The position numbers were made by a program, and so were the translations under genes. A stretch of DNA of 64,000 bases. Origin: an uncultured Clostridia bacterium (lineage in GTDB: Bacteria; Bacillota; Clostridia; Oscillospirales; Ruminococcaceae). Below the pieces are notes generated by a model. It made no database searches and was not told the origin of the DNA. It saw only the letters and a program-made list of their open reading frames with translations. The DNA is taken from the NCBI GenBank assembly GCA_947168885.1, contig CAMVNQ010000012.1:1-64000 (forward strand), in the 5' to 3' direction. This document shows positions 1-64,000 of this stretch, piece by piece. Numbering within the stretch: the stretch's first letter is position 1; each line of letters opens with the position of its first letter.

Positions 1-872
1 GTCTCGTATGCTTCAAGCTCATGTTCATAATAATCTTTCAGTCTATTGAGTTCTTCAAGTTTCGCTTCGTAAGACGTAGTGGTATCATCTTCAGTGACAT
101 TTGAGGTCGTAATAAGCGGTTCTGCCGTTGATGTCGCATACGGGTCATCATACGGCGTGGCAGTGGTCTCCGCGGCTATACTGTCTGTGCTTTTGAACAT
201 TGTCAGACCGAAAATTTCGCTCCTCGAGTCTTCCGAATAACCGAAATACACCTCCGCCGAATCGGTAGCTGCATACAGTCTGTATCTCGCGGTATAGGAA
301 TACAGAGTGCCGGTGCCCGAGAATGATGCAGAATCACAGAAGCCGATATCGGAATTTTTCGGGTATATATTTTCCGTCATTCCGTCAACCTGCTCCTCCT
401 TGAAAATAAGATCGTAGTCTATATATGCCTCAGTGCCGTCAAATCTGTACCCTTTAAGATGCACCGTAAGATCGTCGCCGACCCCATATCTTTGGTCTAT
501 GTTCACATACCCGGTCGCATCGGCAAAGGGGTATTTCTGTGTGCTTGCGGAATACCCTGCTCCCGCGCCTTGCACATCTGGACCCTTGAGCCCGCCGTTA
601 TCGGCAAGAAATTTCAGTCCGAACACCGCGCCTGCAAGCACTGCGGCTGTTCCTGCTATTCCCAAGAACACGTTAAGTGCCTTGTGCGATTTCCTTGGCT
701 TGATATATTCCGGAGTGATCTCCGTAAACTTGACTTGCCGTACATTATCTTCCATATTTTTCATATTCTTCGCCCTTTCTTTGACATTTTCAAATGCCGT
801 TTCGTGATCGGAACAAGGATATGTTTCTCTCACAGACGAAAAGGCTTTTTTACAGAGTTCTTTATAATCCAT
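1..872 (-). CDS. Membrane anti-sigma-factor-like protein, C-terminus beyond the window
   Basis: The reading frame begins with MDYKELCKKAF at 872, four bases after the sigma factor stop, with a GAAAGGA ribosome site inside the sigma gene's end. It stays open to the window edge, so the protein is partial (at least 290 residues). An N-terminal cytoplasmic segment of about 65 residues is followed by one transmembrane helix (ALNVFLGIAGTAAVLAGAVF). The extracellular part ends in a Thr-rich stretch and a charged helical tail. A sigma gene followed at once by a single-span protein is the usual ECF sigma / anti-sigma arrangement, so I infer that it restrains the upstream sigma factor. No zinc-binding HxxxCxxC anti-sigma motif is visible. 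Confidence 0.7.
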   Translation of the reverse strand, partial: MDYKELCKKAFSSVRETYPCSDHETAFENVKERAKNMKNMEDNVRQVKFTEITPEYIKPRKSHKALNVFLGIAGTAAVLAGAVFGLKFLADNGGLKGPDVQGAGAGYSASTQKYPFADATGYVNIDQRYGVGDDLTVHLKGYRFDGTEAYIDYDLIFKEEQVDGMTENIYPKNSDIGFCDSASFSGTGTLYSYTARYRLYAATDSAEVYFGYSEDSRSEIFGLTMFKSTDSIAAETTATPYDDPYATSTAEPLITTSNVTEDDTTTSYEAKLEELNRLKDYYEHELEAYE

Positions 873-876
873 ATTA

Positions 877-1359
877 TCAGTTCCTTTCACTACCGAGCAA
901 TTTTTTTAATTGCTTCCTGCCCCGGGATAGGCGTGCCCTGACAGCAGCTTCACTGATAGCAAGTATTTCTGCAGTTTCCGGGATCGAATACTCTTCGATA
1001 TAATGCAGATACAATACCTCTACGATTTTCCGATTAAGTTTCATAATAGTTTTCAAAAGCTCAGAATTACTGCTGTCAGCAATATCACCCTGAATCTTGT
1101 AATCTGCTGCTTCAAGCGGCAAAGAGAACTTATACCAGTGAGAACGCACCAGATCTATACTTTTATTCACTGCACAGCGCAGCAGCCACGCCTTGATATG
1201 CTCATCTCCGGTAAATGATCCGCGATATGTATAAAGATCAAGAAATACATCCTGTGCTATGTCGTCGGCATCAGACGTGTTTTTACAACGGCACAGCGCA
1301 ACGGTATAAACATTTGTATAGAATTTTCGCATACATCTGTCAAGCTCATTGTCGGTCAT
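877..1359 (-). CDS. ECF-family RNA polymerase sigma factor (sigma-70 region 2 and 4)
   Basis: This 160-residue protein starts at MTDNELDRCMRKFY. The ATG at 1359 has a GGGGGAT ribosome site, and the upstream in-frame extension is probably not translated. Region 2 is seen in DADDIAQDVFLDLYTYRGSF and region 2.4 in KAWLLRCAVNKSIDLVRS. Region 4 has the helix-turn-helix YSIPETAEILAISEAAVRARLSRGRKQLKKLL. There is no sigma region 1 or 3, as expected for ECF type. It is transcribed with the single-span protein downstream, its likely anti-sigma partner. The divergent gene at 1752 has a leader nearly identical to one next to the window's second ECF operon, which makes it a candidate target. Confidence 0.9.
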   Translation of the reverse strand: MTDNELDRCMRKFYTNVYTVALCRCKNTSDADDIAQDVFLDLYTYRGSFTGDEHIKAWLLRCAVNKSIDLVRSHWYKFSLPLEAADYKIQGDIADSSNSELLKTIMKLNRKIVEVLYLHYIEEYSIPETAEILAISEAAVRARLSRGRKQLKKLLGSERN

Positions 1360-1464
1360 TCCTATCCCCCTTTCTGTGTAAGGCACCTTCAACAATAAAT
1401 CGAATGGAATAGCCGTTTTGTGACATGATTTGAAGAATATTTTCAATTTCGTCACATTGAACAA

Positions 1465-1624
1465 TATTATACACCATTTTTATTGTAAATGCAACAAAAG
1501 TGCAAGCCGAAATTGTAAGGTTTTAGAAATCATGTGATTTATTATTGGAGCAAAGCTGTAAAAACCGCTTAATAGCTTGCAAATCGGATGATTTAATGCT
1601 ATTATAGTTTTGGGTGTTATAGTG
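1465..1624. other. Divergent intergenic region, nothing coding seen
   Basis: AT-rich spacer between the divergent sigma factor and membrane protein. Beside it, inside the non-translated leader of the sigma gene, TGTGAC and GTCACA half-sites about 30 bases apart (around 1423-1457) could be an operator. No RNA gene or ORF is recognisable. Confidence 0.4.
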
Positions 1625-1630
1625 TGTACA

Positions 1631-1751
1631 AATTAGCTAAACGGCTTTGTGCAACTATACGAAAATGAAAATATTTCCGGAATCCGCGTTACATTTTGCC
1701 GGTTTATTCGTTTTATATAGTAGAGACTTTTTTATTTTGGAGAGCGATACT
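1631..1751 (+). promoter_or_regulatory. Upstream region duplicated at 34550-34664; candidate ECF promoter
   Basis: About 100 bases here match the region in front of the lipoprotein gene at 34665 with only scattered differences. The shared core runs from AAACGGCTTTGTGCAA through TTTCCGGAAT and GCGTTACATTTTGCCGG to TTTTATATAGTAGAGACT. After the core the two diverge into different ribosome sites. Both copies sit beside an ECF sigma operon. I infer a shared promoter and leader, possibly with GGAAT as the -35 element. Confidence 0.6.
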
Positions 1752-2687
1752 ATGGGAAAAAGAAAAATTAGGGTCATGCTGTGTGTCCTTCTGTCAGCAA
1801 TTACGGCTGTTCTGATGCTCTCGGTGAGCGCTTCGGCGGATTCGGGACCAAAACCGAGTATAAATGTCATTATAAAGAATGTCGGCAGCGAGACATGCTA
1901 CGCGACAATGATCTCCGATAGATCATACGGTTTTAAATACATATCTCTCAACGGCTCTGAAAATGGAGTTACCGATGTCATTATGGATAACTGGGGACGC
2001 TACGGCAAAGAAGATTTTGTCATAGACGACCCGATATACGATATTTTTTCGGCATACGCGGAACAGGACGGGTATGAATATTCCGCGTGGTACGTTAAAC
2101 TCGGAAAAGGGACAAATGAGATAGAGTGGAGCTATCGTTCGCCGGATCGTTTCAAGCTCGTGCTTTACTATCCCGACAGCGGCAGATTTGAAGCAAGCCC
2201 GGTGTGTGACTGCTTTGCCTACAACAGTATATTCATAGTGGAATTGTCCGAGAGCGGCGAAATATCCGGTATATGGGAAGACGACGATATTATTTATCGG
2301 ATATTATCCATACTTGTGCTTATCATCGTCAATCTGCTTATTGAGCTTGGTCTGGCTCTTCTGATTAAGTTCCGTAAAAAGTTTCACATCATAACAATAA
2401 TCATCACAAATCTTATAACACAGGGCTCGTTGTTTATCTGGCTCAATTTCCGGATATTGACACACGGAGCCGGAATATTTGAGATGTTCGGATACCTTAT
2501 CGCGGAAGTTGTGATACTGGTTGTTGAAATGACGGCATACAGCATTATTTTCAGAAAAGACGAGCGAAGAAAGTATGTTCCGTTGTATGCTTTTCTTGCT
2601 AATCTCGCGTCATTTCTTGTAGGCTCACCGGTCGCATGGTTCATAATTTCACTTGTAAACGGGATAAGAAGGAATATCAATGTGTAA
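1752..2687 (+). CDS. Exported membrane protein with C-terminal four-helix bundle
   Basis: I start it at MGKRKIRVMLC (311 residues) because GGAG lies nine bases upstream; an in-frame extension to 1647 would translate the duplicated promoter region. A signal peptide ending near SVSASADS precedes a roughly 170-residue extracytoplasmic domain with no family I recognise. Four hydrophobic helices follow (ILVLIIVNLLIELGLALLI, ITIIITNLITQGSLFIWL, LIAEVVILVVEMTAYSII, and one near the C-terminus). The layout suggests an envelope sensor or transporter-associated protein. It is divergent from the ECF sigma gene and carries the duplicated promoter, so sigma control is plausible. Function unknown. Confidence 0.7.
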   Translation: MGKRKIRVMLCVLLSAITAVLMLSVSASADSGPKPSINVIIKNVGSETCYATMISDRSYGFKYISLNGSENGVTDVIMDNWGRYGKEDFVIDDPIYDIFSAYAEQDGYEYSAWYVKLGKGTNEIEWSYRSPDRFKLVLYYPDSGRFEASPVCDCFAYNSIFIVELSESGEISGIWEDDDIIYRILSILVLIIVNLLIELGLALLIKFRKKFHIITIIITNLITQGSLFIWLNFRILTHGAGIFEMFGYLIAEVVILVVEMTAYSIIFRKDERRKYVPLYAFLANLASFLVGSPVAWFIISLVNGIRRNINV

Positions 2688-2775
2688 TCGGCTGTGTAAT
2701 GTGTTTACTGAATATAAAGCAATAGGTTTTTATTGTCCCGAAAATGACAATAATACATAAACGGAGGATAATATT

Positions 2776-3903
2776 ATGAGAAAGCCAGTACATAAAATAC
2801 TTGTGTTAACGTTATGCGCAGCCCTGTTCCTTTCGGGCTGCAATACAGACAAGCCCGCACAGATAACACTGTCACCTGTTGAAATAGAAAGGCTGGAGAA
2901 TGCGGGGAAATTATCCGACGTTTCAGATATTATCGCATTGCTCTCGGATGATGTGAAATATAGCGAGTGCGATGATGACAACGACCTTATGCCATATTTC
3001 GGCGGACTTGCCTGTGCGGACAGAGAGTTTTGTATTGTATCGCACGGCGGGGAAAGCTATGTACTGTTCCGATATGATCATATAGGAAATCCCGGAGATC
3101 TCGCAAGTGTCGGCGGTTTGACCAAGGAATACAGCGGAAATACGCTGAATGTCAATGTTGCCCCTGTATTCAAAGGTAAGATAGAGATCGGCTGCTTTAC
3201 GGGAGCTGTGTACGCAAATTGCATCGTTAAGCTCGACCGCGAAATTGACGCGCTTACTGTGGATGATTACAAATACACGGAATATGACGGCGGTATCGTT
3301 CGTGTTGGAAAGAAATACGGCGCGCTCGACGAGAATATGAATGTGATCGTGCCGATAAAGTATGATATACTCGTGAATTTCTCGTCTCCCGGTTCGGAGC
3401 ATACCTATTACAGGTTCAGCGAAAAAGGTCATAACGGGATCATGGACGGGGATTTCAATATAATTCTGGAACCCCAGTATTCTAACATTGTTTTTGTGAA
3501 CGACGATGAGTTTGTAGTTATGGAATATAATACAGGCGGTGATACAACTTTGGAAACATCATCAAACCGTATGATATCGGCGGTAGATCGTTCGGGTAAT
3601 GTAATATGCGGTCCGATAGACGGGTTTATCGATGCCGCCGAGAACTTCAACAACATTGCCCGTCAAGCGATATTCTCACGAGGCGGTAATAAAGGCGTAA
3701 TTGACGAAGACCTGAATGTAATCATAGAACCCGAGTATGACAGTATATGGAAAGAGGGAACGGATACCTATATATTCTATGTGGTGACAAAGAATGATGC
3801 TCACGCAGTGTTTGATACCAAGGGCGTGCAGAAAACTGCGTTTGAGAACCTGACCGCTTATGAGGTCGGTGAGAAATACCGTAATAGTATCAAAGTACGT
3901 TGA
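2776..3903 (+). CDS. WG-repeat-like surface lipoprotein
   Basis: The N-terminus is a lipoprotein signal (LTLCAALFLSGC) followed by NTDKPA, identical to two other lipoproteins in the window. The C-terminal half contains at least three units of the WG-repeat type: KYGALDENMNVIVPIKYD, HNGIMDGDFNIILEPQYS and NKGVIDEDLNVIIEPEYD. These repeats are usually taken as beta-propeller-like or ligand-binding modules. The expected site is the outer face of the membrane, lipidated at the cysteine. The gene begins after a clear GGAGGATAATATT site and lies 12 bases before the next lipoprotein gene. Ligand unknown. Confidence 0.75.
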   Translation: MRKPVHKILVLTLCAALFLSGCNTDKPAQITLSPVEIERLENAGKLSDVSDIIALLSDDVKYSECDDDNDLMPYFGGLACADREFCIVSHGGESYVLFRYDHIGNPGDLASVGGLTKEYSGNTLNVNVAPVFKGKIEIGCFTGAVYANCIVKLDREIDALTVDDYKYTEYDGGIVRVGKKYGALDENMNVIVPIKYDILVNFSSPGSEHTYYRFSEKGHNGIMDGDFNIILEPQYSNIVFVNDDEFVVMEYNTGGDTTLETSSNRMISAVDRSGNVICGPIDGFIDAAENFNNIARQAIFSRGGNKGVIDEDLNVIIEPEYDSIWKEGTDTYIFYVVTKNDAHAVFDTKGVQKTAFENLTAYEVGEKYRNSIKVR

Positions 3904-3915
3904 AGGAGACCAGCT

Positions 3916-5907
3916 ATGAAAAACACTAAGATTTTTATAGCACTGACACTCTGCGCCGTTCTGCTCTTGTCGGGCTGCAATACAGACAAGCCCGCAGAGA
4001 AATCGACAGAAGCATCTGCTGCAACGAGCGCCGAAACAACAACTACAACTACACCCGAGGAAACAACCTCGGCTGAGACGTCTATGTCGGAAGAGGTTTT
4101 CACCGAACCCGTCTTTACCGATAACAAATATCAGGAACCCTTCTATTCAAGCAGTCCTGTTCTCACGCTCAATGAGGCGCTCCGGGACATCGACAGTATA
4201 CGCTCGTTCGACTATGGTTCCGACGATATGGATGATGTCATCGGGCGGCTGCTCGCGGGCAACAGCATCTGTCTCGGAATGTATATGTTTGACGAGTGCA
4301 AGATCATCACCGAAGACCCCGAAAGCGTGTATATATGGGAAGGCTCGGATATTTTCGAAAGCCTTACCGACCTGCGGGACTTCACCGACCGCATCTACAT
4401 CGATGGCTTCGCGGAGGATACCATAGAACAGCGCCGCATCATTGAGACCGAGGAAGGTAAGCCCGCAAGCAGCGGTATCGGCACGGTGGGGCTGCGCGAC
4501 TTCACCGGGGAGCACAGTTGGTTCAATATCACCGACGTTTCCGACGATCAGTGCAGCTTCCTGTTCTTCTGCCCGAGCGACGGCGAAAAAGATATGATAA
4601 ACTACGATGCTTACGAGTTTTGTGCAGTCAAAGAGAACGGCGAGTGGAAGCTCCCGCGCTTCGTCTGCGAGGATGCCGACTGCCTTGAGGGGAGAGTGGA
4701 TTATACCCTTGTGGGTGCGGAGATGCGACGTCTCACATATTTCGGCAGCCACAATTCCCTCGAGGAGAACTACGTTCGCGTTATGCGCGAGCATTTCCGC
4801 GGCGTGTGGACTGACGAAAGTACCACCTTGAACTCTAGATGCTTTGTCCTCGGCGTGAACAGAAATTACGAGGTCGAGGGTGGTGGCAATGCGCTCATTT
4901 GGTACGGCGACCATCCCATTTACGCCCGTGTGGATGACAAGAAGGCGGAGATGTACTGCACTACGGATTATATCGCAAATATCATACACTACTGCGTTTA
5001 TGCCAACGAGCCGAATGTGATGATCGTCGAGGATCTCTACGGAAACTACTCCGACGGGAAATACACTAAACATACGGAAACATACACCCGTGTCGATGAC
5101 GCGGAGTCGTACCCGGACACTGGCGCATTCACGTTTTATCTTGCAAGGAAGCTGGACTGCAGGCACTTCCGTCAGTCAGAGCATTGCGTTACGATCGAAT
5201 ACGATGGGTTCGAGTACAACAACGACGACCGGTACCGTGACGGACCGCCGCGTGAGCTGAGACTCATTGAGGACAACGGCGACAGCATTATCCTATCCTC
5301 GCTTTTTCACAGGGGTGAGGACAGAGACGCGCCATATGAGCGGCGGTTCAAATATGAGATGCACCGCACGGACGAGGGTGTGTGGGAGCTCGGCGACTTC
5401 GAGGATATGAAGGATGACACCATAGCGTATGTGACGAAGGAACACATCAACTACAGCGACCGTTATACCCTGCACATACCCGCGAACTGCACCGACCCAG
5501 ATGTCGGCGCGCTCATCAACGAGCTTACGAACACAGAGATCGAGCTCGATCCCGACAACACGTTCTTTGCGCTGAAGGATGGCTGCCTTTTCAGCCTCGA
5601 TATGACGGTAATGTACGTCGCTCCGTATGACGCGGAAGACCCGTATCCGTATGATGAACCTATAGCTCCTGTCACCGTCAAAATATACACCGTTCCCGAG
5701 AGCGTGACCTACATAGCGCCTCACGCATTCTATAAAGGGAGCAGTTCGAGAACGCTTGATGTGATCTATGCGGGTGATAAAATTACCGACGAGAACATCG
5801 CCACGCTTGACCTCTGCTATATGACCGAGGTATGGCTCAGCCAAGCGACGCGCGCTTTGATAGGCACGCAGCCCCGTCGGGGACCCGGGTGGAGATCATA
5901 CGATTGA
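3916..5907 (+). CDS. Large surface lipoprotein with Thr/Glu linker and BspA-like tail
   Basis: This 663-residue protein has the shared leader (LTLCAVLLLSGCNTDKPAE), then a Ser/Thr/Glu-rich linker, then a large acidic domain I cannot assign. The last ~80 residues (KIYTVPESVTYIAPHAFYKG) resemble one BspA-type leucine-rich repeat unit, which usually ends in IGxxAFxxC-like turns. The gene is more GC-rich than its neighbours in the middle, which leaves long open frames on the other strand. It sits 12 bases after the WG-repeat lipoprotein, so co-transcription is likely. Role probably surface binding or environmental interaction; substrate unknown. Confidence 0.7.
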   Translation: MKNTKIFIALTLCAVLLLSGCNTDKPAEKSTEASAATSAETTTTTTPEETTSAETSMSEEVFTEPVFTDNKYQEPFYSSSPVLTLNEALRDIDSIRSFDYGSDDMDDVIGRLLAGNSICLGMYMFDECKIITEDPESVYIWEGSDIFESLTDLRDFTDRIYIDGFAEDTIEQRRIIETEEGKPASSGIGTVGLRDFTGEHSWFNITDVSDDQCSFLFFCPSDGEKDMINYDAYEFCAVKENGEWKLPRFVCEDADCLEGRVDYTLVGAEMRRLTYFGSHNSLEENYVRVMREHFRGVWTDESTTLNSRCFVLGVNRNYEVEGGGNALIWYGDHPIYARVDDKKAEMYCTTDYIANIIHYCVYANEPNVMIVEDLYGNYSDGKYTKHTETYTRVDDAESYPDTGAFTFYLARKLDCRHFRQSEHCVTIEYDGFEYNNDDRYRDGPPRELRLIEDNGDSIILSSLFHRGEDRDAPYERRFKYEMHRTDEGVWELGDFEDMKDDTIAYVTKEHINYSDRYTLHIPANCTDPDVGALINELTNTEIELDPDNTFFALKDGCLFSLDMTVMYVAPYDAEDPYPYDEPIAPVTVKIYTVPESVTYIAPHAFYKGSSSRTLDVIYAGDKITDENIATLDLCYMTEVWLSQATRALIGTQPRRGPGWRSYD

Positions 5908-5980
5908 ATCCTCACGGACTTTCAAAAAGGGTATTGACAAAGAAATGTTCCGAAGAATTGCAACTGAAACGGAGAAAAAT

Positions 5981-8293
5981 ATGAAACACAAAAGATCATT
6001 TACAGCTTTAACACTCTGCGCAGCGCTGCTCCTTTCGGGGTGCAGTACAGGAACGCCTGCTCCGGCAGTATCGGAGTGTGACACGGCAACGACTGCGGAA
6101 ATGACAACAACGACCGCGGCAGAGAACGGGGTACTTGCAACGACAGACACGGAAGTTACCGCGCCCGTATCCGCAACAACGACACTCGCGACCGAAAGCA
6201 ACATCGTCACTTCCGACGAAAAGACTTCCGGTATCACATATGCGGATTGTATCGGAAAAAAGATAATCTGCGACAACACCGAGGACATGGCTTCGAGATA
6301 CCAACGAACACTTGAGGAAGGCTTTGAACCCGGTGTGAATGTGAAGGTGTGGGATCTTCACAGGGGAACGGAATTGTCTATAGAACCATATTACGGCTGG
6401 AGCCTTGACACGAGAATATCGACCGGTGTAATCTCCGAAAAATGCGACGACGATTTTAAGAAATCGATAGCCAGCACAATGTGCAGCTTCTATGAGGATA
6501 CTCGTTTTACTTATGCGCATACGCGCGTTTATATCGATAAAGTTGACAGTACCTCGGTATATGCGGACGAGATAGTATACGGCTACGACCCGGTATGTCA
6601 GGACAGCTTCATCGTTGTGAATGGTTTTATCCGAAATACCGGTTATGACAGAAGCAGAGAGAGCTACAAATTTGAGTATGTTGTCGATCCCGCGTCCATG
6701 AATCTTCTTCGTCTGCCGATGATGATATCTAATCCCGAAAAAATGAAGTTTGAGGTGAACGGAACCGAGTTTTACGCCGATACTATGCGCGGTACTGGCA
6801 CTTCCGTATCATATCTCGGAAACCCGAATCTGAAGCTCGATGGAAAAGACTACATTTACGCACGCATCGCACTTCTGGCACCGAGCTTTATGTACAGCAC
6901 CAAAGACGGTGCGCACATATCGGCAAGTGTAGTGAATATTGAGCCGATAGACTCCAACACGGAAAAGTACATCAAAGGCGTAGCGACCGCTCCCGCGCCC
7001 GATGCTCCCGACGGGCTTTCGGCAGCTATGACCGCGGCAATTGACAAGATGTTCACGGATAAGACAATATCGTTCAGTATGCTCGATCTCGACTTTGACG
7101 GTACACCCGAAATTCTTGTACAGGAAGCTACTCCCGATGAGCTTGATGGGCCTTACGGCTCCGCTCACAATGTCGTTTACGGCTATTTCGGCGGTGCAAT
7201 GAAAAAACTCGGCGAATTCGATACGGTCGGCTATGATCCGCTTGAAGAAGTGGTCTATATACCGAAGAACGAGCGCGGCTGGCATTTCACCGACGACAAG
7301 GACCACTGTTTCATGACGCTGAAAAACGGTAAGTTTGATGTAAACCACATTACAAAGCGAGGCAGAGATGAGGAAGGATATCCGCTCGCAAACGAGTTTT
7401 ATTTTCTCGGCGAGAAAATAGTTGTCGAGCCGTATGAAGCATATAACCCTATCCTCGGCAGGACGGAGACATACTACAAATGGGTGAGCCAAAACTCTCT
7501 CGGCTATTCGGTAATGGCAGATGACCCGTATCGTGTATATGATATGCTTTATGAAAACCTCGGCGACCTTTATTTCAAGATAAACAGAAAATATTATCTT
7601 GGTGAACACCTAAATATGTGGGGAGATGATCCTTATACACATATCGACCCGCCATCGAATTATCCCGATTCTGTTATAGGTGCATACTACACCGCCGTGC
7701 AGTCGTCGGAATACGATAAATTCTACGGACTGTCGTTCGAGGGCGCAAAGGAAAAGCCCGTCATCTACCTCTATCCCGAGGAAGAAACGGACGTTTCGGT
7801 GCAGTTAAGCTTCCCGTTCGGCGGCGAGCTGACCTGCACATATCCCGACTACGGCGACGGCTGGAACGTTACCGCGATGCCCGACGGTACGCTTTACGAC
7901 GCGAACGGCGACGAGTATTACTGCCTCTATTGGGAGGGCGACGGCGCGGCTGACCTCGACATGAGCAGGGGTTTCTGCGTTGCAGGAAAAGACACCGCAG
8001 CATTCCTGCGTGAAAAGCTGATGTACATAGGCCTGACAGCCCGCGATGCAAACGAGTTCATCATCTACTGGTTGCCGAAGATGCAGGATAATCCGTACAA
8101 CGTGATAACGCTGCACACGGACGATTATGCGCGGAGCGTACCTCTTGATGTGTCTCCGGCTCCCGACACGCAGATACGCGTATTCATGACTTACTACGCG
8201 AGCGATACTCCTGTGGATATCCCAGAGCAGACCCTGCCGCGTTATGAGAGAACCGGCTTCACGCTCGTTGAATGGGGCGGAAGCGAGGGATAA
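5981..8293 (+). CDS. Surface lipoprotein with shared C-terminal KPVIYLYPEEE domain
   Basis: Start chosen at MKHKRSFTALTLCAALLLSGC (770 residues) because GGAG lies just upstream. A long Thr/Ala linker is followed by unassigned domains, including a segment typical of FG-GAP-like or calcium-binding loops (MLDLDFDGTPEILVQE). The last ~180 residues begin KPVIYLYPEEETDVSVQ and are almost the same, in protein and DNA, as the end of the 34665 lipoprotein. I know this module from hypothetical proteins of gut Firmicutes but have no function for it. The region between 8294 and 8490 holds a GATCGCCG/CGGCGATC inverted repeat (8302-8336) and no gene. Confidence 0.75.
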   Translation: MKHKRSFTALTLCAALLLSGCSTGTPAPAVSECDTATTAEMTTTTAAENGVLATTDTEVTAPVSATTTLATESNIVTSDEKTSGITYADCIGKKIICDNTEDMASRYQRTLEEGFEPGVNVKVWDLHRGTELSIEPYYGWSLDTRISTGVISEKCDDDFKKSIASTMCSFYEDTRFTYAHTRVYIDKVDSTSVYADEIVYGYDPVCQDSFIVVNGFIRNTGYDRSRESYKFEYVVDPASMNLLRLPMMISNPEKMKFEVNGTEFYADTMRGTGTSVSYLGNPNLKLDGKDYIYARIALLAPSFMYSTKDGAHISASVVNIEPIDSNTEKYIKGVATAPAPDAPDGLSAAMTAAIDKMFTDKTISFSMLDLDFDGTPEILVQEATPDELDGPYGSAHNVVYGYFGGAMKKLGEFDTVGYDPLEEVVYIPKNERGWHFTDDKDHCFMTLKNGKFDVNHITKRGRDEEGYPLANEFYFLGEKIVVEPYEAYNPILGRTETYYKWVSQNSLGYSVMADDPYRVYDMLYENLGDLYFKINRKYYLGEHLNMWGDDPYTHIDPPSNYPDSVIGAYYTAVQSSEYDKFYGLSFEGAKEKPVIYLYPEEETDVSVQLSFPFGGELTCTYPDYGDGWNVTAMPDGTLYDANGDEYYCLYWEGDGAADLDMSRGFCVAGKDTAAFLREKLMYIGLTARDANEFIIYWLPKMQDNPYNVITLHTDDYARSVPLDVSPAPDTQIRVFMTYYASDTPVDIPEQTLPRYERTGFTLVEWGGSEG

Positions 8294-8489
8294 TTATTAT
8301 AGATCGCCGGTCCGCGCAAATGTCGGGTCGGCGATCGTTGTGTATCTAAAAATACATTGCAAACAGGTTTTTGATGGTGTATAATAAAATATGAAATATT
8401 TTTGAAAAAAGCGTTACGCTCCGGCATATCAACAATATGAAAACATCTTTATTAAAAAATTCGCTTAAAATCACATATCTCCCCACAAG

Positions 8490-8523
8490 AAAACCGCTGT
8501 ACTAAAGCAAGTACAGCGGTTTT
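8490..8523. terminator. Bidirectional Rho-independent terminator
   Basis: A 13-base perfect stem (AAAACCGCTGTAC / GTACAGCGGTTTT) with an 8-base loop lies between convergent genes. The A tract and T tract on the two sides let it work for both strands. Confidence 0.85.
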
Positions 8524-8564
8524 GCTATGCGACATATTTGCGACGTATTAAAGCCTACCTAATG

Positions 8565-8876
8565 TTAATCGCTCACAAGATGATACTTAGTTAGAAAATC
8601 GGGATCTGTTTTCATGATAGAGATCATGCGACGAGCGGGGCCGATGGGACGATTCGTGCCTGCTTCCCATGCCTCTACCGTTTTTGCAGATACTCCGAGC
8701 GCGGCGGCAAATATCTGCTGGGTAAGTCCGGCGGAGCACCTGATATTTTTTATCTCATTAGCAGACAAATCAGGCAACGGTTCAACCGAAAGCTTTGTAG
8801 TTCTCGCAGTACCCTTTCCTTCTTCATAATCGAGGGCTTCCTGCAATCCGGTCATAATACTGTCAAAAACGTTCAT
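8565..8876 (-). CDS. HTH antitoxin-like regulator (XRE family)
   Basis: This 103-residue protein starts at MNVFDSIMTGLQEALDYEEG; GGGGGATAATGTT supplies the ribosome site, which excludes the longer in-frame start. The helix-turn-helix is in the C-terminal half: IKNIRCSAGLTQQIFAAALGVSAKTVEAWEAGTNRPIGPARRM. Proteins of this form accompany HigB/RelE-type toxins and autorepress through upstream palindromes. It lies four bases after the toxin gene, and toxin-first order is typical of higBA. I infer that it neutralises the toxin and represses the pair. Confidence 0.85.
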   Translation of the reverse strand: MNVFDSIMTGLQEALDYEEGKGTARTTKLSVEPLPDLSANEIKNIRCSAGLTQQIFAAALGVSAKTVEAWEAGTNRPIGPARRMISIMKTDPDFLTKYHLVSD

Positions 8877-8880
8877 AACA

Positions 8881-9231
8881 TTATCCCCCTTTCTTTTCGG
8901 ACAAAGATTTTTCGAGCCGCTCAACTAACTGTTTAATGGCATTGCGCTCTTCTTTTGTAAGATTATCCTTCTCGTTTTTAGGATATGCCGTCAAGAGATA
9001 AATCTTTTCGTAAAAAGCAAAGTCAATATAGATAACCCTTGTGCTGCCGCTTTTCCCTTGATGCTCAAATGCGAACCGCATCTTTCTGTCTCCACCGGTT
9101 CCCTGCATTACGCTACTAACCTTCGGATCGGCAAGCAACTCAGCTTGAAGCCTTTTAAGATCGTTGTCATCCAAATCAAGCTGTTTCCACTTTTTATCAA
9201 ACTCAGGGAGCATTATAAATTCTCTTGTCAC
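8881..9231 (-). CDS. RelE/HigB-like type II toxin
   Basis: The 116-residue protein carries features of the RelE/HigB mRNA interferase fold: MLPEFDKKWKQLDLDDNDLKRL at the N-terminus, then a basic strand (GDRKMRFAFEHQGKSGSTRVIYIDF) and the family's hydrophobic ending YLLTAYPKNEKDNLTKEERNAI. Such toxins cleave ribosome-bound mRNA. It is directly followed by the HTH antitoxin and preceded by two palindromes, so the operon is probably autoregulated. Complete and intact as far as visible. The alternative would be a ParE-like toxin; sequence alone does not separate them. Confidence 0.85.
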   Translation of the reverse strand: MTREFIMLPEFDKKWKQLDLDDNDLKRLQAELLADPKVSSVMQGTGGDRKMRFAFEHQGKSGSTRVIYIDFAFYEKIYLLTAYPKNEKDNLTKEERNAIKQLVERLEKSLSEKKGG

Positions 9232-9248
9232 AGCATATCCCTTTCCGA

Positions 9249-9298
9249 CAACCCTATTTTATAGGGTTTTCTTTAATATATCATAAATTTTACGATAT
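9249..9298 (-). promoter_or_regulatory. Two palindromes upstream of the toxin-antitoxin operon
   Basis: AACCCTAT-TTT-ATAGGGTT (9250-9268) and ATATCATAAA-TTTTACGATAT (9278-9298) lie 18-67 bases upstream of the toxin start. They are placed as operators for antitoxin autorepression. Confidence 0.6.
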
Positions 9299-9622
9299 GT
9301 CAACACCTGTTCTGAAAAATATACATTTTGTAATATTGCTATGCCAATTCCGTGATTATCTTTCACATTAGTATAAACTGTTCCTCTGCCGTCATTTTTT
9401 GGAAGACGATGTTGCACATAGCTCGATTTAACGGAAAAACTGAATTATCACAAGATAGGAGAAAAAATATACCAAGTCCTAATATGATAGTTTATCTCTG
9501 CCATTCGGTGATATATGATTACATTCTTTTCTTTCAAGGCTGAGAATTGGGACTATAAGTAAGACTTTCATGATAAGTTTATATACTGATAACAATATAG
9601 TTTTTTATATTCATATTATTTA
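9299..9622. other. AT-rich intergenic region, no gene recognised
   Basis: Between the divergently read toxin promoter and the 3' end of the kinase gene. A 63-codon frame exists but has no ribosome site or recognisable product. I see no RNA gene. Confidence 0.4.
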
Positions 9623-11551
9623 TCAATCCAAAATCGGCTTTTCAGAGAAAACGATGTTTTTTACTGTCGCTGTAAGATAGTCAGAATTAAAGTAGCAGTC
9701 AAATGCCAGACTTTGGCTAATTTTGCCGTTAGAAAGGTCGTGCTTAAGATCCCAGCAAAGATGCTTGCTTTCATTTTTTAAATTATACCCGTCACAATAT
9801 GTAAAGCCGTCTTCGCTGTTGAAACCTGCGATCCCGCATACCATTTCACCCTCGACTTCTATATCCGCATACACATAGTTCACTTTTGAGAGCTCGATAT
9901 CGCTTTTGGGGAAAAATGAAAGTGAGGTAACGGTGTCTTTGGTGAATGTAAAGCTGCCGTCGTCGTTTTCGTGCCAAAAATCCGGTCCGGTATATTCATT
10001 ATCCGAGTAAGAGATGTCCCTTACAGTAACGATCGAACCCTTTGTCATGCTGCCTACAGTAAGAAGAAGACCGCTCGAAATGCCGTCGGGCGTTTTGAAG
10101 ATCACTTTTTCCGGTTTGTCCTTTATACCCATTGCGTTCGAGTGGAACCATTCTCCGTCTGTGCCCGGCGCCGTAAGACAGAACCATGCCTCGCAGCCAG
10201 TGGTATTTACTGTGACAGCCGCGCATCTGAGCTTTTTAAGGTCAAAATGTTCTTCCGGCAAAAGCCGGAACACAATATCTTCGTTGTCCTGTGTACATTT
10301 ATAGCTGTACGAGCCGTCGTCGTTGAATACCCAACCGGCATTTGCGGCGCGATACATATCGCTCATATCTTTATTTCCTGCATCTTCGGTCAAAAACGTG
10401 AAGGACGACATTTTATCGGAAACAGTCTGTGTTGTTATCGGAGACACAACCGGATCATACGCGGGACTCAAAGAAGACGCTCTTGCATTATCCGACACCT
10501 TCTCTGATATACGCTCCGTTGAAATATTCGATGCTGCCGCTTCCGTTGTTATAGTAGTTTCGTTGTATTCCGTCACCGTTTCGGGAGTAATGCTTGTGTC
10601 GGCAGAAGTATTATATTCAATCTCGTTATTTGCGGTCTGTTCGGATAAGATCTGGTCTTTTATTCCCGCAACATATGAAAGCGTAACAGCCAATATCGTC
10701 AGAGCGGCGCACGCCGAAGCGGCAGCGACCATTTGCGGTATATGTTCATGTCCGGAAAGCGCCGCTTTCATTTTTGATATGTTTTGGTAGCGTCTTTCGG
10801 GGTCGAATCTCGTTGAGCGCTTGATCATTCTTGCTGCTTTCCCGCGGCGCAGTTCTTTTTTGTCATACCCTCCGCTTAACATATAAAGCATAAGCATACC
10901 AACGGCATATACATCTGTTCTTTCGTCGGTCTGACCGAATCCGAACTGTTCCGGTGCCGCCGTAGTTCGTGTACCGAGATAGACCGTATCATTCTCGTTA
11001 TCCGGTTTAACTGTGCGTGCAGCGTCAAGGTCTATAATATGATATTGTCCGTCTTCTGATATTACTATGTTTTCGGGTTTGATATCCCGGCAAATTATTC
11101 TTTCGGGAAGAGTATGTATTTTTTCAAGTATCGAACAGATCTTATATGCGGTCAAACAGGTCTCATGATCTGAAAGAGTACCTTCCTTTTCGATCTTGTC
11201 ACGAAGAGTTACACCGTCTATATACTCTCGTAAATAATACGTGAAGTCATTATCACGAAAAAGCAGGACAGGCTGCGGGAAACTCTCATTTTTTCCCGAG
11301 TCATATATAAGCGATGCAATACGGTATTCATTTTCGATACGGGACGAATTATCACCCGCACTCACTTTAAGCACAAAGCTTTTACCTGTGGAATCCTTTA
11401 CTATATAGATCTGACGTTCATCGGAATATTTTAAACACGAAAAAACGCTGTAAGTTCCCGAAATCTTTTCGGGAAGCTTGCAGTCGTTTCTGTATAATTT
11501 TTCAAATTCTTCATCAAAGCTCATTTTCGTTGATTCTTTTAAGGCACTCAT
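9623..11551 (-). CDS. Transmembrane Ser/Thr protein kinase with extracellular domain
   Basis: 642 residues. The N-terminal kinase domain (about 30-265) has lysine K62 in FVLKV, the catalytic loop ICRDIKPENIV (R155, D156, K158, N161), the metal site as DLD (174-176) instead of DFG, and the activation-segment end AAPEQFGFGQTDERTDVYAVG. HRD is changed to CRD; the catalytic Asp is kept. A transmembrane helix follows (about 274-296), then a Thr-rich linker and two similar extracellular beta-rich domains ending near the C-terminus. The layout matches PknB-type sensor kinases but without PASTA repeats. The gene overlaps the preceding HTH gene by 38 bases; MSFDEEF at 11524 is an alternative start. 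Extracellular ligand unknown. Confidence 0.88.
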   Translation of the reverse strand: MSALKESTKMSFDEEFEKLYRNDCKLPEKISGTYSVFSCLKYSDERQIYIVKDSTGKSFVLKVSAGDNSSRIENEYRIASLIYDSGKNESFPQPVLLFRDNDFTYYLREYIDGVTLRDKIEKEGTLSDHETCLTAYKICSILEKIHTLPERIICRDIKPENIVISEDGQYHIIDLDAARTVKPDNENDTVYLGTRTTAAPEQFGFGQTDERTDVYAVGMLMLYMLSGGYDKKELRRGKAARMIKRSTRFDPERRYQNISKMKAALSGHEHIPQMVAAASACAALTILAVTLSYVAGIKDQILSEQTANNEIEYNTSADTSITPETVTEYNETTITTEAAASNISTERISEKVSDNARASSLSPAYDPVVSPITTQTVSDKMSSFTFLTEDAGNKDMSDMYRAANAGWVFNDDGSYSYKCTQDNEDIVFRLLPEEHFDLKKLRCAAVTVNTTGCEAWFCLTAPGTDGEWFHSNAMGIKDKPEKVIFKTPDGISSGLLLTVGSMTKGSIVTVRDISYSDNEYTGPDFWHENDDGSFTFTKDTVTSLSFFPKSDIELSKVNYVYADIEVEGEMVCGIAGFNSEDGFTYCDGYNLKNESKHLCWDLKHDLSNGKISQSLAFDCYFNSDYLTATVKNIVFSEKPILD

Positions 11552-11939
11552 TAGTCTCGTACATATCCATACGCTCGTTTATACAGCATATTATAGCCGC
11601 ATCGCGTCTAACCTTCGGATAAAGTGTACCGCACTGTCCGAGCATGAGAAGGCGCTGAGTCTCATCAAGGTCAAGACCGACGGCTAATGCCAAAGCTATC
11701 AGTTTGTCACGGCTCACCCCTCTTGTACCGGAAAGAATTTGGTATACATGTGACTGGCTGACATTTGTTTTCATTACAATATCATGAGGTGTAATGCTGT
11801 ATTTGTTCATCTTTTCATATATATACCCGGATAAAAGATTGTTCGACTGACCGAGCTTTTGATCATCAATATGGTTAATGAATTTCGAGCCGCTTTGGTC
11901 TATAAGCTCAAACAGATCATCTGTGGTTTTTGACATCAT
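11514..11939 (-). CDS. HTH (XRE-type) regulator translationally coupled to the kinase
   Basis: 141 residues, starting after an AGGAGA site. The helix-turn-helix is MNKYSITPHDIVMKTNVSQSHVYQILSGTRGVSRDKLIALALAVGLDLDETQRLLMLG, a Cro/C1-like domain followed by a conserved-looking helical tail (RDAAIICCINERMDMYETNECL). The stop lies inside the kinase gene, which implies coupled translation and a joint job: the kinase probably phosphorylates this regulator or a shared target. The pair is divergent from the acyl-ligase cluster starting at 12207, so that cluster is a candidate target. Confidence 0.85.
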   Translation of the reverse strand: MMSKTTDDLFELIDQSGSKFINHIDDQKLGQSNNLLSGYIYEKMNKYSITPHDIVMKTNVSQSHVYQILSGTRGVSRDKLIALALAVGLDLDETQRLLMLGQCGTLYPKVRRDAAIICCINERMDMYETNECLKRINENEL

Positions 11940-12206
11940 ATCTTCTCCTGTTTGCTGTATCCATCATAAAACGTGAAATGCAATTATTTTAAGAAATTAT
12001 ATCATAATACTATCAAATAGTCAATATCTACATATATTCTTCTCACAGAAAAAAGCATTTTTCTTCTCCGAGCGGAACAAAATCCATAATCGGTATGATA
12101 TAATATAATATTGTATATAATGGGGAGATTTGCTTAAAACACTGGCAGAGATCTTATCTTTGCAATAGATATCACGCAGTAATTGAGATATGAGGAGGAC
12201 AAAACA
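11940..12206. promoter_or_regulatory. Divergent promoter region of regulator/kinase and acyl-ligase cluster
   Basis: Strongly AT-rich. It contains a TATAAT-like run (GGTATGATATAATATAAT, about 12096-12113) facing the ligase cluster, whose ribosome site GAGGAGG ends ten bases before the ATG at 12207. No gene is seen here. Confidence 0.4.
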
Positions 12207-13892
12207 ATGAACACAGAAAAAGAACTTACTGGCTATCCCTCGATAGACAAGCCGTGGGAAAAAGGGAAATCCTTTTTTCAGAAGCATCCGATTATCCCTT
12301 CTATAAACATATACTCACTTATAAAACAAATCAATAAAAAGAATATGGATGCTCCCGCAATTACGTGTCACGACGAAACATATACATATCGGGAAATGCT
12401 GCAAGACTCAGTTAAGCTAGCCAATGCGCTTGTTATAAACGGAATAAATCGCGGTGATATTATTGCAGTATGTATGCCGAGTTATTATGAAGCAGCAATT
12501 GTTTTTCTTGCTTGTAACAAAATCGGCGCAATTTTCACCTGCTTGAATAATCATGCTTCAATTTCTGAAATTCAAAGCTATATAAATCTTTACCACACAC
12601 CTGTTTTGTTTACTGACAGGACAGATCTTGTTGAGCTTTTGAATAATGGTGTGATGAATACAGTCGTACTTGTAAAGACCGATAAACTGGACAAAAAGAA
12701 AGGTGCCGTACATTATGCAGACTATATAAAGAAGGGTTCTTCAAATTGGAAAGGCGGCATTACATTCAATGGAAAAGACGATGCGTTAATTCTATACACT
12801 AGCGGCACAACTGGCAAGCCTAAATCAGTAGTTCTTACAAATATAAACATTATTTCATCTATAATATATGAGAAAAATACAGCAACAGATATTGAAATCA
12901 ATGTTACACGAACGTTAACCTGCGTTCCTTTTTCATATCCTTACGGACTAATAACATCACTTATTACAAGCTTGCTTTGGCAGAAAGAAGCCGTCCTCGC
13001 GCCTTTCATTGGCATGGATACAGTTCAGTATTATATGTCATATAAGCCCAATATGATTTTCGGGTCACCAGCCTTACTAAATCTTATAATGAAGGGTATC
13101 CCAGACGACTTTGAACTTGCTTTTGTAACCAGTTTTGTTTCGGGAGGAGATTTCCTGCCAGCAAATCAAGCTGAGCAAGGAAAATTTTTTTTTAAAAAAC
13201 ATGGCAGTTCAATCGAAATCGGAAATGGCTTTGGCAATGCCGAAACCGTCAGCAACGGATCGACACCTGTGGGCGTAGAAAGTCGTCCTTCTACTGTTGG
13301 TAAAATTCTGACAGGAACAGATGTAATGATTGTAGATCCAAACACTTATAAGGAAAGGCATTATAATGAAGAAGGGCTGATGCTTGCAACAGGTAAACAT
13401 ATATTTCGTGAATATTATCATGATCCGGAAGCGACAAAAGCTGCAAAGCGGACTATAAACGGTCGCGAGTATTTTATTACTGGAACAATGGGATTTATTG
13501 ATAAAGATGGATATTTCACTTTAACCGGACGTCAATCACGTTTTTATATAAATTCATCATTAAATAAGATATATCTTGATCATGTTCAGAAAATAGTTGG
13601 GGATTTAAATTGTGTAGAAGCTTGTGCTATTGTAAAAGTTCCCGATAAAACTGAACTGTTTGTAAATAAGGCCTACATTGTATTAAAAGACAATTATAAG
13701 CCTAATGAAGAAATGAAGCAGACTATTATTGATAAATTGAAAGAAAGTCCACAAGGAGATGAATCGGAAACTCTGAAAAGCCACGAGATACCGACATATA
13801 TAGAATTTTTAGATAAACTTCCGCTTATGGAAGGAAGTGAAAAGGTAGATTATTTGACTTTGGAGAAAATGGCGGAAGAAATGGAGAAGTGA
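12207..13892 (+). CDS. Tagged AMP-forming acyl/aryl ligase (ANL family), ribose-binding Asp replaced
   Basis: 561 residues starting at MNTEKELTGYPSIDKPW after GAGGAGG. The phosphate loop is intact (LILYTSGTTGKPKSVVLT). The core motif normally TGD reads TGTMGFIDKDG, so the Asp that usually contacts the AMP ribose is Thr. The C-terminal A10 region is LPLMEGSEKVDYLTLEK, which keeps a lysine in a shifted context. The ~15-residue N-terminal tag is shared with two other ligases here. The enzyme would activate a carboxylic acid as acyl-AMP and load CoA or an acyl carrier protein; the altered motif could mean weak or non-canonical catalysis. First gene of the cluster. Confidence 0.85.
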   Translation: MNTEKELTGYPSIDKPWEKGKSFFQKHPIIPSINIYSLIKQINKKNMDAPAITCHDETYTYREMLQDSVKLANALVINGINRGDIIAVCMPSYYEAAIVFLACNKIGAIFTCLNNHASISEIQSYINLYHTPVLFTDRTDLVELLNNGVMNTVVLVKTDKLDKKKGAVHYADYIKKGSSNWKGGITFNGKDDALILYTSGTTGKPKSVVLTNINIISSIIYEKNTATDIEINVTRTLTCVPFSYPYGLITSLITSLLWQKEAVLAPFIGMDTVQYYMSYKPNMIFGSPALLNLIMKGIPDDFELAFVTSFVSGGDFLPANQAEQGKFFFKKHGSSIEIGNGFGNAETVSNGSTPVGVESRPSTVGKILTGTDVMIVDPNTYKERHYNEEGLMLATGKHIFREYYHDPEATKAAKRTINGREYFITGTMGFIDKDGYFTLTGRQSRFYINSSLNKIYLDHVQKIVGDLNCVEACAIVKVPDKTELFVNKAYIVLKDNYKPNEEMKQTIIDKLKESPQGDESETLKSHEIPTYIEFLDKLPLMEGSEKVDYLTLEKMAEEMEK

Positions 13893-13894
13893 AA

Positions 13895-13957
13895 ATGAAC
13901 ACAGAAAAAGAACTTACGGGCTACCCGTCGATAGACAAGCCGTGGTTGAAGTATTAA
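13895..13957 (+). CDS. 20-residue orphan copy of the ligase N-terminal tag
   Basis: An ATG two bases after the previous stop, with GGAG eight bases upstream, opens a frame that encodes MNTEKELTGYPSIDKPWLKY and then stops. This is exactly the N-terminal tag of the neighbouring ligases with nothing after it. It is either the stump of a ligase gene lost by recombination or a real small peptide. The ribosome site is intact. A second stump of the same kind lies at 24189. Confidence 0.6.
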   Translation: MNTEKELTGYPSIDKPWLKY

Positions 13958-14014
13958 TAAGGAAATGACTGTATGATAAATGTTCCTAAATACAATATAT
14001 AGTAAGTGCAATAT

Positions 14015-14809
14015 ATGAAAAGAATTATAATAATTATACATAAACTCTTATATCCTGTCCTTTTGCTTATGTTCAGGACATTCAAAGCTCATAACATCAC
14101 TTTCTATAATGAAATGCCGCAATTAGATGAAAATGCAATATTTGCAGTAAATCATTCCTGTAAATATGATATTCCATACACTTGTGAAGTTGTTAAGAGA
14201 AGCAGTTATGTTCTGATAGGAAAACAGCCACTTGAATTTATAGATAGAATCGCTTTTTGGCTTAATGGAACCGTATGGGTTGACAGGAAAAACAGAAATG
14301 ACAAGAAAAAAGCAACATCAAAAATGATTGATCTGCTGAAAAAAGGTGCAAATCTGTTTATGTTCCCCGAAGGAACATGGAATCTTACACCATCCAAACC
14401 TATGTTACCGCTGTATTGGGGAATTATTGATATTGCAAGAAATGCCAAAAAGCCGATAGTGCCTTTGATACTTGAATATACAGACAAGAAATGCTATGTC
14501 GCTTTCGGCAGTCCTATGTACATATCTCAGGACGACAACAAGGGCGGAAAAATAAAAGAGCTTGCCGACAGCATGGCAGCGCTGAAATGGCAGATTTGGG
14601 AGAAATATCTCGATACCGGCTATAATTCAGAGGAAGAATGGAAAGTCGAAGCAAGTAGGCGTGTCGCAGATTATCCAAAACTTGATTACGAATATGAGTG
14701 TTCCGTCATCAGAAAAGAGACCTTTTATTTCGATGATTTTGTTGATCTTGATAAAATAGAACCTTTCAGTACAAATGCGTTTTTATTCAGTAAAAGGAAT
14801 CATGATTAA
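14015..14809 (+). CDS. PlsC-like acyltransferase
   Basis: 264 residues from MKRIIIIIHKLLYPVL, the start that aligns with the next paralogue; a GTG at 14006 is the alternative. It carries the acyltransferase motif I as NHSCKYD (NHxxxxD) and motif III as FPEGTWN, with a hydrophobic N-terminal anchor. The family transfers acyl groups from acyl-ACP or acyl-CoA to glycerol-phosphate-type lipids at the membrane. It shares the tail YEYECSVIRKE with the next gene, so the two arose by tandem duplication. Set inside an acyl-activation cluster, it probably accepts the cluster's activated acyl group; the acceptor is unknown. Confidence 0.88.
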   Translation: MKRIIIIIHKLLYPVLLLMFRTFKAHNITFYNEMPQLDENAIFAVNHSCKYDIPYTCEVVKRSSYVLIGKQPLEFIDRIAFWLNGTVWVDRKNRNDKKKATSKMIDLLKKGANLFMFPEGTWNLTPSKPMLPLYWGIIDIARNAKKPIVPLILEYTDKKCYVAFGSPMYISQDDNKGGKIKELADSMAALKWQIWEKYLDTGYNSEEEWKVEASRRVADYPKLDYEYECSVIRKETFYFDDFVDLDKIEPFSTNAFLFSKRNHD

Positions 14810-14814
14810 TTTAT

Positions 14815-15615
14815 ATGAACAAAATTAATATTATTATCAAAACATTACTCCATCCAATAATGTATCTCGGTGTTAAGGCAATCAGGCCAGTAAAACCTCA
14901 GATTATCAGCGGAAAAATAGTCAATGGCTGTATATATGCTGTAAATCATACTAATGGAAACGATTTTCCCACTGCTGCTCAAATCGTTAAGCATCATTTT
15001 TACATACTGGCTGATTATACAATGAAAAAAGACATCGGAGTAAATATATTGAATCGCCTCAACGGTGTGGTGTATGTTGACAGAAAAAGCCGACAGAACC
15101 GAGCAAAAGCAAAAGATGATCTAATTTATCTTTTGAATAATAACAAGAATGTGCTTTTGTTCCCGGAAGGCACATGGAATCTATCGCCAAATCTGCTTAC
15201 TTTGCCGCTGAATTGGGGAATTATTGACATTTCGAATGCTTCCGGAAAGCCCATACAACCGATCATAATCTCATACACCGACGGAAAGACATATTGCAAG
15301 ATAGGCGATCCGTTTTATTCCAAACAGGATGCGAACAAAAAAGAAAACATAGATAAACTGCGAGAGATTATGACTACTATGATGTGGGAGCTTATTGAAC
15401 AAGATGGTTTATGTCATAGGAGTAAGATAAATATAGATTACTATAATAGATGGGTTAAACAACAGCTTGACACATATAAGAAACTTGATTTTGAGTATGA
15501 ACAGTCGGTCATACGGAAAGAGTTTGAGACATCGGATGATGTTTTCAGTCACCTAAAGAATATAGAACCTAAAGCAAATAATTCGTATTTGTTCAATAAA
15601 GGGAATCATGACTAA
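14815..15615 (+). CDS. PlsC-like acyltransferase, tandem paralogue
   Basis: 266 residues, five bases after the previous gene. Motif I is NHTNGND and motif III FPEGTWNLSP; both catalytic His and Asp are present. The N-terminus (MNKINIIIKTLLHPIMYLG) is a membrane anchor like that of the upstream copy, and the C-terminal FEYEQSVIRKEFE is conserved between the two. Two stand-alone acyltransferases plus two more domains in the next gene give four PlsC units in one operon, which suggests acylation of several positions or of different acceptors. Confidence 0.88.
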   Translation: MNKINIIIKTLLHPIMYLGVKAIRPVKPQIISGKIVNGCIYAVNHTNGNDFPTAAQIVKHHFYILADYTMKKDIGVNILNRLNGVVYVDRKSRQNRAKAKDDLIYLLNNNKNVLLFPEGTWNLSPNLLTLPLNWGIIDISNASGKPIQPIIISYTDGKTYCKIGDPFYSKQDANKKENIDKLREIMTTMMWELIEQDGLCHRSKINIDYYNRWVKQQLDTYKKLDFEYEQSVIRKEFETSDDVFSHLKNIEPKANNSYLFNKGNHD

Positions 15616-15629
15616 CGGAGAGTAACACA

Positions 15630-18600
15630 ATGGAAACAGAAAAAGGACTTGAAGGCTATAATCTATTTGTAAAACGAATGGATTATATTACAGAAAAGTA
15701 TAGCACCAAAAACGCATTTACATATATGCGTAACGACAAATCACAAACCCATGTCACTTTTTCAGATGTAGGAAAATTCATAAAAACATCTGCGGAAGAG
15801 TTCAAGCGTATTGGGTTGAAGCAGGGCGACAGGGTAGCTGTAATATGTCCTCATTCACCGTATGCTGTATTTACAGGAATGGCTCTGACACATTATGGGA
15901 TGACCATAGTTTTGATTGATGCATCGCTACCGCAAGCAGAAATAGAGAAACTTCTTGCATTTTCAGATGTAAGAGCTGTTTTTACTGTACAAAAAATCTA
16001 CGATAAACTGAATAAAGCTTTAGTTACAAATATACCATGTTATAAGATCTATGATGAACTTGCTATTACTCCGTATGACGATAATAAAACAATCTGTTCC
16101 GCTTCAACAAAAACAAAAGACCCGGAGCGTGATGTTATCGCAATATTGTTTTCGTCCGGAACGACTGGGCAGATGAAAGGAATTAAGGGTACGTATACTT
16201 CTGTACTGCTTGCCCGTGATGTTTTTGAAAGGCTGTCAGGGCTTGAAGACTATATGACATATCTTCTGGTGCTGCCGTTTAATCATATTGCGGGATTTAC
16301 CGGTGCTATGACATATTTTCTTACAGGATGTGAACTCGGGTTCATCGAAGAACCGGATGCATCTAAGCTGGGGACAGCTTTAAAGGAGTTTCAGCCTTAT
16401 TATTTTGCTATGGTACCGAAAGTTTATGAGGTAATGCAGGAGAAAATAACCGCCGCAATAAAAGAAAAGGGTACAGTAGCCTCTGCCTTTGTGTTTGGTA
16501 TGATGAAGCTTACAGGTTTTCTGCGCCGCAACTTTGGTATTAACATCGGTAAAAAGATGTTTAAAAGCATTACTGCAACTGTTTTCGGAGAAAACATCTT
16601 CGGAATCGGTACTGGCGCGTCTCCATGTAAAAAGGATACAGCTGAATTTTTTCTTAATCTTGGACTTGAATGGTCAAATCTGTATGCCACAACAGAAACA
16701 AGCGTTCCGATAGTCGCTACAGGTGTTTTTGACCGTTATCCGAATAATACAGTAGGAAATGTTAATGCACATCCCGAAATAAATGTCAGAATAAACAATG
16801 CAAATGCCGACGGCATAGGTGAGATCGCTGTCAATTCGCAGCTTATGATGAAGGGGTATTTCCGCCGTGACGATCTTACCGCCGCTGCGTTTGACAAAGA
16901 CGGTTTTTTTCTTACCGGCGATTACGGATATATCGACAAAAAAGGGTATCTTCATATAACAGGCAGAGTCAAAGACAGTATAGTCCTCAAAAACGGTAAG
17001 AAAGTGTCCCCCGACGATGTTGACAGCTATTATATGTCGCTTATCCCCGAAATTAAAATCGCAAGCCGTGGATTTGAGAATGAAACGGAAATGTGTGATG
17101 AAATACATATTTTTGTAGAAGCTGACGGACTTACGAACATTGAACTCTCTGATATTACCGAAAAGCTGAACAGCGAATCGAGAAAAGCTCCGCCGATGTA
17201 TAAAATCAGCGGAATACATTATATTGAAAAAATACCGAAAACCTCTGTCGGTAAAGTCAAGCGATATATGCTGACATTGGATAATGCAAGCAAAAGACCA
17301 ATAAAAGCACACTTTGACAGTCCAAATGATCTTAAAGAAAAAATATTTAATATACTGCGATCTCATACGAATTCATCTGAAATAATGCCGAATTCCAAGT
17401 TATCGGCTGATCTTGGCTTTGACAGTCTTACAATATTTGAAGCCACATCAGAGATTGAAAGTATAATAGGCGTTGATATATCATCTCGTATAAACTCTGA
17501 AACTACGGTGGAAAGATTAATTGAAATAAGCAGCAATCCTGTTGATCTCAAGCTCGAAGAATTTCCCAAACCCAAAACACCTCAAATGATTAAAACACTG
17601 AATAGATGGATACATTTTTCACAAAAGCATTATATAATTGAAGCAGAGGGAATAGAAAACATTCCTAATAGCGAGGGATATATCATTTGTTCCAATCATG
17701 CAAGTTATTTTGATCCTATCTGGATATTAACAGCAATGGGTAACAAAGCTGATTTAAACGGCGTTTGCTGTATGGCGGCAGTACATACAATGAAAGGCAG
17801 GACTTCACGGAGCATTTTTGATGCGCTCGGTGGTATTCCGGTCGATCGTGAAGGAAATACGATACCTGCAATGAGCTATGCTAAAAGCTGTCTGACGAAA
17901 GGAAGAAGCGTTATAATATTCCCCGAAGGAGCAAGATCAAGAGACGGAAGTATGCTTCCGTTTAAAAATGGCGCCGCAGAGCTCGCACTCGCGCTCGGAA
18001 GACAAATACTTCCGGTTAGGATAGATGGTGCTTTTGAGATATTTCCTCGAACAATGAAGCGTCCGAAGTTATACGACAATAAAAATCATAAAAGGTACTC
18101 GCTAAAAATATCATTCGGAAAACCGATAAATCCAAGCGGTAGCGCGAGTGAGTTAACTGAGTTGCTTAAACAGAAAATCGCTCACCCCGATATTACAAGC
18201 GCAATTACAAAAGATAAAGTTAAGGCATCGGTAATAAACGCTATTAGAGAAGTATCACAGATTGATGAAAGTTTTACAATTAGTGATAATATGTCTTTGC
18301 GGAATGATATAGGATTGGATTCACTTGCTATTTTTGAGCTCAGTGTTGCTCTAGAGAATGAATTTTCAATTCAAATAGAGGCGGCAATAAATGAGAGCAC
18401 TACCGTCGGAGATATTATTTATATGATAGAAAAAGGCGAATCATATAGCGAGAGTAATGATGCTGGCGATTATCCGCTGCCCAAAAGTGAAGCGGACAGA
18501 AGTCGATTTGGTAAATTCATTGATAAAACCGACAAGAAATATAATGTCGTATTAAATGGTATTGATAACGTCGTTCATGGCGAAAACTATATCTTTTGCC

Positions 18601-19097
18601 CTAACCATGAAAGTCACTATGATGGTATGTGGATCATAGGTCATCTTGGAAGCGAATACAGGGATAATATATGTTCTATAGCGGCTGACTATCTGTTCAA
18701 AAAGAGAATTTACAAACGCGGTATAGTATTAATGGGCGGAATTCCTACACACAGAAGCGGAAACACAACTACAGCTATGAAGAGAGCCTATGAATGCCTC
18801 AAAAATGGGATGAACCTTCTCATTCATCCCGAAGGTACACGAACCAGAAACGGTGAACTCGGTGAATTTAAGCTTGGTGCGGCGGAGTTATCGATACAAA
18901 CTGGTGTAAAGATCATTCCGGTATGTATCAATGGCGCAAGAGAGATATTCCCGCCGGACAAACTACTTCCGAACACCGGAAAGAAATATACGCTTGAAAT
19001 AAACTACGGGAAACCGATCTCTCCAGATGGAAAAACTGCAAAGGAAATTACGGAAGAAATCAAAGCATTTATTGTAAGCAATAAAAGAAAGGTGTAA
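15630..19097 (+). CDS. Ligase-ACP-PlsC-ACP-PlsC fusion enzyme
   Basis: 1155 residues. Domain order: AMP-ligase (about 1-545) with loop FSSGTTGQMKG (S175-G180), LTGDYGYID (D431) and the terminal K542 in SVGKVKR; acyl carrier domain 1 with LGFDSL (phosphopantetheine Ser599); PlsC 1 with NHASYFD (H690) and FPEGARSRDG (764-767); carrier domain 2 with IGLDSL (Ser898); PlsC 2 with NHESHYD (H993) and HPEGTRTRNG (from H1066). All core catalytic residues are present. The layout lets one chain activate a free fatty acid, hold it as thioester and transfer it twice. E. coli Aas (acyltransferase plus ligase) is the nearest known idea, but without ACPs. The start METEKGLEGYNLF looks like a worn version of the tag. 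Confidence 0.9.
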   Translation: METEKGLEGYNLFVKRMDYITEKYSTKNAFTYMRNDKSQTHVTFSDVGKFIKTSAEEFKRIGLKQGDRVAVICPHSPYAVFTGMALTHYGMTIVLIDASLPQAEIEKLLAFSDVRAVFTVQKIYDKLNKALVTNIPCYKIYDELAITPYDDNKTICSASTKTKDPERDVIAILFSSGTTGQMKGIKGTYTSVLLARDVFERLSGLEDYMTYLLVLPFNHIAGFTGAMTYFLTGCELGFIEEPDASKLGTALKEFQPYYFAMVPKVYEVMQEKITAAIKEKGTVASAFVFGMMKLTGFLRRNFGINIGKKMFKSITATVFGENIFGIGTGASPCKKDTAEFFLNLGLEWSNLYATTETSVPIVATGVFDRYPNNTVGNVNAHPEINVRINNANADGIGEIAVNSQLMMKGYFRRDDLTAAAFDKDGFFLTGDYGYIDKKGYLHITGRVKDSIVLKNGKKVSPDDVDSYYMSLIPEIKIASRGFENETEMCDEIHIFVEADGLTNIELSDITEKLNSESRKAPPMYKISGIHYIEKIPKTSVGKVKRYMLTLDNASKRPIKAHFDSPNDLKEKIFNILRSHTNSSEIMPNSKLSADLGFDSLTIFEATSEIESIIGVDISSRINSETTVERLIEISSNPVDLKLEEFPKPKTPQMIKTLNRWIHFSQKHYIIEAEGIENIPNSEGYIICSNHASYFDPIWILTAMGNKADLNGVCCMAAVHTMKGRTSRSIFDALGGIPVDREGNTIPAMSYAKSCLTKGRSVIIFPEGARSRDGSMLPFKNGAAELALALGRQILPVRIDGAFEIFPRTMKRPKLYDNKNHKRYSLKISFGKPINPSGSASELTELLKQKIAHPDITSAITKDKVKASVINAIREVSQIDESFTISDNMSLRNDIGLDSLAIFELSVALENEFSIQIEAAINESTTVGDIIYMIEKGESYSESNDAGDYPLPKSEADRSRFGKFIDKTDKKYNVVLNGIDNVVHGENYIFCPNHESHYDGMWIIGHLGSEYRDNICSIAADYLFKKRIYKRGIVLMGGIPTHRSGNTTTAMKRAYECLKNGMNLLIHPEGTRTRNGELGEFKLGAAELSIQTGVKIIPVCINGAREIFPPDKLLPNTGKKYTLEINYGKPISPDGKTAKEITEEIKAFIVSNKRKV

Positions 19098-19100
19098 AGA

Positions 19101-19697
19101 ATGAATATCGGCGTTGATGTTGATGGCGTACTTGTTGATATGGAAGGATATCAGCTTCGTACCGGAACCGAATATTTCAAGAAGAAATATGGTAAAGATG
19201 TTGTAAACCCCAAAGGATATGACATAGAAGATATTTTTGATTGTACACATAAGGAAAGAGAAAAATTCTGGCTGAAATATATATGGGCATATTGTCTGAA
19301 AGAACCTATATTTCCTTATGCTGCCGAGACCTTGAAAAAGCTGCACAATGAAGGACACAATATAGTAATTATTACAAGCCGAGCACATACGACCGAAAAA
19401 GGTTTAACTGGCTGGGTGTTCAGAAAAATATTGTTGCGATGGCTAAAAAAGAACGGCGTGTATTATGATAAGATAGTTTACTGCACTGAAAAGAACAGCG
19501 GTGAGGATAAGCGGCGTGTGTGCCTTGAAGAAAACATTGATGTTATGATCGATGATAAGCCCGAAAACCTTAATGCTATTATGGATAATATGAAGGTGAT
19601 GTGTTATCCGGCTGTATGGAATGAAGATATAGACGAGAAGCGATATATCAGAGTTAATGATTGGTCGGAAATATATACTATAATTGTACAAGCATGA
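19101..19697 (+). CDS. HAD-superfamily 5'(3')-nucleotidase-like phosphatase
   Basis: 198 residues, three bases after the fusion gene. HAD motif I is DVDGVLVD, the Thr/Ser of motif II is in IIITSRAH, and motif IV is MIDDKPENL. The pattern is that of the NT5C-like branch, which dephosphorylates nucleoside monophosphates, but such enzymes also act on other small phosphates. In this cluster it could remove the phosphate from a phosphatidic-acid-like or head-group precursor; that is only inference from position. Complete, cytoplasmic, no signal peptide. Confidence 0.75.
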   Translation: MNIGVDVDGVLVDMEGYQLRTGTEYFKKKYGKDVVNPKGYDIEDIFDCTHKEREKFWLKYIWAYCLKEPIFPYAAETLKKLHNEGHNIVIITSRAHTTEKGLTGWVFRKILLRWLKKNGVYYDKIVYCTEKNSGEDKRRVCLEENIDVMIDDKPENLNAIMDNMKVMCYPAVWNEDIDEKRYIRVNDWSEIYTIIVQA

Positions 19698-19728
19698 ATA
19701 ATGTATAAGTGTTTGTAGGAGGTCAGCT

Positions 19729-20622
19729 GTGAGTTTGCGTGAAAATATCGTGCTTTCTCTTGTAAAGTACAAATTGAACAAATCCTTAGATTTGAGCGAG
19801 CTGAAAGAAGTATCATCTGAAGGGCTCATAGAGCACAGAGATATTCCATATAAAAATCGTTCAGGCAAGGAACTCCTTATGGATATTTATGAACCGGAAG
19901 TTGAAGCAGGGAAAGAACTACCCGTGATTGTAAATATTCACGGCGGAGCATTGATTGAAGGCAACAAAAATCTATCTGCCGGGTTCTGTCGTCATCTTGC
20001 AAAGCGGGGGTATCTGGTTTTTTCGCTTGAATATCGTTTGATACCGGATGTTCGTGTTTATGAGCAGTTTGATGATGTATGCGCCGGAATCGATTGCGTA
20101 GGCAGAAAACTTGTTGATTTCGACGTTGACCTGACGAGGACATACATGGTGGCGGAGAGTGCAGGCGCGTATCTTGCCGCTTATGTTGCCGCAATGAAGA
20201 ATTCCGAAGTGCTGCAAACGGCGATAGGCTACAAGCCTTCACGAATGAAGTTCAAAGCGCTCGGATTAATCAGCGGTATGTTTTATACTACCCGAAAGGA
20301 TTCTATCGGGAAATTCCTTTCACGATCTTATTACGGTAACGACGAAAGAAGCAAACGAATGGCGGAATATACTAATCCCGAACACCCCGAAATCATTTAT
20401 AATATACCGCCTTGCTATCTTGTAACGAGCAAGGCGGATATGCTAGAACGATACACGCTTGATTTTGCGGGAGAACTTGGCAATAAAGGTATAGAGCATT
20501 ATCTTCGGCACATGGGCAGCGACCCGAAGTTGATACACGCTTTTCCTGTACTGCGTCCCGATCTTCCGGAAAGCGAACGGGTTATAGATGAGATCGTAAA
20601 GTGGTTTCATGAGCATGAATAA
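19729..20622 (+). CDS. Alpha/beta-hydrolase esterase
   Basis: 297 residues, GTG start preceded by AGGAGG seven bases upstream. The oxyanion-hole motif is NIHGGALIEGN and the nucleophile elbow is VAESAGAYLAA, a variant of GxSxG in which the first Gly is Glu. Acid and base are likely the Asp in SKADMLERY and the His in LIHAFPV. This is the hormone-sensitive-lipase-like carboxylesterase fold. It lies between the lipid-building fusion and two further ligases, so it may trim or recycle an acyl ester made by the cluster. Confidence 0.8.
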   Translation: MSLRENIVLSLVKYKLNKSLDLSELKEVSSEGLIEHRDIPYKNRSGKELLMDIYEPEVEAGKELPVIVNIHGGALIEGNKNLSAGFCRHLAKRGYLVFSLEYRLIPDVRVYEQFDDVCAGIDCVGRKLVDFDVDLTRTYMVAESAGAYLAAYVAAMKNSEVLQTAIGYKPSRMKFKALGLISGMFYTTRKDSIGKFLSRSYYGNDERSKRMAEYTNPEHPEIIYNIPPCYLVTSKADMLERYTLDFAGELGNKGIEHYLRHMGSDPKLIHAFPVLRPDLPESERVIDEIVKWFHEHE

Positions 20623-20642
20623 AATTCTTAGGAGAAATTACT

Positions 20643-22424
20643 ATGAATAACGAAAAAGAACTTACTGGCTACCCGTCGATAGACAAGCCGTGGAAAAAGT
20701 TCTATGAAGGGATAAAACATACGGAACTGTTCCTAGATACAACTCCTTATATTGGACTTGTGCAGAATAACAAAGACTATCCTGATGAAATAGCTATCGA
20801 ATATTTTGGTTCCAAAATAAAGTTTGGTGATCTTATAAGGGACATTGACCTTGTAGCTAAAGCTTTAGAGGAATATGGAATAAAAAAAGGAGACTTCGTT
20901 ACAATATGTTCCACAACAACTCCGGAGGTTATATATGCTTTTTATGCCATAAGTAAAATTGGGGCGGTGGCAAATGTTATGTCCCCTTTTTACACTTCAG
21001 AAGAATTATTAGCTCGTATTAACGAATGCAATAGTAAACTTATAATAATGGTCGACAAGTTTATTCCTAAATTTAGAGAAACACTTTCTAAAGAAGGAGA
21101 TAAAACTATTGTTATTCTACCATTAATGAATTCATCTGTGCTAAGATTTTTATCGAAGGAATGTAAAGTAAATAAAAGGAATGAGATAAGCTGGAAGAAT
21201 TTTGTAAAGAATGGTAAAAACAGAAAAACTGTAGCTGTGCAACCATATGAGTATCACAGCCCTATGGCGATGGTTTATTCTAGCGGTACAACCGGAGCTT
21301 CGAAAGGTATTCTGCTCTCAGTGGATAGTTTTCAGCGGCTTATAAATGCTTATGGTAATTCAGGATTTGATACTTCAAGAAGACAGGCTGTTTTTCAGAA
21401 TATACCGCCATGGCATTCCACCGGACTTAGTCTGGGCATAAACTTTCCACTTTCGTTTGGGGTTAAGATGTGTACAGATCCCCGATTCGATCATGAAGTT
21501 TTTATCAAAAGTGTTATGAAATATAAACCTGAATACATACTTACCAATACATCAATGTACCAAGGATTTACTTTAGCTAAGAACTTAAAACGATTAAAAG
21601 GAAAATCGTTATCTTTCATAAAATATCCGGTTGAGGGCGGAGAAACATTGACGGAAAAAGACATTGAAAGTATCGAGACTGTTTTTAGAGAGCATGGATC
21701 ATCTGCAAGATTGTTAAATGGATATGGAGAGTGTGAATGCGGCGCTACTGTAACAACAGATATAACGAATAATAAATTCTCGAATGATGCATCTGGAATA
21801 CCTCTTCCGCGAATAACAACTATTGGAATTTTTAATGATGAATATAATGAACTTAAGTACGGGGAGCGAGGTAATATACTAGTCAAAACAGAAATTGGCA
21901 TGCTCGAATACTATAAAAACCCACAAGCCACAAAAGACTTTTTCTATGATGCACCAAATGGCGACAGATGGAGCAAGACGGGAGATATAGGCTATATAAA
22001 TCATGATGGAAGCCTTGTCGTTTTGGGAAGAAAAAGCGATATTTCCATAATAAATGGTGTTAAATTTTATAATTTTGATATAGAACGAGCAATACTACAA
22101 TCCGATAAAGTGAAGCTTTGTGAAATACAGACGCATCCGGATGATGAAAACAGATTGGTAGCACATATTGTGTGGGAAAATGATGTAAAAGAATCATTGA
22201 CGACACAACCGGATAAAATAGAGAACTATCTGCGCGAAATTCAAACCGTTGCTCAAAAACAATTATGCACTGATATGGAGATTCCCGAGAGTTTTTGTAT
22301 ATGGGATTCTTTTCCAAGTGCTCCTTCTGGGAAAAGAGATATCCGCCTTATAAAGAATTCAATTGATAATCTGATAGAAATAAGGCTTGAAAAACAAGTA
22401 GGAGGTAAAAGTAATGAAATCTAA
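20643..22424 (+). CDS. Tagged AMP-forming acyl/aryl ligase
   Basis: 593 residues, starting MNNEKELTGYPSIDKPW after a GGAG site. Motifs are complete: MVYSSGTTGASKGILLS, the hinge region WSKTGDIGYINHDG, and the A10 lysine in PSGKRDIRL. It should activate a carboxylic acid as acyl-AMP. The 3' end overlaps the next ligase gene by 11 bases, so the two are translated together. The two are each other's closest relatives here and may activate different acids or form a heterodimer. The substrate cannot be read from the sequence. Confidence 0.88.
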   Translation: MNNEKELTGYPSIDKPWKKFYEGIKHTELFLDTTPYIGLVQNNKDYPDEIAIEYFGSKIKFGDLIRDIDLVAKALEEYGIKKGDFVTICSTTTPEVIYAFYAISKIGAVANVMSPFYTSEELLARINECNSKLIIMVDKFIPKFRETLSKEGDKTIVILPLMNSSVLRFLSKECKVNKRNEISWKNFVKNGKNRKTVAVQPYEYHSPMAMVYSSGTTGASKGILLSVDSFQRLINAYGNSGFDTSRRQAVFQNIPPWHSTGLSLGINFPLSFGVKMCTDPRFDHEVFIKSVMKYKPEYILTNTSMYQGFTLAKNLKRLKGKSLSFIKYPVEGGETLTEKDIESIETVFREHGSSARLLNGYGECECGATVTTDITNNKFSNDASGIPLPRITTIGIFNDEYNELKYGERGNILVKTEIGMLEYYKNPQATKDFFYDAPNGDRWSKTGDIGYINHDGSLVVLGRKSDISIINGVKFYNFDIERAILQSDKVKLCEIQTHPDDENRLVAHIVWENDVKESLTTQPDKIENYLREIQTVAQKQLCTDMEIPESFCIWDSFPSAPSGKRDIRLIKNSIDNLIEIRLEKQVGGKSNEI

Positions 22425-24186
22425 TAAAGAGCTCACAGGCTACCCGTCGATAGACAAGCCGTGGCTGAAGTATTATCCTAAATCTGTACATTCACTAAAG
22501 CCGCAGGAGTGTACAGTATATCGTGGAATACTGGACAATAACGCAGGGCACCTTGATGATACTGCTATACTTTATTTCGGTAAAGATATTTCATACAGAG
22601 TAATGTTTGATAAAGTTGATAAATGCGCGAAAGCACTTAAATGCATAGGGATACGCGAAGGTGATTGTGTCACGCTTTGTACTGCCGGAGTGCCCGAAGC
22701 AATATACATAGTACTTGCTTGCAGTAAAATCGGTGCTGTTGCGAATTTTATAAATCCATTATTTTCTACTGATCAAATGATAGCCAGAATAAATGATACT
22801 GGCGCAAAATGGGTATTCATTCTCGATGAAATGTATTCATACATAGGAAAAGCTCTAGCACAGACAAGTATTTCTAATGTAGTAATAATACCTGTTTATA
22901 ATTCTATGCCGATAACTATAAAATCAATTGCCGCACTCAAAGGGAAATCAAGCAAAATACTAAAAGAAAAGGTTGAATATAAGACGTTGAGCTGGAATGA
23001 CTTTGAGGATTTAGCTGACAGTTATTCCGAAAACACTGAAATCGAATATAAGAGGAACAGACCTGTAATAATGGTGTACTCTTCGGGAACTACAGGTGCT
23101 TCAAAAGGAATTGTTCTGACTAATGACGGGATAAATGCGACTATATTGGATTCATCATCTGAAAAATTTCCATATGAAAGAGGTTACCGTTTTTTGCAGA
23201 TGATTCCCGTATGGTTTTCAACAGGTATTGTGCTTTCTGTACTAACGCCCTTATGTCTTGGGATAACAGTAATACCGGAACCAATATTCAATACATCCTC
23301 ATTTGTAAAAGATATGTTGAAATATAAACCTGAAATGACGCTTGTAGCAACCAGCATCTGGGTTTCAGCATTACTCGATAAAGGATTTCAAAATATTGAC
23401 CTAACAAATATGAAATATCCTATGACTGGTGGGGAAAAGATTATTGCGAGAACAGAGCGAGAGATAAACAGTTTTCTCCAGAATCATGGTTGTAAGTCTT
23501 CCCTGTTAAAGGGGTATGGTATGTGTGAGCTTGGTGGAAAGGTAAGTGACAGTATTGCTTTCAGGAATGGTGAATATTCCGGCAGCGTCGGAACTCCAAT
23601 GATCGGCGTAACAGTATCATCTTTTGATATAGATACAAATAAAGAACTAAAATACAATGAGCATGGGGAGATTAGAGTATATTCTCCGGGGTGTATGAAA
23701 GAATATTATAAAAATGAAACTGCAACTAAAGAGTTCTTTTATACTGATGATAATGGAGTAACATGGGGGCGCACAGGAGATATAGGGTATATAAATGTGG
23801 ACGGTATTATATATATTCTTGGTCGAGCTACTGATTGTGCTATACTTGATAATGGAAAGAAAGTATATCTGTTTGATATAGAAGATGTAATTTTGCATGA
23901 TGAATTCATTTCTGGCTGCAAAGTTGTGGCAACCAAAGAAAACGGGCATATTGTTCTTGCTGCACATATGACGCTGTATAATGAGTTAAGCGAAAATGAC
24001 AAGAACAAGTTGGCGTATAAATTATATTACTATTGCTGTAAGAAACTGTCTATAGAGCAGGTACCGACAAAGTATAAGTTTAGAAAGTCGTTTCCTGTAC
24101 ACCCCAATGGTAAACGTGATAACAGCGCTCTTGCTGCCGACACAGAGGGGTTTATTATCATCGATAGCCCGACAGAGGAGAATTGA
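22414..24186 (+). CDS. Tagged AMP-forming acyl/aryl ligase
   Basis: 590 residues, starting MKSNKELTGYPSIDKPWLKYY with AGGAGG inside the preceding gene. Catalytic signatures are MVYSSGTTGASKGIVLT, WGRTGDIGYINVDG and the lysine in PNGKRDNSAL. The tag continues into the standard sequence that links it to the adenylation core, as in many gut-Firmicute ligases. Overlap with the previous gene supports co-translation. Directly after its stop comes another tag stump (24189), so the array seems to have lost or not yet gained a further ligase. Confidence 0.88.
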   Translation: MKSNKELTGYPSIDKPWLKYYPKSVHSLKPQECTVYRGILDNNAGHLDDTAILYFGKDISYRVMFDKVDKCAKALKCIGIREGDCVTLCTAGVPEAIYIVLACSKIGAVANFINPLFSTDQMIARINDTGAKWVFILDEMYSYIGKALAQTSISNVVIIPVYNSMPITIKSIAALKGKSSKILKEKVEYKTLSWNDFEDLADSYSENTEIEYKRNRPVIMVYSSGTTGASKGIVLTNDGINATILDSSSEKFPYERGYRFLQMIPVWFSTGIVLSVLTPLCLGITVIPEPIFNTSSFVKDMLKYKPEMTLVATSIWVSALLDKGFQNIDLTNMKYPMTGGEKIIARTEREINSFLQNHGCKSSLLKGYGMCELGGKVSDSIAFRNGEYSGSVGTPMIGVTVSSFDIDTNKELKYNEHGEIRVYSPGCMKEYYKNETATKEFFYTDDNGVTWGRTGDIGYINVDGIIYILGRATDCAILDNGKKVYLFDIEDVILHDEFISGCKVVATKENGHIVLAAHMTLYNELSENDKNKLAYKLYYYCCKKLSIEQVPTKYKFRKSFPVHPNGKRDNSALAADTEGFIIIDSPTEEN

Positions 24187-24188
24187 AA

Positions 24189-24233
24189 ATGAACAAAGAA
24201 AAAGAACTTACAGGCTATTCGTCTATTCTCTAA
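24189..24233 (+). CDS. 14-residue degenerate copy of the ligase tag
   Basis: An ATG two bases after the previous stop, preceded by GAGGAG, encodes MNKEKELTGYSSIL and then stops. It repeats the first part of the tag and then leaves it. It has the same position relative to a ligase gene as the stump at 13895. Probably the end of the cluster array. Confidence 0.5.
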   Translation: MNKEKELTGYSSIL

Positions 24234-24282
24234 CACGATTATGAACACTCGAAATATAAACTGTTATTTGAAAGGAGAAGTA

Positions 24283-24774
24283 ATGGATTTTAAAATTTAT
24301 ACATCTGATATAATATCGATATTTGCTCTAATTATAAGTATGACAGGAGGATTATTTGCTTTTGTTCAATGGAAAAGCAACAATAGATTAAAGCGTGCTG
24401 AATTTATAAGAGAGTTAACGGAAAGGTTGAGAACGGATGAAGAAATAAGAGAAGTTATGCACATAATCGATTATAAAAGCAAACAATGGTACAATTATGA
24501 TTTTCACAATTCAGAATTTGAATATAAAATGGATAAAACCTTGGCTTTCTTTTCTTATGTGTGCTATTTATTTGAATTCAAAATAATAAGTGAAAAAGAA
24601 CTGCTCCCGTTACATTACGCTATTAATCGAACGTTGAAGGATAATCAAGTACAAGAATACTTATGTTTCCTTAACAATTATTCTAATAAAAATAATACTA
24701 ACATGGCTTTTATTTATCTGTTTAATTATGGAATAAAAAGAAAAATAATAAAAAAAGATTCCAACAAAACTTAA
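24283..24774 (+). CDS. Small single-span membrane protein, unknown function
   Basis: 163 residues starting at MDFKIYTSDIISIFA; GAAAGGAG lies six bases upstream, so the longer in-frame start at 24241 is unlikely. One N-terminal transmembrane helix is followed by a basic, helical cytoplasmic domain (KSNNRLKRAEFIRELTERLR). The form resembles DUF4760-type proteins, which often occur alone near mobile DNA. It sits between the ligase cluster and the mobilizable element and may belong to neither. Confidence 0.6.
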   Translation: MDFKIYTSDIISIFALIISMTGGLFAFVQWKSNNRLKRAEFIRELTERLRTDEEIREVMHIIDYKSKQWYNYDFHNSEFEYKMDKTLAFFSYVCYLFEFKIISEKELLPLHYAINRTLKDNQVQEYLCFLNNYSNKNNTNMAFIYLFNYGIKRKIIKKDSNKT

Positions 24775-24794
24775 GAATTTACAAAAGGGACGCC

Positions 24795-26267
24795 CTACAT
24801 TTTGTAGCTAAAACTCCCCTCCAACCATTCCTCAAACTCGTCAATCGTGATCTCCCCGCGCTGACACATATCCCGTTTTTCGCAAGCCTGATAATTCCAC
24901 AAACGGAATTTATCGGGCTTTATTGTTCCCGCAGTCTTGCGGGCATAATAGCGCTTATAGTACTTTCTGAAAACGCCGACAGCCTTATCGTCCCGGAGCT
25001 TTTCTTCATATTTTTTCTGCGCCGCGATCTGCTGACAAGTATGCGTTTCACCCTCACGGACGCGGTCGCAGTATTCCGCATTGTAATTTCCTTTAACAAT
25101 GAAATACCGTCCGCAATGCTTGCATCTGTGCAGCTTGATGTCATATTCAAGCATTTTCGTGAATTCCAGCTCCAACATATCGTGGATCGTGCTGCAACTA
25201 TACGACGCAGACATAAAAAGAGGAACGCTGTGATGCACTCCAATCTTTCCGGCTTCAAGGTCATACTCTTTTTCGAGAGGACTTTTTTCTTTTGTCGGAA
25301 CATGGCTTTTCAATCTTTTCAGAATAACGTCCATAGGCAGGCGGCTACACTCAAGCGCGGTCATATCCATTCGTGATGTTATCCGGAAAGTCTCCTGACG
25401 ATAGAATGTTCTGGGGACTCCGAATTTTTGCGCATATATTGCAAAACGTTCGTGAGCCCGAAGCCCCGATAATTCATCAGGATAAAACGCATCATCGAAA
25501 ACGAATTTTATACGATTCCGCATTTCCCGTTTCAATTCGTTGAGATAGAAAATGTAATATTTTAAGCTTGTCTCGGATATTTCTTCGAGATCCGGCGGAA
25601 ATATTGATGAATAAAGCGAGCGATACATATACGGGTCAAGTGCAACAATCGAGCGCCGCATATATTCACATTCAAGATCGCGTAATTCATCTTTGTTGCG
25701 TGCTTTAGGCGTAGTAATATCTTTACTTATGTTGTTATACTCCAATGTTTCCAGAGCGGAATCCAACAGATCTTCCGGATCGCAGGCAAAGAATGAAAAG
25801 CAATAATCAAGTAATCCCTCGCCTATTGGAAATGTAATTAGAAGCCCGGCAAAGGGATTGAACAAAGTCATGTCATCTTCGCTGTATTGTGCGTTAAGAT
25901 GAAAAACATCGTGATAAACATAATCGCCGTTATACTTTTTTGTTATATCTTCATGACTGACTATCGGGAAAAACCGGTAGCCATTTTCATTTTCCGGCGT
26001 TGCTATACGCTGCCCGTCATCATCAAATAACTGAGGATAGAATATCGAGTCGAGAAGTCTCTGCTCGGGAGTATCGAAGTTTTTCAGGCGCTTGTACTCG
26101 TTACCCTCTTCAACAAATTCATAATTATCATCAACATCTATGGTCATGGTTCGCGCCGCAGGATCAATATGCACCTGATTATTGTATCCGTTGAAGGATA
26201 TGGTTTTCTTATTTCTGCGAATGAAGTCATACTTTTCGTCCGGCTGCAATTCGTAAGTTTCGCTCAT
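24795..26267 (-). CDS. DUF6076-type protein with C-terminal zinc-ribbon
   Basis: 490 residues. The C-terminal part holds a Cys-rich unit, HRCKHCGRYFIVKGNYN then EYCDRV and HTCQQIAAQKKYEEKLR, followed by a basic region. This tail is the hallmark of DUF6076 proteins, which I know as cargo of clostridial mobile elements; the Cys spacing suggests zinc binding and perhaps nucleic-acid contact. The rest is acidic and unassigned. It is divergent from the relaxase gene, has its own consensus promoter, and probably marks the left part of the mobilizable element. Function unknown. Confidence 0.75.
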   Translation of the reverse strand: MSETYELQPDEKYDFIRRNKKTISFNGYNNQVHIDPAARTMTIDVDDNYEFVEEGNEYKRLKNFDTPEQRLLDSIFYPQLFDDDGQRIATPENENGYRFFPIVSHEDITKKYNGDYVYHDVFHLNAQYSEDDMTLFNPFAGLLITFPIGEGLLDYCFSFFACDPEDLLDSALETLEYNNISKDITTPKARNKDELRDLECEYMRRSIVALDPYMYRSLYSSIFPPDLEEISETSLKYYIFYLNELKREMRNRIKFVFDDAFYPDELSGLRAHERFAIYAQKFGVPRTFYRQETFRITSRMDMTALECSRLPMDVILKRLKSHVPTKEKSPLEKEYDLEAGKIGVHHSVPLFMSASYSCSTIHDMLELEFTKMLEYDIKLHRCKHCGRYFIVKGNYNAEYCDRVREGETHTCQQIAAQKKYEEKLRDDKAVGVFRKYYKRYYARKTAGTIKPDKFRLWNYQACEKRDMCQRGEITIDEFEEWLEGSFSYKM

Positions 26268-26347
26268 TAAACCTCTGAACCCCCTTTTTGAAAATTAGAC
26301 AATATGGATTTTGCCGAAATCCTGTAATCAATATCGTTCTAATAAAT

Positions 26348-26376
26348 ATGATATCAAACTCTTGATTTTTTGTCAA
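26348..26376 (-). promoter_or_regulatory. Consensus promoter for the DUF6076 gene
   Basis: On the minus strand TTGACA (26376-26371), a 17-base spacer and TATCAT (26353-26348) form a near-perfect sigma-70 promoter about 80 bases upstream of the DUF6076 start. Confidence 0.75.
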
Positions 26377-26409
26377 TACCGTGCGATAATATATTTGAGC
26401 TCAACGAAC

Positions 26410-26429
26410 AAAATGTTCCGGAACATTTT
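26410..26429. promoter_or_regulatory. 20-bp perfect palindrome upstream of the relaxase
   Basis: AAAATGTTCCGGAACATTTT ends 13 bases before the relaxase ribosome site. Likely an operator for control of mobilization; no hairpin-type loop is present. Confidence 0.6.
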
Positions 26430-26457
26430 CAGAAAAATCATGGAGGAGGAATGAAAA

Positions 26458-27597
26458 ATTGCTATCTATCATTTCAGTGTTAAGATCGTATCCCGAAGTA
26501 CCGGTGCAAGCTGTGTCGCAAAAGCCGCGTACATCGCCGGGGAGAAGATCAGAAACGAACGCGATGGAGTCACCCATGACTACCGCCGCAAGCACGAGGT
26601 CGTTTACAAAGAAATCATGCTGCCTGCGGGAGCTCCCGAACGATTCCGTGAAAGATTGGTGCTCTGGAACGCTGCGGAGAAAAAGGAAACCCGCAAAAAC
26701 AGCCAAACCGCGCGCAGCATTGATGCCGCACTTCCGCGAGAATTATCCCGGGACGAACAGATCGACCTTGTGCGGAACTTTGTCGCGCAGAACTTCACGT
26801 CAAAGGGAATGTGCGCGGATTTTGCGATTCATGACAAGCAGGACGGAAATCCCCACGTTCACATTTTGCTGACAACTCGCCGTGTCGATGCGGACGGGTT
26901 CACAACAAAAGACCGTTCATGGAACGACAGGGCGATGCTGGAGCAATGGCGGGAATCTTGGGCAGACTGGTGTAATCACAAGCTGTACTTCGTGTCTGAC
27001 GAGCGAATTGACCACCGGAGCTATGCAGATCAGGGCATTGACAAAATCCCGACTGTTCATCTCGGTACGGGAGCCTGTGCTATCGAAAAGAAAGGAAAAA
27101 AGACAGATCGCGGGCTGTTGAACTTGCAGATAGAAATTGAAAACACAAGTAACGATATTGATAACATAAAGCAGGAAATGGAGCTAAACCGTCAATTCAT
27201 TTCAGAACAGAAAGAGAAACATTGTCAGGCTTTCTTTGGCTGCTCTATCTCTGAAACCTGCGGCATTGTAGAAAAATATGACTTTATCTCTTATCTTGCG
27301 GAGGAAATGAAGAGAAGAAATGAACACTCTATTATTTCAAAAGTCGATGACGAATACTCAAAAATGATAATTGCCCGAAGAAATTCTGAACTACTACATG
27401 AAATAATAAATGAGATGATGTCTGCAAGCAATTATGTTCACGAACACAAACTTTACCATTCCGGCTGGAGCAATATCATGAGAACATACAATGAACTCCG
27501 ACAGCAGGAAGAACAGGAAAAGCTGAAATCCGAACCCACATCTGCTGAGCCTAAAAAAGATAAGCCTGCCAAGTCCACAGGTTTACGTCATCATTGA
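26458..27597 (+). CDS. mobA: MobA/MobL-family relaxase with apparent ATT start codon
   Basis: The family consensus N-terminus M-A-I-Y-H-F-S is encoded here as ATT-GCT-ATC-TAT-CAT-TTC-AGT, with GGAGGAGGA ending seven bases before the ATT. The first in-frame ATG (26617) would remove ~53 conserved residues. From ATT the protein has 379 residues: SVKIVSRSTGASCVAKAAYIAGEKI, then the HUH histidines in DKQDGNPHVHILLTTR (H133, H135), then the family segment SWNDRAMLEQWRESWADWCN, and a helical tail. It nicks oriT and starts conjugative transfer with help from another element's transfer machinery. An out-of-frame ATG at 26451 overlaps the ribosome site. The oriT lies just downstream. Confidence 0.85.
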   Translation: MAIYHFSVKIVSRSTGASCVAKAAYIAGEKIRNERDGVTHDYRRKHEVVYKEIMLPAGAPERFRERLVLWNAAEKKETRKNSQTARSIDAALPRELSRDEQIDLVRNFVAQNFTSKGMCADFAIHDKQDGNPHVHILLTTRRVDADGFTTKDRSWNDRAMLEQWRESWADWCNHKLYFVSDERIDHRSYADQGIDKIPTVHLGTGACAIEKKGKKTDRGLLNLQIEIENTSNDIDNIKQEMELNRQFISEQKEKHCQAFFGCSISETCGIVEKYDFISYLAEEMKRRNEHSIISKVDDEYSKMIIARRNSELLHEIINEMMSASNYVHEHKLYHSGWSNIMRTYNELRQQEEQEKLKSEPTSAEPKKDKPAKSTGLRHH

Positions 27598-27620
27598 TGT
27601 TGTTTTCGCTCACATTAATT

Positions 27621-27813
27621 GCGCCGCTCCTGCGGCGCATACGCGCGGCTGTAGCGCGTTTTTCGTGGCATCGGGTAGATGCCTTGTTATTCAAAGGTCG
27701 AGGGAATATGTCCCTCGCGCACACAAACGCGAAGCGTTTGTATAAGTGCGCCCTCCGGGGGCGGTTAGCTACTTGGTTTTTCAGATTACTTTCACTCGAT
27801 ATGAAAAGTAGCT
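27621..27813 (+). other. oriT: Array of seven hairpins containing an IncQ-like oriT core
   Basis: Successive perfect inverted repeats: GCGCCGC/GCGGCGC (27621-27638), ACGCGC/GCGCGT (27641-27659), GGCATC/GATGCC (27667-27683), CGAGGGA/TCCCTCG (27699-27717), ACAAACGC-GAA-GCGTTTGT (27723-27741), CGCCC/GGGCG (27749-27763) and AGCTACTT/AAGTAGCT (27767-27813). Directly after the fifth comes ATAAGTGCGCCCT. An inverted repeat followed by TAAGTGCG|CCCT is the arrangement at the R1162/RSF1010 oriT nick, so the nick is predicted between 27750 and 27751. The matching MobA-type relaxase gene is immediately upstream. The role of the other hairpins is unknown. The rest, up to 27969, is a GC-rich leader without a gene. 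Confidence 0.7.
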
Positions 27814-27969
27814 TGTTTCACCAAATGGGTTAGTTGCATACCGCCCCCGCCGCCGACCACTGTGTTCTCCGGTATTTTAGCCGGCGTACCGGAACCGCAG
27901 TTACGGCAGCTTCGGGGTTCGCACTTTGCAGATAAAGAAAACAGACAAAAATGAGGGAGGAACCACACA

Positions 27970-28422
27970 ATGACAAAAGAACAGAAGACCGAAGCTCTGC
28001 GCACGAGTATTGCCAAAGCGCAGAAAAGACAGCGCGAGCTGATGTCCGAGGTCGATAAGACCGAGGCGAAGCTCGCAAAGCTCGAAAAGGAGCTCAGCGC
28101 CGAGCTCGACAGGCAGAAAACGCAGAACTGTCGTAAGATGGGAGAACTTATCTACGAAAAATTCGGGGATGACATTACTCCGTCCGAGTTTGAGGATATG
28201 ATCGCGTTCATTTTCCTCAACGATGAGATCCGGGAGTATGTCGAAACCGAAAAGAAAAAGCGGAAAGCGGCTGAGATTGCTATCGTGAATGGTACAGAGT
28301 ATAGCGATACCGACTCGGAGCCGCTGCCGCCGAAAAATGAAAAATCGAAATCCTTAAATAGTATCATAGACGATATTATTAACGATTCCGATGATAACTC
28401 TGATGCGGACGATGAAGAATAA
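27970..28422 (+). CDS. Coiled-coil mobilization accessory protein (DUF3847-like)
   Basis: 150 residues after GAGGGAGGAA. Residues 5-60 form a charged coiled coil (ALRTSIAKAQKRQRELMSEV, then DKTEAKLAKLEKEL). A small conserved block follows (RKMGELIYEKFGDDITPSEFEDMIAFI), and the tail is very acidic (DSDDNSDADDEE). The order coil plus short folded block matches small proteins found beside MobA/MobL relaxases in clostridial elements. I infer a relaxosome or copy-control accessory role. No DNA-binding motif is certain. Confidence 0.65.
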   Translation: MTKEQKTEALRTSIAKAQKRQRELMSEVDKTEAKLAKLEKELSAELDRQKTQNCRKMGELIYEKFGDDITPSEFEDMIAFIFLNDEIREYVETEKKKRKAAEIAIVNGTEYSDTDSEPLPPKNEKSKSLNSIIDDIINDSDDNSDADDEE

Positions 28423-28503
28423 AAATAGAAATGTCGCTGCAATTAAAAGAAAAGATAAGTTTGGGAGAAACAAGGAAGTTGCATTTTGCACGAAAGGAGC
28501 TAA

Positions 28504-28800
28504 ATGAGAGAAAATGAATTACTTAAAACGACCGACGTAGAGCCGAAGGAATGTTCTTCTGCTGCGCCGACCGCTGTACCCGTGGCGACAGATGTCGATA
28601 AAACGGTATCTGAATCTCCGAAAATAGAAATTCCCGAAGAGTGTGCCGAAGCATTTATCGCCGCTGTCGAGATCGGCTACTACAAGGAATTTTACAGACA
28701 AGGCTTGATAACTGCGGATGAGTTGGATATTCTCCTGCAGTTACAGAAAAAGAAAGCCGAAGAAAAGAAAAATATAAAATCAGACTTAAGCGCAGCATAA
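28504..28800 (+). CDS. Small element-encoded protein, unknown
   Basis: 98 residues after a GAAAGGAG site. The N-terminal half is Pro/Thr/Val-rich and probably unstructured. The C-terminal part (AVEIGYYKEFYRQGLITADELDILLQLQKKK) forms two helices resembling a SHOCT-like or recombination-partner module. It lies between the mobilization genes and the recombinase, in the same direction, so it may serve transfer or excision. I do not recognise a named family. Confidence 0.6.
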   Translation: MRENELLKTTDVEPKECSSAAPTAVPVATDVDKTVSESPKIEIPEECAEAFIAAVEIGYYKEFYRQGLITADELDILLQLQKKKAEEKKNIKSDLSAA

Positions 28801-28874
28801 TTTTATCTATCCCCACAGATCCGGGATAGATAAAAATCCATATCACAGACGCTCTTATGGCAATCAAATAATTC

Positions 28875-28903
28875 TTGACATTAGTGTGTGAAAGTGATAT
28901 AAT
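28875..28903 (+). promoter_or_regulatory. Perfect consensus promoter for the serine recombinase
   Basis: TTGACA (28875-28880), 17-base spacer, TATAAT (28898-28903). It lies 55 bases before the recombinase start and predicts strong sigma-A transcription of the recombinase. Confidence 0.85.
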
Positions 28904-28957
28904 GGGTCTGTGGGGAGATACTTTGTGTATCTCCGATTATCGGAGGGAAGGAGGAAC

Positions 28958-30577
28958 ATGAATAACACAAAAGTCGCGGCATACTGCCGTGTAAGTACAG
29001 ACCTTTCCGATCAGCTGCACTCGCTCGCAGCTCAGATAAAATATTTTACTGAATATATCAGCGAACACGAGGGCTGGGATCTGGTCGAAGTTTATTACGA
29101 TGAGGGCATTACTGGCACGTCGGTAAAAAAGCGCGATGCGTTCAATCGCATGATTGCTGACTGCGAGACTGGAAAAATTGAACTTGTTATCACCAAAGAA
29201 GTATCCCGCTTTGCAAGAAACACTGTTGACACCCTTTGCTTTACACGAAAGCTCACGGCGCTCGGTATAAGAGTCATTTTTATGAATGACGGTATCGACA
29301 CCAGCGACAAGGATGGCGAGCTCCGCTTGACGATCATGGCAAGCATAGCTCAGGAGGAATCCCGTAAGATCTCCGAACGCGTCAAGTGGGGTATCCGTAG
29401 AAAAATGGAATCCGGTTGGGTATATGGATATTCGTCTATGCTCGGATACAAAACGATTGACGGAAAGTTAGAGATAGTACCCGAAGAAGCTGAGATAGTA
29501 AAACGCATATTCCATAGTTATGTATATGAAGGAAAAGGGTGCCACACTATCGCAAATGAGTTGAACGCCGCAGGTCTTTTCACGATAAAAGGCAAGATGT
29601 GGCGAGAAGATGCGGTTTGCAGAATTCTGAAAAATGATAAGTATGTCGGTGATCTGACCCAGTGGAAACATTATTCAACGGATTTCCTGACCAAAAGAGT
29701 TTTGCAGAACAACGGCGATAATCCTGATGTACCTTTGATTACGATAAAGGATCATCATGAGCCGATAATTTCTCGTGAAGTATGGGATTTGGCACAGAAG
29801 CAGGTCTTTGAACGCGGTGAAATGTCACGCGAGGGTAGAAAGTTTTCTCAGCACTATTGGTTCAGTAGTAAGGTTTTCTGTGGAAAATGCGGATATACTT
29901 ACAACATTACCGGAAAAACAAAGAAAATCAAACGCTCGCTAAGATGCGTAAACCGTTCAAAGTATGGTGCAAATCCAAGGGTCGATGCTAACGGTGCCGA
30001 AGTTGGCTGCGACAATCATGCAATAAATGAGCGCGTGCTTGAAGTTTGTATGAAGCATATTCTTGAATATGTCCAGTTTACCCGGGATAGGATTACTAAA
30101 AGACTTCTGGAAAATATTTCTGAAATGCAGTCATGTGAACCGACATTCGATGTTGAACCGTTGAAAGCTGAGATTGAAGCCCTCAACATCAAAAAGAGAA
30201 AAGCTATTGATCTGATGCTTGATGAACTTATCACAAAAGAGGAACTTAAACAGCAGACCGCTTATTATGACGATGAGATCAACAAGCTCTCAGAAACAAT
30301 TGCCTCAAGACAGAATGTTACAGAAGTTCATAATCGACAGCTTGATACTATCAAGAATTATATTGCTCTGGTCGACCAGACAGCCGATATGGATACCGGT
30401 AGCATTAAAGTCTATGGAGAAATGCTCAAAAAGGTAGTGGTTTATGACAACTATGAGATTGACATTTTCTTAACATGCATTCCATTCGGCTTCAAGATCA
30501 GGTATCATATTCACAAGTATAACAGAGGACATCAGTTCGATGTGTTCATAGACGCTTGCGAAGCCATTCCTTTATAA
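28958..30577 (+). CDS. Large serine recombinase (TnpX/Tn4451 type)
   Basis: 539 residues from MNNTKVAAYCRVSTD, where AAGGAGG gives the start. The resolvase domain has catalytic Ser13 in CRVSTD and the partner residues in EVSRFARNTVDTL; REPxxRxxE-type helix ISERVKWGIRRKMESG follows. The recombinase domain spans YGYSSMLGYKTID to WREDAVCRILKN. A zinc ribbon (VFCGKCGYTYNITG, then LRCVNRSKYG and GCDNH) and a coiled coil complete the family layout. It should integrate and excise the element at a dinucleotide core. It lies at the right end of the element; the exact att sites could not be recognised. Confidence 0.93.
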   Translation: MNNTKVAAYCRVSTDLSDQLHSLAAQIKYFTEYISEHEGWDLVEVYYDEGITGTSVKKRDAFNRMIADCETGKIELVITKEVSRFARNTVDTLCFTRKLTALGIRVIFMNDGIDTSDKDGELRLTIMASIAQEESRKISERVKWGIRRKMESGWVYGYSSMLGYKTIDGKLEIVPEEAEIVKRIFHSYVYEGKGCHTIANELNAAGLFTIKGKMWREDAVCRILKNDKYVGDLTQWKHYSTDFLTKRVLQNNGDNPDVPLITIKDHHEPIISREVWDLAQKQVFERGEMSREGRKFSQHYWFSSKVFCGKCGYTYNITGKTKKIKRSLRCVNRSKYGANPRVDANGAEVGCDNHAINERVLEVCMKHILEYVQFTRDRITKRLLENISEMQSCEPTFDVEPLKAEIEALNIKKRKAIDLMLDELITKEELKQQTAYYDDEINKLSETIASRQNVTEVHNRQLDTIKNYIALVDQTADMDTGSIKVYGEMLKKVVVYDNYEIDIFLTCIPFGFKIRYHIHKYNRGHQFDVFIDACEAIPL

Positions 30578-30655
30578 ACATCTTTTCATATTGTTTGGAC
30601 AGGATTTTCCGTCATTATTTATAGAAGGAATAATTCTGCCTGTGGGAGGACGGAA

Positions 30656-31216
30656 ATGAACGACGAAAAGATAATAGAGCTGTACTTTGCCCGCTCCGAA
30701 AACGCTATAACCGAGACGGACAAAAAATACGGCGAAAGCTGTCGGAAAACGGCTTACAGCATTCTTGGAAGTCACGAAGACAGCGAGGAATGCACTAACG
30801 ATACATATCTAAAGGTGTGGGATGTCATCCCGCCGCAGAGACCGACAAAGCTCGGTGCTTTTGTTATGCGCATCTTACGAAACCTCGCGATAGACCTGCT
30901 GCGTCACCGCACTGCTTTCAAAAGCGGGGGAGGTTACTGCTCGGTAGGATATGACGAGATCGCGGAGTGCCTTCCGTCATCGGAAAGCGTTGAGAGTACG
31001 GCAGACCGGAACTCTGCGAGAAAAGCTGTTGAAAAGTATCTGTCATCGCTGCCGCGGGACAAAAAGATAATGTTTATGAAACGGTATTTTTCCTGCTGCA
31101 CCTACGCGGACATCGCGGAAGACCTGAACATGACCGAGGGCAAGGTCAAAATGAGCTTGCAGCGAATGCGTGAGAAGCTGCGCGAACATCTTGAAAAGGA
31201 GGGCATTGTAATATGA
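30656..31216 (+). CDS. ECF-family RNA polymerase sigma factor
   Basis: 186 residues after GGGAGG. Region 2 is seen in DSEECTNDTYLKVWDVIPPQRP and AFVMRILRNLAIDLLRHRTA; region 4 is SCCTYADIAEDLNMTEGKVKMSLQRMREKLREHL. It lacks regions 1 and 3. Its stop overlaps the next start (ATGA), so it is coupled to a membrane protein that is probably its anti-sigma partner. It belongs to a different ECF subgroup from the sigma factor at 877, yet the genes near both operons share a promoter-like region. The serine recombinase ends 78 bases upstream, so the mobilizable element is inserted next to its promoter. Confidence 0.9.
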   Translation: MNDEKIIELYFARSENAITETDKKYGESCRKTAYSILGSHEDSEECTNDTYLKVWDVIPPQRPTKLGAFVMRILRNLAIDLLRHRTAFKSGGGYCSVGYDEIAECLPSSESVESTADRNSARKAVEKYLSSLPRDKKIMFMKRYFSCCTYADIAEDLNMTEGKVKMSLQRMREKLREHLEKEGIVI

Positions 31217-34200
31217 GACGCGAAGATATTTTCATGGACCTGATCGGCGAGCTCGACGACAATTACATTGCTCTTGCCATGTCACGCCCGAAAAGACGGG
31301 CTATCGTTTCCGAGACCCGCAACATAACGTTTGTGCAGCCTGTTGAGGTCGAAAACAATGTCAGCAAAAGGGAACTCCGGCTTTATTATATCACCCGTGT
31401 GCTCGGTATGGCAGCTGTAACGTTCCTTATCGTCGGCGCGGCTGTTCTTCTGATAATGAACTGGGATAAGATCGTGGTTCGTGATCCCGACACGCCTCCG
31501 GTTGTTACTACAGATATAACGACTGTGACCGACCCGTCGATCATTGACCAGACAGAGACAGGCTACATCGATGCAGCAGACTGGGGCATTACAATGGAAG
31601 CGGTATCTGCGGATACCGACGGAGTCATTATAGAGATACGTCAGAGCGGCGGCAGCTTTACCGGACAGATAAAATACGGCTACGGATTTACCGTAGAAAA
31701 ATATACAAATGGCGAATGGGTACAAGAAATATCTCAGTACGGTGATTACTGGGAATATGAGCTTGCACCCGACGGCACCAACAGAGAATACTGGACATAC
31801 GGAAAAAAGCTTGATGCCGGAAAATACAGGATCGTAAAGAACTTCGTTGATTTACGCGCGCCCGGAGATTTCGATATTGCAAGCGGATATGCTGAATTTG
31901 AGATCTCCGGAACTAATGATATTGACCGCTTTGAGCAGATAACCGACACATCCATGCCCCGCCCGTTCCCAATAGAACAGGACTATGAGCACATGCCATT
32001 TGAGTTGCAGTGGAACACAAAATTCATAGGGATATTCGGCGACAGCAATCGTGACGGATTCATTGAATGGCAGCAGTACCTTATGACCGTAACAACGCCG
32101 TACACGCTGTATGATAACAATTGTATTGCGGGTGCTATAAAGGCGCTGGGCTATACTGCTGAGGAGATCGAAGAAAAATTCACCCAGAATAACGAAAGGT
32201 GGCAGGAAAAGCTCAGATCCGCAGAGAAAGATAATAACGAAGGCGCAATAATAAACTGCCGTAATATGATATTCTCGGACGAGGAGATAAATGCGCTGAT
32301 ATCCGGCGATGAAGCGGAAATAATACGCCTTTTTATCTCGTATCATTCGATATGGATAAAGGATAAAAATTATGTGATCTCCCCGTGGTGGCTTTATTAC
32401 CACACGATCGAGGATTACAAGGCTGTCGGGGTAACTCCGGAAATGATAGCCGAAAAGCTCCCGCTTTACGAAGACACATTCATCGGCAAGGATATCGGCA
32501 CCGATATGGCTGATGAGTCGTGGACGTTGTTCAAGGCGAAGCTTGAATCGTATATTATTAGCGGGAAAACGATACCCGATGATATGCTTGGCGAGTGGAG
32601 TGTTGCCGATGTTACAGATAACGCCTTTTCAGAGCAGGAGTTCGGTTCAGATAATCTTGAAAGCTTGAACAAAATGCTTGACAGTCTCGGAAACAATGAT
32701 GTGAGGAAACTGTATAAACAGGCGTATGCGCTTTGTACACTTACCGAACGCGATTATGATGATCTTTCAAACGATAACCTGCTGAAACAAATTTACGGTG
32801 ATTTTCAGTACTCGTCTGAGCGAGCTGTCCTTCTTGACATCAACGGCAGGGCATACGCGTGTAGCTCGGGTTACCTGTGGGAAAGCTTTGTAAGCGCATA
32901 TGAGAGCGTTTTCGAGGATGATTACGCAGACAGACTTATTGCAGATATGCCTTGTGTTTATCATTACGGTAAGGAACTGTATTACAGCGGAGTGACGAGC
33001 ACGCTTCGTGTGATGTTATATCCGGAATACACAGTTCTGAAAAACACCAACGACGAGATAGTTATCCGTGAAATATGCTACAATATCGATTATGAAACCA
33101 AAGAAGTGACGGATGAAGTCAGATATGTTAATGAAAACCGTTTCGTAAAGACAAGCGACGGCTGGAGATGCGCATATTTCGGGATAAATGATACCAAGAA
33201 ATCGTCGGATCAGATCACCGATACTTCAGCACGCGAGTACACTCTTAACAGAATCGACGACCTGTTCGGAGATCATGCGTTTGAGATACTTGAAAACGCT
33301 TTTTACGGAGAATGGGAGATTGCCGAAAAGCATGAGCCTTATGAGGAAAAATTGTCTCTGACTTACTCGAAAGATGCTTTTTATCACGGTATGATAGTCG
33401 TCAGCGGTATTTGCGAGACCGACGAGATATACGCGATAATGTTCAGCAACGGCGGCGCTGGGGGAGCTCTTGTTATTGAGAAAAGCAGCCCCGATGTAAT
33501 GTACTGGACAGATGCTTACCCTATAAGTGCAGATGGGTATACTATCTCAGTCGGAGATAACATACCGGGAACATACATAAACCGCAAAGCCGAGGTTCCC
33601 GGATTAAAATCGGGAGAACTCAGCGAACTCGGGAAGAAAAAGCTGTTCAATATCTATGGTAAGAAATTTGAGGACAGCTTTAACGAACTTCTCGAAAAGG
33701 ATAAATCAGAGGGCATATATTTTGACGGTCGGACGGTTTACCCTACATGGAAGGACATTTTCAGGTTCGGCGAAGCGACGCCATGTCTCGGTACGCTCAC
33801 CGATGACGAGGTGCGCATACTTATGCCTTACTATTATGAGGACGATAGCGGAAATGCCACCGAGCTGTATGCGGAAATGTGGTTCAGCAAGTATTATAAC
33901 GGCGACTGGGGCAGTGGGACCAATGTAAGCATAACTCCGGACGCTTCGGGTCTGAAGATCAATGGTAAACCTATTCCGAATAATGAACTTGAAGGTTTTG
34001 ACCTTGATGCGCTGACCGAGACCATGTTTGCTGCCGATAATAAAACAATAAAAGAGCTGAACAAGTTTCTTGATACTATCAACGACAAAGAACTGGTTCA
34101 GCAGTACAAGCGAGCTTATGTCCTGCGCACGGTCGCATTTGCTTCGGATGATGCTGCGGCAACACTTGTTGATAATACTGGAAAAGTAGTCGCGGTATCG

Positions 34201-34539
34201 ACCGGCTTCACATTTGAAAGCGTGATGAACGCTTATTTGCAGGTCTTCAAATCCGAGTATGTGAGCGATCTTTTTGCTGATTTGCATTTTTATCGTTATG
34301 GGGATGAGCTGTTCTGTGCCGGTGTATCTGTTAGTACACCTGACTGCATCATCGAGTATGTGTTCAACTCCCCCGACGATTCGCCGGATCTTGCCGTTTT
34401 TGCTGTGATGGGTTACGCAAAAGATGAAAAGACCGGCAAGAAGACAGATGAGATTGTTCTGAGCAAGGACGCAATATTTGAGCTTTCAAGCGTCGGCTGG
34501 AGATGCAGACATTTCGGTATCTCCGACCGGACGCAGTAA
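31213..34539 (+). CDS. Anti-sigma-like membrane protein with duplicated extracellular domain
   Basis: 1108 residues, overlapping the sigma stop by four bases. The first ~60 residues are cytoplasmic and contain MDLIGELDDNYIALAM, typical of ECF-coupled partners; a transmembrane helix (VLGMAAVTFLIVGAAVLLIMNW) follows, then a very large extracellular part. That part contains an internal duplication: residues about 484-640 (LNKMLDSLGNNDVRKLYKQAY) and about 947-1100 (ELNKFLDTINDKELVQQYKRAY), each ending in GWRCAYFGI/GWRCRHFGI. I infer signal sensing at the surface and sigma release. It is far larger than common anti-sigma factors. Confidence 0.75.
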   Translation: MRREDIFMDLIGELDDNYIALAMSRPKRRAIVSETRNITFVQPVEVENNVSKRELRLYYITRVLGMAAVTFLIVGAAVLLIMNWDKIVVRDPDTPPVVTTDITTVTDPSIIDQTETGYIDAADWGITMEAVSADTDGVIIEIRQSGGSFTGQIKYGYGFTVEKYTNGEWVQEISQYGDYWEYELAPDGTNREYWTYGKKLDAGKYRIVKNFVDLRAPGDFDIASGYAEFEISGTNDIDRFEQITDTSMPRPFPIEQDYEHMPFELQWNTKFIGIFGDSNRDGFIEWQQYLMTVTTPYTLYDNNCIAGAIKALGYTAEEIEEKFTQNNERWQEKLRSAEKDNNEGAIINCRNMIFSDEEINALISGDEAEIIRLFISYHSIWIKDKNYVISPWWLYYHTIEDYKAVGVTPEMIAEKLPLYEDTFIGKDIGTDMADESWTLFKAKLESYIISGKTIPDDMLGEWSVADVTDNAFSEQEFGSDNLESLNKMLDSLGNNDVRKLYKQAYALCTLTERDYDDLSNDNLLKQIYGDFQYSSERAVLLDINGRAYACSSGYLWESFVSAYESVFEDDYADRLIADMPCVYHYGKELYYSGVTSTLRVMLYPEYTVLKNTNDEIVIREICYNIDYETKEVTDEVRYVNENRFVKTSDGWRCAYFGINDTKKSSDQITDTSAREYTLNRIDDLFGDHAFEILENAFYGEWEIAEKHEPYEEKLSLTYSKDAFYHGMIVVSGICETDEIYAIMFSNGGAGGALVIEKSSPDVMYWTDAYPISADGYTISVGDNIPGTYINRKAEVPGLKSGELSELGKKKLFNIYGKKFEDSFNELLEKDKSEGIYFDGRTVYPTWKDIFRFGEATPCLGTLTDDEVRILMPYYYEDDSGNATELYAEMWFSKYYNGDWGSGTNVSITPDASGLKINGKPIPNNELEGFDLDALTETMFAADNKTIKELNKFLDTINDKELVQQYKRAYVLRTVAFASDDAAATLVDNTGKVVAVSTGFTFESVMNAYLQVFKSEYVSDLFADLHFYRYGDELFCAGVSVSTPDCIIEYVFNSPDDSPDLAVFAVMGYAKDEKTGKKTDEIVLSKDAIFELSSVGWRCRHFGISDRTQ

Positions 34540-34549
34540 CGCTGTAACA

Positions 34550-34664
34550 TTTGCCAAACGGCTTTGTGCAACCATACAAAAATGAAAATTTTTCCGGAAT
34601 TTGCGTTACATTTTGCCGGTTTATTCGTTTTATATAGTAGAGACTGTTTTCTGGAGGGTGAAAA
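34550..34664 (+). promoter_or_regulatory. Second copy of the duplicated promoter region
   Basis: Matches 1631-1751 over about 100 bases, including CAAACGGCTTTGTGCAA, TTTCCGGAATT, GCGTTACATTTTGCCGG and TTTTATATAGTAGAGACT. It starts directly after the stop of the anti-sigma-like gene and ends at the GGAGGG ribosome site of the lipoprotein, so this gene has its own promoter. Confidence 0.6.
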
Positions 34665-37600
34665 ATGAGGTTTAAAAAAATTATTGTAGCCGCAACAGCG
34701 GTAATGATACTGTCGGGATGCGACACAGGAACGCCGGAAATAACGGATGCGCAGTCTTCCGATACAACGATGTCGGAGGTGACAGTGCAGCCCACTGAGC
34801 CCGCGGAAAACACCGACGAGCAGGTATTCTTTGAATACTCGGAGGTGCCGGACGGAGTCGTGCTGACAAGATATGTCAATGAGGAGATAGTGGTCCCCGA
34901 GACTATAAACGGCAAGCCCGTAACGGCGTTCCGCGGCAACTCGATACAGGACACAAACATCAAAAAGCTGACGATAAAAGCTCGTCTGGAAACAATACCC
35001 GTGCTTTGTGAAAGCCCGTATATCACCGAGATCGACCTGCCGTCGTCTATGACGACAGTTCTTCCCTCATCGTTCATTAACTGCAAAGCGCTGGAAACCG
35101 TGAATGTTGAGCAGGGCGGAGAATTCTGCAGCGTTGACGGCGCAGTATATACCGCGGATATGAAAAAGCTCATATTCGTTCCCTACGCGGCGGGCGAGGA
35201 GATAACCATACCCGAGGGAGTTGAGATCATCGCCGACTGCGCAATGCAGTATTCCGAAGCGAAAAAGGTAACGCTTCCCTCTACGCTTCGGGAGATCGGA
35301 CAGTTCGCGTTCTCAAAATCAAAGCTTGAAAGCGTGAATATCCCCGCGGGAGTTAAAAAGATTGGAAGTTACGCGTTCAATGAAACGAAGATCAGGGAGA
35401 TAAAGCTTCCCGAGAGCCTCGAAACGATAGGGAGCTCCGTGTTCACGAAAACATACATTGAAGAGCTGTACATTCCCGACAGCGTTACCGAGTGCGGAAT
35501 GGATGCGATGCCGAACTGCCCCGTTTCCGCTCCGGCGCAGCTCGCCGACACATACGCGCTCTCGTCGAAGAGCTATGTTTCGTTCCGCGGAGTGAGTATG
35601 CTCGATAACGCGATACGTCAGGGCATAGCGAAGTTCAAGGAGAATTTCGTTTTCAAGGACATTACCTTCGACGGCTTCCCCGAGCTGATAGCTTTTGGCA
35701 GCAGACAAAGCATAGATGTGTATTTCTATAACACGGAAACCAATGTCTGGGAAGATTCGTATTACAGCAATTTTGATAACCTTGAAGTTCTCGACGGCTG
35801 GGTGAACAGAGAAATGTGGAATATTCTGAAAGAGAATTATCCCTCCGGATACAGCTTTTACGCGATACCGACGGAGGACTTCATCGGAAAGATCGAGTTT
35901 TACCGCGTGAACAAGACCGGAAAGCTTCTTAACCGCGTTGGGAAGCTGTTCTATTTCGAGGACGGAAAGGGTGTGTCACAGGCATCCAACCTTTTCCCCG
36001 AGGACTGTACTCTGCTCTGGGAGCTGAACAAGGAGACCGCGAAAGAAAAATACAAGCCGCTCGGAACGTACATAGTGTTTGACGGACCGTTCACCGACAA
36101 GCCGAACGGCGAGATCGTAACGGAGCTTAAAGTTAATGACGAGGTCATCACCGAAATGCCGTATGTGATGAATATGATACCGAAGGGCGAGAATGTTTAT
36201 GTAAACGGCTCGGATATCCTGCACGGCGGCAGTTATGAGGGGGTAAGCTTCGATTATGACAAAAAGACCCTTATCCTTGACAACGTAACTATCGAGACAA
36301 CGGACAAGAACGGCATCAGCATTATGGGCATAGAATACCCGAAGATAAAGCTTATCGGCGACAACCGTGTCGTTTCCGCGGCAAAGCCCTCGATAGAAGC
36401 ATTTGAGCGGCTTTTCATCCTTGGCGACGGAACACTCACGACTGGCAGTATCTCCATACTCACAAAGTCCTATTATTACGGGACATCCGACCTTACGATC
36501 GAGGAAAATGCCACGCTTAAAGAAGCGTACAGCGGCGCATTCGCCGACAGCAGCATCCTTACTTTAAGCCTGCAGGATCAAAGCAGACTTATCTGCGGCA
36601 CGGCGGACGAACCGAGCCACGGGCTCAGGCTTGACGAGCTTACGGTCACCGGCGACGCGGTATGCGATATCAACAGCACCGGTTACGGCGTATACGTTCC
36701 CCAAAAGAGCTACAACCGCGGATCGACGCAGATAAAGGTTGGTGTTTATGGAAACGGCAGGCTTGATATAACGTCGGGGCTTGACGGCATAACGACCGAA
36801 TGGTCGGGCGGCGGGCAGCTTAATTTATCCGGCAGTGCCGAGGTGAATATCAGATCAGAGCGTGCGGGTGTCGATATTAGCTATAGCTACGGCAGGGTCT
36901 GGATGGCTGACGAAGCGAAGCTCACGGTACGCAGCAGGACGGCGAGTGTACGTGCGTCCTCTCTTGAAATGAACGGCGGAATGCTCGATCTGAAATGCGG
37001 CGAGGGATTTGACGCGGCACCGGTAAATATCGCGATAAACGGCGAGGTCGAATATCAGGAAGGAGGATATGGTGACGATGCCACACAGACCCTGAAGCTG
37101 AAAGTGAAGGCTGTCGAGCCGGAATATGACGACTATTACGAAGGCGCAAAGGCAAAGCCCGTGATCTACCTCTATCCCGAGGAAGAGACCGACGTTTCGG
37201 TGCAGGTAAACTTCCCGCTCGGCGGCGAGTTCACCTGCACATACCCCGACTACGGCGATGGTTGGAACGTGAGCGCTATGCCGGACGGTACGCTTTACGA
37301 CGCGGACGGGAACGAGTATTACTGCCTCTATTGGGAGGGCGTCGGATATGACACAATGGACGGCAGCGAGGGATTTTGCGTTGCGGGAGCAGATATAGCG
37401 GATTTCCTGCGCGAAAAGCTTATGTACATAGGGCTTACCGCCCGCGAAGCCAACGAGTTCATCATCTACTGGCTCCCGAAGATGCAGGATAACCCGTATA
37501 ACATCATCTCGCTCTATACCGAGAAATACGCGGAGTGCGTCCCGCTTGACGTATCTCCCCTGCCCGACACGCAGATACGCGTTTTCATGACATACCGTGC

Positions 37601-37718
37601 GAGCAACACGCCCGTGGATATTCCGGCACAGGAGCTCCCGCATTATGAGAGATACGGCTTCACGCTTGTCGAGTGGGGCGGAAGAGAAGTGAAGAATGTC
37701 GGGAAAAACGCTCTTTGA
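34665..37718 (+). CDS. Multidomain surface lipoprotein: BspA LRR, beta-helix-like repeats, KPVIYLYPEEE domain
   Basis: 1017 residues with lipobox MILSGC. From about 50 to 300 it has BspA-type leucine-rich repeats (ITIPEGVEIIADCAMQYSE, VNIPAGVKKIGSYAFNET, IKLPESLETIGSSVFTKT). A middle region of unknown fold follows. About 520-800 is rich in short beta repeats (LILDNVTIETTDKNGI, LDITSGLDGITTEWSGG) typical of right-handed beta-helix or carbohydrate-binding surfaces. The C-terminus begins KPVIYLYPEEETDVSVQ and nearly duplicates the end of the 5981 lipoprotein. Likely a surface adhesin or polysaccharide-binding protein, under the duplicated promoter. Confidence 0.8.
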   Translation: MRFKKIIVAATAVMILSGCDTGTPEITDAQSSDTTMSEVTVQPTEPAENTDEQVFFEYSEVPDGVVLTRYVNEEIVVPETINGKPVTAFRGNSIQDTNIKKLTIKARLETIPVLCESPYITEIDLPSSMTTVLPSSFINCKALETVNVEQGGEFCSVDGAVYTADMKKLIFVPYAAGEEITIPEGVEIIADCAMQYSEAKKVTLPSTLREIGQFAFSKSKLESVNIPAGVKKIGSYAFNETKIREIKLPESLETIGSSVFTKTYIEELYIPDSVTECGMDAMPNCPVSAPAQLADTYALSSKSYVSFRGVSMLDNAIRQGIAKFKENFVFKDITFDGFPELIAFGSRQSIDVYFYNTETNVWEDSYYSNFDNLEVLDGWVNREMWNILKENYPSGYSFYAIPTEDFIGKIEFYRVNKTGKLLNRVGKLFYFEDGKGVSQASNLFPEDCTLLWELNKETAKEKYKPLGTYIVFDGPFTDKPNGEIVTELKVNDEVITEMPYVMNMIPKGENVYVNGSDILHGGSYEGVSFDYDKKTLILDNVTIETTDKNGISIMGIEYPKIKLIGDNRVVSAAKPSIEAFERLFILGDGTLTTGSISILTKSYYYGTSDLTIEENATLKEAYSGAFADSSILTLSLQDQSRLICGTADEPSHGLRLDELTVTGDAVCDINSTGYGVYVPQKSYNRGSTQIKVGVYGNGRLDITSGLDGITTEWSGGGQLNLSGSAEVNIRSERAGVDISYSYGRVWMADEAKLTVRSRTASVRASSLEMNGGMLDLKCGEGFDAAPVNIAINGEVEYQEGGYGDDATQTLKLKVKAVEPEYDDYYEGAKAKPVIYLYPEEETDVSVQVNFPLGGEFTCTYPDYGDGWNVSAMPDGTLYDADGNEYYCLYWEGVGYDTMDGSEGFCVAGADIADFLREKLMYIGLTAREANEFIIYWLPKMQDNPYNIISLYTEKYAECVPLDVSPLPDTQIRVFMTYRASNTPVDIPAQELPHYERYGFTLVEWGGREVKNVGKNAL

Positions 37719-38154
37719 CAAAACGGAAAAGGTCGAGCTTATCTATGACAGCATAGAAAACCTCATCTTTCTGCGGCAGTTCCCGAATGTGACCGAACTT
37801 TGGGTCTCATGGACTGTAATGAACGACAAAGCTCAGCTTAATGTAATAAATGAGCTTACAGAGCTTAGAACTCTGAGGCTTGATAAGACTGACAAAAGCG
37901 GTATATCATCGCTTGCGGGACTAAAAAATCTTGAAGAATTGAATATATGCGATGATCGGATTTATCATATGTGTGATATAAAAGCGCTTGACGGGCTTGA
38001 CAGCCTGAAAATGTTCAGCTATTGCAAAAATCTTAATGTAAAGCAGGAAGACGGAACTTATATTCAGGCAGACCCCTATTCCGATGACGAAATAGCTTAT
38101 TTTGAAAAAATGCACCCCGATTGTGAAGTTCGTGCATACGATCCGGCATTTTAA
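37696..38154 (+). CDS. Small leucine-rich-repeat protein
   Basis: 152 residues, overlapping the previous gene by 23 bases. The repeats are of the internalin/RanGAP-like short type (LTELRTLRLDKTDKSGISSLAGLKNLEELNI). No signal peptide or lipobox is visible, unlike its neighbours, so it is either cytoplasmic or the remaining end of a larger exported protein that was fused to the upstream gene. The ribosome site is weak (AGAAGTGAAG), which fits translational coupling. Confidence 0.6.
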   Translation: MSGKTLFDKTEKVELIYDSIENLIFLRQFPNVTELWVSWTVMNDKAQLNVINELTELRTLRLDKTDKSGISSLAGLKNLEELNICDDRIYHMCDIKALDGLDSLKMFSYCKNLNVKQEDGTYIQADPYSDDEIAYFEKMHPDCEVRAYDPAF

Positions 38155-38166
38155 ACGGAGGAAACA

Positions 38167-40308
38167 ATGAACCACACAAAAACTCTTACAGCATTAACAC
38201 TTTGTGCCGCCCTTTTGCTTTCAAGCTGCAATACAGACAAGCCCGCAGAAACCTCGCCCGTCACGGAAGAAGTGACGACAACTACGTCAGCGGAAGTTAC
38301 GACTGCCACAACCACAACCGCCACAACTTCAGCAGATCACATAGAGGAAGCACGCGCTATAATGCAAAAGCACATAGATGAGGATAACTATGTCGGATTT
38401 GAGATAGATGAACCTTCAGCTGTGGAAAAGGCAAGTGTGCTCGAAAAATATTTCTATGGTGTGTGGGAGTGTGAAGGGTATCAAGACCCGATCGTATTCA
38501 CCTACAACGGCAAATATACCGTCTCGGGTAACAGCTCCGAGCAATACACATACTATACCGATGGCGGCAAGTTTGCCGAGCTTGACGACAGGTATATATG
38601 CCCGCGGATAAACGGCGGAGCGGGGGAATGCTATGTGATATACAAGGACGCGCCAGACATACTGTATCATACTGCTGCGATGTGGGTGAACGATGATGAG
38701 AATGGAAAGGTGATCGGCATTCATAGCGATGACCGGACCGACGGGTACAGGCGTATCCAAACACCGAAGCCGACACTTGAGGAAGGCGAGATAGGCTTTC
38801 TCGGAATGATGAAACTTGAGGCGATATACGGCGAGGAACTCACAGAAACTCTTGAAAGATACCTGAACGAAGCACATACCGACGAATACGGTATGGACTG
38901 GGAATATGACTGGGGTTTCGGATTGCCCGTTGAAAAACGTTATCTTATAAGCCGCGATGAGAAAAGTGTGCAGCTCGGGATACGCTTCTTTGACCTCAAG
39001 GCATACGGCGATTTTTTAAATTCGTCCTCAGCAGGAGTACCTGACGAGGCTTACTTCATTGTTGATATGACATTTGACGGAAATTACTGGCGTATAAACG
39101 ATCTTTATCGGCCGCTCAAACCTTATATCCCGCCCGACAATGTCGGGATCAAAGTAAAAGCTCCCGAAAAGACGATAACGCTTACCATAGAACCGATGTT
39201 TGATATTGACATTGAAACGGTAGCTTCGGATTACAGCTTCGATATGATACCGGACTATAAGAACGACGAAACTTGGAAAATGCAGAAGAAGTATATCGAA
39301 GAGAAATACAGGGAGCCGGAAGAAGCGGAGAAACACTTCGGAGAAACGCTCGAAGACTGGAAAAAGCGGGACTATTTCAGCAAGCCGAACTATCAAATTA
39401 AATATGTCGGCTTGGATAATTGTGATTTCGTGATCTGCAAGCTCATAGGTTTTATGGAAGTTGTACAGCTTGAAGAATACGAGATATTACTGTTCGTAAA
39501 AGACGGAAAGGTGGTTCGTGCGACCCCGATGATGCAGCGTTCGGGACTTAATATGTACATCGACGGAAATGACCTTTATGAAACAGCGGGTGGCGGTGAT
39601 ATACTGCATATAGATATTCGCACCGGGAAATATGATTACATAAAAGCGCCGGGCTGGTGTTCTATACCGGGGATAAATGATGACTGGATAATTTTCGGAA
39701 ATGGCACTGTTCAGGCGTACAACCGACATACCGGCGAAATCGTTACTCCCGAGCCGGAAATAAGCTGGTGTGCGCTTGACACGTTTTACATCAGGCTGAA
39801 CGGAAGCAGGATAGAATATACCGCGCACGGTCACCCGAACGGCGGCTGGTATTACGACCTTGAAACAGGAGAAAGCGGTGAGATGCCGGAAATATACTCA
39901 GGAATGGACAACGGCGTGTATGAAAGCAGTCTCTACACCGCAAAGTCATACTACAACCGGAAAAACGGAAAAAGCGGCGATTTCTCGAAGATCACTGTTA
40001 CCCGCAAGTCCGACGGACTTGAAAAGGTGTTCGACTTTACCGGACTTATCGACCCCGATATGGAGGAGCACTGGGATACTGAACCGTATAACTTGTGGTG
40101 GGGAGATTGGTTCATCACCTACATCAAGGGTATCGGACTCATAGCTGTGAACTTTGAAACGGAGGAGACCGCAAACGTCGTCATAGATGAAAGCGACATA
40201 TATCACATTTCGCGGCAGCGCCAATACGGCGACAGGTATATGGTGTATTATTGGCGCGAAGAAAACGGCTCGACCTTGTTCGGTGAAATAGGCTTTGATA
40301 TAAAGTAA
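38167..40308 (+). CDS. Surface lipoprotein with Thr-rich linker
   Basis: 713 residues. The leader LTLCAALLLSSCNTDKPAE matches the lipoproteins at 2776 and 3916 closely, including DNA identity across TGCAATACAGACAAGCCCGC. A Thr/Ala linker follows. The body is acidic and contains segments that look like a beta-propeller or WD-like surface (LETGESGEMPEIYSG, IRTGKYDYIKAPGW) but no family I can name. Role probably binding at the cell surface. It ends the lipoprotein block before the remnants of a conjugative element. Confidence 0.7.
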   Translation: MNHTKTLTALTLCAALLLSSCNTDKPAETSPVTEEVTTTTSAEVTTATTTTATTSADHIEEARAIMQKHIDEDNYVGFEIDEPSAVEKASVLEKYFYGVWECEGYQDPIVFTYNGKYTVSGNSSEQYTYYTDGGKFAELDDRYICPRINGGAGECYVIYKDAPDILYHTAAMWVNDDENGKVIGIHSDDRTDGYRRIQTPKPTLEEGEIGFLGMMKLEAIYGEELTETLERYLNEAHTDEYGMDWEYDWGFGLPVEKRYLISRDEKSVQLGIRFFDLKAYGDFLNSSSAGVPDEAYFIVDMTFDGNYWRINDLYRPLKPYIPPDNVGIKVKAPEKTITLTIEPMFDIDIETVASDYSFDMIPDYKNDETWKMQKKYIEEKYREPEEAEKHFGETLEDWKKRDYFSKPNYQIKYVGLDNCDFVICKLIGFMEVVQLEEYEILLFVKDGKVVRATPMMQRSGLNMYIDGNDLYETAGGGDILHIDIRTGKYDYIKAPGWCSIPGINDDWIIFGNGTVQAYNRHTGEIVTPEPEISWCALDTFYIRLNGSRIEYTAHGHPNGGWYYDLETGESGEMPEIYSGMDNGVYESSLYTAKSYYNRKNGKSGDFSKITVTRKSDGLEKVFDFTGLIDPDMEEHWDTEPYNLWWGDWFITYIKGIGLIAVNFETEETANVVIDESDIYHISRQRQYGDRYMVYYWREENGSTLFGEIGFDIK

Positions 40309-40309
40309 T

Positions 40310-40420
40310 GAGGAAAAGCATCTTGAACCATTTTCCAATCCCGATTTTTATATTCATTCTGAACCCGGTTTTATGATCGTAGGTACAACTCCGAAAGTAT
40401 TAGAGATCATCGGAGCATAA
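40310..40420 (+). pseudogene. Possible C-terminal remnant of an unidentified protein
   Basis: Directly after the lipoprotein stop an open frame without start codon reads EPFSNPDFYIHSEPGFMIVG then TTPKVLEIIGA and stops at 40420. It looks protein-like (good codon use, sensible composition) but lacks any 5' end. It may be debris from the adjacent conjugative-element remnant. I do not know the family. Confidence 0.35.
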
Positions 40421-40442
40421 ATGTTGGAATCTGGAATCAAGA

Positions 40443-41426
40443 TCAAAGCTTCGGTTTCTTTTTGTTTATCCCTATATTTGTTGCGTTGTGCTTATTAGAA
40501 TCCAATTCTTGTGAGATGCTTTCTTTTTTTGCACGGTCTCTCTCAATGAGATCATTGACATAGTTGCCTTTAGAAATGCCGTTATACGTATCCTTGATTT
40601 CCTGATATGCGATTTTCAGATTGTTGCAGTTCTCAAGCTCTGCCTTGAGGGCTGCAATTTTTTCGTCAAGATCACGATACTCAGATTTAAGTCGATCAAT
40701 GCCGGGCTGGTCGGTTGCACTATGACGAGAAAGCGTCTGCTTTACGACCTGTAAACGCATTTTGTCAGACAGTGAGAGTCTATCTCTGTTAGACAGCTCC
40801 TTGTATATTTCCATTTGTTGTAATAACTTCTCTGTTTCGGCGTGACGAACGGTAATAGCATTAAACTCGTCGGTCAACTTTTTTGTCTTTTCTTCCAGTT
40901 CATCTGCTTTTGCATCGAGATCACTGATGGAATGAATGCCTAAACGATTAATAAGTGCAAGCTGTGCAGTCAATTGGAATACATCACGGTCGTTGTGCGG
41001 CAGATAAGGCAGGCTATCATCACGCTTGTTTTTTTTCTTTTTCCCTTCAGCTATACGTTTAGCGAGCTGAGTTATAATATCTGCATAACAGATAGTCAAT
41101 ACTTGTCCCTTGTTATATGCATCCTCACGGGAAGCGTTGCCCAGATCGTCTTTCCAAAGAATACGGGAATTGATGCTGTCAATGGTGTAATCGTTGCCTA
41201 TTGTTTTCAGTCGTGTAAAACGCTGCTGCCCTGGAGCGCGTATCGCCGTATGCGCTCCGTACTTAATTTCGTATCCCTTTTCTTCAAGGGAGGCAGCAAG
41301 TTCATCATAGTTTTTTGAGCATAGCACAAGTGTATCTATCTCGCGGCGTATCTGTTCTTTCCAAGATGCACCCTTGCGGCGAGAGTCCCATTCTTTGTAG
41401 GACATACCGAGGTGTTTGTTATTCAT
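40443..41426 (-). pseudogene. C-terminal fragment of a conjugative-element relaxase
   Basis: 327 residues starting MNNKHLGMSYKEWDSRRKGASWKEQ. This block, with YDELAASLEEKGYEIKYGAHTAIRAPGQQRFTR, is the part that follows the catalytic domain in relaxases of Tn1549-like elements. The catalytic N-terminal domain with its His triad and Tyr is absent; upstream DNA is unrelated. The rest is coiled coil. It may still be translated, but it cannot nick DNA. It shows that a second, larger conjugative element once sat here, in the opposite orientation to the intact MobA element. Confidence 0.75.
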
Positions 41427-41544
41427 AATCGGCTGAATGCCAAAAGCTAAGCATACCCTGTCAGAGTGTTCACGTATTTCCGATAGGGTCTTTTTGTTGC
41501 TGTTATACTTATGCCCGTCAAGTCCAAAGACGTTTAAGCATAAA

Positions 41545-41994
41545 ATGTTGTATATAGTTTTCGGTGATAACGTTAATGCGATATATCACCCACCGACGTA
41601 TTTTGACACCACATACCGTGATGAATGGATAACTGATCTAAAAACCATTGAAATGATAAAAGATATCGATAAATCTGACGTGCTGAGTACACAAGTCATC
41701 ATCAGTCCGTTTCTTGGCTCTATTTTACCTCAAGAGCTGTCGGGCAGTGTAAAAACACTTATTCTGATGCGATTCGACGATTCCGGAAAGGTGTTTAACG
41801 CTTCTGTTTGTGGCGATGATTGTGCCAAATGGATATATGAGATCAGTAAGGAAAAAGACCTCACAATAAATCTTCATCATACGATGGTGTTCAGCAGCTG
41901 TAAAGAATTTAATGCATTTATCGTTAATACACATAGGATTGTCAAAAGCTATGATGAATATCTTGATGAAGCAATGAGAATAGAGGAACGATAA
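41545..41994 (+). CDS. DUF4869-type protein, intact copy
   Basis: 149 residues from MLYIVFGDNVNAIYHPPTYFD; the longer in-frame start is not supported. The family signature is seen in DEWITDLKTIEMIKDIDKSD, then SGSVKTLILMRFD and FNASVCGDDCAKWI. DUF4869 proteins occur in clostridial mobile DNA, usually beside a small HTH gene, as here (24 bases downstream). No function is established; the two-gene form suggests a toxin-antitoxin or regulatory pair. A second, damaged copy lies at 47240-47651 with nearly identical DNA. Confidence 0.7.
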   Translation: MLYIVFGDNVNAIYHPPTYFDTTYRDEWITDLKTIEMIKDIDKSDVLSTQVIISPFLGSILPQELSGSVKTLILMRFDDSGKVFNASVCGDDCAKWIYEISKEKDLTINLHHTMVFSSCKEFNAFIVNTHRIVKSYDEYLDEAMRIEER

Positions 41995-42017
41995 CAACGA
42001 TACATCGTAAGACAATT

Positions 42018-42281
42018 ATGATAAAAATGATAAATCCTACCGGACATCTGCTCAAAGAGAGAAGAAAAGAACTGGGGTTGACTCAAAAACAGATCTCGGC
42101 GATGGCATCCATTTCCGAGGCACAATATCAAAAATTTGAGGCTGACACCCGCAACTTGATGACTGCGTCATTCTATATTGCTTGTAGCGTGTTACGAGCG
42201 TTATCGATAGACTTTTGTGATTTTTATGACCAATATGGCGGTGCAAACATTATTTCCATTGACTTTGATATTGATAGATAA
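42018..42281 (+). CDS. Small HTH (XRE) regulator paired with DUF4869
   Basis: 87 residues. The helix-turn-helix is LLKERRKELGLTQKQISAMASISEAQYQKFEADTRNLMTASFYIACSVLRALSI, a clear Cro/C1 domain that fills most of the protein. Start at MIKMINPTGH; MINPTGH, nine bases downstream, is possible. It directly follows the DUF4869 gene and probably regulates it or counters it. A frame-related HTH gene also follows the second DUF4869 copy, but the two HTH proteins are not alike. Confidence 0.75.
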   Translation: MIKMINPTGHLLKERRKELGLTQKQISAMASISEAQYQKFEADTRNLMTASFYIACSVLRALSIDFCDFYDQYGGANIISIDFDIDR

Positions 42282-42403
42282 CAAATAATATTGCTTTCTG
42301 AACCACCCTCAGTACTTATGTAACAAAATATGTAAACAATACGAAATAATAAAGAAAGGCTCAAATTATGCCTTTCTTTGTTGTTATATAGGGTCAAAAA
42401 TGA

Positions 42404-42667
42404 TTATGATTTATTAACCTTATCGTCAGCTTCTTTGATATTCCTTTGAATTATATCCATTATCTGCTCAAGCCGCTTTTCTCCGATACCGCTGACCGAG
42501 CTTAGATCCTGACGGAGCTTGTCCATATCCATATCAATGACAGCATTGGCAAGAGCGTCCCTAGCGCCCATATCATAGATATTGTTGATTGTTTTCTCCA
42601 TTGCTTCCCGATTCATGGCCTTTATACTGCGGTAAAGGTCGCGAGTAAGTAGATTAGCTTTCGGCAT
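42404..42667 (-). CDS. Small helix-hairpin-helix protein
   Basis: 87 residues from MPKANLLTRDLYRSI, where GGAG lies nine bases upstream. The C-terminal half has a helix-hairpin-helix signature, LRQDLSSVSGIGEKRLEQIMDII, known for sequence-independent DNA backbone binding. The N-terminal part is helical and unassigned. It stands alone between the HTH gene and the ferredoxin gene, on the opposite strand to both. Perhaps accessory to the lost conjugative element; the function is not known. Confidence 0.6.
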   Translation of the reverse strand: MPKANLLTRDLYRSIKAMNREAMEKTINNIYDMGARDALANAVIDMDMDKLRQDLSSVSGIGEKRLEQIMDIIQRNIKEADDKVNKS

Positions 42668-42836
42668 ACCGTAAATCTCCATATATCATGTTTTGTTTAG
42701 TATTATAGCATAATACCGGAAATAAACCAAGTCGTTGCTTTCAGTGCTTTACAAATATGCTGATTTGTGGTATAATTAGACAATAAAAGCCGGCAGACCT
42801 GATAAGCATACACGAACAACTATCAAGGAGAAAGCA

Positions 42837-43595
42837 ATGACAGGAATATACTTCAGCGGGACAGGCAATTCCCGCTATGCTTCGGAAACATTCTGCAAAG
42901 AGATCGGTGATATTCCCGTTTATTCCATAGAAAATCCGGATGTTACAGATCGTATCCGTGAGCATGAGACCATTATATTTGCATATCCCGTGCAATTCAG
43001 CTCCGTGCCGAGATTTGTGCAGGATTTTGTGATCACGAATAAAGAACTGTGGAAAAACAAAAAGGTCTTTGTGATCGCAACTATGGGCTTGTTCAGCGGT
43101 GACGGAGCCGGTTGTCTCGGTCGTCTGCTGCATAGATACGGCACACAGATCATAGGCGGTCTTCATCTGAAAATGCCGGACAGTATCGGCGACGAAAAGG
43201 CTTTGAAACGTCCGCTTGAGAAAAACTGTGAGCTTGTAAAGAATGCCGTACTGAAGATAAAGGACTCTGCCGGACGGTTCAAAGCGGGAAACCCGACAAA
43301 AGAAGGACTTGGGATATTCTATCATCTTGCCGGTCTGTTTGGGCAAAGGCTGTTTTTCGGGCATCATACAAAGCATTATTCGGACAAGCTAAAGATCGAC
43401 GCGAATAAATGCGTAGGCTGTGGCAAATGTGCAAAGCAGTGCCCACTGAACAATATACATATAGAAAACAATAAGGCTATATCCGGCAGCAAGTGTACCA
43501 TGTGCTACCGGTGTGTCAATCATTGTCCGGAACAAGCGATCACCCTGCTCGGGAAACAGATAGTCGAGCAATGCAGTATCGAGAAATATATATAA
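42837..43595 (+). CDS. EFR1-family flavodoxin-ferredoxin protein
   Basis: 252 residues after a CAAGGAG site. The N-terminal flavodoxin-like part starts MTGIYFSGTGNSRYASETF, where SGTGNS is the FMN-phosphate loop. The C-terminal part carries two 4Fe-4S motifs, CVGCGKCAKQCP and CTMCYRCVNHCP. EFR1 proteins are common in anaerobic Firmicutes and are thought to move electrons in fermentation or detoxification; a substrate is not known. Intact and probably expressed on its own. It is followed by the first of three intergenic hairpin repeats. Confidence 0.88.
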   Translation: MTGIYFSGTGNSRYASETFCKEIGDIPVYSIENPDVTDRIREHETIIFAYPVQFSSVPRFVQDFVITNKELWKNKKVFVIATMGLFSGDGAGCLGRLLHRYGTQIIGGLHLKMPDSIGDEKALKRPLEKNCELVKNAVLKIKDSAGRFKAGNPTKEGLGIFYHLAGLFGQRLFFGHHTKHYSDKLKIDANKCVGCGKCAKQCPLNNIHIENNKAISGSKCTMCYRCVNHCPEQAITLLGKQIVEQCSIEKYI

Positions 43596-43657
43596 TAAGA
43601 AAAAGAACTTTGAAAGAGCACTAACCGTGTTAGCTTCTAAAGGATTTACAGTGGTAT

Positions 43658-43700
43658 AAATTCAAGTTTGTCTGCCCGACAAATCGGTAGTTTGTCGAGA
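43658..43700 (+). repeat. Intergenic hairpin repeat, copy 1
   Basis: AAATTCAAGTTTGTCTGCCC is shared with copy 2 and its first half with copy 3. Here it is followed by GACAAA-TCGGTAG-TTTGTC, a small perfect hairpin. It precedes the Nudix gene. Confidence 0.65.
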
Positions 43701-43735
43701 TGCTGCCAACTTGGGATTTTTGAGGATAAAGGAAC

Positions 43736-44221
43736 ATGGAACTGTGGGATGCTTATAACAGAGATTTCAAAAAGATTCAGGGGATAACGTTGATTCGAGG
43801 AGAGGCGATACCTGAGGGCTTTTTTCATCTTGTCTGTGACGTTATTGTAAGGCACTCAAATGGAAGCTATCTCATCATGCAGAGGGATAAACGAAAACAC
43901 CTGGGCGGAATGTGGGAGGCAACTGCAGGTGGTTCTGCTTTACAAGGCGAGGACGCCCTAACTTGTGCCCGCAGAGAACTTCATGAAGAAACTGGAATTA
44001 CTTCTGACAATCTGATAGAGATAGGACGGGTAATTCATTACGGGCATCAATCGCTTTATGTTGATTATCTCTGTGTTACAGATATTGATGAGAACGATAT
44101 TGTGCTGCAAGAAGGAGAAACAGCGGATTATAAATGGATTACGGCTGACGAATTGAGGAAAATGTCAAGAGATGAGTTAGCAACGCAGCGCATCCTTACT
44201 TTTATCGAAGAACTGAACTGA
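43736..44221 (+). CDS. Nudix hydrolase
   Basis: 161 residues. The Nudix box is perfect: GSALQGEDALTCARRELHEETGI (Gx5Ex7REUxEEx GU), which binds the divalent metal and pyrophosphate. The N-terminus (MELWDAYNRDFKKIQGITLIRGEAIPEGFFHLVCDVIVRH) is of the Idi-like subgroup that acts on isopentenyl or nucleotide diphosphates and small substrates. Start after AAAGGA. The stop codon is part of the second hairpin repeat. It would hydrolyse a nucleoside diphosphate-X compound; the substrate is open. Confidence 0.88.
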   Translation: MELWDAYNRDFKKIQGITLIRGEAIPEGFFHLVCDVIVRHSNGSYLIMQRDKRKHLGGMWEATAGGSALQGEDALTCARRELHEETGITSDNLIEIGRVIHYGHQSLYVDYLCVTDIDENDIVLQEGETADYKWITADELRKMSRDELATQRILTFIEELN

Positions 44222-44263
44222 CAAATTCAAGTTTGTCTGCCCAAGAAATCGGGATTTGGCGAG
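44219..44263 (+). repeat. Intergenic hairpin repeat, copy 2, beginning at the stop codon
   Basis: TGACAAATTCAAGTTTGTC starts with the TGA stop of the Nudix gene and forms a hairpin GACAAA-TTCAAG-TTTGTC, then continues TGCCC as in copy 1. It ends just before the next ATG. Confidence 0.65.
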
Positions 44264-44269
44264 GCATAT

Positions 44270-44794
44270 ATGGAAAAAGCAACAAGAGAAAAACTAGCCA
44301 AGATTGCAAAGGATATGGCGCAGGTTCCGTTTCACGGAGATGTTGATGGGATGGCTTCCAATCTTGCGTCGATTGTGCGACTGTTTCCGACATGGAATCT
44401 CAGGGAAGCCGACGGGTTATGGTGTGCGGCGTTTGTCTATTATTGCTGCACGACAGCGGGATTCGAAATCCCGTTCAGACCTGAGGAGTGTAAAACCTGT
44501 CATCTGGCTGGATGCCTTGGCTGGGAAGAGTTTGCTTTAGGCGATCGGCGGATCGAATACCATAAAGGGCAGGAAGGCTATGTTCCGGAAGCGGGAGACA
44601 TCGTGCTCTATGACATGGTGTTCGAAAACAAAGAGCACGACCATATGGGGATCGTCCTTGATAGACGGGAGGGTACGATCCTTGTTGCAGAAGGAAATGT
44701 GAACAATATATCCGGAATTATCGAGCGCCCTATCGATGAGCATATCCGTGCGTATATTCAAATTCCGGATGGGTATCGGTATAGAGAAGAGTGA
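44270..44794 (+). CDS. CHAP-domain-like cysteine peptidase/amidase without signal peptide
   Basis: 174 residues. Catalytic Cys52 is in GLWCAAFVYYCC; His125 is in EHDHMGIVLD; the polar partner is in AEGNVNN; PEAGDIVLYD is the usual CHAP strand before it. CHAP/NlpC-type enzymes cut peptide or amide bonds, often in peptidoglycan, but this one lacks a signal peptide or wall-binding domain, so a cytoplasmic substrate is more likely. It stands between two copies of the hairpin repeat, which gives it a cassette-like look. Confidence 0.75.
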   Translation: MEKATREKLAKIAKDMAQVPFHGDVDGMASNLASIVRLFPTWNLREADGLWCAAFVYYCCTTAGFEIPFRPEECKTCHLAGCLGWEEFALGDRRIEYHKGQEGYVPEAGDIVLYDMVFENKEHDHMGIVLDRREGTILVAEGNVNNISGIIERPIDEHIRAYIQIPDGYRYREE

Positions 44795-44813
44795 CAAATT
44801 CAAGTTTGCAGAG
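44792..44813 (+). repeat. Intergenic hairpin repeat, copy 3 (partial), at the stop codon
   Basis: TGACAAATTCAAGTTTG again begins exactly with the stop codon of the preceding gene. After 17 bases it diverges into CAGAGC and a different inverted repeat (CTATTTC-ATTCAA-GAAATAG). Confidence 0.6.
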
Positions 44814-44861
44814 CTATTTCATTCAAGAAATAGGCCACCGCAAATAAAGGAGTTCACTGAA

Positions 44862-45098
44862 ATGTTTGAAAGCGAATTTGCAAAAACTGAATACATAGAA
44901 AAGGACGGTGCGGTTTTTCATGTCTGGAAAAAAGAAGCGCATTTTGACGACTATCGTAAACCCGTAATTGCTTCACTTGAATTGTTACGTGATCATAAGG
45001 ACAGTATATTCATACTTGAAACGCCAAGCGCTGTGAATTGCAGAATCTTCGATAGTATGTTATACCTTAGCCGGAATAACATCATGAGTTTGAGGTAA
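44862..45098 (+). CDS. Small protein of unknown function
   Basis: 78 residues from MFESEFAKTEYIEKDGAVFH; AAAGGAG lies nine bases upstream, so the longer frame start is rejected. The composition suggests a compact alpha/beta protein (VIASLELLRDHKDSIFILET then PSAVNCRIFDSMLYL). Five bases separate it from the amylase gene. I do not recognise the family. It follows the third hairpin repeat, so it may belong to the same set of small inserted genes. Confidence 0.5.
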   Translation: MFESEFAKTEYIEKDGAVFHVWKKEAHFDDYRKPVIASLELLRDHKDSIFILETPSAVNCRIFDSMLYLSRNNIMSLR

Positions 45099-45103
45099 AG
45101 ATC

Positions 45104-47071
45104 ATGAAACACAGAAACCTAATTGCGGTACTGACCGCATTCATCGTGTGCATCAGCGGTTGTCAAAAAGAAGAAACGCCGACGATAACATCAGGCTCGG
45201 AAACCACAGCCAATCCGACGGAACCTGCTTCCGACGGAATTGCGGAGGGTGTCATACTTCACGCGTGGTGCTGGTCGTTCGACACCATACGCGAAAGCAT
45301 GGCGGATATTGCCGCGGCGGGTTATACTGCGGTGCAGACATCCCCTGCCAACGAAGTCATAGTCGGCGGCAACGGCGGTATGCAGCTCATGGGCAAGGGC
45401 AAATGGTACTATCAGTATCAGCCCACAGACTGGACAGTAGGAAATTATCAGCTCGGTACCGAGCAAGAATTCAAAGATATGTGCTCCGAAGCGGACAAAT
45501 ACGGGATAAAGGTGATAGTGGATGTCGTCCCGAACCACACTGCAGGGGATATTTCTGCGGTATCACAGTCGCTGATAGATGCCGCAGGCGGAATCGAAGG
45601 GCTGTATCACAAGAACTACTCAAAGAAGATCTCAAACTATTCGAGCAGGATCGAATGTACATCTTACTCGCTTTCGGGTCTTCCGGACGTTAATACAGAA
45701 AACAGCGGTTTTCAGGATTACTTCATCGCTTACCTCAACCGTCTTATAGATGACGGAGCAGACGGATTCCGTTTCGACGCAGCAAAGCATATCGCGCTTC
45801 CGGACGATATCAGAACGGACGAGAATGTTCCCAACAATTTCTGGGAACGTGTGACGAGCGAGACATCAAAGCCGGTATTCAGGTATGGTGAGGTGCTGCA
45901 AGGCGACAACGACCGCATAGAGCAGTATATCGATACGATAGGAAGGACTACCGCGAGCGAATACGGAAAGCGTCTGCGCGGACTGACACAGGGAAGAATG
46001 CTCAACGCGGATATGCTCAGCGACTTTATGGTCGGCGGAAGCTCTGATGTGGTGACATGGGTGGAATCTCACGACAACTACACCGACGGTTCGACGGTGA
46101 ACTTTACGGATACGCAGATAGTGCTCTGCTGGGCGGTAATAGCCGGACGCGGCGACGGGACCCCGCTGTTTTTTGACAGGCCCTACGGTGCCGTACCGCT
46201 TGACCGCTGGGGCAAGATGAACCGCATCGGTGCGGCGGGAAGTCCGCTTTATAAGTCAAAGGAAGTATCGGCAGTCAACAACTTCCGCAAAGCCATGACC
46301 GGAAAACCGACCGAAATGAAGAACAGCTCTGATAACGCTGTACTTATGATAAGCAGAGGAAATTCCGGTGCCGTGCTCGTGCATTACAAACAGAATGACA
46401 ACAATATCTCGGAGAAATGCAGTCTGCCGGACGGAGAATATACTGACAGAAGCGGCACGAACGGAAAATTCAACGTGAAGGACGGAATACTGACGGGAAC
46501 GCTTGCTCCCGACAGCATAGCGGTTCTTTATAATGAGGGATATGAAGAAAAGGCTCCGATGCCGGAGGTGTCGCTCAATACCGACACGTTCGTGATCGAC
46601 GGAAGCTTGTCTGTTGTATTGCATGTTTCCGGCGCGCAGATCGGTGTATATGAGCTCGGCGGCAAGGAACAGAGTTTCACGGACGGCAGTCAGATCGACA
46701 TACCCGCAGGAACGGAAACTCTGAAACTCTCAGCAACATCCGCCAACGGAGAGCGTACTGTGATGACTTACTATTTCGCCGATAAACAGACTGTTCCGGC
46801 AGGAGCTTCGATAACCTTCACAAAGCCCGAAAGCTGGGAAGACACGATATATGTCTATATCTACAACGAGACTGTGTCGCCCGTAAAAAAGAACGCTGTA
46901 TGGCCGGGCGAGGAAATGACTCGCGATCCCGACGGAACATACAGCTATACGCTTGCTGAGGAATGGGACAGCGCTCTCGTGATATTCAACGACGGTGCCA
47001 ACCAGTACCCCGCCGCTATGGAGCCCGGAGTTGAGCTCTCAGAGGGTATGTCGTATTCCGTCCCGGGTTGA
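45104..47071 (+). CDS. Secreted/lipid-anchored GH13 alpha-amylase with CBM26-type domain
   Basis: 655 residues. A signal peptide with lipobox CISGC (Cys20) anchors it outside. The GH13 barrel (about 45-480) shows VVPNHTAGD, the nucleophile D225 in GFRFDAAKH, the acid/base E263 in RYGEVLQ and the stabilising H323-D324 in VESHDN. A beta-sandwich follows, then a C-terminal starch-binding module (ITFTKPESWEDTIYVYIYNE, NAVWPGEEMTRDPDGTYSYT) like CBM26. It cleaves alpha-1,4 glucans at the cell surface. Complete. It links the organism to starch use in the gut. Confidence 0.93.
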   Translation: MKHRNLIAVLTAFIVCISGCQKEETPTITSGSETTANPTEPASDGIAEGVILHAWCWSFDTIRESMADIAAAGYTAVQTSPANEVIVGGNGGMQLMGKGKWYYQYQPTDWTVGNYQLGTEQEFKDMCSEADKYGIKVIVDVVPNHTAGDISAVSQSLIDAAGGIEGLYHKNYSKKISNYSSRIECTSYSLSGLPDVNTENSGFQDYFIAYLNRLIDDGADGFRFDAAKHIALPDDIRTDENVPNNFWERVTSETSKPVFRYGEVLQGDNDRIEQYIDTIGRTTASEYGKRLRGLTQGRMLNADMLSDFMVGGSSDVVTWVESHDNYTDGSTVNFTDTQIVLCWAVIAGRGDGTPLFFDRPYGAVPLDRWGKMNRIGAAGSPLYKSKEVSAVNNFRKAMTGKPTEMKNSSDNAVLMISRGNSGAVLVHYKQNDNNISEKCSLPDGEYTDRSGTNGKFNVKDGILTGTLAPDSIAVLYNEGYEEKAPMPEVSLNTDTFVIDGSLSVVLHVSGAQIGVYELGGKEQSFTDGSQIDIPAGTETLKLSATSANGERTVMTYYFADKQTVPAGASITFTKPESWEDTIYVYIYNETVSPVKKNAVWPGEEMTRDPDGTYSYTLAEEWDSALVIFNDGANQYPAAMEPGVELSEGMSYSVPG

Positions 47072-47218
47072 TACAAATAACCGCATTTGCCGCGCCGGTT
47101 TGCGCAATCACTTGCGCAAGTGAAGACCGACAACGGCGCAATTGCCGTTCCGCAAAAGGACATAAGCGGTCTGAATGACCGATTTCATATAATTCAATTA
47201 CAGAGTGAGGTGAAAATC
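47072..47218. other. Intergenic region with palindromes
   Basis: Contains a 16-bp perfect palindrome TCACTTGCGCAAGTGA (47108-47123), a hairpin AACGGC/GCCGTT (47132-47149) and CGGTC/GACCG. The last two could end amylase transcription; no strong T tract is seen. Confidence 0.4.
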
Positions 47219-47248
47219 ATGAACAATCAGCAGGTACAGTATGGATAA
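47219..47248 (+). pseudogene. Nine-codon 5' stump of a lost gene
   Basis: After GAGGTGAAAATC an ATG opens MNNQQVQYG and stops at the junction with the DUF4869 copy. The ribosome site and first codons look like the start of a real gene that was cut off when the DUF4869 fragment arrived. Confidence 0.4.
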
Positions 47249-47651
47249 TTGATTTAAAACCATTGAAATGATAAAAAATATCGATAAATCTGACGTGCTG
47301 AGTACACAAGTCATCATCAGTCCTTTTCTTGGCTCTATTTCACCCCAGGAGCTGTCGGGCAGTGTAAAGACACTTATTCTGATGCGATTCGACGATTCCG
47401 GAAAGGTGTTTAATGCTTCTGTTTGTGGCGATGATTGTGCCAAATGGATATATGAGATCAGTAAGGAAAAAGACCTCACAATAAATCTTCATCATACGAT
47501 GGTGTTCAGCAGCTGTAAAGAATTTAATGCATTTATCGTTAATACACATAGGATTGTCAAAAGCTATGATGAATATCTTGATGAAGCAATGAGAATAGAG
47601 AAACAAACAGCATTTTCTGATCTTGAAAAAATATACCTGCGGTTTACTTGA
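47240..47651 (+). pseudogene. Second DUF4869 copy, 5'-truncated and frameshifted
   Basis: From TGGATAA onward the DNA matches 41620-41985 almost base for base. It lacks the first ~30 codons, has one A fewer in the run before CCATTG (four instead of five) and so leaves frame, and differs after AGAATAGAG. An in-frame ATG at 47268 allows a 127-residue remainder, MIKNIDKSDVL onward, but there is no ribosome site. The duplication shows recent copying inside this region. Confidence 0.75.
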
Positions 47652-47747
47652 TTTCCGGAAGGAATTGTGATATAATACAGATAAAGACAGAACAGAAACG
47701 GTCGCATGACGACCACTGCAAGAAATATATGAAAGGAGTTACCCGAA

Positions 47748-47852
47748 ATGAAACAGTTTACTATGGTTCATCTGTATAGCGAACATTACGAAAGTTTCTA
47801 TCACGAGCGTGAAGAAGCTTATATTGTGTTGCGTACAGAACATAGTGGATAG
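47748..47852 (+). CDS. 34-residue small protein
   Basis: ATG with AAAGGAG nine bases upstream; encodes MKQFTMVHLYSEHYESFYHE then REEAYIVLRTEHSG. The residue mix (His, Tyr, Glu) and good ribosome site suggest real translation. It lies upstream of a terminator hairpin, so it is probably a separate transcript. Unknown function. Confidence 0.45.
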   Translation: MKQFTMVHLYSEHYESFYHEREEAYIVLRTEHSG

Positions 47853-47900
47853 TCATTTCAGGAGCACTTTCTTTGTGTAGTGATCCATATAAAATGATAT

Positions 47901-47937
47901 AACACCGTCTGTATGCAGCAGGCGGTGTTTTTGTATG
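47901..47937 (+). terminator. Rho-independent terminator
   Basis: ACACCG...CGGTGT stem with internal CTG/CAG pairing and a following GTTTTTGT tract, after the 34-residue ORF and before the HTH gene. Confidence 0.7.
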
Positions 47938-47972
47938 CAAACGATCATTATTCAGAGAAAGGAGTGCTTAAA

Positions 47973-48197
47973 ATGCCTATCATTGATGTGAAAGCAACAG
48001 GCAATAATATAAAACTGATGATAAAGACTAAAGGCTTCAAGGTGTCCGATGTTCAGGCGAAATGCGGATTCAATACTCCGCAGGCTATATTCAAGTGGAT
48101 GCGTGGGGACTGCGTTCCCACAATCGACAACCTGATAATACTCGCGGATATGTTTGATGTGCCGATAGATCAGATAATAATCGTCACTCGCATCTGA
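47973..48197 (+). CDS. Small HTH (Cro/C1-type) regulator
   Basis: 74 residues from MPIIDVKATGNNIK; AGAAAGGAG gives the start. The helix-turn-helix is NIKLMIKTKGFKVSDVQAKCGFNTPQAIFKWMRGDCVPTIDNLIILADMFDVPIDQII. Proteins of this length are found widely as solitary regulators next to tRNA or mobile DNA in Clostridia. A hairpin (CGTCACTC/GAGTGACG, 48182-48203) overlaps its stop and separates it from the tRNA cluster. Target unknown. Confidence 0.75.
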   Translation: MPIIDVKATGNNIKLMIKTKGFKVSDVQAKCGFNTPQAIFKWMRGDCVPTIDNLIILADMFDVPIDQIIIVTRI

Positions 48198-48209
48198 GTG
48201 ACGACAAAT

Positions 48210-48286
48210 GGCGGATTCGTCTAATAGGTCAGGACGAGAGGCTTTCAATCTCTAAATGTTGGGTTCAAACCCCACATCCGTCACCA
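48210..48286 (+). tRNA. tRNA-Glu (TTC)
   Basis: Acceptor GGCGGAT pairs with ATCCGTC; anticodon loop CTTTCAA gives TTC; T loop GTTCAAAC; encoded ACCA end. First of five tRNA genes. Confidence 0.93.
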
Positions 48287-48361
48287 GGTGAACGTCGTCT
48301 AGTGGCAGGACGTCAGATTGTGGCTCTGAAAACGGGAGTTCGATTCTCCTCGATCACCCCA
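48287..48361 (+). tRNA. tRNA-His (GTG)
   Basis: Anticodon stem TCAGA/TCTGA with loop TTGTGGC gives GTG. G at -1 faces C73, the tRNA-His identity pair, and the CCA is encoded. One A-A mismatch in the acceptor stem. It abuts the previous tRNA with no spacer. Confidence 0.85.
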
Positions 48362-48462
48362 AGGCACTATAGTGCCTCCGGCATCGTATATTACCTCTGT
48401 GATGTACGATCTTTCCTTCATCGCTGTCCAGAGATGCAGAAGATCAACAGACAGCGAAATAT

Positions 48463-48549
48463 GGGTAAGTAAGCATAGTGGCGAATGCAGCGGACTGTAA
48501 CTCCGTGACGTAAGATACACCGTAGGTTCGACTCCTACCTTGCCCACCA
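48463..48549 (+). tRNA. tRNA-Tyr (GTA)
   Basis: Acceptor GGGTAAG with CTTGCCC; anticodon loop CTGTAAC; long variable arm as expected for bacterial Tyr; ACCA encoded. Between the His and Tyr genes (48362-48462) there is only a palindrome AGGCACTATAGTGCCT. Confidence 0.92.
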
Positions 48550-48572
48550 GCCGCAGAGATGCGGCATCATAC

Positions 48573-48649
48573 GGCGGATTCGTCTAATCGGTCAGGACGA
48601 GAGGCTCTCAACCTCTAAATGCCGGGTTCAAACCCCGCATCCGTCTCCA
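48573..48649 (+). tRNA. tRNA-Glu (CTC)
   Basis: Almost identical to the first tRNA-Glu but with loop CTCTCAA, anticodon CTC; CCA encoded. Reads GAG; a duplication of the TTC gene with anticodon change is likely. Confidence 0.92.
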
Positions 48650-48651
48650 AC

Positions 48652-48746
48652 GGTCGCATAAGCCTAATTGGTAAGGCAGCGGTTTGCTAAACCGTGAGTA
48701 ATCGGATTGTTTCGATGTCTGAGTTCAAGTCTCAGTGCGACCGCCA
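48652..48746 (+). tRNA. tRNA-Ser (GCT)
   Basis: Acceptor GGTCGCA with TGCGACC, anticodon loop TTGCTAA, long variable arm, discriminator G and CCA. Reads AGC/AGU. Confidence 0.92.
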
Positions 48747-48749
48747 CAG

Positions 48750-48787
48750 ATAAAGCTCCGTTTGAAACACGTCAAACGGAGCTTTAT
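48750..48787 (+). terminator. Rho-independent terminator of the tRNA cluster
   Basis: A 16-bp perfect stem (ATAAAGCTCCGTTTGA / TCAAACGGAGCTTTAT) with a 6-base loop directly follows the Ser tRNA. Confidence 0.85.
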
Positions 48788-48952
48788 ATCAGACAAGTGT
48801 TGATGAGAGATACGTTGCTTTACAAATATATTGACTTCTCTGTATAATAATGTTATAATGATTTAAGTAACAATATTACAGTTCCGCCGAATATCTGGGC
48901 GCAAAGGCATCATGGTAAGGTCTGAATGACTCAGAATAAGGAGAGAAGAGAA

Positions 48953-49366
48953 GTGAAAAACATCATACAAGTCGATGATAATTATAAAAAATGGCTCAGT
49001 GAACTTTCTGACAGGTTCAGATGCTCGCAGATATAAGCCGCTGTCCGCGTCAACAGCGAAATGCTTCAATTTTACTGGTCTATCGGCAGAGATATTTCAA
49101 GAATGGAGCTTAATGCAAAGTATGGTTCAGGATTTTATAAAAAGCTCAGTTCCGATTTAAAGGAAATATTTCCCGATTCAAATTCATTTTCTGAAACAAA
49201 TTTACGATATATGTGGCGATTCTACGAGCTTTTTCCGCTGACGGAAAATCTGCCACAAGTTGTGGCAGATTCTGAGCCGCTAAATCATCCACAAGTTGTG
49301 GATGATTTGAAAGATGTTGATAAAATCTTCATGATTCCGTGGGGTCATCACAGATTTATTATGTGA
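48953..49366 (+). pseudogene. DUF1016 (YhcG-like) nuclease gene, nonsense and 3'-truncated
   Basis: GTG start after AGGAGAGAAGAGAA. The frame reads KNIIQVDDNYKKWLSELSDR then FRCSQI, hits TAA at 49034, then continues AAVRVNSEMLQFYWSIGRDI, SRMELNAKYGSGFYKKLSSD. In the family the stop position is normally Lys (QxKAAVxVN), so a single base change explains it. The gene ends after PWGHHRFIM; intact members continue ~200 residues with a PD-(D/E)XK nuclease domain. Both defects make it nonfunctional. Confidence 0.85.
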
Positions 49367-49376
49367 GGTACAGTTT

Positions 49377-51089
49377 ATGTCAACAATTATGGGTTCACTG
49401 AACCATTTGCTTGCCACATCAAACAAAGTACATATCATATGGTGTCTGATGCTTCTGATCATTATGTTAACGCTTGCTGTTCTTCATCACTTCTGGAAGA
49501 ACGACAGCAAGAAGCTGATGATATGGAGATTTCTTTGCCTGACTCCGGTACTTATCAGCGGCATTCATGCTGTCATATATGTTGTCGGTGTTCCGATGTT
49601 TTTCGAAGAATTCATTCTGATGTATATTATCGCACTGCTTGCGCTTATACCTATGCTGTTTGCAAAGCGGAAGACGGGCTACAGGATATCTGCTGTGCTG
49701 ACAGCGGTAGCTTCTTGTTTCTGCGGGTTTTATTTCTGCTTAAGTTCGCCTAATATTTTTAATCACACGAGAGAAAGCTATACCGAATCATTTCATTCGC
49801 TCGTAATGGAGATGGACGAGCATTACGTCCTGAAAGAATGGAAGAAAGTTGATTTTTCCGCGCTTGAAGCAAAGTATATGCCCGCGGTTCGTGAAGCAGA
49901 GCAGGAACAGGACCCAATGAAATTCTTTAAGACGGTTGATATGTTCTGCAACGAACTGCACGACGGTCATGTCGGAAGCTGGGTCGGGTTTGATTTCAGT
50001 CAATATCAGACCGGACCGTTGATACACGATTACGGCTTTGCAATGATACGGCTCGACAACGATGATATCATAGCGGTATGCACGTCTGCAAAGGCGAACG
50101 CTGTCGGGATCGGGGACGGGACTGTTATCACAAAATGGAACGGCAAGCCCATTTTGCAGGCTGCAGCAGAGGACGCTCCCGATATAGGATATTCGGTAAA
50201 ATACAATGCAGACCGTCTTGCTGCTTTGGATCTTCTGCGCACCGGCGGTGAGACTGTCGAGGTATCATTTATCAACAAGTCCGGCGATGAGCAGACAGTC
50301 ACACTTAAAGAGCTGGGAAAAATGCAATCATTCCGAGATGCTCGTATTGCCTTCTCACATTCATTGGAAGAAGGCGAGGATGTTAATTTCAGCACAAGAA
50401 TGCTCAATGACAAGTGCGGATATCTGAGACTTAACGCCGAGGGAACAGACAATGAACTGCGGGACACTCTTGCCTATATTACCGGCGAACACAAATGGGC
50501 AAAGGAGATGTTCCGTGAAAAACTGCGCGGTCTGAAGTCGCAGGGCATGGAATATCTGGTCATTGATCTGCGAAACAACAGCGGCGGTTTGGATGTTATC
50601 GGATATATGCTGTGCGATCTGCTGACCGATAAGGAATGGTACTGTCAGGGACTAGGTTCCCGCAGAGACGGGAAGTATATCAGCCAGTGCGATCAGTATA
50701 TCCACGGTGACGGGGAATTTGCGGGCCTTAAGGTCGTTGCACTTACAAATTATAAGTGTGCAAGCGCCGGTGACGGTACATCTCTGCTTCTTTCAAAGCT
50801 GCCGAATGTCACGCTTGCCGGTATCACCGACCCCAGCGGCTGTGATCAGGAAACAGGAGGAACAGTCGTTCTCGCGGACGGTCTGGTCTATGTTGGTTTT
50901 CCTACGGGACTTGTTCTGGATGAAAACGGCGAGCCGAATGTTGATACGGCTGCCGATCGTATCAGCCGTGACCCTGTCGAAGTACGTATCCCTCTCGACT
51001 ACGATGCTGCGATGAAGATATTCCGTGACAAGCAGGATTATGAGCTGGACTGGGCTGTAAAGTTTCTGGAGAATCAGGCAAATAGCTGA
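49377..51089 (+). CDS. Membrane S41-family (tail-specific) peptidase
   Basis: 570 residues. Three or four hydrophobic helices at the N-terminus (to about residue 125) anchor it. The extracytoplasmic part holds a PDZ-like region (IGDGTVITKWNGKPIL) and the S41 core: CGYLRLNAEGT, LVIDLRNNSGG, and the catalytic Ser463 in YKCASAGDGTSLLL. The lysine of the Ser-Lys dyad is not certain; S41 members with other catalytic sets exist. It begins ten bases after the DUF1016 remnant, TGAGG being the ribosome site. Substrate unknown; intact. Confidence 0.85.
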   Translation: MSTIMGSLNHLLATSNKVHIIWCLMLLIIMLTLAVLHHFWKNDSKKLMIWRFLCLTPVLISGIHAVIYVVGVPMFFEEFILMYIIALLALIPMLFAKRKTGYRISAVLTAVASCFCGFYFCLSSPNIFNHTRESYTESFHSLVMEMDEHYVLKEWKKVDFSALEAKYMPAVREAEQEQDPMKFFKTVDMFCNELHDGHVGSWVGFDFSQYQTGPLIHDYGFAMIRLDNDDIIAVCTSAKANAVGIGDGTVITKWNGKPILQAAAEDAPDIGYSVKYNADRLAALDLLRTGGETVEVSFINKSGDEQTVTLKELGKMQSFRDARIAFSHSLEEGEDVNFSTRMLNDKCGYLRLNAEGTDNELRDTLAYITGEHKWAKEMFREKLRGLKSQGMEYLVIDLRNNSGGLDVIGYMLCDLLTDKEWYCQGLGSRRDGKYISQCDQYIHGDGEFAGLKVVALTNYKCASAGDGTSLLLSKLPNVTLAGITDPSGCDQETGGTVVLADGLVYVGFPTGLVLDENGEPNVDTAADRISRDPVEVRIPLDYDAAMKIFRDKQDYELDWAVKFLENQANS

Positions 51090-51135
51090 ACTCAGCGATG
51101 GTATTTGTTTACATTTATAAAGGAGCTGACAACAA

Positions 51136-51243
51136 ATGACTGATGCGGTTAATTTATTATCGAACATAAGCCAAAAAGAATTAACAATAAATGAAATGAT
51201 TGAATATCTTGAAAGTCAAGCCGAACTGAATGATAACAAATAA
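51136..51243 (+). CDS. 35-residue small protein
   Basis: AAAGGAG nine bases before ATG. Encodes MTDAVNLLSNISQKELTINE then MIEYLESQAELNDNK, a helical acidic peptide. The terminator comes eight bases after its stop. Strong ribosome site and terminator placement make translation likely. Function unknown. Confidence 0.5.
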   Translation: MTDAVNLLSNISQKELTINEMIEYLESQAELNDNK

Positions 51244-51251
51244 AAAATTGT

Positions 51252-51278
51252 CAAGCCCGCATCTCGCGGGCTTGTTTC
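51252..51278 (+). terminator. Rho-independent terminator
   Basis: CAAGCCCGC-ATCTC-GCGGGCTTG followed by TTTCT ends the protease/small-ORF transcript. Confidence 0.85.
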
Positions 51279-51298
51279 TATTAATAGTAAGTATAAAT

Positions 51299-51431
51299 GG
51301 CTAGTAGGTTTCATTGGCTAGTAGGTTTCATTGACTAGTAGGTTTCATTGACTAGTAGGTTTCATTGACTAGTAGGTTTCATTGGCTAGTAGGATCCTTT
51401 GATTAGTAAATTCCATTGACTGGTAAATTTA
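51299..51431. repeat. 17-bp tandem repeat, eight units
   Basis: Units of consensus GRCTAGTAGGTTTCATT follow head to tail. The first five are near identical, the sixth to eighth drift (GGCTAGTAGGATCCTTT, GATTAGTAAATTCCATT, GACTGGTAAATTTA). The repeat lies between a terminator and the end of a degraded integrase gene. Iteron-like protein-binding sites or simple slippage are both possible. Confidence 0.8.
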
Positions 51432-51550
51432 TACGATCGATGTTTTTTCTTGAAAGTTGATTGCTTTTTTCAAGAATATGAACTAAATAATCTCGAGTTT
51501 TGACTGATAACGCAAAAATCTAAAGCGTTCTACAAAGACACCTACATTGA

Positions 51551-51590
51551 CCGCGAAGCCGTTTGTTTAGCGACTTCGCGGATTTTTCTT
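51551..51590. terminator. Rho-independent terminator beside the integrase
   Basis: CCGCGAAG / CTTCGCGG stem with ATTTTTCTTTTT after it. It points in the plus direction, and the stem can also serve the minus-strand integrase gene. Confidence 0.75.
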
Positions 51591-51690
51591 TTTATAAAAA
51601 TCGGGTTTTGGTTCTTATTTGGTTCTTATTCGAAAAATTGGCTCTTGGTGAACACGATATTTTTTGAGAAAAATGATAAAAATTTGAGTA

Positions 51691-52275
51691 TTATGCAGGG
51701 AGAGGATGTTCTTCCTTTGTCCGCTTTTTCCTGCTAAAGTCAAGAGCATTTGCTATGACCTCACAAGTTCTCGCCTGTGCCTCCTGGAACATATGCACAT
51801 AAGTGGAAGTCGTTGTTGAAATCGCACTATGCCCTAAATCAGCCGAGACCGTTGCCGGATCCACGCCTGCAAAAATTAAAAGACTGGCATGAAAATGACG
51901 CAGGGAGTGAATGTCGCAGAAGCGAATGTCATTTAGCTCGCAAAATCGCTTGAACCAGCGATAAGGACGGTGGTGAAACATCGGGGAGCCATTCCACTGA
52001 ACAAAGAGCCTGTCCGTTTCCACCCATTCATCCCCGAGCATATCCTTGTCGTGTTCCTGCTCCGCTTTAAGCTGCCTGAGCAGATCCATTATAACCGGCG
52101 GGAACTTGGACGAGCGCATAGATCTCTTGGTCTTGGTGGTATCGGTATAACTCCCGCAGAGATGTGAATAGTTCGATGTACGGCGTACACTGATTACGCT
52201 GTTCTCGAAATCAACATCTTTCCACTCAAGCCCTAACATCTCCGCACATCTGAAGCCGCTATACACAGCAAGCAT
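51691..52275 (-). pseudogene. Tyrosine recombinase, C-terminal catalytic part only
   Basis: 194 residues from MLAVYSGFRCAEMLGLEW, with all catalytic residues of the C-terminal domain: Arg in GFRCAE, DIHSLRHFHA, LGHSAISTT and the Tyr in STYVHMF. The same frame is open upstream for a further ~20 codons (HRKSAQKEPQKYRTYI) but then runs into primase-type coding DNA. The SAM-like core-binding and arm-binding domains are missing. A deletion has joined it to the next gene, so integration activity is doubtful. Confidence 0.8.
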
Positions 52276-52742
52276 TATATATGTCCTGTATTTTTGCGGC
52301 TCCTTTTGTGCAGACTTTCTGTGAACTGCGGCGACAGCTCGGTGTCGAATGAGAACGGCGCGTAATGCTCTCGGAAATACCGCAGCATAGCGATATAGTC
52401 CGTGAGAATATCCAGCACGAGCAGCGACTTTTCACGGTTTGTTAATTCTCGTTTTTGTCAGACTGCCGGCGGAGAGCGCGTTGACGAAATTCCGAAATCC
52501 GCGCACAGCTTGTCCGCTGCCTCGGTCTTTGACAGCCCGAACATCTGCGCCGTGAGGTCGGTGACATCTCCGTGAGCGCCGCACGCGTAACAATGGTAAT
52601 GATCGTCGTAAATCTTCATCGACGGATTGTTATCGCCGTGGAAGATACACCGTGCGGAACCGAATCTGTTCACTTCCAGTCCGTACATCCCGGCAGCCTG
52701 CCGGAGCCCGACAAGCTGCCTGATCTGCGCGAAATTATTCAC
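52275..52742 (-). pseudogene. CHC2 zinc-finger (DnaG-type primase) protein with in-frame stop
   Basis: Starts MNNFAQIRQLVGLRQAAGMY. The zinc finger is RCIFHGDNNPSMKIYDDHYH then CYACGAHGDVTDL, the CHC2 primase motif. The first frame stops with TGA at 52458-52460, but the same frame continues QKRELTNREKSLLVLDILTD, YIAMLRYFREHYAPFSFDTE and matches the usual second part of these element proteins, ending at 52275. One nonsense change plus loss of the 3' end is the simplest reading. Confidence 0.75.
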
Positions 52743-52936
52743 GCAGCACCGCCGTCCTCGTCGGGATCGTACTTACCAAACACAGCCTCGTAGAGATCGC
52801 GCTCGGCGATAAGAAACTTCTTACCCGCCTTGAAAGTGCGGAGCTGTCCGGACTTGCACATCTGACGGATGCGGAACTCGTTGATGCCGTCGATAACCTG
52901 CGCTGCTTCCTTGATTGTTAAAACTTTCTTTTTCAT
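52739..52936 (-). CDS. xis: Excisionase-type helix-turn-helix protein
   Basis: 65 residues. The fold is that of Tn916-Xis-like / MerR-like excisionases: KKVLTIKEAAQVIDGINEFRIRQMCKSGQLRTFKAGKKFLIAERDLYEAVFGK. It bends DNA to favour excision by the integrase. Its stop overlaps the next start (ATGA), so it was translated with the primase protein. GGAGGAA lies just upstream. The gene is intact although its partners are not. Gene order Xis, primase finger, integrase is typical of small clostridial integrative elements. Confidence 0.8.
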   Translation of the reverse strand: MKKKVLTIKEAAQVIDGINEFRIRQMCKSGQLRTFKAGKKFLIAERDLYEAVFGKYDPDEDGGAA

Positions 52937-53562
52937 GATAGTTCCTCCTTCATCATGGTTGTTGGATTTTGTTGGCGGAGCTGATCGGGCTCCTGTATAT
53001 CAAAAAGCGCTTTTTGATCTCTGAAATTTTTACCCCTCACTATACAAAGGAAAAAAGGCGGGGGGGCAACCCTGATTTTCAAAAATAGCAGAGATTGAGA
53101 AAAAATAGCTCTCATTATTCAAAGGAAAAAATCGGTGAGGTGCTAACCTGAATTTTCAAAAATAACACTTGTTGCGAAAAAATACCTTTGAGTATCCTGA
53201 CGGAAGGCGTGAATATGTTGGTGAATAGAGAGGATTATTGTATTCTTACAACATTTTGGACTCACTTAGTCCAAAATTTGAATGACCGCCTGCCTTGTTT
53301 CCAAGACAAGCGGCTTTAAGGTTATTCGTTAAGTATGCCAAGTATAAATGCAGCGCCGAGCTTAAATCCCCTCTCGAAGTCTGCCTCACATTCTATTTGT
53401 GATTCAATTCGGAGCGAATCCTTAAAAGACTAGATCAGTTCTTTGCAGTCCGGATATTGTTCAATCAATTGATCTTCAATAGAACAAATAGATTCTCTAT
53501 TCTTTTTGGCTCTTATTGTGTTTTGGCAAGGGTTGTGAACAGGGTGATATTTCTCCATATGT
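52937..53562. other. Non-coding region with imperfect ~75-bp repeat and a palindrome
   Basis: Two related segments (about 53040-53110 and 53115-53190) each run CAAAGGAAAAAA...AACCTGA-TTTTCAAAAATA...GAAAAAATA. A perfect inverted repeat ATTTTGGACT-CACTT-AGTCCAAAAT lies at 53253-53277. The position upstream of Xis suggests replication or control sites of the lost element. No gene recognised. Confidence 0.45.
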
Positions 53563-53665
53563 TCAGCACTTCTCCATATACACAAATTCCAGCTTATCAT
53601 TTATTTTTTTGCTGTCTAATGCTGAATATCCGTTTTTTTCGTACAACCTTATGTTGTCTTTACTC
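53563..53665 (-). pseudogene. C-terminal tail of a GNAT acetyltransferase
   Basis: The frame reads STRSKDNIRLYEKNGYSALD then SKKINDKLEFVYMEKC and stops. N-x-RLYEKxGY is the conserved C-terminal helix-strand of GNAT enzymes. Everything upstream is replaced by the S41-like gene. It marks a recombination junction at about 53665. Confidence 0.65.
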
Positions 53666-54706
53666 CTTGTGCTTGTAAAGAGTATCGCCGAATTTAATTC
53701 CCGACGCGTAGGAAGGCATACCGAAGGTACTGTGCTGATCGTCAAGGTTCTCGTGAATGAGCTGATACAGAGCATAATCGGAAGAACGGGTGTCGGTTTC
53801 GGTCATGAGCAGTGAGAATCCACGCTGCTCCACAAGCTCCGCAAAGCTGTCGATGTTATGGTTTGCCTTCAGACCGTAAAGATGATCCATTGCGAAGCAG
53901 AGCTCATTGTAGCTGTACTCCGCAAGATCTTTGCCTATCTCTTTACCTGCGTATTTGCCATTCTTTCCGTAATATATCTTTCCGAGATCGGTGTAGCCCT
54001 CCTCTGTTACAAGAGGTTCGGCACCGCCGCTGTAAAGAATGACCGATCTTCCGTTATACAGCAGGTTGAACTGATTAGGAGCAAAGAAAACATCGGATAT
54101 CGTCTGCAGCGGTATATAGAAGCCGTCACCTCTGTGACGAAGCTTGATGCCGTATGCGCCGAGATCCATGGTTATGTGGCTGCCGTAGCGCACCGTGGCG
54201 GTACCAAGCGTCTTGATGTACGAATATGTGCCGTCTTCCGCTTTCCAGCTCGGAACAACTATATCCATAATATTCTGGTTATCCGAGGAAAGGAAACCAT
54301 TGTAATCAAAAAAGTAGATAGTATCGTCCGCAAAGTTAAAATCCACATAAAACCCGTTATTTTTCTGAAAAGTTACCTTCTCACCCTCTGTTGTTAATTC
54401 AAAATCAAAGTCCGTTAATCCTCCCATTATCATAGCGGTACGGTAAAGGCTCGCAAAGTCTTCGATCCTGAAATAAGGCACGGTGCCGCTGTCAAAGAAA
54501 TATACAGGCATCTCCGTCGTATATTCCGGCGTACTCTTAAACAGATATGTTTTCACTTTTTTGTGGGCAATTTTGAATGTTTTAGTCTGTGACACAGAAG
54601 TCGATGTACTGTCCGCGTAAGCGGTGACCGAGGTTCCGACGGACGATGTGAGCAGTACCGCTCCGGCGATCGCCGCGCATAAGCTTTTTCTGAATTTTTT
54701 GTTCAT
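53660..54706 (-). pseudogene. Secreted S41-peptidase-like protein, 3'-truncated
   Basis: 348 residues with a signal peptide ending TSVTAYADS. The following part (TYLFKSTPEYTTEMPVYFFD, FRIEDFASLYRTAMI) resembles the copper-amine-oxidase-like strand repeats found in front of some S41 domains. The last ~80 residues (ELCFAMDHLYGLKANHNIDS, YALYQLIHENLDDQHSTFGM) are the start of the S41 peptidase domain, but the catalytic Ser region is missing. The frame ends GDTLYKHKE at the junction with a GNAT tail. It may still give a secreted protein without protease activity. Confidence 0.7.
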
Positions 54707-54781
54707 AGTAAATATTTCCTTTCCTTAAATGACAGTATAAACAGCTGAATGCTCTTTTAATGCGATAATTGTATCACATAC

Positions 54782-55023
54782 TGTCCACTATTTTGTCCAC
54801 CTGTTTTATATCTTTTTTGAAAAATTCTCGCATATTCACAAAATCGTCCCGGAAGCGAGCCGTCGTTATGTCTATTATTTACAAAATGCACTTCCGTTCC
54901 CGGTTTTGTGGATAATAAACAGACCTGTGATATGATCTGGAAGTGGTTTTGTAATAATGTAAGAATTTTCAAAAAAACCATTCAAACAGGTGGACAAACT
55001 AGTGGACAATTTGTAGTATAATA
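54782..55023. promoter_or_regulatory. Divergent promoters with mirrored GTGGACA direct-repeat boxes
   Basis: GTGGACAAACTAGTGGACA (54991-55009, plus) and GTGGACAAAATAGTGGACA (54800-54782, minus) are the same element in opposite directions. Each is followed by a -10-like sequence (GTATAATATG, GATACAATTA). The two GTGGACA units are spaced 12 bases apart, which fits a dimeric activator or repressor. The left serves the S41-like gene and the right the fibronectin-type/HAD gene. Confidence 0.6.
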
Positions 55024-55064
55024 TGTGTGGTAGATAAGGCAGAGATCATTCGGGCTTCTGCATA

Positions 55065-55277
55065 TATGTTGTCAAGAAAGGTAATCTCGTTAAGCTGAAA
55101 GACACAAAGAAGCTGACATACAGCACATCCGCGACAGTCGGCAAGACCTGCAAATTCGCAGTCAGGGCTTATGTGAACGCCAAGTGGACGAGCGTGAAAG
55201 CATCCGACATCATCAAATTCTACGGCAGCTTCGATCCTGTCCCGGAACAAACAATTGAAAGGTGTTCAGAAAAATGA
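55065..55277 (+). pseudogene. Fibronectin-type-III-like domain remnant
   Basis: A frame with no start codon reads VVKKGNLVKLKDTKKLTYST then VGKTCKFAVRAYVNAKWTSV, KASDIIKFYGS and stops over the next gene's ATG. It is homologous to the first domain of the following HAD protein (KLEKLTDVTKCSVTL, YTFAVSAYVNGGWTKITKND). It is the end of a deleted gene of the same family whose promoter remains upstream. Confidence 0.65.
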
Positions 55278-56665
55278 AAAAAGCAAGAAGAATACTAACT
55301 GCTTTACTTGCAGCCTGTATGCTCGGCACAGGCACACCCGGAGCAGTCACGGCAAATGCGGTGACATCGGTGACCACCGAGGCTCAGAGCTCCAAGCCCG
55401 TTGTTAAAGCTACAATTGCAGGAGAAAAGATAAGACTTACATGGGGTGCGGTGTCCGGTGCGTCGAAGTACAGGGCATATATATACCGTAACGAAAAGCT
55501 TGAAAAGCTCACAGATGTCACAAAATGCTCCGTGACCCTCACAGGAGCAAAGGCAGGCAAGGAATACACATTCGCGGTCAGCGCTTATGTAAACGGCGGC
55601 TGGACTAAAATCACAAAGAACGACCTTGTAAAGATCAATTTCCCCGGAAGCTCCGCTATCGACGGTGAAGAGATGCTTTCGCTCTGGACTTCGGACGCGG
55701 CGGCAAAGACCGAGCTTATCTCCTATATGAAGGCAATCACGACCGAGGGCAGCAAGGACTACATACCGATCGAAAACCGCATAGCCGTATTCGATCTTGA
55801 CGGAACGCTGTTCTGCGAGACAGACCCGAACTACTTTGATTGTATGCTGCTCGAATATCGTGTTCTTGAAGATCCCGACTATAAGGACAAGGCTTCGGAT
55901 TTCGAAAAGCAAGTTGCGTACAAGATAAAGGAAGAAAACGAGACCGGCATTTCCCACGACGGTATAGAAGTCGATCACGGAAAGGCTGTCGCATCCGCGT
56001 TCAAGGGTATGACGCTCGATGAATTCAACGACTACATTCAGAAATTCAAAAAGCAGGCTATGCCGGGCTATTACGGAATGACCCGCGACGAGAGCTTCTA
56101 CAGACCCATGCTTCAGATAATCGACTACCTCAAAGCCAATGATTTTACCGTGTATATTGTAAGCGGCACTGACAGATTTATAGTCCGCAGTCTCCTTTAC
56201 AACTCCACGCTCGACCTTCCGAACAAGCAGATAATCGGCTCCGACCAACTGCTTGCAGCGGATGATCAGGGCGATACCGATGGACTGAAATATACCTTCA
56301 CCGACAAGGATGAGCTTGTACTTGGCGGCGAGTTCATAATCAAGAATCTTAAAATGAATAAGGTCACGGTAATAGCGCAGGAAATAGGCGAAAAGCCTGT
56401 TCTCTCCTTTGGCAACAGCTCCGGCGACTTCAGCATGAACACATATACGATCACAAACAACAAGTACAGGAGTCTTGCGTTCATGCTCTGCTGCGACGAT
56501 ACCGAGCGTGAAAACGGAAACATCGAAAAGGCAGAAAAGATGTATCAGACCTGCAAGGAAAACAACTATCTCCCGATCTCAATGAAGAACGACTGGAAGA
56601 CGATCTACGGCGACGGTGTGACATATAAAGGCGCGAAAGCCAGGATAAAGCCTGCCGCAAAATAA
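55274..56665 (+). CDS. Secreted HAD-family phosphatase with fibronectin-III-like domain
   Basis: 463 residues from MKKARRILTALLAACMLG; the GTG at 55262 is less likely. A signal peptide and a fibronectin-III-like domain (about 35-120) precede the HAD domain. HAD motif I is FDLDGTLFCET, motif II is IVSGTDRFI, and the later motif is FGNSSGDFSM. The cap has YYGMTRDESFYRPML. This is the branch of secreted phosphoserine-phosphatase-like enzymes that remove phosphate from small molecules outside the cell. It follows the fn3 remnant and uses the mirrored promoter box. Confidence 0.85.
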   Translation: MKKARRILTALLAACMLGTGTPGAVTANAVTSVTTEAQSSKPVVKATIAGEKIRLTWGAVSGASKYRAYIYRNEKLEKLTDVTKCSVTLTGAKAGKEYTFAVSAYVNGGWTKITKNDLVKINFPGSSAIDGEEMLSLWTSDAAAKTELISYMKAITTEGSKDYIPIENRIAVFDLDGTLFCETDPNYFDCMLLEYRVLEDPDYKDKASDFEKQVAYKIKEENETGISHDGIEVDHGKAVASAFKGMTLDEFNDYIQKFKKQAMPGYYGMTRDESFYRPMLQIIDYLKANDFTVYIVSGTDRFIVRSLLYNSTLDLPNKQIIGSDQLLAADDQGDTDGLKYTFTDKDELVLGGEFIIKNLKMNKVTVIAQEIGEKPVLSFGNSSGDFSMNTYTITNNKYRSLAFMLCCDDTERENGNIEKAEKMYQTCKENNYLPISMKNDWKTIYGDGVTYKGAKARIKPAAK

Positions 56666-56730
56666 TTTTTCTGAACTGTTATAATTCTATATCTGCGCTT
56701 TGCCAACGACGATAAAGAGAGGTATAAAAA

Positions 56731-58266
56731 ATGATAACATTGGTGATCGGTCTTGTGATACTGATAGGCGGAGGCTTGCTTTACGGCGGTTTCTGCGAAA
56801 AGGTATTCGGACCGGATGACAGAAAAACGCCCGCATACGAAAATAAGGACGGCGTTGACTATGTTCCGATGAAAAAGTGGAAAAACTGTCTCGTAAATCT
56901 GCTGAACATTGCGGGTACGGGACCCATTCTCGGTCCGATACAGGGCATACTCTTCGGGCCTATTGCATTTATTACTATCCCGATAGGCTGCGTGATCGGC
57001 GGTGCTATGCATGACTATTTCTGCGGTATGATATGTACCCGCGAGGGCGGCATACAGATGCCGGAGATGATAAAGCGCCACCTCCCGAAAGGCGTGTCAT
57101 GGGTCTATACCCTGATCATAGTAATACTGTTAGTCCTGTGCGGAGCCGTATTCGTATATACTCCCGGCGATATTGCCGCGACCCAGCTTTTCGGCTTCGG
57201 CGGAACTCCGGGAGAAGCATCGACATGGATAATTTATGGTGTTATCTTCGTGTATTATCTTATCGCGACTGTTCTCCCGATCGACAAGATAATCGGCAAG
57301 GTATATCCCATACTCGGCGGCATACTGATACTCTCCGCGCTCGGTATATTTGTCATGCTGTTTGTGAGCGGGCATCAGCTTGCCGAAATATTTGGTGATC
57401 AGATACTCGGCGGATTTGACTTCGGCGCGTACTTTCAGAGTCACAACTTTATCCCGTCGTTCTTCGTGACGGTCGCCTGCGGAATACTTTCGGGATTCCA
57501 CAGCACTCAGACCTCGCTCATCTCAAGAACGATAGAGAGCGAGAGGCACGGAAGAATGACATTCTACAATATGATGATCTGCGAGGGCTTCATAGCTATG
57601 ATATGGGCTGCCGGAGCTATGGCGATCATAGGTCTGGGCGCGGAAAACGCGGGCATCACGATGCAGCTCACCGATGCGGGCTGGGGATATTTCGAGAGCG
57701 TTGACGGTGCACTGCGGCAAATATCCCCCACAAGCGTTGTGGGAGTGATCTGCCGGAATATGCTCGGAGATATAGGCGGAGTTATCGCGATAATCGGAGT
57801 TGTCATACTTCCGATAACCACAGGTGATACAGCGCTGCGCTCGCTTCGTCTCGTTACCGCCGAGACCTTTCACATAAAGCAGAAAACCGCGGTACAGAGA
57901 ATACTTCTCGCGCTGCCGATATTTGCAGTCACGCTCGCGCTGCTTATCTGGGCGAAAAATGACCCTAACGGCTTTAACGTGATATGGAGGTACATGGGCT
58001 GGGCGAATCAGACAGTCTCGGTATTCGCGACCTCCTCGATAATGATCTATATGATGCGCCACGGAAAAACGAAATATTTGTGGATGCCCGCAATACCGTT
58101 CCTGTTCTATTCGTTTGTGACGACTTCATATCTTTTGAGCGCATCTGAGGGCTTCTCACTCGATATGACGCTGTCCTACACTATAGCCGGAGTGTTTACG
58201 GTATTTATCTTTGCGGCTTCGATATACAGAGGAAGGAAATTATCACAAATTGAAAGAAGGGTGTAA
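56731..58266 (+). CDS. cstA: CstA-family peptide/pyruvate transporter
   Basis: 511 residues with about 13-14 membrane helices after GAGAGG. Signature regions: LNIAGTGPILGPIQGILFGP, CVIGGAMHDYFCGMICTREG, LSGFHSTQTSLISRTIESER and ITTGDTALRSLRLVTAE. CstA proteins import peptides or pyruvate and are induced when carbon is short. The length is that of the short Firmicute form, without the long C-terminal extension of E. coli CstA. Intact. It may be transcribed from its own promoter after the HAD gene. Confidence 0.92.
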   Translation: MITLVIGLVILIGGGLLYGGFCEKVFGPDDRKTPAYENKDGVDYVPMKKWKNCLVNLLNIAGTGPILGPIQGILFGPIAFITIPIGCVIGGAMHDYFCGMICTREGGIQMPEMIKRHLPKGVSWVYTLIIVILLVLCGAVFVYTPGDIAATQLFGFGGTPGEASTWIIYGVIFVYYLIATVLPIDKIIGKVYPILGGILILSALGIFVMLFVSGHQLAEIFGDQILGGFDFGAYFQSHNFIPSFFVTVACGILSGFHSTQTSLISRTIESERHGRMTFYNMMICEGFIAMIWAAGAMAIIGLGAENAGITMQLTDAGWGYFESVDGALRQISPTSVVGVICRNMLGDIGGVIAIIGVVILPITTGDTALRSLRLVTAETFHIKQKTAVQRILLALPIFAVTLALLIWAKNDPNGFNVIWRYMGWANQTVSVFATSSIMIYMMRHGKTKYLWMPAIPFLFYSFVTTSYLLSASEGFSLDMTLSYTIAGVFTVFIFAASIYRGRKLSQIERRV

Positions 58267-58399
58267 CCTTTGACTGACAGAGCAAACAGACAATCGAATA
58301 TTCCTGATATATGATCTTGTGACAAAGCATTGGAAGAAAAGGACATATTCGGTATAGGTATTCAGGTACACGGCAGAAAAAGCAATTTAATATATAATT

Positions 58400-58621
58400 T
58401 AAGGAGGACTACCGCCGAAATGCTCGATCGGTCTGCATTGTCACAAGTCAAGCAATGACATAAACTTCGTGATAAGCGGAACAGGCAGAGCGATATGCAA
58501 CGGTGAGGAGGAAGTGCTGACAGCAGGAACTTGTCATTATTGCAAGATCGGACAGGAGCATAGCATCATAAATGACGGTGATGAGGACTTAGTGCTTTAT
58601 ACTGTGGTGCAAAATAGATAA
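58400..58621 (+). pseudogene. Cupin-domain protein, 5'-truncated
   Basis: An open frame without usable start reads CSIGLHCHKSSNDINFVISG, TGRAICNGEEEVLTAGTCHY, CKIGQEHSIINDGDEDLVLY. The GLHxH and xxGxEHxxxNxG pattern is the cupin motif pair, with one ligand position changed to Ser. The ribosome-like AAGGAGG at the front serves an ATG in another frame, so the gene lost its 5' end or shifted. The region 58267-58399 has no gene. Confidence 0.7.
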
Positions 58622-58654
58622 AAAATGAAAATTGAGACGACTCGCGAGTTGTGT

Positions 58655-58757
58655 AAAAAAAATAGCAGCTGCTTGACAGATATTTCACAAGCAGCTGTCG
58701 ATCAACAAATGGACTTTTAATTTTAAGAGGTGCCGAAATCTTGTCCATGTATTGATT
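58655..58757. repeat. ~100-bp direct repeat flanking the HipA gene, left copy
   Basis: Runs AATAGCAGCTGCTTGA...CAAGCAGCTGTCGATCAA...GAGGTGCCGAAATCTTGTCC. It contains a 10-bp perfect inverted repeat (CAGCTGCTTG / CAAGCAGCTG). The right copy lies at 60066-60169 with about 80-85% identity by eye. Confidence 0.75.
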
Positions 58758-58816
58758 TTTGGAGTGTTATGTGGTATAATAAAATATAATGAAAATGTTT
58801 AAAAGGAGGCATCGGA

Positions 58817-59977
58817 ATGATCTATGAATTAAGGCACTTTGATGATGTGCTGCTGCGATTCTCGGCGACCGAGGATACAAGCATGCCCGAAATAGAACTA
58901 CTCTGGGTAAATGATGATAAAAGAGAACTGATGCCTCTTGACCTGAGCCTTGATGAAGAAGGCATAGCAAACTGGCTGAAACACAGGACTATACCGAAGA
59001 ACAGAGCTTATGTCAGCGCCTTCCTGAGCAAGTGCGGTCTCAGTCTGAACAGACCGATGAACGTCATCAGCGTATCAAAAGGATTGTCTCTTAACGATTG
59101 CTATTGGGTAACGCCCGAAGGCTTTGACGGTACATTTGATAAATTCAATCTCTACGATAACCGTTTCAGCAAAATACTTGGTCTGATAGCATTCACGGGC
59201 TTTGGCAGCTCGATCAGATCATCTCTTGCATCCTGCCCGGAGTTCACCACGAACGGAATGCTCCCCAAATGCTGGCGCAGAGAAAAAGGAAAGATAATGC
59301 TCTTCAAGGGCGGTACAAAAGGAGCCTCCAACACCGGCAACGAGCCGTACTCGGAGTTCTACGCCGCACAGATAGCAGAAAAAATAGAGATCAATGCCGT
59401 TAAATACGGCCTTTCAAATTGGAAAATTACCGGAAAAAACAATAAACCATATCATGAACTGTGTTCTACCTGCGAACTTTTCACGAGCAAGGAGTATTCC
59501 TTCATGCCGATAGGCAGACTTATGAAAAAAGGCGGAATGAAAGAGGTCAGAGAATACTACAAGGGACTCGGTGATGAGTACGTCAATGCGCTCGATGATA
59601 TGCTGGTACTGGATGCTGTTATCTGCAACACCGACAGGCACTATGGTAACTTCGGATTCTTAGTCGATAATCACACAAATAAGATAACCGCTCCCGCACC
59701 GCTGTTCGACCACGGAAACTCACTGTTTAATCTTGCGGGACTTGACAGCTTGGACAGCCCGGAAACACTTGATGCCTATGCCGAAACGCTGATGCCTTGT
59801 GTATATGATGACTTCATCGGCACAGCAAGATCGGTGTTGAACAACCGCCACAGAGCAGGTCTGCGCAGACTGCTCGACTTCAGATTTGAAAGACATTCCC
59901 GCTATAACCTTGACCGCAAGAGACTTACGCTTATAGAAGGACAAATACACAAACGAGCAGCAGAATTGCTTGGCTGA
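58817..59977 (+). CDS. HipA-like kinase (C-terminal HipA domain)
   Basis: 386 residues after AAAGGAGG. The kinase core is seen in CWRREKGKIMLFKGG (ATP-lysine region), VLDAVICNTDRHYGNFGFLV (catalytic D273, N in RHYGN) and APLFDHGNSLF (metal Asp298). HipA of E. coli phosphorylates glutamyl-tRNA synthetase and causes persistence. No HipB gene is next to it; the N-terminal part is not the usual HipA N-domain. It is flanked by ~100-bp direct repeats, as if inserted as a unit. An orphan, self-standing member of the CtkA/HipA group is the likely class. Confidence 0.85.
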   Translation: MIYELRHFDDVLLRFSATEDTSMPEIELLWVNDDKRELMPLDLSLDEEGIANWLKHRTIPKNRAYVSAFLSKCGLSLNRPMNVISVSKGLSLNDCYWVTPEGFDGTFDKFNLYDNRFSKILGLIAFTGFGSSIRSSLASCPEFTTNGMLPKCWRREKGKIMLFKGGTKGASNTGNEPYSEFYAAQIAEKIEINAVKYGLSNWKITGKNNKPYHELCSTCELFTSKEYSFMPIGRLMKKGGMKEVREYYKGLGDEYVNALDDMLVLDAVICNTDRHYGNFGFLVDNHTNKITAPAPLFDHGNSLFNLAGLDSLDSPETLDAYAETLMPCVYDDFIGTARSVLNNRHRAGLRRLLDFRFERHSRYNLDRKRLTLIEGQIHKRAAELLG

Positions 59978-60065
59978 TGGTCTTTCCAAAAAGTGTAGCC
60001 TATACCGGTGGTTGAGCAGAACTTAGGAAAAACCTCATAAACTAAGGTAATTTGCGATTTTTGTC

Positions 60066-60169
60066 GAAAAAAATAGTAGCTGCTTGACCATACAAATGAC
60101 AAGCAGCTGTCGATCAATAAACGGACTTTGAAATTCCAGAGGTGCCGAAATCTTGTCCATTATTGATTC
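60066..60169. repeat. ~100-bp direct repeat flanking the HipA gene, right copy
   Basis: Runs AATAGTAGCTGCTTGA...CAAGCAGCTGTCGATCAA...GAGGTGCCGAAATCTTGTCC, ending in TTATTGATT like the left copy. The hairpin arms AGCTGCTTG / CAAGCAGCT are kept while the loop differs in sequence. Confidence 0.75.
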
Positions 60170-60254
60170 AAAAATTGATAATTAGTAGAGACGGACAAAA
60201 AAGTTACAAAAGCGCAAACCCGCATGAATAAGGGAGTTGCGAGAAGTTGCGGGA

Positions 60255-60300
60255 AGATAGAAAATGCCTTGTGGCTAGTTCAAGTCCCGTCACCTCGACT
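60255..60300 (+). other. tRNA 3'-end-like scar (possible att remnant)
   Basis: AATGCCTTGTGGCTAGTTCAAGTCCCGTCACCTCGACTA-type sequence resembles the variable/T-arm/acceptor end of a class II tRNA, with the T stem no longer pairing. No 5' half is present. A 13-bp part (GTTCAAGTCCCGT) recurs inverted at 60424-60436. Such 3' ends are typical integrase attachment sites. Confidence 0.45.
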
Positions 60301-60323
60301 ATCTTTATTGAACGCTTTAGATA

Positions 60324-60367
60324 TTATGCCCACAAAAGGCTTGGTTAAGCCATCTGTGGGCATAAGT
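60324..60367. terminator. Strong hairpin, probable terminator
   Basis: TTATGCCCACA / TGTGGGCATAA stem enclosing an inner GGCTT/AAGCC hairpin, followed by GTCTTTTGG. Confidence 0.6.
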
Positions 60368-60423
60368 CTTTTGGGTTCAAAAATCCCAATTCCATAGATA
60401 TTTTTTGACCAAAAAAACGACCA

Positions 60424-60436
60424 ACGGGACTTGAAC
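60424..60436 (-). other. Inverted copy of the 13-bp T-arm sequence
   Basis: ACGGGACTTGAAC is the exact reverse complement of 60278-60290, again in a T-arm-like setting (GGGTTCAAGTCCCGTTGG on the minus strand). Possible second half of an att site. Confidence 0.4.
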
Positions 60437-60494
60437 CCCCTTTGGTATAAAACTTTCAAACTGAAATTCGTGATAATTTAACAAATTTACAGAA

Positions 60495-60547
60495 AATGCC
60501 CGCTGATCTCGGAACAAGTCCGAACAAAAGTAATGCGGGCATTTTTT
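60495..60547. terminator. Rho-independent terminator
   Basis: AATGCCCGC / GCGGGCATT stem with an inner TCGGA/TCCGA hairpin, then TTTTTT. No recognisable gene feeds it from the left, which hints at a lost gene or small RNA. Confidence 0.65.
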
Positions 60548-60599
60548 CCGTAATGTTCACAAAGTTTTCTCTGAAAGTTTGTGTAAATATCCGAATTAT

Positions 60600-60690
60600 T
60601 TGACTTTCTCCGACAGATATGATATAAGTGACGCTATTCGGCATTAGTATCCCTTATCACCGTTGGTGCTAAGATCAGAATGCCAGAAGC
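60600..60690 (+). promoter_or_regulatory. Promoter followed by structured non-coding segment
   Basis: TTGACT, a 17-base spacer and TATAAG, then a region with GGCATT/AATGCC and CACC-GTT-GGTG pairings. No ORF is convincing between 60690 and the TetR promoter. It could be a leader or small RNA of unknown role. Confidence 0.35.
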
Positions 60691-60887
60691 TGTCATCGGG
60701 GATCATCCTGTCGGCTCTACGGCAACGATACTTTACATATCGAGTCTTTTCCAATGTTTTTCATTCAAAACACGGAGAGAATTTATCCTTTCACTCACTG
60801 CCATTTTTTTGCCGTTTATTACGGCAACGACAAAGCACTAACAAGTTTATCATCTTACAATATTTGCAAAATTTTATGTAAAACCTC

Positions 60888-60942
60888 TTGATAAGTGACC
60901 GCTCGTTTGCTATAATAGAAATAAAGCGAACGGACGGTCACA
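60888..60942 (+). promoter_or_regulatory. Promoter and palindromic operator of the TetR gene
   Basis: TTGATA (60888-60893), 17-base spacer, TATAAT (60911-60916). An inverted repeat GTGACCGCTCGTTTGC (60895-60910) / GCGAACGGACGGTCAC (60926-60941) brackets the -10, the expected place for TetR autorepression. Confidence 0.85.
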
Positions 60943-60963
60943 TTTATGCTGTGGGAGGAAATT

Positions 60964-61554
60964 ATGGCTAAAGATACAAGAGAAAGAATACTCATGGCTG
61001 CGCTTGAGCAGTTCTCACAGAATGGCTACGCAGGCACAAATATACGGGAACTTACCGCGTCGCTCGGGCTTGCCAAATCGTCGATGTACAAGCATTTTGA
61101 GAGCAAGGAGGACATCTGGAACTCCCTGCTCGATGAAATGATCGCATATTACAGCGAACGGTTCGGCTCACCGGAAAAGCTGCCGCCTGTACCGGATTCG
61201 CTTGACGGGCTTGTTGCTATGACAATGCGCATGGTGGATTTCACGGTTCATGACGAAAAGGTAGAGATGACGAGAAAGCTGCTTTCCATTGAGCAGTATC
61301 GTGATGAACTCGCGCGTGAGCTTGCCACAAAGCATTTCCTGACGGGTACAAAAGAAATGTTCACACACATCTTTGAGGGTATGATGAACAAGGAACTGCT
61401 GAAAAAAGAAGATCCGGAAATGCTCGCGTTCGCATACACCGCACCGATCTCCGCGCTCATTCATCTGTGCAGCCGCGAGCCGGAGAAAACCGACGATGCG
61501 ATAGCACAGATAGAAGCGTTCAGCAGACATTTTATCCGGGTTTACGGACAGTAA
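60964..61554 (+). CDS. TetR-family transcriptional regulator
   Basis: 196 residues from MAKDTRERILMAALEQFSQN, with GGGAGG upstream. The N-terminal helix-turn-helix is TNIRELTASLGLAKSSMYKHFESKEDIWNSLLDEM, a classical TetR/AcrR domain; the rest is the all-helical ligand domain (FTVHDEKVEMTRKLLSIEQYRDEL). The operator over its own promoter indicates autorepression lifted by a small ligand. No efflux pump or enzyme target lies next to it, only acetyltransferases, so the target is unclear. Confidence 0.92.
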   Translation: MAKDTRERILMAALEQFSQNGYAGTNIRELTASLGLAKSSMYKHFESKEDIWNSLLDEMIAYYSERFGSPEKLPPVPDSLDGLVAMTMRMVDFTVHDEKVEMTRKLLSIEQYRDELARELATKHFLTGTKEMFTHIFEGMMNKELLKKEDPEMLAFAYTAPISALIHLCSREPEKTDDAIAQIEAFSRHFIRVYGQ

Positions 61555-61614
61555 AATAAAACATGACTGTCCGGACATGGCTTGTTGCCTGCAATGAGAA
61601 AGGGATGACAACGA

Positions 61615-62085
61615 ATGGTTTTGGAAACAAAAAGACTGTTGCTTAGAGAAATGACTCCGGATGATTATCAGGCGCTGTTTCCGGTGTTGGGCGACCCTGA
61701 AACCATGCGGTATTATCCTTACACCTTCGATGGGCAGCGTGTCAGGGATTGGATCGAGCGGAATATGAACCGCTATCAGAAGGATGGCTTCGGGCTGTGG
61801 GCTGTATGCCTGAAGGAAACCGGCGAGCTGATCGGCGACTGCGGGCTGACACTGCAGAATATCAATGGAAAAACACTGCCGGAGATCGGCTACCATATCC
61901 GCCGTGACTGCCAGCGGAAAGGCTATGCCGGAGAGGCCGCAAAAGCAGTCCGTGACTGGGCGTTCCGAAATACGGATTATCCGACCCTGTATTCCTGCTG
62001 CAAATACACCAATGTACCTTCCATAAAAACAGCAGAATCCATTGGGATGCAATTTGTATATTGTCGCACACACACTTATAAATGA
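61615..62085 (+). CDS. GNAT acetyltransferase (RimJ/RimL-like), C-terminus replaced
   Basis: 156 residues. The N-terminal part is a normal RimJ-like GNAT: MVLETKRLLLREMTPDDYQA, EIGYHIRRDCQRKGYAGEAA (acetyl-CoA loop RxxGxA type), TLYSCCKYTNVPSIKTAESI. At about 62050 the family pattern (IGMQFxKE...) breaks into FVYCRTHTYK and a stop because the DNA switches to a different, AT-richer GNAT gene. About 15-20 terminal residues are lost, so activity is uncertain. Confidence 0.8.
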   Translation: MVLETKRLLLREMTPDDYQALFPVLGDPETMRYYPYTFDGQRVRDWIERNMNRYQKDGFGLWAVCLKETGELIGDCGLTLQNINGKTLPEIGYHIRRDCQRKGYAGEAAKAVRDWAFRNTDYPTLYSCCKYTNVPSIKTAESIGMQFVYCRTHTYK

Positions 62086-62362
62086 TGATGAAGAAGATGA
62101 GGCAGTAATTGGATGTATATTTGCATTATGTAAGATATCGGGAAGTAAAAAAGAAATATATATTAACGAAATGGCAGTTTTACCTGAAAGACAGGGCCAA
62201 GGTATTGGCAGGCAATTACTGAAGACGCTATTAGATTATAGTAAGGAAACAGGATGTACCGGGGTTGTCCTTTATACCAGTGAATTTGCACCTGCTTCAA
62301 AATTCTATGAAAATAATGGTTTTAAACTGTCACAAGGAACTATTTGTATGTATTGTGCGTAA
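62042..62362 (+). pseudogene. GNAT acetyltransferase, N-terminus missing
   Basis: The frame contains the conserved core EIYINEMAVLPERQGQGIGRQLLKTLL (acetyl-CoA loop Q-x-x-G-x-G) and the C-terminal SEFAPASKFYENNGFKLSQ. Before VAHTLINDDEEDEAVIGCIF the first ~45 residues of a GNAT are absent; the in-frame ATG at 62042 lies inside the other GNAT gene. AT content is clearly higher than in the gene it is joined to. A deletion fused the two. Confidence 0.75.
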
Positions 62363-62487
62363 ATTTTTATTTAACTCGCTAAGAAGGTATTCTTATGTGT
62401 GGAATTACAACGGATGAATAAATGACAATAAATCTGTGATAAAATAGTAAAATAAATCGAAGTTTGGTGAATTGACAGGAGCGGAAA

Positions 62488-62934
62488 ATGTATATAATAA
62501 AAGCAGATCAGAATCAGATTGAAAATATTGTTGGTATGTCTGTCAGAGCATTTGAAACAGATATGAATGTTGGAGGAAAAAAAGGAGACTGTCCACCTGG
62601 ATTTGATTCTGTAGAATGGCATAGAAAAATGGCTCGAGAGGGGCATTTGTTTCAGGCAATGATAGGAAAAGAACTGGTAGGAGCAGCCGTTGTATTCCCC
62701 GACGAGTCAAAGAGCAGTGTTTACATAGGCAGAATTTTTATTGACAGCATCTATCACAGGAAAGGTTATGGAATACTTTTAATGAAATGCATAGAAAACG
62801 AGTTCTTAGATGTTAGTGAAATCAATCTGGATACACCAGTTTGGAATGTAAGAACGAATGCGTTTTATGAGAAATCAGGATATAAAAAAGTCAGAATTGA
62901 AGATGGTTTTGTTTTCTACCAAAAGAAAAAGTGA
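62488..62934 (+). CDS. GNAT acetyltransferase
   Basis: 148 residues after GACAGGAG. Conserved parts are VYIGRIFIDSIYHRKGYGILLMKCIE (R/K-x-G-Y-G acetyl-CoA loop) and the terminal LDTPVWNVRTNAFYEKSGYKKV, where N-xxxFYxKxGY is the family's C-terminal helix. Complete, cytoplasmic. The acceptor cannot be named. Low GC, like the GNAT fragment before it. Confidence 0.88.
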   Translation: MYIIKADQNQIENIVGMSVRAFETDMNVGGKKGDCPPGFDSVEWHRKMAREGHLFQAMIGKELVGAAVVFPDESKSSVYIGRIFIDSIYHRKGYGILLMKCIENEFLDVSEINLDTPVWNVRTNAFYEKSGYKKVRIEDGFVFYQKKK

Positions 62935-62984
62935 TTATGCATATTGTGCTTATAAATGATCGCAGCAAGCGAAAAATAAAAGGT

Positions 62985-63478
62985 TCAGCGGCTTTGACAG
63001 GCTGAACTTTTGATTTTTATCGAATACGGCTGCGCGGTGTGGGTGTGTCCATATGGGGTGTTTACAGTTGTACTGACGGCGCTATGCCCTAAATCCGCCG
63101 AGACAGTCACGGGGTCAACACCCGCAAAAATTAAGGCAGAAGCGTGAAAATGGCGGTAAGAGTGAATGTCACAGAAGCGTAAACCGTTGTCTTTGCAGAA
63201 TTTCTGGAGCCACTTATACGGATTATTCACGAAAAGCGGCGCCCCGTCATCGGCAACGAACAGTCTGTCGCTCTCGACCCACTTGTCGCCGAGAATCTCC
63301 CTCTGCTTATCCTGCTCGTCTTTGAGTTCGCGGAGCAGGTTTATCACGACCGCCGGGTACTTGGTCGAACGCTGTGATTTTTTAGTCTTTGTAGTATCGG
63401 TGAACATTCCGTGTAGCTTGGTGTAGTTGGAAGTCCTGCGAACGTTTATAACGCCGTTTTCCCAATCAATGTCTCTTG
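62985..63478 (-). pseudogene. Tyrosine recombinase fragment, paralogue of the 51691 integrase
   Basis: The frame opens at RDIDWENGVINVRRTSNYTK with no start codon and continues through MFTDTTKTKKSQRSTKYPAV, DNGLRFCDIHSYRHFHASAL, DPVTVSADLGHSAVSTTVNT. After STTVNTPYGH it leaves the family pattern, so the catalytic Tyr is missing. Arg-1 and the N-terminal domains are missing too. The identity with the other fragment is high by eye. It abuts a conjugation-gene fragment at 63480. Confidence 0.8.
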
Positions 63479-63479
63479 G

Positions 63480-63757
63480 TCAGGGATTTAAGCAGCATAC
63501 AGGACTTGCTCGCGCCATCGAACGTCAAAGGCAAGTCTAAGTTCAAGCTTCTCATGGATAAGCTCCCGGGCGAGCACAAGGCTCGGTGGTTTGCCTGAGC
63601 CGCACTGAACTCTTCTGAACAGGCGATGAACAGTGTTGTGTCAACGGCGATGTCGCGTCTGAACGCTTTTCTCGACAGCGAGCTTGAGCAGATCCTGTGC
63701 TTTGACACCTCGATACAGAACGAACCGTTTATAGTCGTGTCGGATGAATCTGAATAA
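63480..63757 (+). pseudogene. Fragment of a conjugation gene (VirD4/TraG-like coupling protein suspected)
   Basis: A frame without start reads NVKGKSKFKLLMDKLPGEHK then ARWFA, TGA, AALNSSEQAMNSVVSTAMSR then LNAFLDSELEQILCFDTSIQ. The SEQAMNSVVSTAMSRLNAFLDSELEQIL stretch recalls the middle of VirD4/TraG coupling proteins of clostridial conjugative elements; I am not sure of the family. An in-frame TGA and loss of both ends make it a remnant. Confidence 0.5.
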
Positions 63758-63759
63758 TA

Positions 63760-63795
63760 AATACCCAGGCAGCAATTAGTGAAACTGTCTGGGTA
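63760..63795. terminator. Rho-independent terminator
   Basis: AATACCCAGGCAG / CTGTCTGGGTATT stem (one G-T type mismatch) with ATTATT after it. Confidence 0.7.
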
Positions 63796-63903
63796 TTATT
63801 GTGGTCATTACGTCATAATAAAACCTTATCTGGTGTAGGACATGATGATAAATAGGGCCTTCCTGCGAATATTACCGTGTTGGTTTCATGTCAACCTGGA
63901 AAA

Positions 63904-64000
63904 TCAAAATTGCATGGGCATTCCATCTGAAATAAGTCTTTCTCTTGCTTTTATGACTACTTTAGCTTGCTTAACAGATGGTATTCTTCCTGTTTTCTCT
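63904..64000 (-). CDS. C-terminus of an unidentified protein running off the window
   Basis: On the minus strand a frame open at the edge reads EKTGRIPSVKQAKVVIKARE then RLISDGMPMQF and stops at 63904. Only ~31 residues are visible. The basic composition would suit a DNA-binding or transposase end, but I cannot name it. Confidence 0.35.
   Translation of the reverse strand, partial: EKTGRIPSVKQAKVVIKARERLISDGMPMQF

Follow-up and report, generated by a model that had tools for sequence, protein, structure and literature searches.

A ligase-ACP-PlsC-ACP-PlsC fusion in an uncultured Clostridia bacterium: a candidate self-loading acyltransferase with two carrier-acyltransferase modules

Introduction

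The PlsX/PlsY/PlsC and Aas routes use soluble pools of acyl-ACP, acyl-CoA and acyl-phosphate. We analyzed a 64,000-nucleotide stretch of DNA from an uncultured Clostridia bacterium (contig CAMVNQ010000012.1, positions 1 to 64,000; hereafter the window), in which one reading frame joins an acyl ligase to two carrier (ACP) domains and two PlsC-type acyltransferase domains. An earlier note, made from the sequence alone, read this protein as a self-loading line that starts from free fatty acids and makes a diacylated lipid with no need of soluble ACP or CoA, perhaps scavenging acids from the host or diet. The locus raises the question of whether a single polypeptide could load its own carriers and perform two acyl transfers, and what the product might be.

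Results

The fusion begins with an ATG located 3' of a GGAGAG sequence and is a single protein of 1155 aa without an internal stop. Domain HMMs built here give the order ligase-ACP-PlsC-ACP-PlsC, and a match to this architecture by chance is excluded. Across the whole fusion, Pfam finds AMP-binding (2.1e-44), Acyltransferase (1.9e-51, two stretches) and PP-binding (8e-12, two stretches). We refer to ACP1 and PlsC1 as M1 and to ACP2 and PlsC2 as M2.

15630..19097, + strand: fusion of ligase, ACP1, PlsC1, ACP2 and PlsC2 (open reading frame, Pfam, domain HMMs, AlphaFold2 model)
15630..17294, + strand: AMP-forming acyl ligase domain, aa 1-555 (PF00501, 2.1e-44)
17328..17540, + strand: ACP1 (M1), aa 567-637, Ser599 in LGFDSL (PF00550, 24.3 bits, cut-off 20.8)
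17601..18182, + strand: PlsC1 (M1), aa 658-851 (PF01553, 98.4 bits, cut-off 23)
18213..18434, + strand: ACP2 (M2), aa 862-935, Ser898 in IGLDSL (PF00550, 35.0 bits, cut-off 20.8)
18495..19091, + strand: PlsC2 (M2), aa 956-1154 (PF01553, 85.4 bits, cut-off 23)

The domain order and all of the catalytic motifs named in the earlier note are present. The ligase has SSGTTG (175-180, containing SGTTG), TGD (429-431) and K542; PlsC1 has NHASYFD (H690), GGIPVDR and FPEGARSRDG; and PlsC2 has NHESHYD (H993), GGIPTHR and HPEGTRTRNG. In both carriers the Ser (S599 or S898) lies in a DSL motif and opens helix II, modeled at 599-613 and 898-912. The individual domains fold in the AlphaFold2 model (mean pLDDT 79.6), and their relative arrangement is unreliable (pTM 0.49). 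Two PPTase genes above the Pfam cut-off in the source genome are available for carrier priming.

Both acyltransferase domains have the features of the PlsC/LPAAT family, namely PF01553, NHx4D, the motif II Arg and an EGTR-type motif III. Both match TmPlsC (5KYM), PlsC1 at 1.1e-12 and PlsC2 at 8.3e-15, and TIGR00530 scores 134.8 bits (cut-off 102.95) when summed over the two stretches. TmPlsC, an LPA acyltransferase, shares with them NHx4D, the motif II Arg and EG(T/A)R; it differs in being a stand-alone enzyme (247-aa chain) with a lysine, K105, at a position where both fused domains have Ala. K105 and R159 are held to bind the LPA phosphate (PMC6688108), and another paper gives the lysine a different role (PMC8319176). 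The synthesis of a diacylated lipid from free fatty acids is not directly supported in the form first proposed, and neither is the scavenging of host or dietary acids.

The fusion lies in a presumed operon with the following seven genes.

12183..13892, + strand: stand-alone acyl ligase, near start ELTGYPSIDKPW (PF00501)
14006..14809, + strand: stand-alone PlsC, motif III FPEGTW, with Trp replacing Arg (PF01553)
14815..15615, + strand: stand-alone PlsC, motif III FPEGTW, 39% identical to the preceding PlsC (PF01553)
19101..19697, + strand: HAD phosphatase (NT5C-like), 3 nt behind the fusion (PF06941, 1.8e-11)
19729..20622, + strand: alpha/beta hydrolase, esterase-like (PF20434, PF07859)
20643..22424, + strand: stand-alone acyl ligase (PF00501)
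22414..24186, + strand: stand-alone acyl ligase, overlapping the preceding gene by 11 nt (PF00501)

We compared these neighbors with the frames of the relatives' loci, many of which are short, by BLAST (E <= 1e-15). The HAD gene adjoins many of the fusions and is a conserved partner; the ligases have only distant matches, the ligase at 12183..13892 having no close relative in the compared loci. For the two stand-alone PlsC genes and the esterase, BLAST of the relatives' loci found no relatives beyond the source genome's own loci, and the idea that the other operon genes form a conserved system gained no support from this search. Promoter-like sites numbered 67 (mean 47.9, sd 6.7, in shuffled sequence) and terminator-like sites 13 (mean 7.6, sd 2.8); neither served to set operon limits.

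The HAD residues D6, D8, T92, K137 and D152 are invariant in 17/17 rows (the L096 HAD lies outside these rows), and correspond to the HAD phosphatase motif set: DxD, Thr/Ser, Lys and an acidic motif IV. Its AlphaFold2 model has a pLDDT of 95.1, with a putative beta-phosphoglucomutase as the best Foldseek match. Among 28 genes, with the window counted once, the HAD gene is downstream in 14 of the 15 with Ala at the K105 position; with Lys, it is downstream in 2/13, upstream in 2/13 and not seen in 9/13. These rows are mutually related and the downstream flanks of L067-L071 and L101 span just 1.4-1.6 kb, and we do not lean on this correlation.

A search of genome contigs with the fusion as a single query found zero relatives; a profile search with a three-row alignment gave 241 matches, of which 80 were kept. 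A shorter form with one module, ligase-ACP-PlsC (about 860 aa), occurs repeatedly across Clostridia genomes, Fusobacteriota and Rubrobacter, and where annotated is called just "AMP-binding protein". In Ilyobacter polytropus, two complete genes of this form adjoin (WP_013388595 and WP_013388596, both so annotated). The one-module proteins and the window fusion are alike in domains, in motifs and in the order of AMP-binding, carrier and PlsC in one chain; the window fusion differs in an extra ACP-PlsC from another lineage, and thus has two tails (aa 567-851 and 862-1154) where the 26 one-frame relatives have one. Pfam is weak on the relatives' carriers, scoring 19.4 bits for L087 (cut-off 20.8) and giving no match for L064. 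In the sampled genomes, a second two-module (ACP-PlsC-ACP-PlsC) protein was not found outside the source genome, which has at a second locus a ligase-ACP, two PlsC, a ligase and an ACP, all as separate genes. Because the one-module form recurs, the principle of the architecture is not unique. A search of the open-licence literature found no description of the five-domain architecture, and the earlier note's reading, which a prior characterization would have overturned, stands on this point. We found no biochemistry of any relative in the open literature.

The ligase and M1 of the window are sisters of those in a rumen one-module protein, L087 (Eubacterium sp. RGIG9300), at 77% and 74% identity, and group with it in trees by ligase (100/100) and by M1 (99/98). 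As in the window, a HAD gene lies behind the L087 protein, and the two HAD proteins are 85% identical. M2, placed after M1 and before the HAD gene, comes from a different tail lineage (about 50% identity); it groups with L064 (95/94) inside an 11-row M2 clade (100/99). Given 36% identity and separate lineages, M2 is not a simple duplicate of M1, and the window fusion looks like a one-module ligase-ACP-PlsC protein that gained a second module. Three rows, L091 and L093 (titled Alistipes) and L102 (titled Myxococcales), group with Clostridia rows in the tree, and names given to MAGs are not reliable in this set.

Discussion

We propose that the fusion is an acyltransferase of ligase-ACP-PlsC type that loads itself and whose second ACP-PlsC module allows two acyl transfers, a reading that we hold with evenly balanced confidence. 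The ligase's substrate would be a carboxylic acid and is probably a fatty acid; once adenylated, it could be thioesterified by the ligase onto the phosphopantetheine arms of both ACP1 (Ser599) and ACP2 (Ser898). PlsC1 and PlsC2 would each unload the adjacent upstream carrier in cis and join the chain through an ester bond to a hydroxyl on a membrane-side acceptor. If each PlsC unloads its own carrier, one polypeptide can therefore make two acyl transfers, which would most simply occur in turn on one acceptor. The HAD phosphatase probably acts on a phosphorylated acceptor or product. From the architecture we infer that acylation would need neither soluble ACP nor CoA. A more specific version is tentative, and we give it somewhat less credence: the protein may resemble a two-module NRPS, as a lipid synthetase in which one ligase, two carriers and two PlsC domains place successive chains on one acceptor and a dedicated HAD finishes the product, turning free acids into a two-chain lipid with neither acyl-ACP nor acyl-CoA as a soluble intermediate.

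The modules may instead act in parallel, with both carriers loaded and PlsC1 and PlsC2 differing in acceptor or chain length, giving two mono-acylated products. M1 and M2 come from distinct tail lineages, are only 36% identical, carry differing motif signatures (CMAAVHTM/FPEGARSRDG in M1, SIAADYLF/HPEGTRTRNG in M2) and each have counterparts that are the sole module of other proteins. However, a single chain that has one ligase and is paired with one HAD points to a single pathway, and glycerolipids usually end up with two acylated positions; we consider parallel action unlikely, although it is the strongest of the alternatives.

A second, slightly less probable alternative is that the acid is not a long-chain fatty acid but a hydroxy, aryl or amino acid, and that the locus makes, in place of a membrane lipid, a small ester or else a sugar or nucleotide bearing an acyl group. 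The top Foldseek matches of the fusion model are luciferases, plant oxalyl-CoA synthetases, EntE-EntB and EntF (the 50 matches listed are all ligases and NRPS proteins, with no PlsC structure), the HAD is similar to small-substrate phosphatases, and similar PlsC tails follow NRPS adenylation-PCP domains. Two such C-A-PCP-PlsC modules, L168 and L169, occur in the same bacterial family; their tails share 41% and 39% identity with M2, respectively. Like the window fusion, they run from an adenylation domain through a carrier to a PlsC tail; unlike it, they have a condensation domain in front and one PlsC. On the other side, sequence matches of the fusion include FadD13 (4.7e-23) and models for ligases of long-chain acyl-CoA, PlsC is a membrane-lipid fold, and the operon has three more acyl ligases and two PlsC genes. 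Counting against a fatty acid in our main reading, every NCBIfam model for fatty-acid ligases among the matches listed falls far short of its cut-off.

The same NRPS modules bear on self-loading. Because PlsC tails end C-A-PCP modules, a role for PlsC as an in-cis release domain is supported, and the NRPS versions suggest that this release can be onto lipids. With carriers preceding the same type of PlsC tail in NRPS, and relatives fusing ligase, carrier and PlsC in the same order, the self-loading proposed in the earlier note finds support in the architecture. In FAAL-ACP didomains, an acyl-AMP ligase is likewise fused to the carrier that it loads, and a FAAL-specific insertion or helix keeps CoA out (PMC8460268). 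Those didomains accompany PKS/NRPS genes rather than PlsC, the partner of the window ligase.

Aas-like repair, in which free fatty acids are used to re-acylate lysolipids and the second module merely widens the substrate range, appears rather improbable. E. coli Aas and LplT-Aas fusions also have a ligase and a PlsC in one chain, and the best NCBIfam match of the window fusion is NF006386 (acyl-[ACP]--phospholipid O-acyltransferase), which together with NF005959 represents the Aas and LplT-Aas type. Yet NF006386 scores 200.7 bits against a cut-off of 1221 and NF005959 (Aas) 88.7 against 886. The order is also reversed: by the model positions, Aas has PlsC before the ligase, with one PlsC and no internal carrier, whereas the window protein has the ligase first, two carriers and two PlsC domains. 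These scores and the domain order rule out membership in the Aas / LplT-Aas families. Further against repair, none of the eight operon genes is a transporter by Pfam, Ala replaces K105 in PlsC1 and PlsC2 alike, and it is hard to see what part the HAD partner would play.

It is improbable that one module is inert and that the protein arose by a recent fusion of genes that serves no function. In favor of this view, the end branch of M2 is the longest in the clade (0.79) and the two-module form is known from one genome; against it, M2 is no duplicate of M1 and its motifs are intact. In a set of 29 tails (the two window tails, 26 one-frame relatives and one split gene), the carrier Ser and NHx4D are kept in 29/29, in line with the conservation on which the earlier note had made its reading depend. 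Of the 16 residues invariant across the 26 other untruncated tails, M1 and M2 each keep 16. Nine M2-type tails (the truncated L097 excluded) share 86 invariant residues, of which M2 retains 80 (93%); each of the nine compared with the other eight keeps 90-100%. Because these lineage-invariant residues are kept, M2 looks functional from its sequence, and a decayed relic is not favored.

An assembly chimera is unlikely because M1 and M2 are 36% identical, GC is even (ligase 39.7%, M1 38.9%, M2 38.8%; window 43.7%) and the frame continues into a conserved gene 3 nt on; an assembly or binning artefact joining two genes, in keeping with the absence of the two-module form from every other genome sampled, is highly implausible given 1155 codons in one continuous frame, the even GC and the downstream HAD gene.

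Returning to the self-loading acyltransferase with two modules, L087 works with one module, and two transfers are therefore not needed for basic function. The L087 genome (1.8 Mb, perhaps incomplete) has only weak further tail matches, none of M2 type, and the comparison of L087 with the window is a natural experiment on the contribution of the second module. If the proposed mechanism holds, it would be a cis-acting, module-by-module bacterial route to two-chain lipids that bypasses the soluble pools on which PlsX/PlsY/PlsC and Aas draw. Should the NRPS-like lipid synthetase prove true, it and the C-A-PCP-PlsC proteins would belong to a broader class, so far undescribed, of machines that work with carriers and release what these hold onto lipid acceptors. 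The one-module relatives are a recurrent architecture lacking a known function, and in bacteria with such genes the products would be candidate new membrane or signaling lipids.

Results

The frame at 15630-19097 on the forward strand is intact and encodes a protein of 1155 aa. The ligase-ACP-PlsC-ACP-PlsC chain claimed in the earlier note was recovered in full, with every residue named there, by Pfam, HMMs and alignment.

Domains of the window protein (Pfam and HMMs built in this analysis)
aa 1-555, ligase domain
aa 567-637, first ACP
aa 658-851, first PlsC
aa 862-935, second ACP
aa 956-1154, second PlsC

The carrier serines and PlsC histidines on which that claim depended are conserved across the ACP-PlsC modules, here called tails (M1 and M2 in the window protein): the carrier serine and the NHx4D motif are present in 29 of 29 tails, and EG(T/A)R in 28 of 28, leaving out relative L097, which ends before the motif. 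K542, S599, N689, H690 and D695 do not vary in a 26-row alignment (A3). In an AlphaFold2 model every domain is folded (mean pLDDT 79.6) and Ser599 and Ser898 each open a helix; the pTM of 0.49 makes the relative placement of the domains unreliable. The architecture is real, and it is rare in the genomes sampled.

One-module ligase-ACP-PlsC proteins are recurrent in other genomes. In the bacterial family, a sample of 396 genomes yielded 25 with a match at E <= 1e-60. Of these, 11 match across ligase, carrier and PlsC (including the window's own genome and G064, whose protein, identical with that of L097, is cut inside PlsC), nine through the PlsC tail alone (frames of 1164-1295 aa in eight and 731 aa in one) and five in the ligase alone. 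The whole model was covered in 8 of the 19 matching genomes of the order (394 genomes, E <= 1e-90), 2 of 27 in the class (391 genomes, E <= 1e-90) and both matches in the phylum (398 genomes, E <= 1e-120), one with an internal TAA; these four samples overlap, each includes the window's own genome, and scoring was limited to two candidates per genome. Within the genus (60 genomes including its own), the matches listed include one-module proteins in G014 and G042 beside the window, and the genus of relative L087 has such a protein in 3 of 39 genomes (E <= 1e-60). A pattern scan with one genome per species, in which the best 80 of 241 relatives were analysed, gave 19 one-frame ligase-ACP-PlsC proteins (L097 truncated) and one split into ligase-ACP and PlsC frames (L106); ligase and PlsC shared no frame among the other 60. 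Relatives in PLSDB comprise two Fusobacterium records, Ilyobacter and Rubrobacter; Pfam finds all three domains in the Rubrobacter protein and in both Ilyobacter proteins, whose genes are adjacent and 50% identical. The Pfam carrier match is weaker in relatives, at 19.4 bits in L087 (cut-off 20.8) and with no match in L064.

Full-model matches besides the window's have frames of 758-898 aa, and none in the family, genus, order, class, phylum or L087-genus samples has two tails, although this sampling may have overlooked rare or diverged two-module proteins.

Two one-module loci have features of their own. At L097:10016-12277 (the same protein as L063) the frame stops inside PlsC at 753 aa and a HAD gene lies 321 nt beyond its end; either the gene is disrupted or the sequence contains an error. 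In G042 (L058:7486-11444, the same place as L104) the fusion overlaps the end of a putative MATE-type efflux gene by 4 nt, and no HAD gene was found downstream in the 10 kb examined.

The fusion belongs to a run of eight same-strand genes (12183-24186), in the order ligase, PlsC, PlsC, fusion, HAD, alpha/beta hydrolase, ligase, ligase by Pfam, with offsets from each previous end of 114, 6, 15, 4, 32, 21 and -10. Of this run, only the HAD gene (19101-19697, +), a putative phosphatase, was found beside fusions of the sampled loci. It follows the fusion in the window and in 15 of the 27 relatives compared, a set made up of 26 fusions and the split L106 (L097, with its 321-nt gap, counts among the 15), and immediately precedes it in two further relatives. 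Its identity to the window HAD drops along with ligase identity (85% in L087, 62% in L088 and 43% in L089), and the expected phosphatase residues are present in 17 of 17 rows. The HAD model is confident (pLDDT 95.1), its nearest structures being HAD enzymes, among them a putative beta-phosphoglucomutase; a sequence search of solved structures returned only chance-like scores.

The two stand-alone PlsC proteins (14006-15615) both carry NHx4D and have motif III as FPEGTW, in which Trp replaces an Arg credited with binding the phosphate of the acceptor. ELTGYPSIDKPW occurs close to the start of all three ligases at 12183, 20643 and 22414; it may be a peptide for docking or targeting. A second locus of the same genome (L059:6244-12382) has separate genes for ligase-ACP, PlsC, PlsC, ligase and ACP; behind them is one for a protein that combines an LRAT domain with a weak 4'-PPTase match (PF01648, 17.8 bits, cut-off 25). 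Downstream of the operon (26617-30577) lie a MobA/MobL relaxase-like gene, whose match starts at profile position 38, and a serine recombinase; L087 has a putative resolvase-like gene upstream of its fusion. Mobile elements may have carried the fusion locus.

Discussion

The one-module relative L087 (Eubacterium sp. RGIG9300, labelled water deer rumen), shares 77% identity with the window ligase and 74% between its tail and M1, compared to only 37% with M2. Maximum-likelihood trees place the window protein sister to L087 for both ligase (support 100/100) and M1 (99/98), and M2 sister to the L064 tail (95/94) inside an M2 clade of 11 rows (100/99). Since the HAD gene of L087 starts 11 nt after M1, and M2 stands between M1 and HAD in the window, the simplest ancestor is ligase-M1 with HAD behind it, M2 having been acquired from a different tail lineage. 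L064 joins an M2-type tail (52% identity) to a distant ligase (40%), a pairing suggestive of tail exchange among ligases. M2 shows no sign of decay, since it retains 80 of 86 M2-invariant and 16 of 16 family-invariant residues despite the longest end branch of its clade (0.79).

The same tail type also follows carriers of NRPS proteins. L168:7-3645 (G256) and L169:1076-4771 (G445), two of the nine family matches through the tail alone, are Condensation-AMP-PCP-Acyltransferase by Pfam, and their tails share 41% and 39% identity with M2; L167 (G425) has this order by reading of its sequence, and all three are about 1230 aa. In NRPS, the domain behind the last carrier releases the chain. By this analogy the simplest role for PlsC would be that of a release domain passing the chain to an alcohol acceptor, each PlsC unloading the carrier directly ahead of it, which would explain the carrier-before-PlsC order. 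One ligase would then serve both carriers and both release domains. PlsC1 and PlsC2 might transfer in parallel; the simplest reading is two transfers to one acceptor.

As to that acceptor, passages in PMC6688108 propose that R159 and K105 of TmPlsC, the LPA acyltransferase of structure 5KYM, contact the LPA phosphate, and passages in PMC8319176 give K105 an acyl-ACP-side role. The motif III Arg is kept in both window PlsC domains; the K105 position is Ala in both and in 14 other tails, and Lys in 13. The Ala suggests that the acceptor may differ from LPA, or that its phosphate may be held in another way.

The earlier note knew of no described example. This holds for the two-module form, which is new as far as the open-licence literature and the sampled genomes reach; fusions of ligase, carrier and PlsC are already in databases, without assigned function. 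The open-licence literature, a scope that excludes most subscription papers and all preprints, yielded no account of ligase-ACP-PlsC, of the two-module form or of NRPS-PlsC. The NRPS-PlsC modules are candidate machines for transferring an aminoacyl or N-acyl-aminoacyl group to a lipid acceptor, and the architecture of the window protein is amenable to experimental test.
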